Shown here in pieces: positions 1 to 64,000 of a DNA stretch of 64,000 bases. Position numbers and translations under genes: made by a program. Origin of the DNA: Diphasiastrum complanatum. Lineage: Eukaryota > Streptophyta > Lycopodiopsida > Lycopodiales > Lycopodiaceae. The first letter of the stretch is position 1. Every line of letters begins with the position of its first letter. Where the stretch lies: NCBI GenBank assembly GCA_029204225.1, contig CM055103.1, forward strand, positions 52,605,145-52,669,144, read 5' to 3'. The notes under the pieces are model-generated. The model was not told the DNA's origin and ran no database searches. It saw nothing but the letters and a program-made list of their open reading frames with translations.

Positions 1-101
1 TCAAGCTCTGGCACAAAAGCTAAGCCATTTTGTACAAAAATTTTGATCAACTCTTGCCGCAATCTATATACATCGTCGGAATTGTACGGCTCAAGAGTGA
101 A
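1..101 (-). pseudogene. H3-Ulp1 family, last exon, partial (copy 5)
   Basis: The minus strand reads the start of the C-terminal exon of the H3-Ulp1 family: it opens FTLEPYNSDD and continues with YRLRQELIKIFVQNG. It matches the last exon of copy 1 (17333 onward, FTLEPYTPDD...RFRQELIR) and copy 4 (62524-62817). The rest lies outside the window. The splice acceptor that should precede the exon reads AA instead of AG, as in copy 4. No upstream exons of the fusion are recognisable in 102-440. This is a remnant; the family assignment is firm because the same exon occurs in four places. Confidence 0.7.
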
Positions 102-443
102 TTGTCATCACAAAGCAGGTGGATGAGTAAATAACTAACATTGTAGATTGTTAATCTTACCACATGGTGAAACCATCTTCATGCAAATGGTGACTTTCAA
201 ATCAAAGGTCATCATCAAGCATGGAAGAACATGGATGTAGTGGCGAATTGGTGGAATGTCCTTCAAAGGTGTTGGCAAATGATTTAATCATTTTAATATG
301 GATTTCATTTGGTAAATATTTTATGTGGTAATATTATGACGCTAAATCACGTGTTTGTTTTCTCTTATAGGTGATGAAAGAGCCATGACATTCTCTCATG
401 GATATTTAATAGAACGTCATATTCTGCCACCATAAAAAATCAC

Positions 444-716
444 ATGGAGGGAGTTCTACTCAATATTCCTGGAATTGGCACTTTCAACATAGAATGGCAT
501 TTAGCAAGAGATCCAAAGACATTAAACTTAGAATTTGATTCGAACATGAACACAGATCATGCTACACACAGTAACATAGACCAAAAAACACTCTACACAC
601 CAAGCTCATATAGCAACTATATTTCTCAAAATGAAAATAAACTATACATACAGTTCTTCACTCAAGCAACCCATGCATGGTTTAGGTTGCCGTTGACGGG
701 ACGCGTGTCCCGTTGA
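444..716 (+). other. Conserved 90-codon ORF, unidentified
   Basis: The ORF starts MEGVLLNIPG and contains GIGTFNIEWHLARDPKTLN. It is preserved at 63160-63432 with one or two replacements. An upstream segment around 371-416 (after a TTATAG acceptor-like site) reads GDERAMTFSHGYLIERH before a stop, so the ORF may be the tail of a larger spliced gene. The family is not recognised. The composition looks coding at first (IEWHLA) and low-complexity later (Asn/Ser/Thr-rich). It could be a transposon-encoded fragment. Confidence 0.35.
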
Positions 717-869
717 CTCGCCTCATGACGAGGCCAGCTAATCTTTATCGACTGATAGGGCCCACAGTACAATCACACAATGATTCTACTTTAATTCTAA
801 CTCTCTCCCTTAAAGTAGAGTCTACTTTTTATACAATCATATACATAGCTTTAAAGTCAGCAAACTTTA

Positions 870-1960
870 AGTATAGAAAGCTTTGATCTAAACTTATCAA
901 ACTTTTATCTAACAAGTGGCTTAGTGAAAATATCAGCTAGTTGTTTGTCCGTACTACAATGAACAACATTAATTTCATGACTTAGCAACCTCTCACGTAT
1001 AAAGTGTTATTGAATCTCAATGTGTCTGGTTGTCGCATGAAACATTGGATTATTTGCTAGCTGAATGCCACTCTGACTATCGCTATGTATAGTTGTGGGA
1101 TTTTCTTGTTTCATGCCAACTTCATCCAAGATTTGCCTCAACCATATAGTTTCACGTGCTGCACTATACATTGTCTTATACTATGCTTATGTTGTAGATA
1201 AAGCAACTGTACTTTGCTTTTTGCTAGGCCAGGAAAAGCAATTGCCACAAAGTTGGAATACATACCCTGTGGTGGATCTACAATCGTCAAAGTCACCTCC
1301 CCAATCCGCATCCACATAGCCACATAACTCAGGTAAACCCTCATGCTTCCTGTAAACCAAACCATAATCTGAAGTGCCTTTGACATAATGCAAAATACGC
1401 TTAGCTGCCTTCCAATGTGTTTCCTTAGGTGCTACCATAAACTGTCTTACACTACCAAAAACATAGCATATACCTGGTCTAGTCATGGTAAGGTAAATCA
1501 AGCTCCCTTCTAACTGCCTATACAGCATAGCAAAATCCAAGCAACCATACCATCAAAGAATAAGACATAAAGATTTGGATCAGAATGTGTTCTCACCATC
1601 CCCTTAGAACGAAAATAGGCATCAATCATACTATACCATGCACGTGGTGCCTACTTAAAATCATGAAATGCTTTCTTCAAGCCAGGTTGATCCATGAACA
1701 CCTCTTCTTCTAACTCACCATTTAGAAAAGCAGATTTCACATCCATCTAATGCAAAGGCCAACCAAAATGTGAAGCTAAAGCAACAAGTAGATGTAGAGT
1801 ATTCCACTTACATACTGGCACAAAGGTCTCCTCATAGTCGATCCCTTTACTTTGTGCATAGCCTTTAATCACCAATCTTGCTTTGTGCTTTGCTATACTT
1901 CCATCTGCATGGTACAATATTCTAAGACCTTAGTGAAGTTTGCGAAGGTTTAGAAGGTGA
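870..1960 (-). pseudogene. Ty1/copia reverse transcriptase-RNase H remnant
   Basis: On the minus strand, 1187-1540 reads RT tail and RNase H (MTRPGICYVFGSVRQFM, then CGYVDADWGGDFDDCRSTTGY, then STVALSTT). Toward 880 comes the RNase H end with HSDSQSGIQLANNPMFHA and the terminal LADIFTKPL motif. Toward 1960 frame-broken RT sequence continues. Stops and shifts are frequent, so it is inactive. A purine run near 812-823 on the minus strand may be the polypurine tract of the adjoining LTR. Confidence 0.85.
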
Positions 1961-2770
1961 TTTGACTTAGCCTGTCTGCAAAGGTTCAACTCTCACACAA
2001 CTTGCTTTAGATGTTGGATTTTCAAGATCAGACCATGTAGGCCAGCTAATTTCACTGCTCTGATTCCATTTATGCCTCTATGAAGGTTGCTTTGCAGATC
2101 TTGATGCCCTGCGAAGGTTAATTAATTTTTGAATCTGTGAACCCTCGCAGACACTCAATTTTGATGATTTTTCTATCAGTAACTCTCGCGAAGATTTTTA
2201 TAGATATATCTGAGTCAAATTTAGTGACTGACAAAGTCCCAAGAGTTAGTTTCCAAGGGATCTCAAAAAATCATGGAAAAAGTGCTATTTTTTGGTTTTT
2301 TTTTGGTGAGCTCTTGAGATTCTTTGATCCCTAGCTCTTGTAGACTGGTATACTTGTGCATCCAAGTCAGATCTGACTATGGAGAGCTCTTCGAGAGTTT
2401 TGATGGACAATTGGTAATTGATTCATCAGTTTAAATGATTTTTACCTCCATTTTGCTGTTTTTTTTCTCAAAATTGTCGTATATGATTTGCAAGGATGTG
2501 GCTGATTGTTATTATCTAATGACCGACTACCCTTTGGATCCTATCTGAATCTGGATTCCACTTGGATCTTATCAGATCTTCCTTGATCTGTCCGGATCTT
2601 GCCTGATTTTGTTAAAATTTGGTGGATTTTGCTTGATCTGACTAGATCTTATCTAAATCTTGGCTTGATTTCATTAGATCTGGCTGGGATGACTTCGATG
2701 AGGTTTGATCTGATCATTGTATGCGTCATCCACCCCTTGGATCTGTTTCACTGAGGTGGCTAGTACTTGT
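1961..2770. other. Non-coding, degenerate repeats
   Basis: No gene is seen. Part of the stretch (about 2530-2700) is a loose repetition of GATCT-containing words spaced 15-25 bases apart, of the kind found in decayed LTR or satellite DNA. Confidence 0.5.
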
Positions 2771-2771
2771 G

Positions 2772-2985
2772 AAGTCGACTACCATTGATGGAGGTATTGA
2801 ATGGCATCCCATCTAACTGTTCAAGTTTCACGGCTCCATGACTGAGGATCTCTTTTACTCAGAACGAGCCTTTGCCTGTGAACATCAACTTTCCCTTGAT
2901 CGCCTTAGTTTTATACATGAGGACTAGATCTCCTGATCGAAGATCTTTCTTGTGTAGTCGGTGATCATGCCATGCCTTGCATCTT
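2772..2985 (-). pseudogene. Ty3/gypsy integrase C-terminal fragment
   Basis: The minus-strand frame reads KKDLRSGDLVLMYKTKAIKGK followed by LMFTGKGSF and then, past a stop, VKEILSHGAVKLEQLDG and a terminal SRLHKY. This order (GDLVL, GKL, GPF-like, then LDG) is the C-terminal chromodomain-less end of gypsy integrases. It is an isolated fragment with an internal stop; no RT or protease neighbours it. Confidence 0.65.
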
Positions 2986-3133
2986 TTATCATCATTTTCA
3001 TGAGCAGAACCAGCCAAGAATGCTAGTACAACTCCAACATCAAAATGATGCAAACCAATGTAGCTAGTTTTACCATATCTTGACAATTTGCACACATTCG
3101 CATGAAATTGCTCAAACATGAGATAGAATAAGT

Positions 3134-3850
3134 AAAGTAAACTTGAAGAACACTTCCTTTATGCTCCTTTGACCTTACTTGAGTCTCCAAAACATCTTTT
3201 CCAATTGACTCTTCTTTGATGCTCTTGACTAGCTCCAAATTGCCACCTTTCCTTTTGTGTGATTGAAGCCCTTTGAGATGAACCTCTTGATCTTCCACTT
3301 GAACATCAAAGTAAGTTCCTAATACTTTTTTTTTCTAGATCCATTGGTTGCTTGAAAATTGTGAAAATCAACATCCACTTCCATAGCATCATCTACACAA
3401 GAAGATTCACCAAAACATGTGAGAAAAACAAAATGAGTCACATCCACTTGTGACGTTGTTGTAGATGGCTACGCTAATCTTGTTCAAAGCTAAAGAACTT
3501 TTCCAAGCATGATGTATTTTCAAGAGATCTTGGTGAATGAGGAATATAGGCTTCAAGCAAGAGGTTTTTCTACAACAACATCACAAGTGGAAGTGAGTCA
3601 TTTTGCTTTTCTCACATGTTTTGGTGAATCTTGTTGTGGAGATGATGCTATGCAAGTGGATGTTGATTTCCATGGTTTTCATTCAACCAATGGATCTGAA
3701 AAAGAAGGTATTAGGAACTTACTTTGATGTTCAAGTGGAAGATCAAGAGGATCATCTCAAAGGGCTTCAACTACACAAAAGGAAAGGTGGCAATTGCAAG
3801 TTGGAGCTAGTCAAGAGCATCAAAGGAGAATACTCTCAAGCTATGCTCTA
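3134..3850. repeat. Inverted repeat of a copia-gag-like segment
   Basis: The minus strand of about 3134-3475 and the plus strand of about 3565-3850 carry the same sequence at roughly 85% identity by eye, separated by a spacer of about 90 bases. The plus arm encodes ILVNEEYRLQARG followed by a segment containing FTCFGES-like and DDAMQVDVDFHGF text, resembling the gag-to-polyprotein region of the copia family at 45.5-49.1 kb. Transcripts across it would fold into a long imperfect hairpin. Confidence 0.7.
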
Positions 3851-4163
3851 GTTGAAGCTCATCGGATGTTGCAACTAGTCATAGAGTGGATGTTGAGGCA
3901 AAAATTTGGTGGGAAAGCTACCATGTGCTCTTTGTGTACTTAGCTACCCATATTTTTCTAAGACAACAATAATTTGAGTTATGAGACTATCAAGTGTGTT
4001 GCACTCTTACAAGGTGAAAGTTCTTTTTTTTTTTTTTGCAACTTATCTGACTATTGTATCACACTCTTCCTAAAGGCAAAAGTCACATTTTTTCTAATGG
4101 TCATTCCTACTTTTCTAAGACAACATTCTCATGAAGGATGTCATAAAAGTTTCCTTTTACAAG

Positions 4164-4567
4164 TCTCCACGACTTCCCTACTATTTATGGATGAGGAAGA
4201 TGACTCTCTCTCCTCTCTCTAGAAGGTACTTGACCCTAGATATTCCCTATATAGGAAAAATAGCTAAAAATTTTTTCAGTATGATGAAGTGTCAAACTTC
4301 ATATCCTAATGGTCTCATTTTGAAGGGTATGAAGTTTGACACTTCATCATACTGAAAAAATACAGTAAATAAAAACATTGTGGCCTGGTTCACACGTGTG
4401 AAACTCCAGAACCAAAACTATTTACAATTTTAGCCAATTTAGGCCTCAAACTAGCTAGGAAATGTTGACAATTTTCACACTCCCTCTTCAACATTGGATG
4501 CTAGTTTCAACATAGTCTTTGAGCACATTCCAAGATTAGATCTATGCATTAAATATAGGTCCTTTCC
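4164..4567 (-). mobile_element. Copia LTR fragment with internal fold-back
   Basis: Positions 4164-4479 match the inner two thirds of the 655-bp copia LTRs at 41919-42573 and 44877-45531. Positions 4480-4567 match the adjoining RNase H end of the same family. The element is oriented on minus and truncated on both sides. One segment of the LTR is replaced by an inverted copy of a neighbouring part, described as a separate feature. Confidence 0.85.
4271..4360. repeat. Near-perfect hairpin, arms about 34 bases
   Basis: Arm 4271-4305 is the reverse complement of arm 4326-4360 apart from one extra base; the loop is 20 bases. In the related LTRs at 42 and 45 kb the second arm is present but the first is replaced by unrelated sequence (GGCTTATATGACC...). 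The first arm therefore arose locally, most simply by template switching. Confidence 0.9.
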
Positions 4568-5196
4568 ACTGTTTCCTTAAATGTAATCACAATGTCTAGG
4601 AGAAATAATAAACTACCAATAATCTATAGCTTATTTTTATATAAATATAGGATTATATTTATAGACAAAACAAGGAAAAACATAAATGAATTGGACTCTC
4701 TCTTTTGTAGTTTCATAAGCTTTGAAATGGACTTCCGGGCAAGTAGTAGTCAAGCCCTATTCTGGGAAATTTGCACATTCTCAATGCTTAGCCCTAAACA
4801 TTGTACTCATAGCCTTTTTCATTAATCAAGAATTCAATTTCATTCAAGAATCCTAATTTGTTCTATTTCTTGAATGCTTTTGCTAGCCTCTCTACTTACG
4901 CCAATTTCATAATTTGATACATGACATAATCCATGACTCTATTTTTCCTTATTCTGCAATTTAATGTGTAGTAAATTAATAATGGATTGCTATTAGAGAC
5001 GTTAATGGCTGGCAATCACACCTCAATTCTCTAATCAGTTCCCTTTTGATTTATTATCTTGATAATTCTATGAGCAACACTCAAAATGTTGCAAAATTTT
5101 TACATCATACAGAACTGACTCAATTAACCAGGTTACTGAAATGAATATTTATTTCTTTTGGTAATGACTTGTGAGGCATCATGAATGTCTCATTTC

Positions 5197-5466
5197 AATC
5201 TCCATCTCCATGCAATGGGCATTTCACCCTTGAGACTTATACGTTCAATTCATAGTATAGTTGTCAGCTGTTTGCGAGATCTCGTTCTGACGGTTCTGTT
5301 TTCAATACATATCAGTGTATTGATGACCTTCCTTGAATCTGTATATTTTCCTACCATATTAGCCTCTCATTTAACAACAACTTTTTTCAAAGCTTTTGCT
5401 TGGTGTGTTGGAGTATCACTTAATTTTTTTACCTACCTACGTGTGTATATTGTAACAAGAAGGTTT
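5197..5466. other. About 270-bp segment unique to duplicon A
   Basis: Duplicons B (about 23330) and C (about 59005) read straight from CTCATTTCA into TGTTTGTCAGG. Duplicon A has about 270 extra bases at that point, bounded on both sides by TTTCA. That fits an insertion with a 5-base target duplication, or loss from the ancestor of B and C. No convincing terminal inverted repeats or coding potential are seen. Confidence 0.6.
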
Positions 5467-5949
5467 CATGTTTGTCAGGTTAGTCCTTGTTATATTCAAC
5501 TTGCCGTACACCAACAAAACGATGATCCCAGTTTTACATTTTATTATTCTCTGCTTCAGTGTAATATGATATTTGCATAATTGTTGCTTCGGTTTCCTTA
5601 TAAAACAAAAATTGGATTCCAACAGCCGATACGAGAGAGGCAGACAGATCTGGGGTACGCGTTGTGATCACATTGTTTGCTCCTTATAAATAAACTAGGA
5701 ATCTGTAAAAAGCATACACAATGATCATAAACTGACGTAATGTGGCAAACTTCACGTAGCCATCCTTATTCGAGACTATATACCATATATATGCTTACTT
5801 GAAGACTTATTTAGCGGTGCTATACTTGTGGTAGCTAGGTGGAATGTAACTCCGAGCAACCCGTTTCATGTGAATTTGTGTAATACCTAACCCAATTTTA
5901 ACCCCTTCATTGAGTCATCATAGCCCTTTGATCATAGACAAACTTGCAG

Positions 5950-7167
5950 TCAAGTGATTAGAGGGTTGTTGATGGCAAATGACTGGACTAGACGTTTATC
6001 TTTTGCACGTCCCGCTGCCAGCGCCTGCAGATATTCTAAATAGTACAGTTCCCTGTACAAAGGACCTATCTTTGCATCCACCAACTCTGGAGCAGGGATG
6101 ATCTTTTGATCCTTTCCTGGATAATAGAAGGTTACGTAGGATCGTCTGGTGCTGTCGCTGTTCACAATGGCTCTGTGGTTGGCGCTTTTGTATCTCCCAT
6201 TCGTAATGATCTGCAAATCATTAACACAGTGATGTCAACTTGCTTGCCTACACAAGTTTACTGATACAGACAGCAACGTAACGCTGCAGAGGCTTAAGCA
6301 CCTCGTGAATTTTTGAAAAGGCTGACAGACTTCAAATTCTTGGCCTGACGTTAGCGAACACTACAACGAGCTAAACCTTGTGTGATAGTCTAGTTGACAA
6401 TATAAGGAGACAAATTAAGGAAGCACAGTTTCCTTCATTTGTTGTATGTGATCCTAATTATGTCATGAAGACTCAAAATTATTTACCTCGATTTGATCTG
6501 CCAGATTGACGACGAAAGCGTTCGGATGATTTGGAACCAGTTCCCATGTGTCGTTTGCGGCAGCCACCTGCAATCCGTCGCCCTCTTGCATCAGAATGGT
6601 GATGCCTCCAACATCAGAGTGTGCAGGGAGGCCGAGAGTTTTTCCTGGCTCCGGGCAGGGAGGATAGCACTGGAATACTATGCTTTGCTGTGTTACCCCC
6701 ATAGCCTCCTTGATGTACGTGGGTTTGAGCCCAAGATTCTCGGAGATGACAGACAGCAGCCGGTGAGCTAGGTCCATTAGTGCTGCTGTGTACTTCTCCA
6801 CGGTCTCATTAAATTCAGCTGGCTTCTGTGGCCAGTAGTTATAATGCCTTTCAGATAATGGAAGAGTGTGAAGCTCCACGAATTCACGCCAAAACTGCGG
6901 CTCACTGTCAGTAAGGACCATACGGCTGCCATAGCCCTCAGCTGCGAGCACTGGCTTTCCAGCATACACAAGCTTCTCCTCCTCGGGCATATCAAAGAAC
7001 TTGCGACCAACTTCCTTCAGCTTATCCATGAGCTCTACTGGCACGCCGTGATTGATAATTTGGAAGAAGCCATTCTTTTCACAGGCTTCAGCGATCTGGG
7101 CCCTGACGGAAGAAGCTAGTCGTTCATCATCTAGGCCTGACAGATCAATTGGCTTCAAAGTTGCCAT
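5950..7167 (-). CDS. 2-oxoglutarate/Fe(II)-dependent dioxygenase, copy A
   Basis: This is a two-exon gene: exon 1 is 7167-6487 (227 codons), the intron is 6486-6211 with GT-AG ends, and exon 2 is 6210-5950; the product is 313 aa. The N-terminal DIOX_N region (EACEKNGFFQIINHGVP, residues 28-43) is followed by the jelly-roll core. Fe(II) ligands are H183 and D185 (PAHSDVGG) and H239 (SANHRAIVN). The 2OG-binding R-x-S is R249/S251. The family (DOXC; flavonoid, gibberellin and DMR6-like enzymes) hydroxylates or desaturates small molecules in the cytosol. The protein starts directly at the IDLSGL strand, without the 30-50 residues usual before it, and no in-frame upstream ATG is seen. The substrate cannot be called. 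It looks intact and is about 97% identical to copy B. Confidence 0.9.
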
Positions 7168-8599
7168 GCGTAATCAGTCTGTAGATGATCTAAAAATATT
7201 TATGCCGGTTTAAGATATAATATATTGGATGTACAGGCACTGTAGCGTTGTGGGGGTGTGTGAGTGTAGAAGCTGGGCTGTGTGTCTTCCCTGAAAAACT
7301 ACTCCTAGTGCATATAGTTGATCACGAGTGATGAGTGATAAGGACTAAACGGAATTTGGTGGTGTTGGGCATGCACAGAGGGAAGTACATACACTTGCTA
7401 TATATAAGAATCCTTATATTATAATAACAAGATTCCAAAGTCTTTCACTGGGGAGATAAGGCACATTCTTTCTATGTGCCGTTACCATGACGGAGAGAGA
7501 CCAGCTGGAAAGCTGAGAGCGATCAGCTTACCCAAGCGAATCTAAGAGATATGCTCTTTTTTGGACCGATATCATAATCTTCTTAAATTCTTGTTTTTGA
7601 TCAAAATCTATGATCCATTTATGGCGATTAAGACAGGGAAGGTACTGATACACTATTGCTTTGTAAAGTGAACTGCCAAGTCAATGTACCAGTGGAGACC
7701 CAACTCCCAAAAGATAATCCTGGTAATTCTTTTTGCAATCTGTATCTTTGTGATGACGTTCTTTAGTCTCTTGAGACACTTCCATGTTTGTTCTCATGGA
7801 AAGTCATATGTTGATTCTATCAGCTAATGTTCTAAACATTTGATACCTTTTTCATCTAGAACATTCCAAAATAACTTTATGTCCCGAAAACCATAAAAAT
7901 ATTCATATATTCATGCAAGCCAAATGAGGGCTTTGCTGAGCTCATGTGGATATAGAGGTTGCATGGTGTGGTATATTCAAAGACAACTTCTTTTGGAACG
8001 TCCTCAAATCTTCTATGCACATGTAAACAATTCCTACCATTCAACCACGTGGACCAATCAAATTTTAATGTTCATGGAACTTTTTCATGTAGAAAGTTTA
8101 GGCATAGATACATATCCACAAGACTAGTTGTTGGACCCTTTCATTGCCTCCCTAATCGTGTGGATCTAGAGGGCAAAGAAGGGGTTTTATGGATCTAAAT
8201 CTGGGTGAGTGTCGCGATGTAGTAACGGGCTTTGATCCAATGGGGAGAAAGTAAACAAGGTAGTGGGAGTGAGAATCTAGGCAAACTAAGGTTGTCAAAC
8301 TTAGTGTTGAATCTAAAGTGGAACGAGCTTAGATTTGGGATTCATCTCTTGCCTCTTCTATTTTTGTGTTTTTTCCTTGTTTTGCATGCTTTCTTTCCTT
8401 GGTTTTGGTCTTTCTGGGTTATCTAGGCATCTTTGGCTCTAGATCTTTTCCTCAATAGAATTATCTTTTCAAGGGAGGTGAACCATGTATTGAAATCTAG
8501 CTACGGATCTTAATGATTGCTCCAAAGTGTGGACTTAACACTTATTTTGGTTGTGTGCAAATTTTGTAAAATACTTTATTAGAAACTAGTTGAATGAGT
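7168..8599. other. Dioxygenase upstream region, no further gene
   Basis: This is the 5' flank of the dioxygenase, conserved in duplicons B (to 25785) and C. It includes a TATATATAA-like stretch near 7398-7405. Small ORFs at 7924-8198 are not conserved in frame with the homologous part of duplicon C, so they are not called as genes. Confidence 0.5.
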
Positions 8600-9004
8600 T
8601 GTGCTAATGATGATTCATGATTCTGATAACATGATTAAAAATAACAAAACAAGCATTCATCATCCACAATGAGGAATAACACACACACACACACACACAC
8701 AAAATAAGAGAGCCTCGACACATAAATGATAGGAATGGGAGGAGAAGCTCTCTCTCTCTCTCTCTCTCTCTCTCAATCCCTATTCTCTTCAAATGTAAAG
8801 GTAAATACAAAAATGATGTCAGATGCCCTTATATAGACATTTCTAGGGTTAGGTTTTCTGGTGAACCCGAAACCATGTGCCATAAATTCGTTTTTAACTA
8901 CTTGGTCCTGTAGTCCATTGGCCTTGATTCTACCTCCTGATATCCTTCATACGATTCTAATAGCTAGAATATGTTAAAAGAATCTTCACGAGAATTTTCT
9001 AACA
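8600..9004 (-). mobile_element. Gypsy-like LTR (3' LTR, minus orientation)
   Basis: A 405-bp block has TG...CA ends (TGTGCTAATG to TTTTCTAACA). On the minus strand it is preceded by a GGGGGCA polypurine tract and begins TGTTAGAAAAT. It matches the LTR at 55344-55786. It contains CA and TC microsatellites (about 8680-8702 and 8751-8776) that differ in length from the duplicon C copy. Confidence 0.8.
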
Positions 9005-9635
<631 letters not shown>

Positions 9636-9671
9636 GGAGATTTGTTTGTTGTTTACAGAATTTTGATTGTC

Positions 9672-10021
9672 TGTAGGATCCTAAGCAAGCAACTACAAAT
9701 CACACACCATGAAGTATTTAATCAACAAAACGACGCGAACAATGAGATATGGATTGAAGAGAGCATTTGTATTTGTATTTTAGTTTGAGTGAGTTGATCA
9801 GTGTCTCACGCGTTGGCGGCCTATCACTCCTCTCATGAATGCGCTATGTTCTGCTCTTTGGCATAGTCTCATGCATAGCTGATCTCTCTACAATCCACAC
9901 CCTTTTTTTGTGGTAATTTATTCCATGTATATATCCACTACTAGGAGTTTACAAGACAGTTTATCTATGAATTACAAGATAGGTTTACGGTAATCGATTA
10001 GTTAGCTACCATGTGTCAACA
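9672..10021 (-). mobile_element. Copia LTR, minus orientation
   Basis: About 350 bp with TGTAGGATCC at one end and ATGTGTCAACA at the other, directly abutting the 3' end of a copia polyprotein at 10022. In the second 4-kb copy only the last 105 bases of this LTR remain (from 25786). The outer boundary is inferred from the TG dinucleotide and is uncertain. Confidence 0.6.
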
Positions 10022-10448
10022 TCACCTCCGGTGGCTGAGTGTGATAGTACAAGACTCCGCGCTCGTTGAGCTGCCAACTATCAGCTCGAATTGTTTTTCT
10101 TTTGTTCGTCTTTTCTTTCCAAGGTGTATTCTTCATTTGGTTGCAGGGACGAATGACGAACACTTTTCCTTTGGCCTCTGGTTCGGGGTTCAATTCGATG
10201 TTCTGTTCGGCCTTCAAAATCCTTTCGTCCTTCGGGACATCTTCGTTTTCCGAGATCTCTGTGGCAAAGTTGCAGAAGTTTCCCATTTCTGACACTCCCT
10301 CTTGAACCTTGCAACTTTTGTATATGTTTGGTCCCATTGCATTTCTTTGTTTTGTAAAGAGTGGTTTGTCGAGCGCCTTCGTGAACAAATCTGCAACCAT
10401 GTCTTCGGATTTTATGTCTTGGGGAACATTTCTTGGTTTGATCCCCAA
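10022..10448 (-). pseudogene. Copia RNase H C-terminus with long tail, copy I
   Basis: The minus strand reads DIKSEDMVADLFTKALDKPLF, the terminal motif of copia RNase H, followed by about 100 further residues rich in Glu, Lys and Asn and ending close to the LTR. Such a long charged tail after FTKAL is not typical of copia. It is open in both 4-kb copies. Upstream catalytic parts are missing. Confidence 0.7.
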
Positions 10449-10569
10449 AGAGTAGTGACTGTAGCATTCAACTTTGACATAGCATTCTTGAGTGCATTGT
10501 TTTCAGCACTAGTTTGCTGCACATAATGAAGCAATTGTTATTTCCACGTTGCAATTGTTGATTAGCGAA

Positions 10570-10848
10570 CTATAATTGCTGACTAAGATAAGATATGCTA
10601 TGCATTCCAATATCACGCAACCTTTGACAATATCCAAGTAATCCGTTATTTCCTTCACATACAAGTCTGAGAAGATGAGTTACGGACTTAAAATTTGGAT
10701 CATTAGGATAAATTGATCCATCCACCCACAAATCTATATTCATATGATAATTCATTCTCAATTCTCTAACTATTGCAGCAACATTCTCTACAACTTTCAA
10801 ATTTTTCTTAATAATTGGAGTGCATTCCATAGGAAGAGCAACATGCAA
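10570..10848 (-). other. Exon-like ORF, unidentified
   Basis: A 92-codon minus-strand frame begins MHVALPMECTPIIKK and contains NIDLWVDGSIYPNDPNFKSV and a Cys/Leu-rich end. It is identical at 26440-26718. It does not resemble copia or gypsy domains I recognise. It may be a captured host exon, since the amino-acid mix looks like a globular protein. No partner exons are found. Confidence 0.3.
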
Positions 10849-12974
10849 ATGGAACAGTCATTGTTAAAAGCTACAATCTGTAAATGCTTCAAACTATAGT
10901 AAATCAACATGAATAGATCTAGCATACCTTACTTTTGTAATGTTTGAAAAATCGCCCTGCCTCATATTTCACTATAGGCATACAATGATTTCAAAAGTTC
11001 TACTACTCCCGCTTCAGTTTTTGCATTGAGCACACCAAGATTTCCAGTCTTAAAGCTCTAGTCCCGGATTTTGGAACGAGCATGAAGACAAGTTATTACA
11101 TCTCATGCTTAACTAACTATTGTTTGAAGTTCAGCATACCAGTTAAACGTCGGGCAAGGCCGAAAACTCGGAAAATGGCGACCAGAGTTACCGGTTCACA
11201 TTCTCTCTCTAGTAACCTCTCTCTAAAGTGAAATTTCTTAAAGGGCCCATTTTGGGCCCATATTTCTCCTAATGAGTCAATTGATCTTGTGCATCGATTA
11301 TTGATCGAGTTTCGAGTTTTGATTCGAAGTCAAATTTTAAAACCTATTTGGAAAAGAGATTTGATTCATCATTGAGCTCCATCTTAGCATTGTCTATGGT
11401 ACAGTTCACTGACGAATATGTTCTACAATTCAAGTAGTATTTGGATAATTTGAAGGTTCAAATGTGAGAAACATTTACATCAAATCAGTAGAGCAAAACT
11501 CTGTTGAACTTCTAGATGATTAATTTTGATAGGAAGCATATGAAAGGTCAATAAAGTGATCTATTTGAGCCCCTTGTTTCTAAGGAGTCTGTATTTCACT
11601 AAGAGTTCTTCAAAACCTGATATTATTTCAATGTGTGAATTTGATATTTAACATTAAGGTGGTACTAGTTGCTTGCTCACTCAAATTATTGCACTAACAT
11701 GTGTGCCAAGTATTCAGCTTAGTAGCACGTAAGGATGTTTGCAAGTAAGTCCATATAATAAGACTCATGCAACATTTGATAGGTGAAAGAGAAATGGTAC
11801 CAATAAGTTGAAGTTTTACGATACTTGTGCATTTAACCTTCTTTCGTCAATTGAATGTTTTTCATAATAATGCTATATCACATGCATTGTCATCAACCCT
11901 CTTTAAACATAGAGGTGAGGGTATACTCATTTGAGGTTAAAACAGACCTTTTGAGCTAGGACTAAATCATAATTGCAATACTTAGACCACCCTGCCCAGG
12001 CCAACTGCCAAGTGTTGAGGTGAACACCCGAACACCTAGCAAACAAGGTGAGTTGGATTCTCGAGTAGGGTGAGAAAAGTAAACGAGCACTCAACTTAAG
12101 AAACATATTATCAAGTGAACTTGAGCCTTAATTGCCTGAACCACCCATGCTATGAATCGTTGGTTCTCAATTGATATTTGGAACCTCATATCTCTCGCAA
12201 GAGTAACATCCCACTATAATTGGAGCTGTATTTGATGGAGCACTTTATGAAATAAAATGCACCCCTACGACTTAAAAATAGAACATGCCAAAAAAAAACA
12301 TAGGCAATCATGCACTGACACGCAAAGACCATAATTTATTCCCTCATGACATAAGAAGCTGAACTTTATGAGGCAAATCTCACTAGCTTGGATGAATATC
12401 TAACGTGACTATGCCCTTGTAAAGACATTTTCTGATAAAGCCTCAATAACATTGGATTCCATAGGCATCTTTTGACAAAATCTAATTTACTTTTACGGGA
12501 AAAACTTGATAGGAGTCAGGGATACCATAAGGAAAAATCAGTTGAGAATGATGATGAGCTAGTCATGTAAACAAGATTGGATCTAGACTTTATGTAGTTG
12601 TGAATGAAATCAAGGATGTCATTTGCACGAATAATTGGGAGAAGCTAGAAGAGGAACATCATCTTGCATACAAGAAAACCATAAATAGAAAGGGCGAATG
12701 CATATTCCAGGTCATTGAAAGAACTCAATTCTACAACTTTGATACTCATACAGCACTGGTTCTTATGGTAGGCATTTGAAATATGAACTTTATATAAATC
12801 TCTTATCTTTATATGGGGGCCGCGTGTAGAGTGGGGCAGAACTCCCCTACAACATGCAGGGGTAGGGAAAATATTCTTCAAGTTCACTTTTCAGATCTGA
12901 TTTTTTGATTTACAGGTCTGAAAGACAGAACTTCAAAATGAAAATCAGAACTTCAAAGTCCGATGCACTTCCAT
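10849..12974. other. Non-coding part of the 4-kb block
   Basis: AT-rich sequence without a supported gene. It contains a short palindromic GGGCCCATTTTGGGCCCA near 11244-11262. Sequence is preserved in the second copy at 26719-28844, as expected for a recent duplicate rather than for constraint. Confidence 0.5.
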
Positions 12975-13450
12975 TGATACGCCCCAAGCGTGAATAGCAA
13001 TACTCTAGTTGAACTCTGAAAGAAACTAAGCTAGAGAGTTAGAGAAGTCTTTCATGGTCAGCGATTTATACTAAGCAATTAACGTGTATACAGTAGGACA
13101 CCTAATCAGGTCACAGTCGCATTTGGTAAATAGTTGTAATGTGCTGGCATCCATCCAGTTAGGACTTCCTGGAAATTTACTTGTAAAGTGGTTAGGGCAA
13201 GTCTTTAGCTTCATATCAAGTGGAACAATAACTGTCGTTCTTCGACATGTTCGAGTTCTTCGACTTTCATCGACATCGTCGATAGGTCGGATGATGTCTG
13301 ATATGTCGGAACCACCTGTTGAGCAATTCCTGAGTATTTCTACAGACTATGTAGAAACATGAATAAAATTGCAGAACTGGATAATGAAGTGGATGAAGAT
13401 TAAAGATCGATTATTCAGATGAATCACTCTAATAGTAGAACAATCCAACA
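12975..13450 (-). mobile_element. Copia LTR of a second family, copy I
   Basis: A 476-bp LTR with TGATACGCCC and CAATCCAACA ends. On minus it is preceded by the tract TTGAGGGGGAG and starts TGTTGGATTG. The polyprotein end lies immediately outside (13555-13457: NIFTKALSLDAHRMF... to a stop). A TATAAATC box lies about 13065 on the minus strand. The same LTR is at 28845-29320. Confidence 0.75.
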
Positions 13451-13559
13451 CTCCCCCTCAATCTAAATCAATGAATTCTTTGACTTTCAAACTTAGTTCT
13501 ACACAAAACATTCTGTGTGCATCCAAGCTTAGTGCTTTAGTGAAAATATTTGTTGTCAT

Positions 13560-13919
13560 ATATTGCAGTGCATCGAGCTGTAGGTGAGGCCTTGCGGTTC
13601 TTCCCTAGAAGTTTTCCTTCGCTTTGTTGTGAACCATAAGTTAGGCCTTGCGGTTCTTCCCTCGGCAGTTTTTCTTCGTTTCATAATGAACCATACATGA
13701 GGCCTAGGAATTTCTCCCTTGCGATTTTCCTTCGTTTCGTAGTGAACTGTAGGTGAGCCCTAGCAGTTTCTCCCTAGCGGTTTGTCTTCAGTGGCTTCAC
13801 TGAGCCTACGGTTTGGTTGCTTGTTGGTCTCCACAACTTTGACTTTGTGGTTGCCTTCGGTGGCTTTGTTGTTTGCCTTGTGGTTGCCTTCGATGACTTC
13901 ACTAAAGTCGTTTGGCGGG
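13560..13919. repeat. Minisatellite, about 58-bp units, copy I
   Basis: At least four degenerate units follow a GTAGGTGAGGCC-TTGCGGTT-CTTCCC...TTCGTTTCGTAGTGAACC pattern. They pass into shorter units built on TTGCCTTCGGTGGCTTCAC. The array is longer in copy II (29430-29960). It lies where a copia polyprotein end should continue, so it probably arose inside the element. Confidence 0.7.
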
Positions 13920-14703
13920 GCTTATCATTATGTACATCGTCAACACCATGGAGAAGATCATCATCATCAAAATCAATTATATCCGAAAATTCATTAAGCT
14001 CTTTGTTCAAAATGTAAAGAGTCTTAGATTCAGTGAAGTAAAAAAGATCCGATATATCCAATATTGTAAAAAAGGAATTATTATCTATATTATAAGTAGG
14101 CAAATTGATCAAAGATTTATCAGAAGGAGAAAGGGTAGTGGGTGTTCTAGGGCCTATAAAAGTAGCCCTATTTTGAGTAAAATCAAAATCAAAACAATTA
14201 TCTAAATTTACACTCGTATCAATAAAAAAAGTATATATATCTACAGTCTTTCACTTTTCAGACTTTGTACCACTAGAAGAAGCTGCTTCAGAAGTGGAGA
14301 GCACAACCTCTGAATCGTCAAAAATGTTTAACAAAAGGAAAAAAACAAAAGCAGACTGAAAATCAACAAATCTACATTTTTTATTATCAATTGGGCACTC
14401 ATCTACAGACTTGAAATCATTATGTAACTTGGTAAACATTCTGTCAAGCTTAGCTTTATTGATATGCTTGTCGAGTGCCACTAGGTCTTGATAATGAATC
14501 ATGTCCTTATTATGAGATCTGAATAGCAGAGTACTGAGTAGGGACTTAAATTTGAGATATATCTCAGAAAATGCCTCCACACCAGGGCCCTCAGTTATAG
14601 AAGGTAGAAGAAAAGGAGAAAAAAGAGATTTGAAATAGTCCAACCTATCAGTAGTACCAAATTCATTAAAAAAAAAAAGCAAACTGGATTCAAAATTAGA
14701 CAT
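13920..14703 (-). pseudogene. ORFX: unknown partner gene of H3-Ulp1
   Basis: The gene starts at the ATG at 14703 (MSNFESSLLFFFNEFGTT) and reads 150 codons to a TGA at 14253-14251. It continues in the same frame for another 110 codons (TVDIYTFFIDTSVNLDN ... ELNEFSDIIDFDDDD) until cut at 13920 by the 4-kb block. The protein is Phe/Leu-rich N-terminally and Asp-rich C-terminally; no family is recognised. The first 35 residues align with a second ORF at 62353 (F-D/E-S-x-L ... YF/Y-K-x-x-F). It is transcribed divergently from the H3-Ulp1 fusion. The longer ORF from 15087 is rejected because its first 128 codons are the promoter/leader. Confidence 0.6.
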
Positions 14704-15581
14704 TTTAAACAAAAATAACAGTTCAACTAAAGTTCCAAATATTGCTCTTAGGCGCACACCACAGGTCAGACAAGCACGACAAGGCAAATTGCGCTCGAGA
14801 GAGATATTTGAAATTGGAGTATCGGATCCAAGCAAAAGAACACCGAGTAGAAAAGAAAAGGGATGCGAAGCGCGCTTGAATGCGATACCGGACGATGCAG
14901 TATCGTATCCATGCGCATAATAATGAGCGAAAGGTAATGAGAGCAAGCGGCGCGCTTGAAATCGATATCCGAGAAAGCAATCGTAAATTTGCATGAAAAT
15001 CCGGGCCGAAAAAGACCTATTTATAAAAAAAAATTTGCACATGTCGAGGAGTGTCGAAGGAACACGTGTCGAATTGTGATTGGTCAAAAATAAATGCGTT
15101 GTACCTAGAATGATTGATCTGACATCTGTATATCGGATTCACGCACGTGTCTCAGCCCACGTGGCCTCATAATTGGGTCATCATTGTTAGTACGGACATT
15201 CCACGTGGACCAATAATCTGACGACACGTGTCTTCATCGTCTTTTCACAAGTGCAAAAATTTTGTATATATAAGTCCTCGGAATTTTTGTTTTTTTTCAA
15301 AAAATTTTTGCTTTTAGCTCCCGATATCGCTTTCAAGCGCACTCTTTCAACGTTCAAGCTTGCGCCCTCTCACAGTCTGCTTGAGTCTGATACCGCTGGT
15401 TGTGCAATATCACTTTCGATAGCACATCTCTTTTCTTCAAAATAATCTGTCTAGACCTTGCACTTGGAACCGATATTCAGTTCTGGTATCAATCTCAAGC
15501 GCCCTTTCATCGCATATTTTTTTGTTTTCATCCACTTTTGTTTTGTTCAAACTTCTTTTTGTTAATTTTTTTCTTCTGAGA
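14704..15581. promoter_or_regulatory. Mirror-image bidirectional promoter with G-boxes
   Basis: The space between ORFX and H3-Ulp1 has two core-promoter halves facing outward. Each reads GACACGTGT or ACACGTGTC, then CA-A/T-GTGCAAA with a T-run, then a TATA-type box (TATAAATA on minus near 15021, TATATATAA on plus near 15265), then GATATCG-TTTCAAGCGC about 60-100 bases on. Five CACGTG motifs occur at about 15063, 15144, 15158, 15202 and 15225. Such G-boxes are bound by bZIP/bHLH factors. The same module occurs twice upstream of copy 3 (19163-19665). Confidence 0.7.
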
Positions 15582-17666
15582 ATGACCACGACCAAATCCA
15601 TCGCCCGTGCCATCACCATTGTACAACCATCCCATTCCCGTGTTCCCCCTGGTACTGGCCGTAGGCATGGCAGGAAGGAGGTCTGGCTGAGAGAGATCAG
15701 AAAACTCCAGAGATCAACTGAATTGTTGATCCCTAGAGCTCCATTCGGCCGATCTGTTCGGAATGTCACTCTGTCACTTGGGCTAAATGTTTGTTTTGCC
15801 GTGACAGCCATGCAGGTCTTACAGGGTGCTGCAGAAGATTTTTTGTCCCAGTTTTTGGAGGATACTTGTCTTTTGACAGTGCATGGTAAGTGTGTCACCA
15901 TCATGCCAAAGGATTTCGTCATTCTCAAAAGGCTTCGGGACAGATATTCCGGTCTGTAGGTTGATAATGCCAGCACCTCCAGAGACCTGCCTTTGGATAG
16001 AACCAACGTGCCTACTACCTCTAGGAGGAAGAGAAAGCAGCCTGTCCCCAAGAAGGCTGTATCTCGAAGGCCAGCTACTTCCCTTCCTCCTAGACGTATC
16101 TCAGCCAAAAGACCCCGTGTCTTCTTGAGCTCTGAGTCAGATGTTGGAGAATCTGACTCAGATCGAGAATTCTCATCCCTTCCTTCTCTTGTTAATCGTC
16201 TAGCTCCTCAACAGGTTTCATCACCAAAAGTGTTGATTACCCAAGAGGAGCTAGACAAAATAATAGAGAAATCTGTAAATATTGTTTCCGCTTCTGTTTC
16301 TGCTCCTATACATAATCCTTTTGTGAGAATTCCATACGATGCAGCCCAGGTTTTTTTTTATTCTGACCATTATAATCAATACGAGGCCTACCTAGCTAAC
16401 AAAATTGATCTTCTCGGCAACTTTTTTGATTTTTTTCTTCCAGATACATGTAGAAGCTTTAGATTAGGTCCCAAATTTTGTGCCGTGCTAAAAGATAAAA
16501 CCTCATAAATTTCAGATGCAATAATAGAGGCCGTTGTTTCTTTTTTGCTAAATAGTATTAGTTTCGATTCCCATGGTACAGTTTTTGTAGTTAGTCCATT
16601 TTTCATGGGAGCGGTAAAGACGAAAGAAGCCGGTTTTGAGAAGGCTATCTATTTCATCGAGTGTAGTCCTATGTGCGAAATTCTATTTGATTCCATATGA
16701 AAATAAGTAAGGATTGCTCTTTTGTTTTTGTTGCTTTAATCTGGATTGTTGCATGCTTCATTGCTTTAATAAGAACGGAATTTTTTCATAAATATGAATT
16801 TATCGATATTTGTATTTTGGTTCTTGCAGTCGGCATTGGAACCTGAACATTCTTTTTTTAAAGATAAATAAGAAGGGAGTATCAAATTTTCTATGTGTAA
16901 AATGAAGCTCAACTACAAATACACATAGAGAATTTGATTCTCTACTTCATGATGTTGTTCGGGAAATACCGACAATGGCAACTTGAATTGGAGAGCTAAC
17001 CATTAAATCTCTCAAGGTATATTCAATTTATCTCTGATATGCATGTATTCCTTTTTTAATTCAAATGTATCATTCGTAGCATAAATAAAATTTCTATCAT
17101 TATATTACTAATTGTTGTTCTATATATGCAGCGTGTACAACAACAAGACCCTTTTAGTTGTGCATGGTTCGTCTTGTACAATAGAAGCTATTTTTTGAAT
17201 GGTGTAATTTATAAATGGATGTAGATATTGAAAAGGTGATATTCTACTCATTCGTAGTTCATTTCATTCTGATTCATATTTTATTACTATCATTGTTTGT
17301 AATTTGTTGATTCTGGTGTTTTGTGATGACAGTTCACTCTTGAGCCGTATACTCCTGATGATGTATATAGATTTCGGCAAGAGTTGATCAGAACCTATGC
17401 CCAGTACGGTATAAGCATTGCACCTGCAATCGAGGGCCCTCAAAAGGAAGTTGCTCCTGTCTTAACAGCCTTTCATGTTGTTCAGTGCTATGGTGGAATC
17501 CGGAAGAATCCATTCTTTGCTTGAGAAAGAGGGTATTGATATCACCTCTAATCTTCCACCTAAACTGGATGGTTTTAAAATGAATCATAGAAGAAAATAC
17601 AAGAAGCCAAAAGTGATCTCGTGGAGCGGTTCTTGTATTGCAGAAGACCAATATCCAAATGAATGA
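15582..17666 (+). pseudogene. Histone H3-Ulp1 protease fusion, copy 1
   Basis: Exon 1 (15582-16706) starts MTTTKSIARA. Residues 34-120 are an H3 fold without gaps against canonical H3: LREIRKLQRSTELLI, FLEDTCLLTVHGK, VTIMPKD. After a TAG at 15957 the frame continues through a basic linker (RRKRKQ) and an acidic Ser stretch into a Ulp1 domain ending FVVSPFFMG...YFIECSP. Exon 2 (16830-17016) has the catalytic His (HW, 16834), exon 3 (17132-17235) has QQQDPFSCAW with Cys at 17159, and exon 4 (17333 onward) has RFRQELI; a likely C-terminus follows in a shifted frame to 17666. Lesions: TAG 15957, TAA 16506 (Tyr in copy 2), a 1-base insertion near 16671, TGA in exon 2, TAG in exon 3. The first stop leaves a free 125-residue H3-like ORF. 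All introns are GT-AG. Confidence 0.85.
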
Positions 17667-17708
17667 CGTCCATGATGCCGACAAGGGCTCTCCACTATAT
17701 CAGAATTT

Positions 17709-19135
17709 TTGTATAGAATGTTAACTTGGTATCAGAGTCGATAGGCTATGGAGGAACGTGCACGATCGTAGCTCTTAGAAGAGCGGTTCCATCGATGGTA
17801 GCATCAGAACCGAGCAACGGTAAGGACGCCGTACGGAGTACAAGATGGTTCGGGGTGATTGGAGACACAAATCCCTTTGATTCAGTGCATACGAAGCCAA
17901 TTCATAGAATCAAAGTTAAGAAAATTCCATAGCAGACAGGCTATGAAGCAACCCAAAAGGAATACTGATAACGGGACCAATTCTGAGTGAATTATGAAGC
18001 AGTTTGTTGCAAACAATGATTGGCACAGGTTGTTGGACAGCCGAGGTAGCTGTGGAGGTTCAATTCTCAGTAATGATCAGAAGGCAGTTCCAAAGATATG
18101 CAACAAAGCTTAGACTTTGTAGACCGGGGTTTACAGAGCAAAAAGCTGGGATCTTTCTCTATAAGAGATTGCTTTTGTTACTGTAAGAAGCTACAGTAGG
18201 GTGCTAGAGCAGCTAGATGATGACTGCAAGAAGCTGTACTCAGCCGTGGAAGGATGGAGAAGCAATTGGCAATTCTCTGATGTAGTAAAATCATGGCTAG
18301 GGTTTATAGCTAAGAAATCATGGATCTTTCTCTATAGACAATGTTTTTTAGTGATGTAAAAGGCTGATGGAGGGCGCCCTAGTGCCATCAAGAATATCCC
18401 TAGTGGCCGTGGACAGCCATGGTGGAAGGAGGGCACTGGATCAGAATCTAGCAGGCAAGAAAAACCCTTGAAATCTATGGAAGTGATGGAACTTTATTTC
18501 TAGAGCACAGTTATGAGAACTGTAAAGTTCTATTGTATGTCACCCTAGTCCATAGAAGAGGATGTCAGAAGGCCGTGACCAGCCGTGTTGGCATGGAAGA
18601 GCCTGATCATGTTGTAGCTGCAGCCATAACCATAGCCAAGGGAGCAAACGAGAAGGAGAGCTCGCGGGTGAGCTTGCGCGACAAGTAGAATGAGGCCATA
18701 GTGGCCAAAAGGGCATAGTGCCTCTATGAGCAGGTTTCGGTGTGCGTGGAGGCCCACAGCCATCCGATCGAGGAGTCTATAGATCGAGGGTTGCGATTGT
18801 CTGAGTCTAAAACGAATTTGGGCCATTCGATAGACTTCGACTGTTGGATGAAAGAGAATAGGACCATGAAGTTTTGAAGGGAAGAAATTGGCTTGTTTTC
18901 ATTAAATGTTTTTCAAAAGGATGTGCTTGAAGGGGTTTGACTGGTGAAAGTCGTTTTGAAGGCCACAGTTTCTTTAGGATGAAGAACCAGCTCATTTTGA
19001 GAGTCATTTTCGTAAGGCCATTTTCGAACGGCCTAACTTTGGCTAGAAAGGGGCTTTTGGGGCCAAATAAGGGCCAAATTGGAGCTTGTAAAAGTCTATG
19101 TGAAGCTGACGGACAGAGCGGTGACATCGTCAAGG
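17709..19135 (+). mobile_element. Retroelement leader with primer-binding site
   Basis: TGGTATCAGAGTC at 17709 matches the initiator-Met-tRNA primer-binding site of plant LTR retrotransposons. It is followed by a gag-like start (MEERAR, 17748) that soon breaks, and by purine-rich, decayed sequence with repeated GGATCTTTCTCTATA words (18147, 18318). No LTR boundary could be defined upstream, and no RT or integrase follows. Confidence 0.5.
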
Positions 19136-19139
19136 GTGA

Positions 19140-19680
19140 AATGTATTTTCACACATGTGGAATCTGATCAATAGGACGTGTCATTTTTTGATTCGTTGAT
19201 GATTTTTGTCCATTCAGTTAATGATTGATGCGACAGTTGACACGTGCAGAATAACACGTGGTCCAATCGGATTCGTGCACGTGTCAATGCCCACGTGGCA
19301 TCAACAATGAGTCATTATGATGTGTACTGATTGACAGGTGGACCACTGACATGACACCGCGTGTTCTAAAAAATCCATCTATGATCGCAAATCTTAAGTT
19401 TTTTTCTCAGATATCCAAAAAAGTAGTATTAATCTCAAGCGCAGAGGTAAGATCAACACATGTCATTTTCTGATTGGTTTAAAATATTCCTCCGTACAAA
19501 AACTGATTGATGCGACATTTGTCACGTGCGGAATGACACGTGGCAAAATCTGATTTGGGCACATGGCAAAAACCCACGTGACCATCATCAATGAGTCATA
19601 ACTACTGTACAAACTAATACGTGGACCACTGAAATAGCGACACGTGTCCCATGTCAGTTTTCCACAAGTGCAAATTTTTT
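19140..19680 (+). promoter_or_regulatory. Two tandem G-box promoter modules (copy 3)
   Basis: Two related modules of about 210-250 bases (about 19163-19370 and 19455-19665) each hold four CACGTG motifs and the words TGATTGATGCGACA, CCCACGTG and AATGAGTCAT. The second ends GACACGTGTCCC...CACAAGTGCAAA followed by AATAAATA, as in the promoter of copy 1. Downstream leader words GATCTTCAAGTGC and GATACCGCGATATC follow. Confidence 0.7.
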
Positions 19681-19903
19681 TTAATAAATACCCCCACGTA
19701 GTTTTTATTTTTTCTCGCAAATTTTCAGTTTTTACATTCGAATATCGATCTTCAAGTGCATCCAATAGCCTCCTAGTACCCGCCAACGCCCCCGCACTTG
19801 AGACCGATACCGCGATATCTCCGATATTGCTTTTGAGCACGGAACTTCAACTCCTTTTTTTTATGTTAATAATCTTGCCCTCCAAACCGATACTCTCAGC
19901 ATG

Positions 19904-20474
19904 GTATTAGTATGGATTCGGAGGGACTCGTTTTTGTTGTGAGTCCATTTTTCATGGGTGTTGTGAAGGCAAAAGAGGCCAATTATGAAAAGGCTGTATA
20001 TTTCATCGATTGCAGTCCTGTGACCAAATTCTACTTGATTCCATACGAGAATAAGTCAGTTTTGCTTAATGCTATTGATTCCTTTTATTTTGATTACTAT
20101 GCTCATGTCAAAATAGATTATAATTTTCATTTTGCTTGTTGCAGTCTGCATTGGAGCCTGAATATTCTTTCAATAAAAATGAAAAAGGAGGGAATATCAA
20201 ATTTTCTATGTGTGAAAATAAACTCAACTGAAAATACACATAGAGAATTTGATTCTCTACTTCATGATGTCGTGTGTGGAATACCAACAACGGTGACTTC
20301 AATTGGAGAGATAACAACTAAATCTCTCAAGGTATATACAATTTATCTCTGATATGCATTTTTTTATTTTTTAAATCTATTTACATAGCATGAATAAATT
20401 ATAGGTCATAATTTTTATAATTTTTGTTGAATATCTGTAGTGTGAACAACAAAAGGATGCTTTTAGTTGTGCTT
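19904..20474 (+). pseudogene. H3-Ulp1 family copy 3, histone part deleted
   Basis: After a promoter and leader like those of copy 1, the sequence joins directly to the middle of the protease: GLVFVVSPFFMGVVKAKEA ... YFIDCSPVTKFYLIPYEN (exon end 20054). Exon 2 (20145-20331) has HWSLNILSIK (His at 20149) and KINST; exon 3 (20441 onward) has EQQKDAFSC (Cys at 20468). A TAA follows at 20474, where duplicon B begins, so the last exon is missing. The H3 domain, linker and first part of the protease are absent. Splice sites are intact and the remaining exons are open. Confidence 0.75.
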
Positions 20475-23400
20475 AAATGGCATGTGAATTACTAATTTCT
20501 GCCAGACTTGATAGGCTTAATTTTGGAGGATTGGAAATCACCTCTTAAAAAGTCTGATTTTCTGTTTCTTTGGAATAGGCTCGATACAAGACATAAGGGC
20601 TACTTAAGCTGGGCATTTTTTGTTAATCCCTTTGGTAGTGCATAATTGTATATAGGCTCAAATATTTGGTGGAAATGATTGAAATGTTTGAAGAAATTTC
20701 TTTTTATTTTAAGTTGCTTGAATACTTGAATGTTTTATTTTGCTGAACCTAATTGGTCATGAGGGCACTTCACATTTGACGTAAAAGTATGTAATACCCT
20801 ATTACATGTGATTTTTTGCAAACAATGACATAATGCAATCAAACTTACTATCGAGACACATATCAAATGTGAAAACCATTTAATGAAGAAACATATACGG
20901 AAGCAGACATTCAAATCATTTAAATAGAATAGAGATAGTACATGCTACTCCTATTCATTATTCGAACGGACCAAAAAGTTTCGGGAAAGAATCAATATTG
21001 AGTCAAAGGAATATTGACGAACTTTTGTGAGAAGCGAAGTATTTGAGGACAATTGTATAAGTTCTATTTACTATCGAACACATGAACTTAAAGGATGAAC
21101 CTTAAATAAAGTTATTAAAAGGCATCTATTATAAGGAACTCAATCGAATTGACTTGGGCAATTGTCAAAGGGGTGTTGATAATGGAACCAGCATGCCAAC
21201 ATGCCTTTCTACATGTGTGATTCTTATTGCTTCTCAAGGACACGTAATAAAAAATCCACTTGATCCATTGGTTGTAATAAAAATAGAAAATAGAACACTA
21301 CGTACTGTATCATCTAACAGACACGACCACCTTCATGCCATACCTATATGTATTAGAACACTTCACCGATTCTCTGCCAAGTTACTGAGTTACCAAGTTT
21401 GAGAGAATAGAGAATTGAGTCGATTATTACCTTATGTGATGAGTGTATGTGATTGTAGTCTTGCATGTTCGATGATTGTTTGTAACTAATAACTTTATTC
21501 AGACACATAGTTCAATTGTTGTTGTATTGTATGTATGCTAAATCTTTCTAGGCTAATCAACATATCTAAACAATCTAATCGCTTGGTTTGTTCATTGGTT
21601 ATGTCCTTCATTGTGATCAAGACATTCAAAATCACTCTTCCATACTAATACTTATAATTGATTGAATTTACATATTCTAAAGGAACAATGATGTTGATGT
21701 AATCAAATGCAGTATATGTATTATCGCATGTGTTTATTCAAACAATCAAGACTTGAGATCACTTGTTCGTTCTGAATAAGAGATAGTCAGTTGTTGAGGA
21801 CTGATATTCGAGATTTCATCTAACTGTTCTAAGAATATTGTGAGAAATTATTTGTCTAATTTACTGATGCAGTGATTGATGTCCTTGTGTGACAAGCTTT
21901 GTTTGATGCACAGTTCGATACATTGAACTGGCCGATAAGTCTAATGTTTTTTATAAGTTTCAAGTGGAATATGTTCGATATGAGATTGTCTAAATCAGCT
22001 CTCTAACGGTTTACCAAATTCATAACACAATTTAATTGGTGATACTGGTTGCCAATTCAATTGAATGTTTGTCGACAACCAGATTTGTTGAACAAAGCTC
22101 ATTAAAAACAATATCATCTACAATTAACTGACTAAGTTATCCATTTGGGTTCGACAATCTTATATACTACACTTAAATCTACTTTATCTGATAGGTATGC
22201 TACGACATGCTCAACCAACGGGTTGTCATATTTGGTCTTGTTGACATTGACATTCGGGACGTGTGTGGTGTGCAAGGAGGATTGTCATCCAATACTCTCA
22301 AGCTGTGCCGGTGGTTGATGCAACTAGTGATAGAGTGGATGGTGAAGCAAAAGTTAGGTGGGAAAGCTACCATGTGCTCTTTGTGTACTTAGCTACCCAT
22401 ATTTTTCTAAGACAACAATTATTTCAGTTATGCAACTATCAAGTGTGTTGCACTCTTACTTTTTTTCTTTTCTTCTAATGGTCATTTCTATTTTTCTAAA
22501 GTAGCCATTAGGCAACTTATCTAACTATTGTATCACACTCTTCCTAAAGGCAAAAGTCACATTTTTTCTAATGGTCATTCCTACTTTTCTAAGACAACAT
22601 TTGTTACATTTATGTGATGATAAGGTCTATCAAATGTCTCATGAAGGAAGTCATAAAAGTTTCCTTTTACAACTATAAAATAGGGACAAAGGTGGTCTAT
22701 CCACTCTTTCCTTAACAATGTCTAGGAGAAATAAACTACCAATAATCTATAGTTTATTTTTATATAAATATAGGATTATAATATTGATACACAAAAAAAA
22801 CGAAGCAAGGAAATACATAAACGAATTGGACTCTCTCTTTTGTAGTTTCATAAGCTTTGAAGCTGACTTCTGGGCAAGACGTAATCTGGCCCTACTTTGA
22901 GAAATTTGCACACGGTCAATGCTTGAGCCCTAAACCATTGTAATCATAGCCTTTTTCAGTAATCAAGAATTCAAGAATCCTATTTTGTTCTATTTCTTGA
23001 ATGCTTTTGCTGGCCTCTCTACTTATGCCTATTTCATATTTTGATACAGGACATAATCCATGATTCTTTATTTCCTTATTCTGCATTTTAACGTGTTTGC
23101 TACTAGGTAAATTAATATAGGCTTGCTATCAGAGACGTTAATAGCTGGCAATGACAACTGAATTCTCTAATCAATTCCCTTTTGCTTTATTATCTTGATA
23201 ATTCTATGAGCAACACTCAAAATGTTGCGAAATTTTTACGTCATACAGAACTGATCAAGTAATCACCAGGTTACTCAAATGAATATTTATTTTGGTAATG
23301 ACTTGTGAGGCTTCATGAATGTCTCATTTCATGTTTGTCAGGTTAGTCCTTGTTAAACTCAACTTGCCTTACATCAACCAGACGATGATCCCAGTTTTAC

Positions 23401-25785
23401 ATTTTATTATTCTCTGATTCAGTGTAATATGATATTTGTAATTCCAATAGCCGATACGAGAGAGGCAGACAGATCTGGGATACACGTTGTGATAACATTG
23501 TTTGCTCCTTATAAATAAACTAGGAATCTGTAAAAAGCATACACAATGATCATAAACTGAGGTAATGTGGCAAACTTCACATAGCCATCCTTATTCGAAG
23601 CTAAATACCATATATATGCTTACCTGAAGACTTATTTAGCGGTGCAATACTTGTGGTGGCTAGGTGGAATGTAACTCCGAGCAACCCGTTTCATGGGAAT
23701 TTGTTTAACTCCTAACCCAGTGTTTACCCCTTCATTGAGTCAGCATAGCCCTTTGATCATGGCCAAACTTGAAGTCAAGTGATTAGAGGGTTGTTGATGG
23801 CAAATGACTGCACTAGACGTTTATCTTTTGCACGTCCCGCTGCCAACGCCTGCAGATACTCTAAATAGTATAGTTCCCGGTACAAAGGACCTATCTTTGC
23901 ATCCACCAACTCTGGAGCAGGGATGATCTTTTGATCCTTTGCAGGATAATAGAAGGTTACGTAGGATCGTCTTGTGCTGTCGCTGTTCACAATGGCTCTG
24001 TGGTTGGCGCTTTTGTATCTCCCATTCGTAATGATCTGCAAATCATTAACACAGTGATGTCAACTTGCTTGTCTACACAAGTTAACTGATACAGACAGCA
24101 ACGTAACGCTGCAGAGGCTTGAGCAACTCGTGAATTCTTGAAAAGGCTGACAAGCTTTAAATTCTTGGCTTGACGTTAGCGAACACTACAACGAGCTAAA
24201 CCTTGTGCCATAGTCTAGTTGAGCATAGAAGGAGACAAATCAAGGAAGCACAGTTTCGTTCATTGGTTGTATGTGATCCAAATTATGTCATGAAGACTCA
24301 AAACTATTTACCTCGATTTGATCTGCCAGATTGACGACGAAAGCGTTCGGATGATTTGGAACCAGTTCCCATGTATCGTTTCCGGCAGCCACCTGCAATC
24401 CGTCGCCCTCTTGCATCAGAATGGTGATGCCTCCAATGTCAGAGTGTGCAGGCAGGCCAAGAGTTTTTCCTGGCTCCGGGCAGGGAGGATAGCACTGGAA
24501 TACTATGCTCTGCTGTGTTTCCCCCATAGCCTCCTTGATGTACGTGGGTTTGAGCCCAAGATTCTCGGAGATGACAGACAGCAGCCGGTGAGCTAGGTCC
24601 ATTAGTGCTGCTGTGTACTTCTCCACGGTCTCATTAAATTCAGCTGGCTTCTGTGGCCAGTAGTTATAATGCCTTTCAGATAATGGAAGAGTGTGAAGCT
24701 CCAAGAATTCACGCCAAAACTGCGGCTCACTGTCAGTAAGGACCATACGGCTGCCATAGCCCTCAGCTGCGAGCACTGGCTTTCCAGCATACACAAGCTT
24801 CTCGTCCTTGGGCAGATCAAAGAACTTGCGACCCACTTCCTTCAGCTTATCCATGAGCTCTACTGGCACGCCGTGATTGATAATTTGGAAGAAGCCATTC
24901 TTTTCACAGGCTTCAGCGATCTGAGCCCTGACGGAAGAAGCCAGTCGTTCATCATTTAGGCCTGACAGATCAATTGGCTTCAAAGTTGCCATGCGTAATC
25001 ACTCTGTAGATGATCTAGAAATATTTATGCCGGTTTAAGATAAAAAGTATTGGATGTACAGGCACTGTAACGTTGTGGGGGTGTGTGAGTGTATAAGCTG
25101 GGTTGTGTATCTTCCCTGAAAAACTACTCTTACTACTGCATAGATTTGATCACGAGTGATGAGCGATAAGGACTAAACGGAATTCGGTGGTGTTGGGCAT
25201 GCACAGGTAGGTACATACGCTGCTATATATCAGTATCCTTATATTATAGCAAGAAGATTCCACACTCTTTCACTGTGGGAGATAAGGCACATTCTTTCTA
25301 TGTGCGGTTGCCATGACGGAGAGCGACCAGCTGAAAAGCTGAGAGCAATCAGCTTACCCAAGCAAATCTAAGAGATATGCTCTTTTTTGGACCGATATCA
25401 GAATCTTCTTAAATTCTTGTTTTTGATCAAAATCTATGATCCATCTATGATCCAAAAGGTAACAATTGAGCAATTATTTATATTAAAAACTGCACAGGAT
25501 TAAGACAGGGAGGGTAATGATACACTAGTGCTTTGTAAAGTGTACTGCCAAGTCAATGTACGAGTGGAGACCCAACACCGAAAAGATAATCCTGGTAATT
25601 CTTTTTGCAATCTGTATCTTTGTGATGACGTTCTTTAGTCTCTTGAGACACTTCCATGTTTGTTCTCATGTAAAGTCATATGTTGATTCTATTTTCCAAT
25701 ATATCCAAAATTTGTAAGCTAATATTCTAAACATTTGATACCTTTCTCATCTAGAACATTCCAAAATAACTTTATATTCCAATAA
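20475..25785. repeat. Duplicon B carrying dioxygenase gene
   Basis: From AAATGGCATGTGAATTAC at 20475 to 25785 the sequence matches duplicon C (61897 down to about 56580) in inverted orientation with high identity, including about 3 kb downstream of the dioxygenase that duplicon A lacks. 20475-23770 holds no supported gene. At 25785 it is joined to the truncated LTR that opens 4-kb block II, where A still has about 2 kb more. Confidence 0.9.
23775..24992 (-). CDS. 2-oxoglutarate/Fe(II)-dependent dioxygenase, copy B
   Basis: Same structure as copy A: exon 1 is 24992-24312 (681 bases), a GT-AG intron, and exon 2 is 24035-23775; product 313 aa. All ligands are kept (H183, D185 in PAHSDIGG; H239; R249/S251). 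It differs from copy A at scattered residues such as N/D at 13, LPKDE for MPEEE around 60, V/I at 186 and E for V at 158. It is intact and could be expressed. Like copy A it lacks the usual N-terminal extension. It is closer to copy C than to A. Confidence 0.9.
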
Positions 25786-25891
25786 TTTATTCCATGTATA
25801 TATCCACTACTAGGAGTTTACAAGACAGTTTATCTATGAATTACAAGATAGGTTTACGCTAATCGATTAGTTAGCTACCATGTGTCAACAT

Positions 25892-26317
25892 CACCTCCGG
25901 TGGCTGAGTGTGATAGTACAAGACTCCGCGCTCGTTGAGCTGCCAACTATCAGCTCGAATTGTTTTTCTTTTGTTCGTCTTTTCTTTCCAAGGTGTATTC
26001 TTCATTTGGTTGCAGGGACGAATGACGAACACTTTTCCTTTGGCCTCTGGTTCGGGGTTCAATTCGATGTTCTGTTCGGCCTTCATAATCCTTTCGTCCT
26101 TCGGGACATCTTCGTTTTCCGAGATCTCTGTGGCAAAGTTACAGAAGTTTCCCATTTCTGACACTCCCTCTTGACCCTTGCAACTTTTGTGTATGTTTGG
26201 TCCCATTGCATTTCTTTGTTTTGTAAAGAGTGGTTTGTCGAGCGCCTTCGTGAACAAATCTGCAACCATGTCTTCGGATTTTATGTCTTGGGGAACATTT
26301 CTTGGTTTGATCCCCAA
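25892..26317 (-). pseudogene. Copia RNase H C-terminus with long tail, copy II
   Basis: Same frame as at 10022-10448, with DMVADLFTKALDKPLF and the Glu/Lys-rich extension. Only a few residues differ (for example IHKSCKGQ for IYKSCKVQ). Confidence 0.7.
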
Positions 26318-26439
26318 AGAGTAGTGACTGTAGCATTCAACTTTGACATAGCATTCTTGAGTGCATTGTTTTCAGCACTAGTTTGCTGCACATAATGAAG
26401 CAATTGTTGATTTCCACGTTGCAATTGTTGATTAGCGAA

Positions 26440-26718
26440 CTATAATTGTTGACTAAGATAAGATATGCTATGCATTCCAATATCACGCAACCTTTGACAA
26501 TATCCAAGTAATCCGTTATTTCCTTCACATACAAGTCTGAGAAGATGAGTTACGGACTTAAAATTTGGATCATTAGGATAAATTGATCCATCCACCCACA
26601 AATCTATATTCATATGATAATTCATTCTCAATTCTCTAACTATTGCAGCAACATTCTCTACAACTTTCAAATTTTTCTTAATAATTGGAGTGCATTCCAT
26701 AGGAAGAGCAACATGCAA
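26440..26718 (-). other. Exon-like ORF, unidentified, copy II
   Basis: Identical in protein to the frame at 10570-10848 (MHVALPMECTPIIKK ...). The two copies share history, so conservation gives no independent support for function. Confidence 0.3.
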
Positions 26719-28844
26719 ATGGAACAGTCATTGTTAAAAGCTACAATCTGTAAATGCTTCAAACTATAGTAAATCAACATGAATAGATCTAGCATACCTT
26801 ACTTTTGTAATGTTTGAAAAATCGCCCTGCCTCATATTTCACTATAGGCATACAATGATTTCAAAAGTTCTACTACTCCCGCTTCAGTTTTTGCATTGAG
26901 CACACCAAGATTTCCAGTCTTAAAGCTCTAGTCCCGGATTTTGGAACGAGCATGAAGACAAGTTATTACATCTCATGCTTAACTAACTATTGTTTGAAGT
27001 TCAGCATACCAGTTAAACGTCGGGCAAGGCCGAAAACTCGGAAAATGGCGACCAGAGTTACCGGTTCGCATTCTCTCTCTAGTAACCTCTCTCTAAAGTG
27101 AAATTTCTTAAAGGGCCCATTTTGGGCCCATATTTCTCCTAATGAGTCAATTGATCTTGTGCATCGATTATTGATCGAGTTTCGAGTTTTGATTCGAAGT
27201 CAAATTTTAAAACCTATTTGGAAAAGAGATTTGATTCATCATTGAGCTCCATCTTAGCATTGTCTATGGTACAGTTCACTGACGAATATGTTCTACAATT
27301 CAAGTAGTATTTGGATAATTTGAAGGTTCAAATGTGAGAAACATTTACATCAAATCAGTAGAGCAAAACTCTGTTGAACTTCTAGATGATTAATTTTGAT
27401 AGGAAGCATATGAAAGGTCAATAAAGTGATCTATTTGAGCCCCTTGTTTCTAAGGAGTCTGTATTTCACTAAGAGTTCTTCAAAACCTGATATTATTTCA
27501 ATGTGTGAATTTGATATTTAACATTAAGGTGGTACTAGTTGCTTGCTCACTCAAATTATTGCACTAACATGTGTGCCAAGTATTCAGCTTAGTAGCACGT
27601 AAGGATGTTTGCAAGTAAGTCCATATAATAAGACTCATGCAACATTTGATAGGTGAAAGAGAAATGGTACCAATAAGTTGAAGTTTTACGATACTTGTGC
27701 ATTTAACCTTCTTTCGTCAATTGAATGTTTTTCATAATAATGCTATATCACATGCATTGTCATCAACCCTCTTTAAACATAGAGGTGAGGGTATACTCAT
27801 TTGAGGTTAAAACAGACCTTTTGAGCTAGGACTAAATCATAATTGCAATACTTAGACCACCCTGCCCAGGCCAACTGCCAACTGTTGAGGTGAACACCCG
27901 AACACCTAGCAAACAAGGTGAGTTGGATTCTCGAGTAGGGTGAGAAAAGTAAACGAGCACTCAACCTAAGAAACATATTATCAAGTGAACTTGAGCCTTA
28001 ATTGCCTGAACCACCCATGCTATGAATTGTTGGTTCTCAATTGATACTTGGAACCTCATATCTCTCGCAAGAGTAACATCCCACTATAATTGGAGCTGTA
28101 TTTGATGGAGCACTTAATGAAATAAAATGCACCCCTACCACTTAAAAATAGAACATGCCAAAAAGAAACATAGGCAATCATGCACTGACACGCAAAGACC
28201 ATAATTTATTCCCTCATGACATAAGAAGCTGAACTTTATGAGGCAAATCTCACTAGCTTGGATGAATATCTAACGTGACTATGCCCTTGTAAAGACATTT
28301 TCTGATAAAGCCTCAATAACATTGGATTCCATAGGCATCTTTTGACAAAATCTAATTTACTTTTACGGGAAAAACTTGATAGGAGTCAGGGATACCATAA
28401 GGAAAAATCAGTTGAGAATGATGATGAGCTAGTCATGTAAACAAGATTGGATCTAGACTTTATGTAGTTGTGAATGAAATCAAGGATGTCATTTGCACGA
28501 ATAATTGGGAGAAGCTAGAAGAGGAACATCATCTTGCATACAAGAAAACCATAAATAGAAAGGGCGAATGCATATTCCAGGTCATTGAAAGAACTCAATT
28601 CTACAACTTTGATACTCATACAGCACTGGTTCTTATGGTAGGCATTTGAAATATGAACTTTATATAAATCTCTTATCTTTATATGGGGGCCGCGTGTAGA
28701 GTGGGGCAGAACTCCCCTACAACATGCAGGGGTAGGGAAAATATTCTTCAAGTTCACTTTTCAGATCTGATTTTTTGATTTACAGGTCTGAAAGACAGAA
28801 CTTCAAAATGAAAATCAGAACTTCAAAGTCCGATGCACTTCCAT

Positions 28845-29320
28845 TGATACGCCCCAAGCGTGAATAGCAATACTCTAGTTGAACTCTGAAAGAAACTAAG
28901 CTAGAGAGTTAGAGAAGTCTTTCATGGTCAGCGATTTATACTAAGCAATTAACGTGTATACAGTAGGACACCTAATCAGGTCACAGTCGCATTTGGTAAA
29001 TAGTTGTAATGTGCTGGCATCCATCCAGTTAGGACTTCCTGGAAATTTACTTGTAAAGTGGTTAGGGCAAGTCTTTAGCTTCATATCAAGTGGAACAATA
29101 ACTGTCGTTCTTCGACATGTTCGAGTTCTTCGACTTTCATCGACATCGTCGATAGGTCGGATGATGTCTGATATGTCGGAACCACCTGTTGAGCAATTCC
29201 TGAGTATTTCTACAGACTATGTAGAAACATGAATAAAATTGCAGAACTGGATAATGAAGTGGATGAAGATTAAAGATCGATTATTCAGATGAATCACTCT
29301 AATAGTAGAACAATCCAACA
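28845..29320 (-). mobile_element. Copia LTR of the second family, copy II
   Basis: 476 bp, TGATACGCCC to CAATCCAACA, with the adjoining polyprotein end (NIFTKALSLDAH) on minus at 29425-29327 and the GGGGGAG polypurine tract between them. Confidence 0.75.
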
Positions 29321-29429
29321 CTCCCCCTCAATCTAAATCAATGAATTCTTTGACTTTCAAACTTAGTTCTACACAAAACATTCTGTGTGCATCCAAGCTT
29401 AGTGCTTTAGTGAAAATATTTGTTGTCAT

Positions 29430-29960
29430 ATATTGCAGTGCATCGAGCTGTAGGTGAGGCCTTGCGGTTCTTCCCTCGAAGTTTTCCTTCGCTTTGTTGT
29501 GAACCATAAGTTAGGCCTTGCGGTTCTTCCCTTGGCAGTTTTTCTTCGTTTCATAATGAACCATACATGAGGCCTAGGAATTTCTCCCTTGCGATTTTTC
29601 TTCGTTTCGTAGTGAACTGTAGGTGAGCCCTAGCAGTTTCTCCCTAGCGGTTTGTCTTCAGTGGCTTCACTGAGCCTACAGTTTGGTTGCTTGTTGGTCT
29701 CCACAACTTTGACTTTGTGGTTGCCTTCGGTGGCTTTGTTGTTTGCCTTGCAGTTGCCTTCGATGACTTCACTAAAGTCGTTTGGCGGGGCCTTGCGGCT
29801 GCCTTCAGTGACTTCACTGAAGTCATATGTGGGACTTTACAATTGCTTGAAGGTGCGATTTCGGTTCATTGCCTTGAACATGAAAACCGTTTGTAGGACT
29901 CTACAGTAGCCTACGGTGCCTTCGTCATAGCCGTGTACATTGCGGTTGTGAATATTTGCG
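29430..29960. repeat. Minisatellite, copy II, longer
   Basis: Same 58-bp-type units as at 13560-13919. The array continues about 170 bases past the point where copy I ends (29789), with further GCCTTGCGGCTGCCTTCAGTG-type units. Confidence 0.7.
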
Positions 29961-30097
29961 GTTTTCACTTGTGGCATTTTCCCGTGTATTTCTGCAGGTT
30001 TGTGATCACAAGCTAAGAGCGCTTTTTGGCATGAAACTTGATGTTTTTTCAGCTCCCTCTCAAAGCGAGATAGTCTTGTGATTTCCAGATTAGCTCT

Positions 30098-31980
30098 CTA
30101 CTTCTCAAACATTGCCTTATCTAAAGTCTCAATGAAGATGTTGGCCACCATCTGTTTGGTTGAAATGAAAATGGTCTGCAACTCATTTCTCTCGACCAAA
30201 TCCCTGATCAAATGATACTTGATGGCAATGTGTTTCGTTCTTGAGTAAAACACAGGATCCTTTGTTAGATGTATTGTCAATGTGTAGCTGCAACATACTC
30301 CACTTCGCAGGATGATTGTGCAGTAATTGTCTGTTTCCTACTAACCCAAGAACAACTATGTCTACTGCGATTGTGCAAGGATTACCCCCTGAGATGCTTT
30401 TACAATCATCATTTAGTGATGACCAGCTTGCATTGCTGTAGGACTTCAATTGAAATCTTGCATCACGAGAGTAGCATAGCCCATAATGCTTCATTTGTTG
30501 AAGGTATTGCAGGATCCTTTTGGCGATTTTCTAGAACATAGGACCTGGATTGATATTGAACCGACTCATTTTGAACATTGTATAGGCAATTTCAGGACGT
30601 GTATTGTCTGCTAAGTACGTCAATGATCCGAGCAACCTCCTATAGGGTGTGTCCAGCATAGCTTCATGCTCTTCTACGTTCTGTGGACAGTCCTGCTGCT
30701 TTGTTAGAACTGTTCCTGACACCATTGGAGTGTTAGCCCCTTTGCAGTCTGACATTTGAAAATCATCAAGGATTTTTGAATGTACCTCGACTGGTGAAGA
30801 TAGAGCTTCCCTTTGTCAATATCTCTATCAATCTGCAATCCTAGGTAGCATTTTGCTTCCCCTAGGTCTAATATTTCAAAGTTTCTCAAAATATCACTCT
30901 TCAGTTGCGCAATTAGGTTGTCGCTTCTAGACAGAATCAATGTGTCATCTACATAGACACCAATGATTATGATTGTTGGAAATCCAAGGATCTGTGTGCG
31001 TGATCCTTCTTCTTATACCATTGTCGCACAACTTGCTTCAGTCCGTATATGCTCTTGTGCATTCAGTAGGCATAGTTGGCAAAGGATTTGTAGATGAATC
31101 CTGGTGGTGGGTCCATGTACACCTCTTCATTCAATTCACCATGTAGGAAAGTAGTCTTCTCATCTACTATGTGGTTGACCTTGAGACTGTATACTGCTGC
31201 ATATGCAAATAGCAAGCGTATGGACATGTGCTTCATGATTGGAGAGAAGGTTTCAGTGTAGTCAACACCATACTTCTGAGAGAAAATTTTTCCCACTAGT
31301 CTGGCCTTGCATCTATGATACATTGCCATCAAGTCCATACTTGCACTTGTAAACCCATTGTATTTTACAATCTTCCTCTTGTCTGGTATGGGTTGAAGTG
31401 TCTACACCTAGTTCTGTTGCATGGAAGTTATCTCTGCTTCCATAGCCTGTATCCACTTGTCCTTAGCTGGACAGTTGACTGCTTCCTCATATGCTTGAGG
31501 TTTTCCACCAAATGCACATAATTCTTCTGTAATAGATGTTGAACCATACTCTCCATATCTTAAAGGTGGTCTTCTCTCTTTAATAGGGCCTTCGTGGATA
31601 TTGTACATGAACTGCTACAACCTTGTCTGCAGGTAGTTGGCTGTGCCTACTACCTCATCCCATAACCATTTTGATGCCTTCAAGTAGGCCATCATGGATC
31701 TTGCAGCTTCCATGAGAGTCTTGTTCCGCCTCTCTGCAGTGCCAGTGTTGTGACGTGTATGTTGTTGTCTTCAAGTGACAAATGCCTCGATTGGTGCAGA
31801 ACTCTGCAAAATGCTTGGAGATGTACTCTTCACCTCTGTCTATCCTCAGTTACTTCACTTTCTTGTCAGTCCATTTTTTAGCGCAATTCATGAACTATGT
31901 GAATTTATCCAGAGCCTTTGACTTGTCGTGGATGAAGTATATGGCCGTAAACTTAGACCTACCCAGTGACAATATAAATA
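30098..31980 (-). pseudogene. Copia integrase-RT-RNase H remnant
   Basis: Read on minus from 31980 down: integrase text (RGGEYISKHFAEFC, then a CREAEQ-like stretch), the integrase/RT junction (MEAEITSMQQN), RT (KARLVGKIFSQKYGVDYTET, then DEKTTFLHGELNEEVYMDPP; then GEAKCYLGLQI), and RNase H (YSNASWSSLNDDCKSISGG; HLIRDLVERNELQ; ANIFIETLDKAMFEK then stop at 30098). At least four frame changes and several stops separate the pieces. Confidence 0.85.
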
Positions 31981-32205
31981 CATGTACACATATTCATTGT
32001 ATGTACAAGGCAACAAGAGATGTATATAGAAGAATTAGAATCAAAATTATAAAAATTTGATTGATCGAAGTTTGCAACAAATGATTTTTTTTTTCAGTTG
32101 TTCTGATTATCTAAAATTGTCTATCACACTCACAAGTATATCTCCTAGATCTGCACGCTATATTCAATCAAAGTAGAAACTGCTCTATTAGTACATAGAC
32201 TAGAA
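31981..32205. other. Spacer without recognisable content
   Basis: AT-rich junction DNA between two copia remnants. No gene or boundary signal is seen. Confidence 0.4.
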
Positions 32206-32790
32206 TCACACATGATTGAAGATACTGATATTAGTGTAGCTAATTCCTAATATTGGGGTTTCCCCACACTTTGCCAGAGTCATTTCCTTAACATTTGAGG
32301 CACTTTGAAAAAATGCGAAAAATGCGACACTGCAATTTTTACACGTAAATCCTAACAGGCGACACTGTCTGGATTGTATGTTGCTGGAGCATATTGATTC
32401 AGACCGATATCTGAGAGTAACTTCCTCAACCAAATTGCTTGCTTTGTAGTCTGAGAGGCTACGATATACTCTGATTCAGTGGAAGATAGAGCTATTGAAG
32501 ATTGCTTGCGACTGTTCCAGGAAATTGGACCATTGTTGAGGAAGAATGTAAATCCAGAAGTGAATTTACGAGTGTCTACATCTCCTGCCCAACTTGCATC
32601 TGTGTAACCACAAATTGAGTTTGTCATTGCCGACTGCTCCATAACAAATGCAAAAGTCCATAGTAGCTCGAAGATATCTCATGACTCTGATAAGAGCCTT
32701 CCAATGTGTTGCACCAGGATTAGTCATAAACTAACTAAGAGAGCTCACTGAAAAAGCTATGTCTAGTCTGGTACAGATCACGACGTACAT
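32206..32790 (-). pseudogene. Copia RNase H remnant
   Basis: The minus strand reads SICGYTDASWAGDVDTRKFTS, SRKQSSIALSSTESEYIVAS and AIWLRKLLSDIG, the RNase H core of copia. Weaker RT-end text with stops reaches 32790. It belongs to a different family from the neighbours on both sides. Confidence 0.85.
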
Positions 32791-32816
32791 AAGAGATTGA
32801 TGATCAAGACACAATT

Positions 32817-34530
32817 ATGACATTGCTTTCAAGCTTGCCCTCTACATATGAAAATTGGGTGATGATCATATCGACACACTCAGATCTAACTCTTTCTAGA
32901 ATTATCAATATGTTGCTGCAAGAAGACAATAGAAGAAGTCAAGACACTTTGTCTACTTCCTCCTCTCAGGCTCTATATGTCAACAAAGGCTCTAAGAAGC
33001 AAAAAAGCTCCAAAAAGGCTACAAAGAATCAAAATCCGACTCAAGGTCAAGCACAATCATTAGATCCACAATCGAAGAAGAAGATGTTTTGTAGGTATTG
33101 CAAGTGCAATAACCATGAGATTAAGGATTGCCAAATTCTCCAAGCGAAGAATATTGCCAAACAGCTTGATCAACAAGCAAACACAGTTACATCATCTCCC
33201 TAGGCCAAAGTGGCGAAGGCGCATTTATGGTCAAAGACCAAAGTGCAATTTTGGATGATTCTTGGTTCCTTTATTCTGGAGTTACTCAACACATGACCAA
33301 TCAACGTGGGATTTTCAACTCCGATCATATCAACACACTCAGATTTAACTCTTACTAGAGTTATCACTATGTTGCTGCAACAAGACAATCGAAGAAGTCA
33401 AGACACTTCGTCTACTTCCTCCCCTCAGGCTCTATATGTCAACAAAGGCTCTAAACGACAGAAGCAGAAAAGCTCCAAGAAGGCTGCAACGACTCAAGGT
33501 CAAGAGCAATCATCAAATCCACAATCGAAAAAGAAGATGTTTTGCAGGTAATAACCATGAGATCAAGAATTGTCGAAATCTCCAAGCGAAGAATGTAGCC
33601 AAGCAACCTAATCAACAAGCAAACACAGTCTCATCATCTTTCTAGGTCGAAGTGGACGAAGGTGCATTCATGGTCAAAGATCAAAGCACATTTTTTGATG
33701 ATTCATGGTTTCTCGATTCTGGAACAACTCAACACATTACCAATCAACGTGAGATCTTCAACTCCTACACACCTTATAGAATGAAGAAATTTATTCATCT
33801 AAGATTGTGGTTCCAGCATGATCAATTCAAATTACTATCAAAGGTTTTATATGTTCCTAAACTCTCTACAAATCCGCTATCAATAAGTAGGATTATAGAT
33901 TTAGGTCATAAGGTATAGTTTGAATCTGATCATTGCAGAATTATTGATAGAAGTGATAAGATCCTTGCACTCGGCAAGAGGTAGGGTTACTTATATAGAT
34001 TGGCACATTGCTATTCTGAGTCTAGTCAAGCCTTGAATACCTCTATTTTAGTCATACTATGACATTACTATGGCATCATCGCTTAGGACACATGAATCAT
34101 GCATCTATTTTGAACATGTCCAGACAATCCATGATTCTATCCTTCTGGTAAGGTCGATCTTCATATCTGACATAGCTGCATCTTTGGAAAGTAGGCCATA
34201 TGCATGCAGCAAAAGATCTATTAGATGTTGTTTGTACAGATATATCTGGACCTATGCAAACTCCTTCATTGTTAGATGCAAAGTATTTCATTACCTTTAT
34301 TGACAAATTCTCTAGAAGAACAGCTGTTTATTTCATTAAATAGAAATCGAAGGCTTTCATCAAATTCAGAAAATTCAAAGATCATGCTGATAATTAAACT
34401 GGCAAACGAATCAAAGCACTAAGGTCAGATAACGGGGGAGAATACATCTCCAACGAATTCAAGGATTATTGCCTTAAGAATGGCATTGAACAACAATACA
34501 TCACCCCCTTTCAACCCTTGTCGCTGAATC
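32817..34530 (+). pseudogene. Copia gag-protease-integrase remnant with internal duplication
   Basis: In order on plus: gag C-terminus, a CCHC knuckle (CRYCKCNNHEIKDC), a protease start (WFLYSGVTQHM, catalytic Asp replaced by Tyr). Then a second copy of gag end, knuckle and protease (WFLDSGTTQHI, Asp present), displaced by 459 bases. Pre-integrase (HHLGHMNHAS) and integrase core (FITFIDKFSRRT; ALRSDNGGEYIS) follow with stops. RT is missing. Confidence 0.85.
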
Positions 34531-36590
34531 TACCATTGAGATTTATACGATAATCCCATAAATAAGATAAATTTCTCTGTAAGATGGCGATCCTAAGCTA
34601 GAACAAAGGTCTATAAGTAAAGACGTAGGATCGCTCTTGATCCTACGCTAAAACTCCTGCATCATAAAAAATAATAATTTTTAGGATAGCTTTGATCCTA
34701 TACTAAACTCAGTAGTATAAAAATGCTTGAATAAAAATTGCAGAAAAAAAAACTGTCCTAAAGATTGCCTACATATAATTGTCATTGGACTCTTTAAAAC
34801 AGCAGAGCTATATCACAAATGTCCATAGGGAGCACGCATTTCTAAAACTATGTTTATGAGAAACACATTTCTAGACCCAGAATTGTTAAAAAAAAAATTT
34901 CCAAAAAATTATCTTATGGCTAAAATTTTTTTAGGGGATCAATGGTCAAACCAGCGTTTTGCCTCTCAGAACTGCAATAGATGGCGCACAAATAGATCTT
35001 ATTTTCAATAGCTATTTGGTTGTTATTTGCTCTAGTTTCAATAAATGCTCAGAGAATTTGGGGGGCCGTAGCCCCCCAAGAAACAGGAGGTTGAGAGGGC
35101 AGTAGCCCCCCGAGAAACGGGGGGTCTGGGCCCCCTGGTGGAGGGTTTGGGGGACAACGCCCCCCAACAACAAAAACACACTTACTGGGACCATCTATGA
35201 TCATAACGAACAGGCTAGAAGTTATTTTTGAATTTTTATCCTTGACAGAATACAACATGGATTAATGCACCTGAACTGGACCATCCTGCACCCGAAATAG
35301 TCGGCAAACTACACAATAATAATACTCTTATTTAGACCTTTCATCTGATACCCATATTGCCCCAAAACAACCAAATTACTAAAAAAAAAATGTTTCTGGA
35401 ATTCTTTTGAAGATTTCAGAAACGCATTTCTGACTGCGATTCTGAAACACGTTTAAGAAACACAGTGCATGTATGGTTTTAACACACTAATCTAAGTTTT
35501 AACTCTAATTTTAAGACCAATATCACACTTAACTTCTAGGCTCTCTCTCTCTCTCTCTCACAAACTCTCTTTCTCTCAATTTTCAAGTTTCAAGCACATC
35601 CTGGTTTCTAATATATGATTTATCTCATTCCTTGCCCTCACACAAAGAAAAGAGCATTAGTAACTACACTCTCTTTCTCCCCACCTCACACAACTCAACT
35701 TCTCCGACCCCACTTTTCTTCTTAGCTATCACTAGGTCTAACAAAAGAATTCAACTTTTTTCCCCGAATAGCAACTTATGCTTGGGTCTTGATGAGACAT
35801 AAGTGGTGTTGGTTGGCTAAGATTTCTTATTTTTTGAATTTTTTCAATCATTGTTTAGATATATATTTTGTGACATTTTTTGTTGCATGTACATTTTGTC
35901 CAAACTTTACCTTATGAGATCATTGACTTCTCATATTAAATTTGTGAATTTGGATATAGTTCAATAGTTCAAATAGATAGATTTATTGAAGAAAACCGCA
36001 TCCTAATGTATTTTCGTTTCCAATTTGATTTGGTGACCACACCATCTCATGTTATAACGGGTTCATGTTTGACCCATTGATGTTCTATTTGACAGTTCAT
36101 TAGTCTAAATGTCATTTCATAAACACTTTTTTAAAATTTGAATGTTGGGTACTTTGAATCTAGACCCAAAAGTAGTAGAGTTAGCATTTTGAAGGGAAAG
36201 CCAAGTGGCCAAATAGGGTTTGGACCTGGTATAAAAGGATGTAACTTGTGGAGAGAGTGATTTTCTCTCTTCTCTATACATGGTTCTCTTGGGTTCTACT
36301 ATCCATTGGTGCACTATACTTGTGATTGCATGCAATTCTATGTGTAGAATGATCGATAATTTCTATTTTCGGATCCACATGTGTGAAATATAGTAGCTTG
36401 CTGGTTTTGTACAGACAACAACAATACTTTATCATTTCATTCAAATTTGATCAAGTTCTATTAGTGTTTGCATCTCATTTTGTGTGTAGATGCTAATTTT
36501 TTTACATTGGTGAGATTGGTAGTGTATTTCTCTTTCTAACCAAAGATTTTATAAGTGGATTGGATCATAATGATCTGAAATCCTTCACAT
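34531..36590. other. AT-rich spacer, GC hairpin array, LTR end
   Basis: No gene is seen. The stretch holds the GC-rich array at 35060-35165, a short CT run at 35541-35560, and near its end features of a 5' LTR: TATAAAAGG at 36231, and CTTCACA ending at 36590 just before a primer-binding site. The LTR start was not located. Confidence 0.5.
35060..35165. repeat. GC-rich palindrome array
   Basis: In 106 bases there are several G5-6/C5-6 blocks that pair with one another (GGGGGGCCGTAGCCCCCC at 35060-35077; CCCCCC at 35106, GGGGGG at 35118, CCCCC at 35131, GGGGG near 35152, CCCCCC at 35160). The surroundings are strongly AT-rich. Confidence 0.85.
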
Positions 36591-36602
36591 GGTATCAAAG
36601 CT
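36591..36602 (+). other. Retrotransposon primer-binding site
   Basis: TGGTATCAAAGC directly after an LTR-like ...CACA end; it differs by one base from the usual initiator-Met-tRNA complement. It implies a plus-oriented LTR element whose copia-type polyprotein remnant may be at 37790-38990. Confidence 0.6.
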
Positions 36603-37789
36603 TGTGTTTTAGGTTATGAAAGAGGAAATCAGATCTATCAATGATTTGGTGAATCGAGTTTTTTGCTTTTGTAGAGTGTATCTTTTGTAGATCAAAACCC
36701 TAAATATGTTCATAAACTTGATCGATTTATTGTTTGATTTCACATACTAGCTTTGGCCAATTTTTGTTGGGAAAAGAGGGTGTGTGAGTGTGAGAAACAA
36801 AAATAGCTCGAAAGGAAATGAACACGAAAAGAAACGAACTCGAAACTCAAACAAGAAACAAACTCAAACGAAAAGTATTCGTGCGCAGCGGAATGAGCTA
36901 TCTTACTCTTTCCCTAAGCATGACTACGCCTATCAGACTCAAACAGAACTTTAGTGATAGAAATCACGTTTGATCTAATTACATAGCCAAACATTAAGCA
37001 GCAGCACATCAGAAAGATAATTTGTCGCGAATAGTTAGACAAATTATTAGTCACGAATAATTCACGAAGAATAGACTACCAGATTAAGCAATAAGAGAGT
37101 CAGACATAATGTAGAAAAGCATAGTAATATTGACACAAATCTAAATGTAGAACAAACAAAGCTGTAATCAGATTAAGTATAGCGAGATATACTAGTCAAT
37201 AATGCAGTTGAGCACAAAACAATAGCGGACAAAACCATGTGCTTTAAAAAATTAATCCAATATGTAAACCTATTACTAACAATACAAAGAATCAATGCGC
37301 GAAAGCGTATACTTTGTTATCTCTGATAAGCTTCTGATGCTATTATGCTTGTTGCTTGTTTCTCCTCTAAGTTCTCACATGATGCAGAATACGCAGATGG
37401 TATTCAATATATACATAGTTTTACAAGTGTGCAGATGAAAAAAGTACAAAGTGAATGTGTTGTCTGTGGGAGATCGTGGTGGCTGCCTTTGCTGTCAAAT
37501 CTGTTTGCACAGTTGCATGGGATGAGCGTGAGAAGGCCGCGACGTCAGCCTTCACCGAAATAACGTTGGTGAAGATGCGAAAAATGTGACACTCTGACAG
37601 ATGCCTTAAGATTTGATTTACAAGTGTCTTCGTTTTTTATAAGGGGACCTATTGCATCTATAGGGCAGTGTCATCTTTTTGCGTGTCGCATTTTTTGCCT
37701 TTTTTGCCTGTGGAAATTTACTTGTATTTATGCAGACAGTCGTGTTTTATTCGTCTGTCTTATTTTACATGTAAATATGTAGACTGATG
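36603..37789. other. Retroelement-derived spacer
   Basis: No supported gene. GCGAAAAATGTGACACT at 37577 resembles GCGAAAAATGCGACACT at 32318, both beside copia remnants, so this is probably shared LTR or leader sequence. Confidence 0.4.
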
Positions 37790-38990
37790 GAGAAGATGAC
37801 AAACAAGTTGCTGACAGTCAGATGAAGAGAAGGAAATCTCTGAAAGCATATTAAATGCTTCAGAAAATGAAGATTAGCTCTGGCATAGAAAAATGTACCA
37901 TCTGAACATGCAGAGCCTGTATAACATGAGCATAAAGGACATTGTCATAGGTCTCAAGATTTCAAGGCCAGAGTTTGAGTTCTGCGAAGCTTGTCAGAAA
38001 GGCAAGCAACATCGAAATCCATTCACACACGAGGGAAGAAGAGCCAAAGAAGTTCTTGAGCTCGTCCACTCTGATGTGTGTGGACCGATGAAAACATATT
38101 CGCTCTTATGAAAACAGATTCGCTCTCAGATTCGAGATATTTTCTAATGTTCATAGATGATTACAACCGAATGACCACGATCTACTACTTGAAGAAGAAA
38201 TCCGAAGTATTTGATTCTTTCAAGAAGTTTGTGGCATTCGCAGAGCGACACACCTCAAAAAAGATACAGATTCTTAGATCTGACAATGGAGGTGAATACA
38301 AAAGCACAAAATTCTCAAAATTCTGCAAAGAAAAGGGGATCGAACACCAGTTCACTCCTGCATACACACCAGAATACAACGGTGTGGCAGAAAGAAAAAA
38401 TAGAACGCTAGTCGAAGGAGCTAGATGCATGATGGCACAGGCTCAATTGCCAAGTCAATTCTGGGCCGAGGCAATAGCTGCAGTTGTACACCTGCAAAAT
38501 AGATCTAACACCATATGAAATGTGGACAGACAGAAAGCTTGATCTGTCATATGTATGAGTGTTTGGATGTGCAATATACAAGCACATTCCAAAGGAAAAG
38601 AGAAGCAAGCTTGATGACAAATCCGAATAAACAATCATGGTCGGCTACTCGAATGTAACACATGTGTACAGACTCTACGATCCAACCACGAAGAAGGTTG
38701 TTTCAAGCAGAGATGTGAAGTTCGATGAGTTCACATTTCCTGGACTGAAAGACGAAAGAGGCCATGAGATCTTCACACTGCTGCCCATTCAACAGGGAGA
38801 TCGAGGACATACATCAAATCAGAATGCAGAGCCCTAGACTCCAGAGCAGTAGGAAGTAGATAATTGACCCCACGAACAAGAAATGTTCGAGCAGTGATGA
38901 AACGAACCTCGAAGGTCAACAAGACAAAGAAGACCTCCAGACTGCTATCATTAGAGGAGTTTTGAGCACCAAAAGGGCCTTTTGTCAAGA
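37790..38990 (+). pseudogene. Copia integrase remnant
   Basis: Plus strand: pre-integrase with a zinc-binding pattern (MYHLNMQSL; FEFCEACQKGKQHR), integrase core (FLMFIDDYNRMTT; ILRSDNGGEYKS; EYNGVAERKNRTL), then after stops the integrase end (TIMVGYSNVTHVYRLYDPTT; SSRDVKFDE). D-D-E core residues are visible. Stops near 38110, 38516 and 38628 inactivate it; RT is not seen. Confidence 0.85.
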
Positions 38991-39840
38991 TGTTGTTTTT
39001 GACTTTTCAACTATTCGACGTACACTTGGCCCAGTTATATATTTGCACCTGTGAAAGACCGTAATGTTGTTGCCGGTCGATTTCTTTTTTGAAACTTTCC
39101 GGTCATATTTTTATACAATTCAAAACTCCCGCCGGGCAGGGTCCGGACTTGTGATTGGACCGTAATTGCTGTCCGTGAGTTTCCTAAGTGCCTAGGACCT
39201 AACAGTTGTGGTTAAAGTAAGTCTATTTTGATCTAACCATAGTTAGACTAACATATATGATTTACGAAAGACCGCCAACATTTATTACAAATTTGGTTAT
39301 TTATTTTCATACTGATTCAACTATATTTTGTTTCAAACTCTGTTGTTCATCTTCTTTTATCTTTGCAATGGCTTCCGGAAGCCATAGACCACAATGCAAT
39401 ATTGTCTCAGTTTCTATTTGTAATGAAAAAGACTCTGATGGCTCTTGGATACCACGTATCTATAGAAAATTTCACTAGGTTCTCATGCATCCGTCCTCAA
39501 GAAGTGTTTCTGGTAAAAAGAGAAAATCAAATATGGATTATAAGAATTCTTGGAAAGGTAGAATTTTAGACTTCAAAGTCTCAAACCACAAAAGCATTGG
39601 GATGATAGACGAGCAACATCAATGTACTTTTTAAAAAAAAAAGGAATACAAAGAAGTCTCAAATGACTTCAAGATTTCATCAAGCAATTTATATTTAGTA
39701 TTTTGAAAAATATATATTGTTTTTTAAATTGATATAATATATTTGTGGCATTCAGTAATAGCCCACTTTCTATTTGCTTATCTATTGTTTTATGGATCAT
39801 CATGTGATGATATATTTCTATGTGTCTGTCAGAACTATAT
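38991..39840. other. Unassigned region downstream of H3-Ulp1 copy 2
   Basis: A 68-codon plus frame at 39363-39569 (MQWLPEAIDHNA..., YHVSIENFTRF) has protein-like composition but no recognised family. The rest is AT-rich. It lies 3' of H3-Ulp1 copy 2, facing it. Confidence 0.35.
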
Positions 39841-41700
39841 TTACATTTCAATCAAAGGTGCCTGAGGCATATCCTCGAGCACTGTAACCTCATCCACGAA
39901 TCCTCTGGCAGGTTCTTTTGAGGCACCTTCATGCTTGTATGGCCTTGCACATGATAGTAAAATTTCCAATATTTCATGCCGATACTGATGAATCGCATTT
40001 GTTGATACCTCAGGACATTGGAATTGCAAAAAAAAATATCGAGTGTATCTATGTATTAGCCAATGTTTTAAAATATATAAATTCACAAGGTTAACAATAT
40101 ATCATCAGGATACTGGAACATTGAAAAAAATACCTCACGGATACTAGCATCTGAAGGTTGCACCATATACCAATCCAAGAACGATTTAACGTTCCAGATT
40201 GAATACCATCCGCAGCTGAAAGCATCGTCTTATTGCGAAGACTGAGAAATCACAGCGAAAAATTGTTAAAGTATAATTCAATATAATTCTAAACTACATG
40301 CCATCATGCAAATAAAATATGTAAAAAGATTCCTTGTACCTTTGCATCAACAACCTCTATGTTGGTATTTACAACCAACCCATCCGGCCTGGGCAATAGC
40401 TCCACCATCCTTTTGTACATGGGTTTAATCATGGAATGGGTGGCATGCAAAGAATTCATTGTCATGCACACAGGTGTGCAGCTTCCGGTCGAATCCACTT
40501 TCATGGATATGACGTGCACACTCCAATGTTTGTTGCCAGAAAGAGACAAGCAATGAATTACTAGAATCTATAAGAGTTTCCAAAAGAAAATCTTGCAGAA
40601 AACAGATATTACAAGAAGAAACTATCTTACTTTGAACAATATGGGATGATGAACATTGATGCCTCTTTGTTGGTGTGCCTGAAGAGCCTTCTAGCTTTCC
40701 TCTCTTTATTCAACAGATGCCCAAAAAATGGAGATACAACAAAAATCTCCTTCATGACTGTATATGTATATTTATGTAGATAGTATGCACAAGCAGATTC
40801 AACTACTGTGTCTGAGATATATGAGGTCTTCTCTTTTAGCTCCCTACAATGCGGGTCTTTGATATGCATTGCAAAATCAATATCGTCTATACAAAACATA
40901 AATTCCCCCCCGAGATCATCTATTTTCTTGGCTATATACAGGTCAAAATCAATGTACCTCTCAGAATCAAAAAATGTGTATTTAGGTTAATTCGGAAGTC
41001 TGATGTGCAACTCTTCATCAGTTGCATCAACATCAGAAACAATCATGTCTACCACTGTATTGAGGTCATCCTCATGTATAGAAGGAGAATCGTGCAGTTG
41101 AAGATCAGGGGTTATGGGAGGACTCTCAACCAGTGGAATTGCGGACGTACTAGCCAGATCTTCTCTAATGGGACGAGGTGAGGGTGAAGAGTTGGGAGAC
41201 CTGGGCTTGGGTTGCGAACGCTTGGGCTGTGCTTGCTTTCTCTTTTTGCGGGGAAGGACAGGCCCCCTTTCAAGAGGAGCTTGCCTTTGTGTGAATCCAG
41301 ACTTAAAAATGCTGTCATAGGTGTTTGGAAGCCTCATGACAAGAAGCATGTCCTTGGGCATCAGTGTCACCCTCTTGCCATGAATGGAGCACAACATCGA
41401 ATCCTCAAACAATTTTGTCTGGAAATCCTCGTATGCAGTATGGAGGGCCTCCAATGCAGTGATATTCCACCTCACTGCATAGGGCAGATGGGTGGTCATG
41501 TCTTGTGTAACCTCTCTCATAGCCCGGTAGAAGGTTGCTTTCGAGATCAGAAGTTTGGTGCTCCTCTTCAAGGCCCTGATGTCCCTCAACCATGGACGGC
41601 TAGGTCTACTGCGTCTTTGCGGACGTACCGGTTTAGATGTTTGGGGATGGGACGGATGAACAAAACAAGTAAGCCTAGTGGTTTGCTTCGTCCGAGCCAT
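39841..41700 (-). pseudogene. Histone H3-Ulp1 protease fusion, copy 2 (best preserved)
   Basis: Exons (minus): 41700-40631, 40532-40340, 40241-40134, 40008-39841; about 510 codons. It starts MARTKQTTR. H3 fold at residues 36-127: LRDIRALKRSTKLLI, REVTQDM, KLFEDSMLCSIHGKRVTLMPKD; loop 1 is 4 residues longer than in canonical H3. Linker 140-235 is basic then Ser/Pro-rich (RKKRKQ; SPNSSPSPRP) and acidic. Protease: FFDSERYIDFDLYIAKKID, IFVVSPFFGHLL, HWSVHVISMK (His 40528), MTMNS (Asn at the usual Asp), DDAFSCGW (Cys 40214), final helix YRHEILEILL. Lesions: TAA 40989-40987 in frame, TAA 40232-40230 (CAA in other copies), exon 2 acceptor AA. Introns match copies 1 and 3. Ulp1 enzymes cleave SUMO; the target here is unknown. 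Confidence 0.9.
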
Positions 41701-41918
41701 TGAGACTGAATATCTATACTACGCGAGGATAGAGACACATCAGAAGAGACACTGAGAACTCTAACTGTGATATCGCTACGACGCGAGAGAGTGGCAGAGT
41801 CAGGCGGGGAGAGGCAGGGTCTCGTGTGATGGCGATATTGGGGAAGTCAAGCTGATATCGCTACGATGCGAGAGAGTGTAAGGAACGGGCATGGGGAGAA
41901 GGTTGCTTGCGTGATGGC
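41701..41918 (-). promoter_or_regulatory. 5' leader of H3-Ulp1 copy 2, cut by copia LTR
   Basis: The minus strand carries two copies, about 105 bases apart, of CTCTCGC-A/G-TCGTAGCGATATCA, and between them CCAATATCGCCATCACACGA. The same words precede the second ORFX start at 62230-62345. The leader is interrupted at 41918 by a copia LTR, so the promoter proper is lost or displaced. Confidence 0.65.
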
Positions 41919-42573
41919 TGTGAAAAATACAGATCCTAAGTGGATCTAAACTCCAAGATCATTGGCTTGAATGCTTGCACTCCAAACTACATAAGCTAGG
42001 AATTGGCAACACATTCTATGCTACCTAGAATGCAAAGAACTTGATCAAAAAGCATTTATCACAAATGGAAACTTCCATAAACATAAAGTGCGGCCCAAAA
42101 TAGCATTATACAGTCCATAATACATCAGCCTACCACTTTTGGAAAGCACCTAAGATCATACACAATAGCTTGAAGACAATACACACAACAATGCTCTCAA
42201 TGGAGGAAGAAACAATGACAATGATCTATTGATCTCAATGAAGCATACAAAAGGTTTCTCCAACCTGTTCTCCACGACTTCCCTACTATTTATGGATGAG
42301 GAAGATGACTCTCTCTCCTCTCTCTAGAAGGTACTTGACCCTAGATATTCCCTATATAGGAAAAATAGCTAAAAATGGCTTATATGACCAAAATACATCA
42401 AAATGGTCTCATTTTGAAGGGTATGAAGTTTGACACTTCATCATACTGAAAAAATACAGTAAATAAAAACATTGTGGCCTGGTTCACACGTGCAAAACTC
42501 CAGAACCAAAACTATTTACAATTTTAGCCAATTTAGGCCTCAAACTAGCTAGGAAATGTTGACAATTTTCACA
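41919..42573 (-). mobile_element. Copia LTR, 655 bp (truncated element)
   Basis: TGTGAAAAAT to ATTTTCACA ends, minus orientation, with the polypurine tract AAGAGGGAG at its 5' side. It is nearly identical to 44877-45531. The polyprotein stop codon lies inside the first five bases of the LTR. Confidence 0.95.
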
Positions 42574-43536
42574 CTCCCTCTTCAACATTGGATGCTAGTT
42601 TCAACATAGTCTTTGAGCACATTCCAAGATTAGATCTATGCATTAAATATAGGTCCTTTCCCAATGGTTTGGTGAAGATATCAGCCACACACTCCTTTGA
42701 AGAGACATGTTGAAGCTCCACCTCTTTGGCAATGACTTGATCTCTCACAAAATGGTGAGCAATCTCAATGTGCTTGCTCCTTGCATGAAAAACAGGATTG
42801 CTTGCCAAGCTTTGGGCTGAAAGGTTATCACAAAGTATGATTGGAGTCTTCTCTGGTTCCAGCAAGTGAAGATCCAATAACATCCTCTTGATCCAAAGAA
42901 TCTCCTTGGTGCATGTTGTTAATGCCTTGTACTCGGCTTCGGTGGAAGATAGAGAGATAGTTGGTTGCTTCTTTGATAGCCATGAGACCACTCCATCTCC
43001 AAGATAGATTGCAAAGGCACTTGTTGACTTCCTATCCATTTGATCACCTGCAAAATCTGAATCTGAAAATCCACAAAGGTTAGGTGTAGTACCTCCATAC
43101 AAGATGCCAAAATCTCTAGATCCCGAGATGTATCTAAGTACTCTCTTTCCTAGCTTCCAATGAGCCTCACTAGGATCTTGCATAAATTGACTTAGTTTAC
43201 CAACCACAAAGCTTAGATCAGGTCTTGTGATGGTTAACCATATAAGAGATCCTATTAGCTTTCTATAGAGAGTAATGTCCTTGAAGGATCTTTCATTACT
43301 TCTTGTAGTTAGCTTTACATTTGATTCCATAGGAGTAGAAACAACTTTACAATCTTCCATATGAAACCTTTTTAGAATAGAGTTAACATACTTTTCTTGA
43401 CATATGAATGTAGATTTAGAAGTTCTAATAATCTCTATTCCTAAGATATAATGAAGTTTACCAAGATCTTGAATTTCAAACTCTCTTTTGAGTGCCATCT
43501 TGATTTCATCTATATCTAGATTGTTACCACCACTGA
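42569..43536 (-). pseudogene. Copia RT end-RNase H, truncated
   Basis: Open for 309 codons: EFEIQDLGKLHYILGIEI, ITRPDLSFVVGKLSQFM, CGFSDSDFAGDQMDRKSTSA, SSTEAEYKALTTC, HHFVRDQVIAKEVE, ADIFTKPLGKDL. It breaks off at 43536 within the RT sequence that follows the YVDD box, where a CACTA fragment begins. This copy is intact where the longer element has a stop. Confidence 0.9.
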
Positions 43537-44876
43537 AGAGGAGGAGAAGAAAAGGGAAGTGTGTTGTGTGTCATCGAACCATCCGATGATGATGCATCAT
43601 GCGCAACGTCATCATTAGCTTGTGAAGGTTTCACATAATCATCCTCTGAAATTGTGACATTGAATCCGTCATCATGATCTTGTTCATGAGGTGCATCAGC
43701 TGGCAGCGCCATGTCCTCCAGGACATCTCTATCTTCAAAAATTCTTTTACTTTGAGGAGCGACTTGAATCACGTACCACCATCTGGGATATGAATGATCG
43801 AGGTGAAGGACCACTTGTAATTTATCGATCTTACCATAAACGTTGACTCGTAGTTAGTATCCATAGCTATGCTACAGTTGCTTGTGTATTACTATACACA
43901 ATATACATTTTTTGTAGTACACTAAAAATCAATTGATTGACAACAAAAGAGCATAGACATCTTGAAGACATTAAACAAATGTACCTGCTCACATTGTTGG
44001 AAAAAACAAATGTGTCACTTTGATCCATCCAAAGCTTGGTGGAGTCAATGGCAAAATAACCACTCTCATCTTTCCTGACAGTTGCATTGGGACCATTGCA
44101 AATAACTTTGAACCATTTGACATCAAATATGAAAAAGCTGAATTGCCTAAATCCAACTTCGAGGATGTCATTGATTGTCCCACAACAATCAAGTTGAGAA
44201 GAGAGTAAATTGGTGTCAATCGTGCTTGCTCAACTCTCTTGGGTAAAATTTGCCATGACTCCACAATTGTACGTGTTTCTATTTTTGTCAATGCGCTCCA
44301 TACGAAAGTGTCATCCATGCGTCCATAGTGCATTGTATTTTTTGTACTGAACGAAATGGAACTAAATGTGTTAGAGATACAACAAACATGTACAAAATTG
44401 CACGTATTAATAAACATGTGAAGGTTGATCATCATAGCTTACATGTAAATTGCACGCCCTTGCATATTTCCGCTCTCTCTCTGTTACTTCCTGGTTGTTT
44501 GCTGAAGCTTCTCTAAATGCATCACATAACTAATCAAGCATCATGTCCTTGGGTAGAAGGGCGAGGTCAAGTGGGTATGGTTGTCTTCTTTGCCCTCTTC
44601 TGAAGTGGCTCGAGCGGTTTGTCTACGAGCCTTGGCATCTTCGTATAGCGAAATCCACTTTTGTATTTCCTCGCTATTAAGAATGCAAAACTTATTTACC
44701 TTCCTTGAAGGACTCACTCATTCTCATGATCACTTCTTTTCCTTGAGGAACCTCCCCAACAACACGCTCATCGTCCTTCTTATCCCAAAGACGAGGAATA
44801 GAAGAATCGCTATGAGCAAGGAAATCTATGATGTAAACCATGGACTCTTGCACTAGCCATCCTTCCACCATGCTAC
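43537..44876 (-). pseudogene. CACTA (En/Spm) TNP2-type transposase remnant
   Basis: Minus-strand fragments in CACTA order: FCILNSEEIQKWISLYEDAKA (44700-44600, the segment between DUF4218 and DUF4216), then after stops STKLWMDQSDTFVFSN (about 44030), then a DUF4216-like WWYVIQVAPQSKRIFEDRD followed by an acidic tail (43814-43540). Frames change between pieces and introns may lie between them. It sits upstream of H3-Ulp1 copy 2 on the same strand, separated only by the truncated copia. Confidence 0.6.
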
Positions 44877-45531
44877 TGTGAAAAATACAGATCCTAAGTG
44901 GATCTAAACTCCAAGATCATTGGCTTGAATGCTTGCACTCCAAACTACATAAGCTAGGAATTGGCAACACATTCTATGCTACCTAGAATGCAAAGAACTT
45001 GATCAAAAAGCATTTATCACAAATGGAAACTTCCATAAACATCAAGTGCGGCCCAAAATAGCATTATACAGTCCATAATACATCAGCCTATCACTTTTGG
45101 AAAGCACCTAAGATCATACACAATAGCTTGAAGACAATACACACAACAATGCTCTCAATGGAGGAAGAAACAATGACAATGATCTATTGATCTCAATGAA
45201 GCATACAAAAGGTTTCTCCAACCTGTTCTCCACGACTTCCCTACTATTTATGGATGAGGAAGATGACTCTCTCTCCTCTCTCTAGAAGGTACTTGACCCT
45301 AGATATTCCCTATATAGGAAAAATAGCTAAAAATGGCTTATATGACCAAAATACATCAAAATGGTCTCATTTTGAAGGGTATGAAGTTTGACACTTCATC
45401 ATACTGAAAAAATACAGTAAATAAAAACATTGTGGCCTGGTTCACACGTGTGAAACTCCAGAACCAAAACTATTTACAATTTTAGCCAATTTAGGCCTCA
45501 AACTAGCTAGGAAATGTTGACAATTTTCACA
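44877..45531 (-). mobile_element. Copia 3' LTR, 655 bp
   Basis: TGTGAAAAAT to TTTTCACA; follows the copia polyprotein on the minus strand with polypurine tract AAGAGGAAG at 45540-45532. No 5' LTR is present, because the element is truncated at 49137. Confidence 0.95.
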
Positions 45532-48500
45532 CTTCCTCTTCAACATTGGATGCTAGTTTCAACATAGTCTTTGAGCACATTCCAAGATTAGATCTATGCA
45601 TTAAATATAGGTCCTTTCCCAATGGTTTGGTGAAGATATCAGCCACACACTCCTTTGAAGAGACATGTTGAAGCTCCACCTCTTTGGCAATGACTTGATC
45701 TCTCACAAAATGGTGAACAATCTAAATGTGCTTGCTCCTTGCATGAAAAACAGGATTGCTTGCCAAGCTTTGGGCTAAAAGGTTATCACAAAGTATGATT
45801 GGAGTCTTCTCTGGTTCCAGCAAGTGAAGATCCAATAACATCCTCTTGATCCAAAGAATCTCCTTGGTGCATGTTGTTAATGCCTTGTACTCGGCTTCGG
45901 TGGAAGATAGAGAGATAGTTGGTTGCTTCTTTGATAGCCATGAGACCACTCCATCTCCAAGATAGATTGCAAAGGCACTTGTTGACTTCCTATCCATTTG
46001 ATCACCTGCAAAATCTGAATCTGAAAATCCACAAAGGTTAGGTGTAGTACCTCCATACAAGATGCCAAAATCTCTAGATCCCGAGATGTATCTAAGTACT
46101 CTCTTTCCTAGCTTCCAATGAGCCTCACTAGGATCTTGCATAAATTGACTTAGTTTACCAACCACAAAGCTTAGATCAGGTCTTGTGATGGTTAACCATA
46201 TAAGAGATCCTATTAGCTTTCTATAGAGAGTAATGTCCTTGAAGGATCTTTCATTACTTCTTGTAGTTAGCTTTACATTTGATTCCATAGGAGTAGAAAC
46301 AACTTTACAATCTTCCATATGAAACCTTTTTAGAATAGAGTTAACATACTTTTCTTGACATATGAATGTAGATTTAGAAGTTCTAATAATCTCTATTCCT
46401 AAGATATAATGAAGTTTACCAAGATCTTGAATTTCAAACTCTCTTTTGAGTGCCATCTTGATTTCATCTATATCTAGATTGTTACCACCACTTAAGATAA
46501 TGTCATCAACATAGATCAAAAGTAAAGTGATATCATTTTCATTCAATCTAAAGTAGAGAGAATGATCATACTCACTCATAACAAAGTTTTGAGAAAGTAA
46601 GAAGGAATTGAGCTTAGCATACCAACTCCTTGGTGCTTGCTTTAGCCCATACAAACTCTTTTGGAGATAGCACACATGATTAGGCTCATCATGTGAAACA
46701 TAGCCCTCGGGTTGCTCCATGTAAATATCTTCTTCAAGATCACCATTCAAGAAGGCATTAGTAACATCCATTTGCCACATATCCCAATCATAAAGAGTTG
46801 CAAGAGAGATTAGGATTCGAATAGTTACCATCTTTGCCACGGGTGCAAAGGTCTCATCATAGTCAATACCATATTCTTGAGCATACCCCTTTGCCACCAA
46901 CCTTGCCTTGTACTTGTTGATTGATCCATCTTGATTTGTCTTGATCTTGAAGATCCACTTACAACCAATTTCCTTCTTGTCCTTTGGAAGCTTTACCAAC
47001 CTCCATGTGTTGCTTTTGATGAGTGCTTGATGCTCATGATCCATGGCTTGGATCCATTCCTTCTTTTGAATTGCTTCACCTACACAAGTTGGTTCATCAA
47101 AAGAGGTAAGAAAAGCAAGGTTAGAGTTGTCCACCACTTGCTTTCCTTTTTCATCATAGGTTAGCCTTGATGGCTTAGCCCTTTGCCTTTGAGTCTTCCT
47201 TGAAGTTTGCTTTGGAGTGGCATCTCCATCTTCATCCAAGACATCTTGCACATCATGATGATTAGTAGGCACATCAACATCAACATCAACAACATTGGAA
47301 ACATTCTCTTCATGAAAGATGACATCCCTACTTATGACAACTTTCTTTGTAGAAGGAATGTACACTTTGTAAGCCTTGCTTACTTCACTATAGCCAACAA
47401 ACACACCCTTCTTTGATGAAGGATCTTCTTTAGTTCTATCATCAAGTGTGATATTGACAAAACATGTACATCCAAAGATCCTACAATGCTTGACACTCGG
47501 TCTTCTACCATAAAGAACCTCATGAGGAGTTTTACCATCCAAGGAAGCACTTGTCCATCTATTACATAGATAGTTAGCACATGCTAAAGCTTCCCCCCAA
47601 AAAGACTTAGCAAGATTAGCATGTAGTCTCATTGCCTTGGCACATTCACAAAGGGTTCTATTCTTCCTCTCGGCCACTCCATTCTGTTGTGGAGTCCTAG
47701 GACTAGACATCTCCCTCTTAATCCCATGTGCTATACAAAAGTCTTTGAACCTATTTGAGGTGTATTCCCCTCCATTATCAGATCTTAAGCATTTGATCTT
47801 TGTATTGAATTGGTTTTCCATTTCATTCTTGAACTTGACAAATGCAGCAAACACTTCATCCTTACTTTTAAGAAGATAGATCCAAGTATACCTACTAAAG
47901 TCATCAATGAAAGTTGCATACATCTTTGCCCCAGTTGTACTAGAAGAATGAATATCAGAATGCACAAGTTGAAAAGCTTCTTTAGATCTAGAAGTAGATC
48001 TAGAATAAGCAAGTCTATGAGATTTGGACAAGGCACAATGTTCACAAACACTATTGTTTGCAACAAGACTTTTAGGGAGACCAAGAACAAGCTCTTTCTT
48101 TGCCATTACCTCCAAAGATTTGAAGTTGGGATGGCCCAACCTCTTGTGCCAAACTTCTTGGTTTGTCAATTGCTCCCTAGCCATACATCCTTCATGATTA
48201 GAGATCACACATGCATCAAGCTTGAAAAGTTTACCATGCCTCCTACCTTGAGCAATCAAGGATCCACATTTACTTATCAAACATGCATCTCCAATGAACT
48301 CCACATCAAGTCCTTTGTCAATCATTTGACTTACACTAAGCAAATTCTTAGTGATTGAAGGAATGTACAAGACATTTTCAAGATTTGCTTTCCTATTTGT
48401 TGAAAGGAAAATAGGAATAGTGCCTATGCCTTTGATGTCACATTGACCATCATTTGCAGTGTAGATGATGTTACCTTCTCCCTCATAAGACAATAAGGAT

Positions 48501-49137
48501 GTAAAGTATTCCTTATGTCTTGTCATGTGAGATGAGGCTCCACTATCAATCCACCAAGGATCATTATCATCTATGTTGGCTAACAAACTTGAAGTCATAA
48601 CAAGTGATTCACATGTGTTATGTTCTTCCTCATCTATTGTAAGATTTCCTTGCCTCTCTCCTTGCTCTCTTTTCTTCTTATAACATTCATTTGCAAAATG
48701 ACCTTTTATCCCACAATAAAAGCCTTTGAACTTTGACTTATTGTTCTTAGTAGAAGAGGAAGAGGAAGAGTGAACATCATGATCAAAGCTACCACCTTTG
48801 GACCATTTCCCTTTGCCTTTACCTTTGCCCTTGAATTTGCCTTTTGTGAAGAAAGCCTCTTCACCTCCACCTTGCAAGGATGCACCATCAAGCTTTGATT
48901 GCAACCTATGTTCTTCAGCCAATAAGATTTCTTGCAAGTCAACCACACTTGGCAAGACTCTTTGAATGGCAAAACTTTGCACAAGGTTAGCATGTTCATT
49001 TAGCAAACCATTCAACATAACTTGGACTATTTCACCATCTTTTATGTTCTCATCAATGCATGCTAAATCATCACTTAGGGACTTAACTCTCAAGATAAAT
49101 GCATGAGCACTTTCACCCTCTCTTTGCCTACTAGAAA
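45527..49137 (-). CDS. Copia Gag-Pol polyprotein, 5'-truncated, one stop
   Basis: An open frame runs from the truncation at 49137 through gag (UBN2-type, QREGESAHAFILRVKS), a zinc knuckle missing its first Cys (KGFYCGIKGHFANEC), protease (WWIDSGASSHMT), pre-integrase (WHKRLGHPNF; CEHCALSKSH), integrase (FIDDFSRYTW; CLRSDNGGEYTS; PQQNGVAERKNR), RT (GCKWIFKIKTN; MDVTNAFLNGDLEED; YVDDIILSGG) and RNase H (SDSDFAGDQMD; STEAEYKAL). A TAG at 45724-45722 replaces the GAG present at the same place in the 42.6-kb copy; the frame then continues to the stop inside the LTR (45529-45527). Only the gag N-terminus and 5' LTR are absent. It is recent in age by its intact frame. Confidence 0.95.
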
Positions 49138-49149
49138 AATATCGATCGG

Positions 49150-49445
49150 AGCACTTCAGTCAGATCTCAACTGGAGGTTTTCACATCAAATCTCAACCAG
49201 AGGCCACCACTCAAATCTCAACCGGAGGTTTTCGCGTCAAATCTCAATAGGAGGTCACGACTAAAATCTCAAACGGAGGTTTTCACGTCAAATATCAACC
49301 GGAGGTTTTCACGTCAAATCAACCAAAGGCCACGACTCAAATCTCAACCGGAGGCCACGACTCAAATCTCAACCGGAGGCCACCACTCAAATCTCAACCG
49401 GAGGCTTTGACTCGAATCTCAACAGGAGGTTTCAATTCAAAACTC
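49150..49445. repeat. Minisatellite, about 24-27-bp units
   Basis: About eleven units of ATCTCAACCGGAGG followed by TTTTCACGTCAA or CCACGACTCAA alternate along the array. Two unit types (CACGTCAA and CACGACTCAA) are interspersed. It begins a few bases past the truncation of the copia element. Confidence 0.9.
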
Positions 49446-49562
49446 AACGGACTCGTCACGTCACATCATGACCGAAGCCAAAAGATGGTGTCCAGAAATG
49501 CCTTGACAACGATGCCATTCGCACCTCAGCAAAGTGCGAATTGCTTTTTTCAGTTTTTCACA

Positions 49563-50282
49563 ATGTCTTCCAACCAGAGTTCCAGTTTTGACGACGCCGA
49601 AGCTAATAAGATCAACATCCAACTATGAAAACTAGATATTACCGAGATGTAGACTTGGTACCAGCATGCAAAATCATTTTTCAAAGCAATTGAGTTCCAA
49701 ATCTATGTCCTGACTGGGTATCAAAGTTTGTACCTGCTACACATGGCGTACGTCAACTATAATGGTACTGCAAGGTCATGCCAATTCATAGTTCCCCTAG
49801 TCAGGAACTATGTCTATAATATATCTTTTGCGGCAGCCGACTTGCAACCCTACGGGTTTTCTCGTGGACCAAATGTTGTTACCAGGACGCTACAGAAGAT
49901 TGAGCAGACAACTTATTTCAACTATATAGATCCCTCAGTGGACAAATGGAAGAATAAAGACGGGTACCGCATTGTGGCAATCAATGATCAACAACTGGCG
50001 GCGGCATGTGCATACTTGACCAGGTGCACACGACGACCGAAAACAAAGGTGCTGCGGGTACCAATGTCTCTACTCAACATAATGGCAGATTCACGACTGC
50101 ATGCCCAAAACCTTTATGATTGGGCACAATTTGCTTCGAAATGCCTTCATGACTGTATAAAAAACAAGCAGCCGACAACAGTCCTGGGATATCTCATGAC
50201 TGATATCACACTTCAACAGGTGCGCAACATAGCCTTCAACGACACTTGCAAGTTGCTGACAAAGCGTGGGACATTCCTATAG
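49563..50282 (+). pseudogene. Gag-like ORF 1 of LTR element, unidentified
   Basis: The frame starts MSSNQSSSFDD, has TGA (about 49626) and TAG (about 49650) stops, then runs open: FFKAIEFQIYVLTGYQSL, SCQFIVPLVRNYVYNIS, YIDPSVDKWKNKDGY, LACAYLTRC-like text and LYDWAQFASKCLHDC. It is largely helical in appearance and probably structural. No known retroviral-type Gag motif or zinc knuckle is found. The assignment to an LTR element rests on the LTR at 53170. Confidence 0.45.
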
Positions 50283-50983
50283 GGTCCAAAAAGTTCAAGC
50301 GTTCAAGCTCACGGGCCACTTCACCATCAGGGCTTCCACCCAAAAGGATAAACACCGATATTATTCCGCTGGTTCACAAGCCACAAAGCTCTCAACTAGA
50401 TCCACAAGCAGCAGCATCGGCAGCTCAACAGGCTAACACCTCTAAGGCCCAGTTGCTAGACACAAGGCAACAACGCATCTGCAGAAAGTTTCAGGCCAAG
50501 AGAAAATCATCAGACGACACAGAATCTCTAGAATCCGATTCTGATGATGGAAAGTCATCCTCCCAAGTAGCCTCTCAACAACACTCATCACCCTCACACA
50601 TCATCGATGTGGGTGATGGAGCAGCTACATCATCGGCAACAGTAAACACAGACACAACCCAAGTCGTACCACCAGACCAAGTCACCACCCCACCCCTGTT
50701 GATTACCATGCCAACGCCGCCAACTTCACCAACAACACATTCTTTGGGGGGGGGAGGAGTGGGGAATCCCATTCCCCAAGACACGGAAGCGGCCCGGCAG
50801 TCACAAGACCCACAACTACAGGCCCAACAAGTCCATACCTTGGATACATCACAATATTTTGAGGTTGTGGACCTGATGGAGATCAGTGATGATGAACCTA
50901 AAAAAGCAGATCAGTCAGGAGGAAGTCTGATCCCTCCACTGGCCCACGACCACCACCACAACAACAACCACCATTTCTACTAA
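50246..50983 (+). CDS. Disordered Ser/Gln/Pro-rich ORF 2
   Basis: Overlaps the end of ORF 1 by 37 bases in another frame and runs 245 codons. A basic start (KKFKRSSSRATSP) is followed by Ala/Gln-rich, Ser/Asp-rich (SLESDSDDGKSSS) and Thr/Pro-rich stretches. Overlap and frame offset would suit a frameshift-linked Gag extension, but a simple indel would look the same. No catalytic domain. Confidence 0.4.
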   Translation: MQVADKAWDIPIGSKKFKRSSSRATSPSGLPPKRINTDIIPLVHKPQSSQLDPQAAASAAQQANTSKAQLLDTRQQRICRKFQAKRKSSDDTESLESDSDDGKSSSQVASQQHSSPSHIIDVGDGAATSSATVNTDTTQVVPPDQVTTPPLLITMPTPPTSPTTHSLGGGGVGNPIPQDTEAARQSQDPQLQAQQVHTLDTSQYFEVVDLMEISDDEPKKADQSGGSLIPPLAHDHHHNNNHHFY

Positions 50984-51039
50984 TATTGTTTCTCCACTCC
51001 CTCCACCTCCATCTTCATTTCCTCCACGAGGTTTATTTT

Positions 51040-51760
51040 TTGGATTAGCTTCACCATCTCACAGCCCTGATCAGTACCCAACCATCACTAACCCTGAAAA
51101 GCTCTTTGAAGCAGTTAAGCGCTCGATGATCGGCCTATCCGAAGCAAGCTACCACATGCATTGGTTGATAAGCCAACACCAAGTGCTTGAGAATAAGATC
51201 CAGTACCAGGGCCAAGAGATTGTACAACAAAAGAAGCTGGCCAAAGAAAAAGAAAAAAAAACAGATGAAATCAGATCCGTGATGGTCGGGTAGAAGATCA
51301 CATTGGAAGAGGTCCAGCAACAATTGAAACACCAGATGGCCCAGATCGACCAAGCACTAGATGGACCGTCGGGTGCAATGACAGTTGATGCCCCTCTAAT
51401 TAAGCCCGAGGACATACAGTGCCAGACCCCACAGGCCACAGCCATCCGGATGGAGAAATATGTGCTGTTGATCCAAGAACGAGAAGCCGAGAAGAGAAAT
51501 TTCAAAAATATTGTGGCCAAGCAGGAAAAGATCATCCTTGAGTCCCAGAAGCAACTAGAAGATACGACAGGGCCCCACAACAAGTCTTGGACAAGGTGAA
51601 CCAATTGTGGGACACGACGTGCAAGGCCCAAGCAGGTGTTTCTACAAAGAAACCATGGGACGATGATGGAGATGATGGTGTGGAGAATAAGGATGGGCAA
51701 ACTCGGCCATCAGATGGTAGCTTGAGATCGGTAGCCAGAGAGCTGAAGTTACTTCCGTAG
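51040..51760 (+). pseudogene. Coiled-coil ORF segment of the same element
   Basis: The frame reads NPEKLFEAVKRSMIGLSEASY, ENKIQYQGQEIVQQKKLAKEK and, past a TAG (51291), EEVQQQLKHQMAQIDQALD and EREAEKRNFKNIVAKQEK, giving heptad-rich coiled coil. A shifted frame continues WDTTCKAQAGVST to 51760. It resembles in style the coiled-coil internal end at 54784-55160. Confidence 0.45.
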
Positions 51761-52006
51761 CTTTTCCCCTCCTCCCTCAAACTTTTAACCCCTCTTCTTA
51801 TTCTGTTTTTAATTTTTCTGAAACATTTATTCCCACTTACCCTGTTTCTTCATCTTCTTTTTCTCCACCACCTCCTAGCAGATTATTGGTCCGATCTAAA
51901 GGTTCAGCTGACACGTACAAAGCCCGATGGGATGAGTTCCTACAACTTTGCTCCCCCAATGCAGCGTACAATTTGTTAAACCCACCCCCTCCTAAACCTA
52001 TCAACC

Positions 52007-53013
52007 ATGCATCACTCTCCTGATCAGTCCATCCCTGACCTTCCAAAAAGTAACATTGACATTGGGGGTGATGACGACTTCCTGGCAGATCCACTAGAAA
52101 ATAGAAGATTTTTGCCCAGACAAGACATAGGCGCAGTTGAGCCATCTACGACCGAGCGAGCTAAGGAAAAGGATACGGGCACTAAGGCCCTGGATGACTA
52201 CCTGGCAAGGCCACCACAACGACATAGGGCAGCCTCTCCTACCAGGCCAAGGGATAAGATGGCCGATACTAAAGAGTCGGAAAAGTTCGAAAGAAAATAT
52301 CCTCTCAACATGAGGGGAGGCAGAGAGGAGATCGATCAAAGCCAATACTCCACAAGGGTTGAGATCATTGCGGCACTGCCACTGCAACCTGAATGGCGGA
52401 GCAAAGTCCTAAAAGATAGCAAGCGGCTGCAAGAGTATCTGAGGGCACTGGCGTGGAAATGAATTGATCCATTATACATGCCGCTCAAATGAAAAAATTC
52501 ATGGCCTGTAGAGAAACCACGGGTTGAATCGGTAAACTGACCGGTGATTCTAGGAATTCAGACAAAATCTCACTAGATGACCTGAGGCTACAGTTGCTAG
52601 ATTTCGGACACAAATACAAGACTAGTGTCGATCTGTGCGTGCAAGAAAGCGTCGAATATTGCCGATCAATGGCCTTTCTAATGCAGCAAGAGTGTTTTTG
52701 GGATCGTGGTTTGGATTCAATAAGGGTCAATCCCAACGTAGCCCTCTAGTCAGAGGATGACCATGAGATGATGGCCCGACTATACTATAGAGCGGCCTTC
52801 ATGTCATCACGGTATGTAAATATGATAGAAGACTGGCAGGAAATGGGCTTCATCGAAAAGATACGAGAATATATGGGGCCGCTAAACTACGGAAGTAAGC
52901 TCCGCTTCCAAGTTTTCGAAGCCCTAGGACAAAAAATGAGCGAGCAGAAACAGACGGCAAGGCAAATAGGCGAGCAGGACTCGCAAGAGGTTCTCAAGAG
53001 GGGCGGAATGTAG
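52007..53013 (+). pseudogene. Terminal ORF segments of the same element
   Basis: 52007-52462 encodes a charged 151-residue frame (IPDLPKSNIDIGGDDDFLADP; FERKYPLNMRGGREEID). 52560-53013 encodes VDLCVQESVEYCRSMAFLMQQ, a stop at 52747, then MMARLYYRAAFMSSRYVNMIE and a Gln/Glu-rich end. No RT, RNase H, integrase or protease signature is recognised, so the element looks non-autonomous. Confidence 0.4.
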
Positions 53014-53169
53014 CGGCCATTGAGAAATCATCAATTTTGTGGAACAGTTTTGCGGATAATAAGCACCCGGGTTTACGGAAGCAAACAAAGATCCACACTT
53101 TTCCAAGTACCAAGCGGAATGACATCACCTATGTTGCAGTGGGTCCTGCAACAGATTAGGGGTGGATAA

Positions 53170-53851
53170 TGTTAGCGGATTCTAGAGAATCCCTAGATGC
53201 CGAGCCAAGCTGAAGACACAGAGTATCTCTCACCCATGACCGAGGAGGTCTCAGACGGAGGAGAGCAGAAGATGTTGAGAGCCAAGCATGAGAGCCGAGG
53301 ATTACTAGCTAGGATGACAGATGATTTTCTATGTGAGCCTACATGGTGTATCCCAGAGAAGGAACGACCATGTAGGAGCTAGTAATATTCCTAGGCAATG
53401 TAAATAGGTGTAGGCCCCCTTAACTAATTTAGAGTGCGCCACCTTTTGATGGTGACCTCTAGTGGAAGGGCTATTTCCACATGTAATTTCTAAATTAGTG
53501 GAATTGCCATTTGGGCTCCACATGGGCAGCCCTCTTACTTATTTAAGGGCCCCCCTCTCTTGTGAGGGAGCTTTTGATTGTATTGTCATCTCTCTTGATT
53601 GAATAAATAAGGTCACGAGTTCTTGGCAATTGAGAAGCTCCTTGTTCATGGCTATCTTCTTGAGTGAAATTCCTATGAACATGTTCTGATTTCTTTTTGT
53701 GATTGTGGGTTAATTAGATTTCTTGCTTACTTTCTTGCTTTGTGGAATGTAGATGTGGATTAATTTCCTTGTTTCTTGATTTTGTAGTTTCAGCATGCAG
53801 GTAAACTATGGAGGCTGAGATTGTGGATCTAATTTTGCATATTCACTAACA
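53170..53851 (+). mobile_element. LTR, 682 bp
   Basis: TGTTAGCGGAT to TTCACTAACA, 5-base inverted termini (TGTTAG/CTAACA). Inside are a TATTTAAGG promoter-like site (53541) and a polyadenylation-type ATTGAATAAATAAGG (53599). It is the 3' LTR of the element whose internal region is 49.5-53.2 kb; a GGGGTGGATAA purine stretch precedes it. Confidence 0.75.
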
Positions 53852-54942
53852 ATCCTGTCCTTGATTGTTCTTGGGTATTCCAAGCATCTAGAAATGGGTG
53901 TTTCTTGATTCTTGGGTTGGTAGAATGCTGTTAGGAAGTTAGCCTTCTTGATTCTTGATATGTCCGAATGACACCTCCTTCTTGCTGCAAACTCGTGCTC
54001 TTGCCAAGTACAACATTCTCTCTTTTTTCCTTCTCGATCGCATAGACATCTAAACTAAAATCAACAACAGGTACCTGATCTCTCAGATTAAAAATCCAAA
54101 CCTCCGTGAGACCATATACTTTCAGTATGCCACCCTCATCGTGAGCTCCCATTGTCCCTTCCGTGTCTCTAAACTCATTATAGTCATGGTGACCATGATG
54201 GACGACCCAAATACCATTTATGACTAGGCTTCAGTTCTATCAGAACTGCAAGCAGCTTTCAAATTCCCAGATCAAATCACCTATGGTGGTCTACTCATAT
54301 CGTTACCCATCACCCATCTTGAGAATTTGGGTGTCCAAACACCTATTTGTGATAACCAAGTTGTTGGCCCTTCTCAACCATGCTCAACAGATACAATCGC
54401 ATAGCTCGAGGCTTGCCAATAGTCGTCGGTCTTCACCACATCACCATCTCCACCACCCATCTTCGCCTATACGAGCCTCACTCATGCTAACCTTAGCCAC
54501 ATCTCGCCCATCACAACTACCACATAACCCATCAACCAATCACCTGAATTGCTTCACCAGTTCCATCATTAGTTATTGTCTCCACCTCTTCTACCATCAC
54601 AACTCTCGCTACCACCTCATCCCCATCCATTGATGTCACATTTTCCACCAACTCTCCTCCAATTCGCCCATCTCTATCACTACCACCTCAACCCTCACCA
54701 TTATTGCCACCATTATTATTCCATCCATCACCCATTTCTCTACTTGTGCTACTTCCACCTCCAATCATAACCCAACCCTTCTCGGCCAGCTGGGATGCTC
54801 ATGCACTAGGTTGCTGGACTGCCTTAATGGGCCTTCAACAAAAACTCCACGAGTTGCTCACTCAACGGGAAACTAAGCAATTTCATTGCCAAGTAGTAGC
54901 AGTAAAAATGCTACAAGCTCTGACTAATCAAGCCTCGCAGTT

Positions 54943-55001
<59 letters not shown>

Positions 55002-55343
55002 GAGAGATGAAGGTGAGCACAAGTCCAAGCCTTCCAAGACCAGCTCAATAAAAGCAGATCAGGCAGTTCAGCAATATGATCAGATCGTGCAAGCCCTAGG
55101 GGCTGAGCTCGACGCAGAGAAGCAAGCTCGTCAGAGCTATGAAGCGAACAAATATCACATAGCAGAGAAGTAGAGCTAGATCAAGAGTCTCTCAAAACCA
55201 ACGAAATCTCTCTCAAGGATCTCATGTACCACCTAGAGCACAATATCTCCAGAGCAAAAATAATGGTGGCAAGGGAGTAACAGGTGTTTTCTTACAAATA
55301 AGCTACCCGCGGGCTTCAAGTCCAACAGTTGGCACTGGGGGCA
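53852..55343 (+). pseudogene. Internal region of gypsy-like element (duplicon C)
   Basis: 54220-54800 is Pro/Ser/His-rich low-complexity text in shifting frames. 54781-54945 reads SWDAHALGCWTALMGLQQKL and QALTNQASQL. A (GA)n tract (54946-55006) is followed by coiled coil (ALGAELDAEKQARQSYE). It ends at the GGGGGCA tract before the LTR. It matches 9005-9635 inverted. Confidence 0.55.
54946..55006. repeat. (GA)n microsatellite
   Basis: About 60 bases of GA repeats with one GC interruption, homologous to the much longer TC tract at 9342-9486. Confidence 0.97.
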
Positions 55344-55596
55344 TCTTAGAAGATTAATGTGAAGATTCTTTTAATAGATTCCAGCTATTACAATCATACA
55401 AAGGATATCAAGAGGTGCAATCAAGGCCAATGGACTACAGGACCAAGTAGTTAAAAACAAATTTGGTTTAAAAGATTTTATAAGTCAAGTTGCTATGGCA
55501 CATGGTTTTGTGTTCACCAGAAATCCTAACCCTGGAAATGTTTATATAAGGGCATGTGACATCATTTTTGTATTTACCTTTACATTTGAAGAGAAT

Positions 55597-55648
<52 letters not shown>

Positions 55649-55786
55649 CGCTTCACCTCTCGTTCTGATCATTTGTATGTCAAGGCTCTCTTATATTGTG
55701 TGTGTGTTTTTCCTCATTGTCAATGATGAATGCTTGTTTTGTTAATGTTAATCATACTATCACAATCATGAATCATCATTAGCACA
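55344..55786 (+). mobile_element. Gypsy-like LTR in duplicon C
   Basis: 443 bp, TCTTAGAAG (first TGT changed to TCT) to CATTAGCACA. It is homologous to 8600-9004; the GT/GA microsatellites (55602-55648) are longer here. Confidence 0.75.
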
Positions 55787-57313
55787 GACATTCATTCAAC
55801 TAGTTTCAAAAAAGTAATCCACAAAATCTACACACAACCAAAATACGTGTTAAGTCCACACTTTGGAGCGATCATTAAGATATGTACGTAGATTTCAAAA
55901 CGTAGTTCACCTCCCTTGAGAAGATCAACCTCTTGAGGAGAAGATCTAGAGCCAAAGATGCCTAGATAACCAAGAAAGAATAAAACCAAGAAAAGAAAGC
56001 ATGCAAAACCAGAAAAAGAACACAAAAAGAGAAGAGGCAAGAGATGAACTTCATCCCAAATCTAGGCTCATTATACTTTAGATCCAACACAAAGCTTGAC
56101 AACCTTAGTTAGCATAGATTCTCACTCCCACGGCCTTGTCAACTCTCTCCCCATTGGAACAAAGCCCGTTAACACGCGACACACTCACTTGGATTTAGAT
56201 CCATAAGCCCGCTTTTTGGCCCTCTAGATCCACACGATTAGGGAGGCACGGAAACGGTCCCCCAACAACTAGTCTTGTGGATATGCATCTATGCCTAAAC
56301 TTTCTACATGAGAAAGTTCCATGAACATTAAAATTTGATTGGTCTACATGGTTAAATGGTAGGAATTGTTTAAATGGGCATAGAAGATTTGAGCAAGGGC
56401 GTTCCAAAAGAAGTTGTCTTTGAATATACCACACCATGCAACGTCTATATCCACGTGAGCTCAGCAAAGTCATCATTCTGCTTGCATGAATATATGAGTG
56501 CATAAATATTTTTATGGTTTTCCAAGCCTACACAAAGTTATTTTGGAATGTTCTAGATGTAAAAGGTATCAAATGTTTAGAACATCAGATTACAAATCTT
56601 GGATATATTGGAAAATAGAATCAACATATGACTTTACATGAGAACAAACATGGAAGTGTCTCAAGAGACTAAAGAACGTCATCACAAAGATACAGATTGC
56701 AAAAAGAATTACCAGGATTATCTTTTGGGAATTGGGTCTCCACTGGTACATTGACTTGGCAGTACACTCTACAAAGCAATAGTGTGTCATTACCTTCCCT
56801 GTCTTAATCCTATGCAGTTTTTAGTATAAATAAGTGCTCAATTGTTAAATTTTTGATCATAGATGGATCACAAATTTTGATCAAAAACAAGAATTTAAGA
56901 AGATTCTGATATCGGTCCAAAAAAGAGCATATCTCTTAGATTTGCTTGGGTAAGCTGATTGCTCTCAGCTTTCCAGCTGGTCGCTCTCCGTCATGGCAAC
57001 CGCACATAGAAAGAATGTGCCTTATCTCCCACAGTGAAAGAGTGTGGAATCTTCTTGCTATAATATAAGGATTCTGATATATAGCAGCGTATGTACCTCC
57101 CTGTGCATGCCCAACACCACCGAATTCCGTTTAGTCCTTATCACTCATCGGTCGTGAACAAATATATGCACTAGTAAGAGTAGTTTTTCAGGAAGACACA
57201 CAGCCCAGCTTCTACACTCACACACCCCCACAACGTTACAGTGCCTGTACATCCAATACTTTTTATCTTAAACCGGCATAAATATTTCTAGATCATCTAC
57301 AGACTGATTACGC

Positions 57314-58525
57314 ATGGCAACTTTGAAGCCAATTGATCTGTCAGGCCTAAATGATGAACGACTGGCTTCTTCCGTCAGGGCTCAGATCGCTGAAGCCTGT
57401 GAAAAGAATGGCTTCTTCCAAATTATCAATCACGGCGTGCCAGTAGAGCTCATGGATAAGCTGAAGGAAGTGGCTCGCAAGTTCTTTGATCTGCCCAAGG
57501 ACGAGAAGCTTGTGTATGCTGGAAAGCCAGTGCTCGCAGCTGAGGGCTATGGCAGCCGTATGGTCCTTACTGGCAGTGAGCCGCAGTTTTGGCGTGAATT
57601 CGTGGAGCTTCACACTCTTCCATTATCTGAAAGGCATTATAACTACTGGCCACAGAAGCCAGCTGAATTTAATGAGACCGTGGAGAAGTACACAGCAGCA
57701 CTAATGGACCTAGCTCACCGGCTGCTGTCTGTCATCTCCGAGAATCTTGGGCTCAAACCCACGTACATCAAGGAGGCTATGGGGGAAACACAGCAGAGCA
57801 TAGTATTCCAGTGCTATCCTCCCTGCCCGGAGCCAGGAAAAACTCTTGGCCTGCCTGCACACTCTGACATTGGAGGCATCACCATTCTGATGCAAGAGGG
57901 CGACGGATTGTAGGTGGCTGCCGCAAACGATACATGGGAACTGGTTCCAAATCATCCGAACGCTTTCGTCGTCAATCTGGCAGATCAAATCGAGGTAAAT
58001 AGTTTTGAGTCTTCATGACATAATTTGGATCACATACAACCAATGAACGAAACTGTGCTTCCTTGATTTGTCTCCTTCTATGCTCAACTAGACTATGGCA
58101 CAAGGTTTAGCTCGTTGTAGTGTTCGCTAACGTCAAGCCAAGAATTTAAAGCTTGTCAGCCTTTTCAAGAATTCACGAGTTGCTCAAGCCTCTGCAGCGT
58201 TACGTTGCTGTCTGTATCAGTTAACTTGTGTAGACAAGCAAGTTGACATCACTGTGTTAATGATTTGCAGATCATTACGAATGGGAGATACAAAAGCGCC
58301 AACCACAGAGCCATTGTGAACAGCGACAGCACAAGACGATCCTACGTAACCTTCTATTATCCTGCAAAGGATCAAAAGATCATCCCTGCTCCAGAGTTGG
58401 TGGATGCAAAGATAGGTCCTTTGTACAGGGAACTATACTATTTAGAGTATCTGCAGGCGTTGGCAGCGGGACGTGCAAAAGATAAACGTCTAGTGAGTCA
58501 TTTGCCATCAACAACCCTCTAATCA
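57314..58525 (+). pseudogene. 2-oxoglutarate/Fe(II) dioxygenase, copy C, broken
   Basis: Exon 1 is 57314-57994 and exon 2 starts at 58271 after a GT-AG intron, as in copies A and B. Codon 200 is TAG (57911-57913) where A and B have CAG. One base is missing near 58494 (GTGAGTCA for GTGCAGTCA), which shifts the last 17 codons. The Fe and 2OG ligands H183, D185, H239 and R249/S251 are still encoded. The stop truncates the protein after H183/D185 but before H239, so the product cannot bind iron properly. Confidence 0.92.
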
Positions 58526-61500
58526 CTTGACTTCAAGTTTGACCATGATCAAAGGGCTATGCTGACTCAATCAAGGGGTAAACACTGGGTTAGGAATTAA
58601 ACAAATTCCCATGAAACGGGTTGCTCGGAGTTACATTCCACCTAGCCACCACAAGTATTGCACCGCTAAATAAGTCTTCAGGTAAGCATATATATGGTAT
58701 TTAGCTTCGAATAAGGATGGCTATGTGAAGTTTGCCACATTACCTCAGTTTATGATCATTGGGTATGCTTTTTACAGATTCCTAGTTTATTTATAAGGAG
58801 CAAACAGTGTTATCACAACGTGTATCCCAGATCTGTCTGCCTCTCTCGTATCGGCTATTCGAATCCAATTTTCGTTTTATATGGAAACCGAAGCAACAAT
58901 TATGCAAATATCATATTACACTGAATCAGAGAATAATAAAATGTAAAACTGGGATCATCGTCTGGTTGATGTAAGGCAAGTTGAGTTTAACAAGGACTAA
59001 CCTGACAAACATGAAATGAGACATTCATGAAGCCTCACAAGTCATTACCAAAATAAATATTCATTTGAGTAACCTGGTGATTACTTGATCAGTTCTGTAT
59101 GACGTAAAAATTTCGCAACATTTTGAGTGTTGCTCATAGAATTATCAAGATAATAAAGCAAAAGGGAATTGATTAGAGAATTCAGTTGTCATTGCCAGCG
59201 ATTAACGTCTCTGATAGCAAGCCTATATCAATTTACCTAGTAGCAAACACGATAAAATGCAGAATAAGGAAATAAAGAATCATGGATTATGTCCTGTATC
59301 AAAATATGAAATAGGCATAAGTAGAGAGGCTAGCAAAAGCATTCAAGAAATAGAACAAAATAGGATTCTTGAATTCTTGATTACTGAAAAAGGCTATGAG
59401 TACAATGGTTTAGGGCTCAAGCATTGGCCGTGTGCAAATTTCTCAAAGTAGGGCCAGATTACGTCTTGCCCAGAAGTCAGCTTCAAAGCTTATGAAACTA
59501 CAAAAGAGAGAGTCCAATTCGTTGATGTTTTTCCTTGCTTCGTTTTTTTTGTGTATCAATATTATAATCCTATATTTATATAAAAATAAACTATAGATTA
59601 TTGGTAGTTTATTTCTCCTAGACATTGTTAAGGAAAGAGTGGATAGACCACCTTTGTCCCTATTTTATAGTTGTAAAAGGAAACTTTTATGACTTCCTTC
59701 ATGAGACATTTGATAGACCTTATCATCACATAAATGTAACAAATGTTGTCTTAGAAAAGTAGGAATGACCATTAGAAAAAATGTGACTTTTGCCCTTAGG
59801 AAGAGTGTGATACAATAGTTAGATAAGTTGCCTAATGGCTACTTTAGAAAAATAGAAATGGCCATTAGAAGAAAAGAAAAAAAAGTAAGAGTGCAACACA
59901 CTTGATAGTTGCATAACTCAAATAATTGTTGTCTTAGAAAAATATGGGTAGCTAAGTACACAAAGAGCACATGGTAGCTTTCCTACCTAACTTTTGCCTC
60001 ACCATCCACTCTATCACTGGTTGCATCAACCACCGGCACAACTTGAGAGTATTGGACGACAATCCTCCTTGCACACCACACACGTCCCGAATGTCAGTGT
60101 CAACAAGACCAAATATGACAACCCGCTGGTTGAGCATGTCGTAGCATACCTATCAGATAAAGTAGATTTGAGTGTAGTATATAAGATTGTCGAACCCCAA
60201 ATAAATAACTTATTCAGTTAATTGTAGATGATATTGTTTTTAATGAGCTTTGTTTAACAAATCTGGTTGAAGACAAACATTCAATTGAATTGGCAACCAG
60301 TATCACCAATTAAATTGTATTATGAATTTGGTAAACCGTTCGAGAGCTGATTTAGATAATCTCATATCGAACATATTCACTTCAAACTTATAAAAAACAT
60401 TAGACTTATCGGCCAGTTCAATGTATCGAACTGTGCATCAAACAAAGCTTGTCACACAAGGACATTAATCACTGCATTAGTAAATTAGACAAAGAATTTC
60501 TCACAATATTCTTAGAACAATTAGATGAAATCTCGATTATCAGTCCTCAACAACTGACTATCTCTTATTCAGAACGAACAAGTGATCTCAAGTCTTGATT
60601 GTTTGAGTAAACACATGCGATAATACATATACTGCATTTAATTACATCAACATCATTGTTCCTTTAGAATATCATTCAATCAATTATAAGTATTAGTATG
60701 GAAGAGTGATTTTGAATGTCTTGATCACAATGAAGGACATAACCAATGAACAGACCAAGCAATTAGATTGTTCAGATATGTTGATTAGCCTAGAAAGATT
60801 TATCATACATACAATACAACAACAATTGAACTATGTGTCTGACTAAAGTTATTAGTTACAAACAATCTTTGAACATGCAAGACTACAATCACATACACTC
60901 AACACATAAGGTAGAAAGAGAGGAATGTTGAAGACTCAAATAATCGACTCAATTCTCTATTCTCTCAAACTTGGTAACTCAGTAACTTGGCAGAGAATCG
61001 GTGAAGTGTTCTATTACATATAGGTATGTCATGAAGGTGGTCGTGTCTGTTAGATGATACAGTACGTATGTTCTATTTTCATATATTTAATTTATTACAA
61101 CCAATGGATCAAGTGGATTTTTGATTACGTGTCCTTGAGAAGCAATAAGAATCACACATGTAGAAAGGCATGTTGGCATGTTGGTTCCATTATCAACACC
61201 TCTTTGACAATTGCCCAAGTCGATTCGATTGAGTTCCTTATAATAGATGCCTAATAATAACTTTATTTAAGGTTCTTTCTTTAAGTTCATGTGTTCGATA
61301 GTAAATAGAACCTATACAATTGTTCTCAAATACTTCGCTTCTCACAAGAGTTCTTCAATATTCCTTTGACTCAATATTGATTCTTTCCCAAAACTTTCTG
61401 GTCCATTCGAATAATGAATAGGAGTAGCATTTACTATCTCTATTCTATTTAAATAATTTGAATGTCTGCTTCCGTATATATTTCTTCATTAAATGGTTTT

Positions 61501-61897
61501 CACATTTGATATGTGTCTCGATAGTAAGTTTGATTGCATTATGTCATTGTTTGTGGAAAATCACATGTAATAGGGTATTACATACTTTTACGTCAAATGT
61601 GAAGTGCCCTCATGACCAATTAGGTTCAGCAAAATAAAACATTCAAGTACTCAAGCAACTTAAAATAAAAAGAAATTTCTTCAAACATTTCAATCATTCC
61701 CACCAAATATTTGAGCCTATATACAATTATGCACTACCAAAGGGATTAACAAAAAATGCCCATCTTAAGTAGCCCTTATGTCCTATATCGAGCCTATTCC
61801 AAAGAAACATAAAATCAGACTTTTTAAGAGGTGATTTCCAATCCTCCAAAATGAAGCCTATCAAGTCTGGCAGAAATTAGTAATTCACATGCCATTG

Positions 61898-62229
61898 AAA
61901 TTCAATGTTAAATTGTAATGGCAATCAGACACCCACTTTTTGAACAAAAAATTTGAATTCTTTAGCATATACCTTGTCAGATCTCTTCGCTCTTGAAGAC
62001 CTACTACATTCCGCTTTCTGGGCTTCCATCTCTTCTTTAGGCATAGCTTAAAGCTCCTTCGCATACAAGGCATCCATTGCCTACTACTTCAGGGATTCAT
62101 TTTCACTTGCTATTCGATCGTTTTCTGAGATTGATGCCAACTATTCTTCATGGCTATCACTTCCAGTTCTTTGTAGTATCTCTACCACGCAAGAATCTAG
62201 GTCAGATTCTGTACGAGCTGGCATCCCTC
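61898..62229. other. Junction region, short minus-strand coding remnant
   Basis: Minus strand at 62070-61920 reads MPKEEMEAQKAECSRSS and VYAKEFKFFVQKVG with stops. Source unknown. It separates duplicon C from the second ORFX. Confidence 0.3.
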
Positions 62230-62352
62230 GCATCGTTGTATTATCCGGTCAGTCACCAATATCGCCATCACACAAGGACTGCCTGATTTTCTTGTAGCTT
62301 CCGTCCATCTCGCGTCATAGCGATACTCGAGGCTACTATTTATAGTTTAGAT
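62230..62352 (+). promoter_or_regulatory. Leader of second ORFX, shared with H3-Ulp1 copy 2
   Basis: Contains ACCAATATCGCCATCACACAA and CATCTCGCGTCATAGCGATA with the same order and similar spacing as in 41701-41918. TATTTATAG lies 15-20 bases before the ATG. Confidence 0.6.
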
Positions 62353-62510
62353 ATGGCCGCCTCATCTTCTAATACTTTTGATTCTAACTTGCATGCCTTC
62401 CTTGTTGAATCCGGGGTTGGTAATTACATTGGTCACTACAAGACATATTTCAATAGGTTGTTTACATGTAAGATTTTGGCTCCTTATCTAGATGCTATTA
62501 TATACACGAT
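62353..62510 (+). pseudogene. ORFX second copy, N-terminal fragment
   Basis: MAASSSNTFDSNLHAFLVES, then GHYKTYFNRLF, aligns with the start of ORFX at 14703 (SNFESSLLFFFNEFGTT, then DYFKSLFS). The match covers about 45 residues, after which the sequence runs into the tail of an H3-Ulp1 gene on the opposite strand. The fragment thus has its start and leader but no body. Confidence 0.5.
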
Positions 62511-62523
62511 TACAATTGAAATC

Positions 62524-62817
62524 CTATTCAGTAACTTTATCTTTATTTTCTATATTAGTATCAGGAGCTGTCATGGCAGTAATCTCTTGTCTTGTAATTT
62601 CGTCTTCCTCTATATTAGGAAGGACGTCTATGCCTCTCTGATCATATAAAATAAGCTCTGCATCCTCAGCAACTTGAAAGGATTGTAGGGTAAGAGCAGG
62701 CTTCTTTACAGCGCCTTCAAGCTCTGGCACAAAAGCTAAGCCATTTTGTACAAAAATTTTGATCAACTCTTGCCGCAATCTATATAGATCGTCGGAATTG
62801 TACGGCTCAAGAGTGAA
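62524..62817 (-). pseudogene. H3-Ulp1 family last exon, copy 4
   Basis: 98 codons including stop: FTLEPYNSDDLYRLRQELIK, then GLAFVPELEGAVKK, then an acidic tail (LPNIEEDEITRQEI) to TAG at 62524. It matches exon 4 of copy 1 and, more weakly, of copy 2 (YRHEILEIL). The acceptor is GATGACAA instead of GATGACAG. Exons 1-3 are not recognisable upstream. Confidence 0.75.
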
Positions 62818-63159
62818 TTGTCATCACAAAGCAGGTGGATGAGTAAATAACTAACATTGTAGATTGTTAATCTTACCACATGGTGAAACCATCTTCATGC
62901 AAATGGTGACTTTCAAATCAAAGGTCATCATCAAGCATGGAAGAACATGGATGTAGTGGCGAATTGGTGGAATGTCCTTCAAAGGTGTTGGCAAATGATT
63001 TAATCATTTTAATATGGATTTCATTTGGTAAATATTTTATGTGGTAATATTATGACGCTAAATCACGTGTTTGTTTTCTCTTATAGGTGATGAAAGAGCC
63101 ATGACATTCTCTCATGGATATTTAATAGAACGTCATATTCTGCCACCATAAAAAATCAC

Positions 63160-63432
63160 ATGGAGGGAGTTCTACTCAATATTCCTGGAATTGGCACTTT
63201 CAACATAGAATGGCATTTAGCAAGAAATCCAAAGACATTAAACTTAGAATTTGATTCGAACATGAACACAGATCATGCTACACACAGTAACATAGACCAA
63301 AAAACACTCTACACACCAAGCTCATATAGCAACTATATTTCTCAAAATGAAAATAAACTATACATACAGTTCTTCACTCAAGCAACCCATGCATGGTTTA
63401 GGTTGCCGTTGATGGGACGCGTGTCCCGTTGA
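63160..63432 (+). other. Conserved 90-codon ORF, second copy
   Basis: Same frame as 444-716 (MEGVLLNIPG, IEWHLARNPKT), two replacements. Unidentified. Confidence 0.35.
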
Positions 63433-63589
63433 CTCGCCTCATGACGAGGCCAGCTAATCCTTATCGACTGATAGGGCCCACAGTACAATCACACAATGAT
63501 TCTACTTTAATTCTAACTCTCTCCCTTAAAGTAGAGTCTACTTTTTATACAATCATATACATAGCTTTAAAGTCAGCAAACTTTAAGTA

Positions 63590-64000
63590 TAGAAAGCTTT
63601 GATCTAAACTTATCAAACTTTTATCTAACAAGTGGCTTAGTGAAAATATCAGCTAGTTGTTTGTCCGTACTACAATGAACAACATTAATTTCATGACTTA
63701 GCAACCTCTCACGTATAAAGTGTTATTGAATCTCAATGTGTCTGGTTGTCGCATGAAACATTGGATTCTTTGCTAGCTGAATGCCACTCTGACTATCGCT
63801 ATGTATAGTTGTGGGATTTTCTTGTTTCATGCCAACTTCATCCAAGATTTGCCTCAACCATATAGTTTCACGTGCTGCACTATACATTGTCTTATACTAT
63901 GCTTATGTTGTAGATAAAGCAACTGTACTTTGCTTTTTGCTAGGCCAGGAAAAGCAATTGCCACAAAGTTGGAATACATACCCTGTGGTGGATCTACAAT
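63590..64000 (-). pseudogene. Copia RNase H remnant, second copy
   Basis: Matches 870-1300: the minus strand has HSDSQSGIQLAKNPMFHA and LADIFTKPL text. Continues beyond the window. Confidence 0.85.

Follow-up and report, generated by a model that had tools for sequence, protein, structure and literature searches.

The question raised by this locus of Diphasiastrum complanatum is whether a histone H3 and a Ulp1-type cysteine protease can be parts of one protein, and, if so, what kind of gene encodes it. The window, by which we mean the whole 64,000-nucleotide stretch of contig CM055103.1 that was analysed, contains a gene that begins as an H3 and continues into a protease-like domain. The sequence-only reading put this gene at 39841..41700, and both its coordinates and its strand, minus, hold. 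Four exons are found on that strand, at 41700-40631, 40532-40340, 40241-40134 and 40023-39841. Exon 1 encodes the MARTKQTTR start, the H3 (with its core at about 41643-41329), a basic Ser/Pro linker and the N-terminal half of the C48-like domain. Exon 2 contains NKHWSVHVI, with the triad His, and CMTMNS, with an Asn at the position of the Ulp1 Asp, exon 3 contributes DDAFSCGWYSIWN with the triad Cys, and exon 4 encodes the C-terminal helix YRHEILEILLS, followed by the stop codon. The gene is decayed. The two in-frame stops counted earlier are present, one in exon 1 (40987-40989) and one in exon 3, but the count of a single bad splice acceptor was too low, as the acceptors of exons 2 and 4 both lack AG. 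Pfam recognised a Histone domain in the H3 part of this copy (E 1.3e-23, 84 bits against a cut-off of 26.4) and returned no match for its protease exons when they were submitted one by one.

A search of the genome (1.74 Gb in 5176 contigs) with PF00125 gave at least 153 matches, with 150 of 6325 candidates scored. Thirteen canonical H3 genes, at 163.7-165 bits, are among the matches listed, leaving by subtraction at least 140 non-canonical ones, all at 109.5 bits or less; host H3 exons may account for a few of these, partial matches that score about 83-84 bits. Twenty of the non-canonical loci, selected for frames without stops, were fetched, and their alignment separates three families: A (13 of 20), B (L013, L015, L024, L025, L027 and L028) and C, whose sole fetched member, L014, is related to a second relic in the window (W2, described below). 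Copies of the window gene's own type (W1) were sought with a 119-residue piece of the protease. Of 3999 candidates, the 150 highest-ranking were scored, and they are 84-100% identical to the piece. Some pairs among them resemble one stretch present on two contigs, and 9 of these 150 sit in stop-free frames of 350 residues or more.

The answer to the first part of the question comes from L025, a member of family B. Its gene has four exons, GT-AG introns and no premature stop, and its predicted product is one protein of 470 residues, in which a basic linker connects an H3 variant to a Ulp1-like cysteine protease. Both Pfam models score above their cut-offs in this one protein: Histone (PF00125) at residues 25-123 (E 8.7e-27, 94.2 bits, cut-off 26.4) and Peptidase_C48 (PF02902) at residues 316-443 (E 5.4e-10, 39.9 bits, cut-off 20.7). 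An intact H3-C48 frame therefore exists, and the earlier proposal that the two parts belong to a single gene is borne out by this relative. L025 is the only intact copy among the six of family B. None was found among 20 W1-type copies, window copy included, which were picked by likeness to the window copy and not by intactness. One more W1 copy, L050, has an exon 1 that reads without a stop through the H3, the linker and the first C48 half, and the gene is broken shortly past HWSVHV; the open frame of L014 extends only into the first part of the C48 half.

The joint architecture is shared by copies that have diverged far from each other. A W1-type protein (copy L035) is 31% identical to that of L025, yet all three introns lie at the same position and in the same phase (2, 0, 0) in the two genes, and the fusion families as a group retain the architecture at 31-38% identity. 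Because the same architecture recurs in diverged families and the intron positions are conserved between W1 and B, the families read, a chance origin is excluded on these sequence comparisons. Within family B, dN/dS between L025 and L024 is 0.18 for the H3 core, 0.19 for the H3 tail, 0.54 for the linker and 0.35 for C48; the corresponding values between L025 and L013 are 0.12, 0.26, 0.41 and 0.25, with the caveat that L024 and L013 are broken copies, which adds noise to these low values. By this estimate, the H3-C48 gene was under purifying selection in the past between two B subfamilies. The values for L025 against L015, L027 and L028, which range by region from 0.31 to 2.4, are read as decay after insertion, the C48 value for L028 coming from a poor alignment that spans a deletion. 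In the comparisons of L025 with L024 and L013, dS is 0.45-0.54 in the H3 core and 0.20-0.23 in C48, and the introns differ by 7.3-7.6%. As the silent divergence of the introns and of C48 is far below that of the H3 core, the B subfamilies may have exchanged their H3 parts.

The second part of the question concerns the carrier. L025 lies between inverted ends 9305 bp apart, CATTAGAGGAATTCTCAATATCAA... and ...TTGATATTGCAAACTCCTCTAATG, which share a 43 bp inverted match at 84%; the inverted repeats begin CATTAGAGGA, and the ends start with CATTAG. At this single copy with both ends read, no target-site duplication was seen (...GAATG / AGTTC...). Mapping by tblastn across the 20 fetched loci, with counts limited by the stretch fetched, identified four element genes, namely a transposase-like gene, X, H3(-C48) and Y. 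They are ordered in family B as transposase (+), X (-), H3-C48 (+) and Y (-), with C48 found in 6/6 copies, the transposase in 4/6, X in 4/6 and Y in 5/6. Family A has the same order, except that its H3 gene and the gene occupying the position of X are inverted, and contains Y in 10/13 copies, the X-place gene in 7/13 and the transposase in 7/13 (on the other strand in L022). The transposase, H3 and Y versions of the two families match each other, and tblastn gave no cross-match between the X-place gene of family A and X of family B at each other's loci. The gene that resides in a four-gene DNA transposon in the relative L025 is thus present at the window locus in a decayed form.

The predicted fold of a transposase homologue, P0004, matches RAG1/Transib; that the fold lists contain no other superfamilies does not count against these. 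A sequence profile of the transposase found no match in the PDB at E 10. The transposase alignment was compared with the pattern of the CMCT group (CACTA, Mirage, Chapaev, Transib), D...D...C(2)C...H(3-4)H...E, of which the D, D, C, C, H and H residues were counted: D375 is kept in 22/24 rows, D473 in 24/25, C493 in 22/25, C496 in 23/25, H533 in 24/25 and H538 in 25/25. The transposase pieces of L013 matched no Pfam family, and among six transposase homologues the sole Pfam match over the cut-off was DUF7794, in a chimeric Adiantum annotation. Together with the modelled fold, this points to a transposase lineage of RAG1/Transib fold that lacks a Pfam model. In the genome, tblastn located the lineage at L013, L014, L016-L018, L021-L026 and L028, with pieces in the window at 330-575 (+) and 63046-63252 (+), and its relatives P0001-P0039 come from many other assemblies and one fern annotation. 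The idea that the Ulp1-like gene is carried by a transposable element is therefore supported by the inverted ends, the transposase fold and the gene set, but the same features (inverted ends, four genes and a RAG1/Transib-fold transposase) do not identify it as a MULE or a typical CACTA, the carriers of ULP-like genes that the sequence-only reading named.

Downstream of the window gene, a terminal-repeat sequence, CATTAGAGGAGTTTTGAGCACCAA, is present at 38949..38972 on the plus strand. Like repeats end L013, L025, L027 and L028, and this one is probably the end of the W1 element in the window, although most other W1 copies align with the window only from 39583 on, which weakens 38949 as the end. 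Upstream of the start codon, two 66-base direct repeats that are 73% alike occupy 41768..41918. The match of the other copies to the window ceases at 41918, where copia-type sequence starts just upstream of the gene. This copia-type sequence (45722-49159 and 42569-43570, both minus strand) comprises an open frame of 1145 residues and a partial second copy. The other H3-C48 relic in the window, W2, at 15582..17467 on the plus strand, is diverged and belongs to a different family, with the H3 at 15684-15956 and C48 pieces, including FSCAWF, within 16323-17467, and it is interrupted by stops. It is flanked by relics of gene X (14272..14700, minus strand) and gene Y (17581..17691, minus strand), and an additional partial C48 copy is found at 19897..20253 on the plus strand. 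Elsewhere in the window are three near-identical reading frames (6463-7173, minus; 24288-24998, minus; 57308-57913, plus), which we take to resemble 2-oxoglutarate-dependent dioxygenase genes and whose near-identity suggests a recent local duplication.

We then examined the histone half at positions that we take to be the DNA-contact and H3-H3 residues of the nucleosome core. Arg69, Arg83, His113, Arg116, Thr118 and Arg129 are kept in all five element-type rows compared (W1, C, B, A and P0053, a protein of another assembly), Arg63 is replaced by Pro or Ser in all five, and Arg72, Cys110, Lys115, Asp123 and Leu126 vary; these statements exclude a composite row of the same alignment. The N-terminus is MARTKQTAR in 8/20 W1 copies and in L050; 3/20 have no start at that site and the others differ, with MARTKQTTR in the window copy. 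L014 starts with MARTESTAR and L025 with MDKRKQTRR. Family A genes start with MSEEMARTKQTAR in L009 and L010 and with MAWTKQTAR in L021, and in all three the start is followed by a long insert rich in Ser/Arg, Gln and poly-Pro, the H3 core and a stop, with no protease. Several W1 copies, as well as L009 and L010, retain ARTKQTAR though the remaining tail is replaced, which suggests from the sequences that the element H3s may also engage readers of the H3 N-terminus.

Some traits of the element H3s recall CENH3, namely LLIPxAxF in most of them and a long loop 1 with RW in W1. The fusion-type H3s are 41-45% identical to host H3 and 34-48% identical to the CENH3/CENP-A rows, which are overlapping ranges; the CENH3/CENP-A rows, like the Arabidopsis CENH3 query, are sequences that we supplied ourselves. 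In a tree built from 28 sequences over 94 alignment columns, P0053 clusters weakly (38/82) with the fusion-type rows, separately from plant CENH3 (85/86). An origin of the element H3 from CENH3 is not supported, as the identities overlap and the tree does not group the two. Among the best 150 of 5403 candidates for the Arabidopsis query, no host CENH3 exon set was recognised, whereas canonical and element-type H3s were.

The protease half of L025, searched against the PDB, finds Ulp1-type proteases first (6dg4, E 4.3e-4; 1euv, E 4.9e-4), followed by six weaker rows at 0.08-0.48, four of which are Ulp or SENP proteases. The HW and PQQ....C motifs of L025 align with those of Ulp1-type proteases. 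The full set of catalytic His-Asp-Cys and oxyanion Gln is incomplete, with His, Gln and Cys present and Asp replaced by Asn, as seen in VKMNS (family B), MTMNS (W1) and VKINS (the W2-type piece at 19.9 kb); the principal W2 exon is disrupted at this position. Because of this Asn, we call the domain C48-like, and SUMO cleavage is not assured. In papain-like proteases, Asn acts as the third catalytic residue. Intact L025 retains His, Gln and Cys. L015 and L039 lack the triad Cys, and L034, L035, L041 and L042 have a change at the Gly that follows it. No C48 was found by tblastn at E 1e-4 in the 13 fetched copies of family A, and the protease is therefore not obligatory.

To look for relatives beyond this genome, a single spliced fusion protein was used as the query, and none of 4426 candidates was a homologue at E 0.001, with a length filter that excludes ordinary H3. 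A profile of three fusion proteins retrieved 37 proteins, of which almost all are H3s of ordinary or variant type. The only one that looked element-like, P0053, has an element-type H3 with an extension of about 240 residues, the end of which (FVLDPLV...IIILPYVER) looks by eye like the protease half; its profile match is limited to the H3 part, and Pfam found no protease in it. A viral origin was considered and rejected after none of 168 pattern stretches in IMG/VR was confirmed, in a collection from which records near the source genome are possibly absent.

Any account of the fusion has to start from what is established, which is the architecture, the high copy number, one intact copy and past selection. 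In the leading explanation, for which we see the case as evenly balanced, the H3 carries the Ulp1-like protease into chromatin to counter silencing. The fusion's H3 fold would pair with host H4, this pairing would bring the protease into chromatin, the chromatin-borne protease would strip SUMO or a related modifier off silencing proteins, and the deSUMOylated silencers would allow the element to be expressed or excised. We infer the SUMO-directed role from the parts of the protein and from the roles proposed for Ulp1 and TET proteins elsewhere. Among the main reasons to doubt it are the Asn substitution and the sister family A, which has the H3 only. The complete chain, in which a transposon of RAG1/Transib fold would encode an H3 variant with a built-in SUMO protease that is deposited in nucleosomes and desumoylates silencing factors, and would thus possess a selfish histone, we regard as doubtful.

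A possible alternative, though on the unlikely side, is that the fusion protein works as a binder or decoy attached to chromatin, which would hold SUMO or SUMOylated silencers, or soak up H3 chaperones or tail readers. Such a protein would not need the catalytic Asp, and could tolerate the changes at or next to the triad Cys in the six copies named above; the persistence of family A with H3 only, and the ARTKQTAR start kept in 8/20 W1 copies, L009 and L010 despite the new tail, fit it as well. However, intact L025 retains the other three active-site residues, C48 was under purifying selection between subfamilies, and Asn has its precedent in papain-like proteases. It is improbable that host H3 and ULP genes were simply picked up and copied as passengers without function for the element. 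A fungal hAT element transduplicated H3 in this way, and RIP inactivated hundreds of the copies (PMC6710886), and the majority of the copies examined here are broken, but a passenger would hardly account for an architecture that persists across families at 31-38% identity or for the selection between subfamilies. Less probable still is a direct service to the element, in which the protease would cut element proteins or free itself from the H3 part; genes X and Y are there as candidate substrates, whereas cleavage sites find no support, the fusion to H3 is left unexplained and family A does without the protease. Least of all do we credit a gene-model artefact in which neighbouring H3 and protease genes are read as one, for despite the introns in the 3' part, a single uninterrupted frame joins the H3 to the first C48 half in both L025 and L050, and at C1393, C2:51.67M and C5:46.72M the matches to the CENH3 and C48 queries adjoin in frames of equal length.

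Returning to the leading explanation of a protease carried into chromatin by its H3, the presence of an intact copy in the same genome means that delivery of a chromatin-modifying enzyme into host chromatin may have been within reach of a selfish element. The system lets one ask whether a selfish element can place an enzyme in chromatin by encoding a histone, and how important SUMO is for transposon silencing in the host.

Several known systems share single features with this element, and no H3-Ulp1 fusion was found among the best-ranked literature matches, which covered few subscription papers and no preprints. The Ulp1-like genes Kaonashi/KIU ride on Arabidopsis VANDAL elements, which are MULEs without TIRs, and have been discussed for escape from silencing (PMC13317346). 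They resemble the H3-C48 element as a plant DNA transposon with a Ulp1-type domain, but the ends of L025 are inverted and its transposase has the RAG1/Transib fold, and the text of that review makes no mention of 'histone'. hAT elements of Dothideomycetes have multiplied histone H3 to hundreds of copies, of which all but the original were inactivated by RIP (PMC6710886). There too a DNA transposon captured and multiplied an H3, but the element is a hAT with H3 only, and a protease is unmentioned in the abstract. TET/JBP genes are carried by fungal DNA transposons, some of them of the CMCT group (EnSpm, ESTA), with a proposed role in removing silencing marks (PMC12730594). They share with our element the motifs C(2)C and H(3-4)H, and differ in being fungal and in encoding a DNA-modifying enzyme rather than a histone-protease; the RAG1-likeness of ESTA comes from HHpred, and that of the H3-C48 element from a predicted fold. 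Compared with Transib and RAG1 themselves, the H3-C48 transposase lacks a PDB profile match, the ends start with CATTAG and the one copy read has no five-base duplication. Histones of NCLDV have domains fused mutually or to other sequence, although 'protease' is absent from the source text (PMC9145170) and no IMG/VR relative was confirmed. Anti-silencing genes were already known in transposons, and Ulp1-like domains and H3 had each been reported in separate ones. Here, H3 and a Ulp1-like domain form one protein, which is retained over diverged families and has an intact copy.
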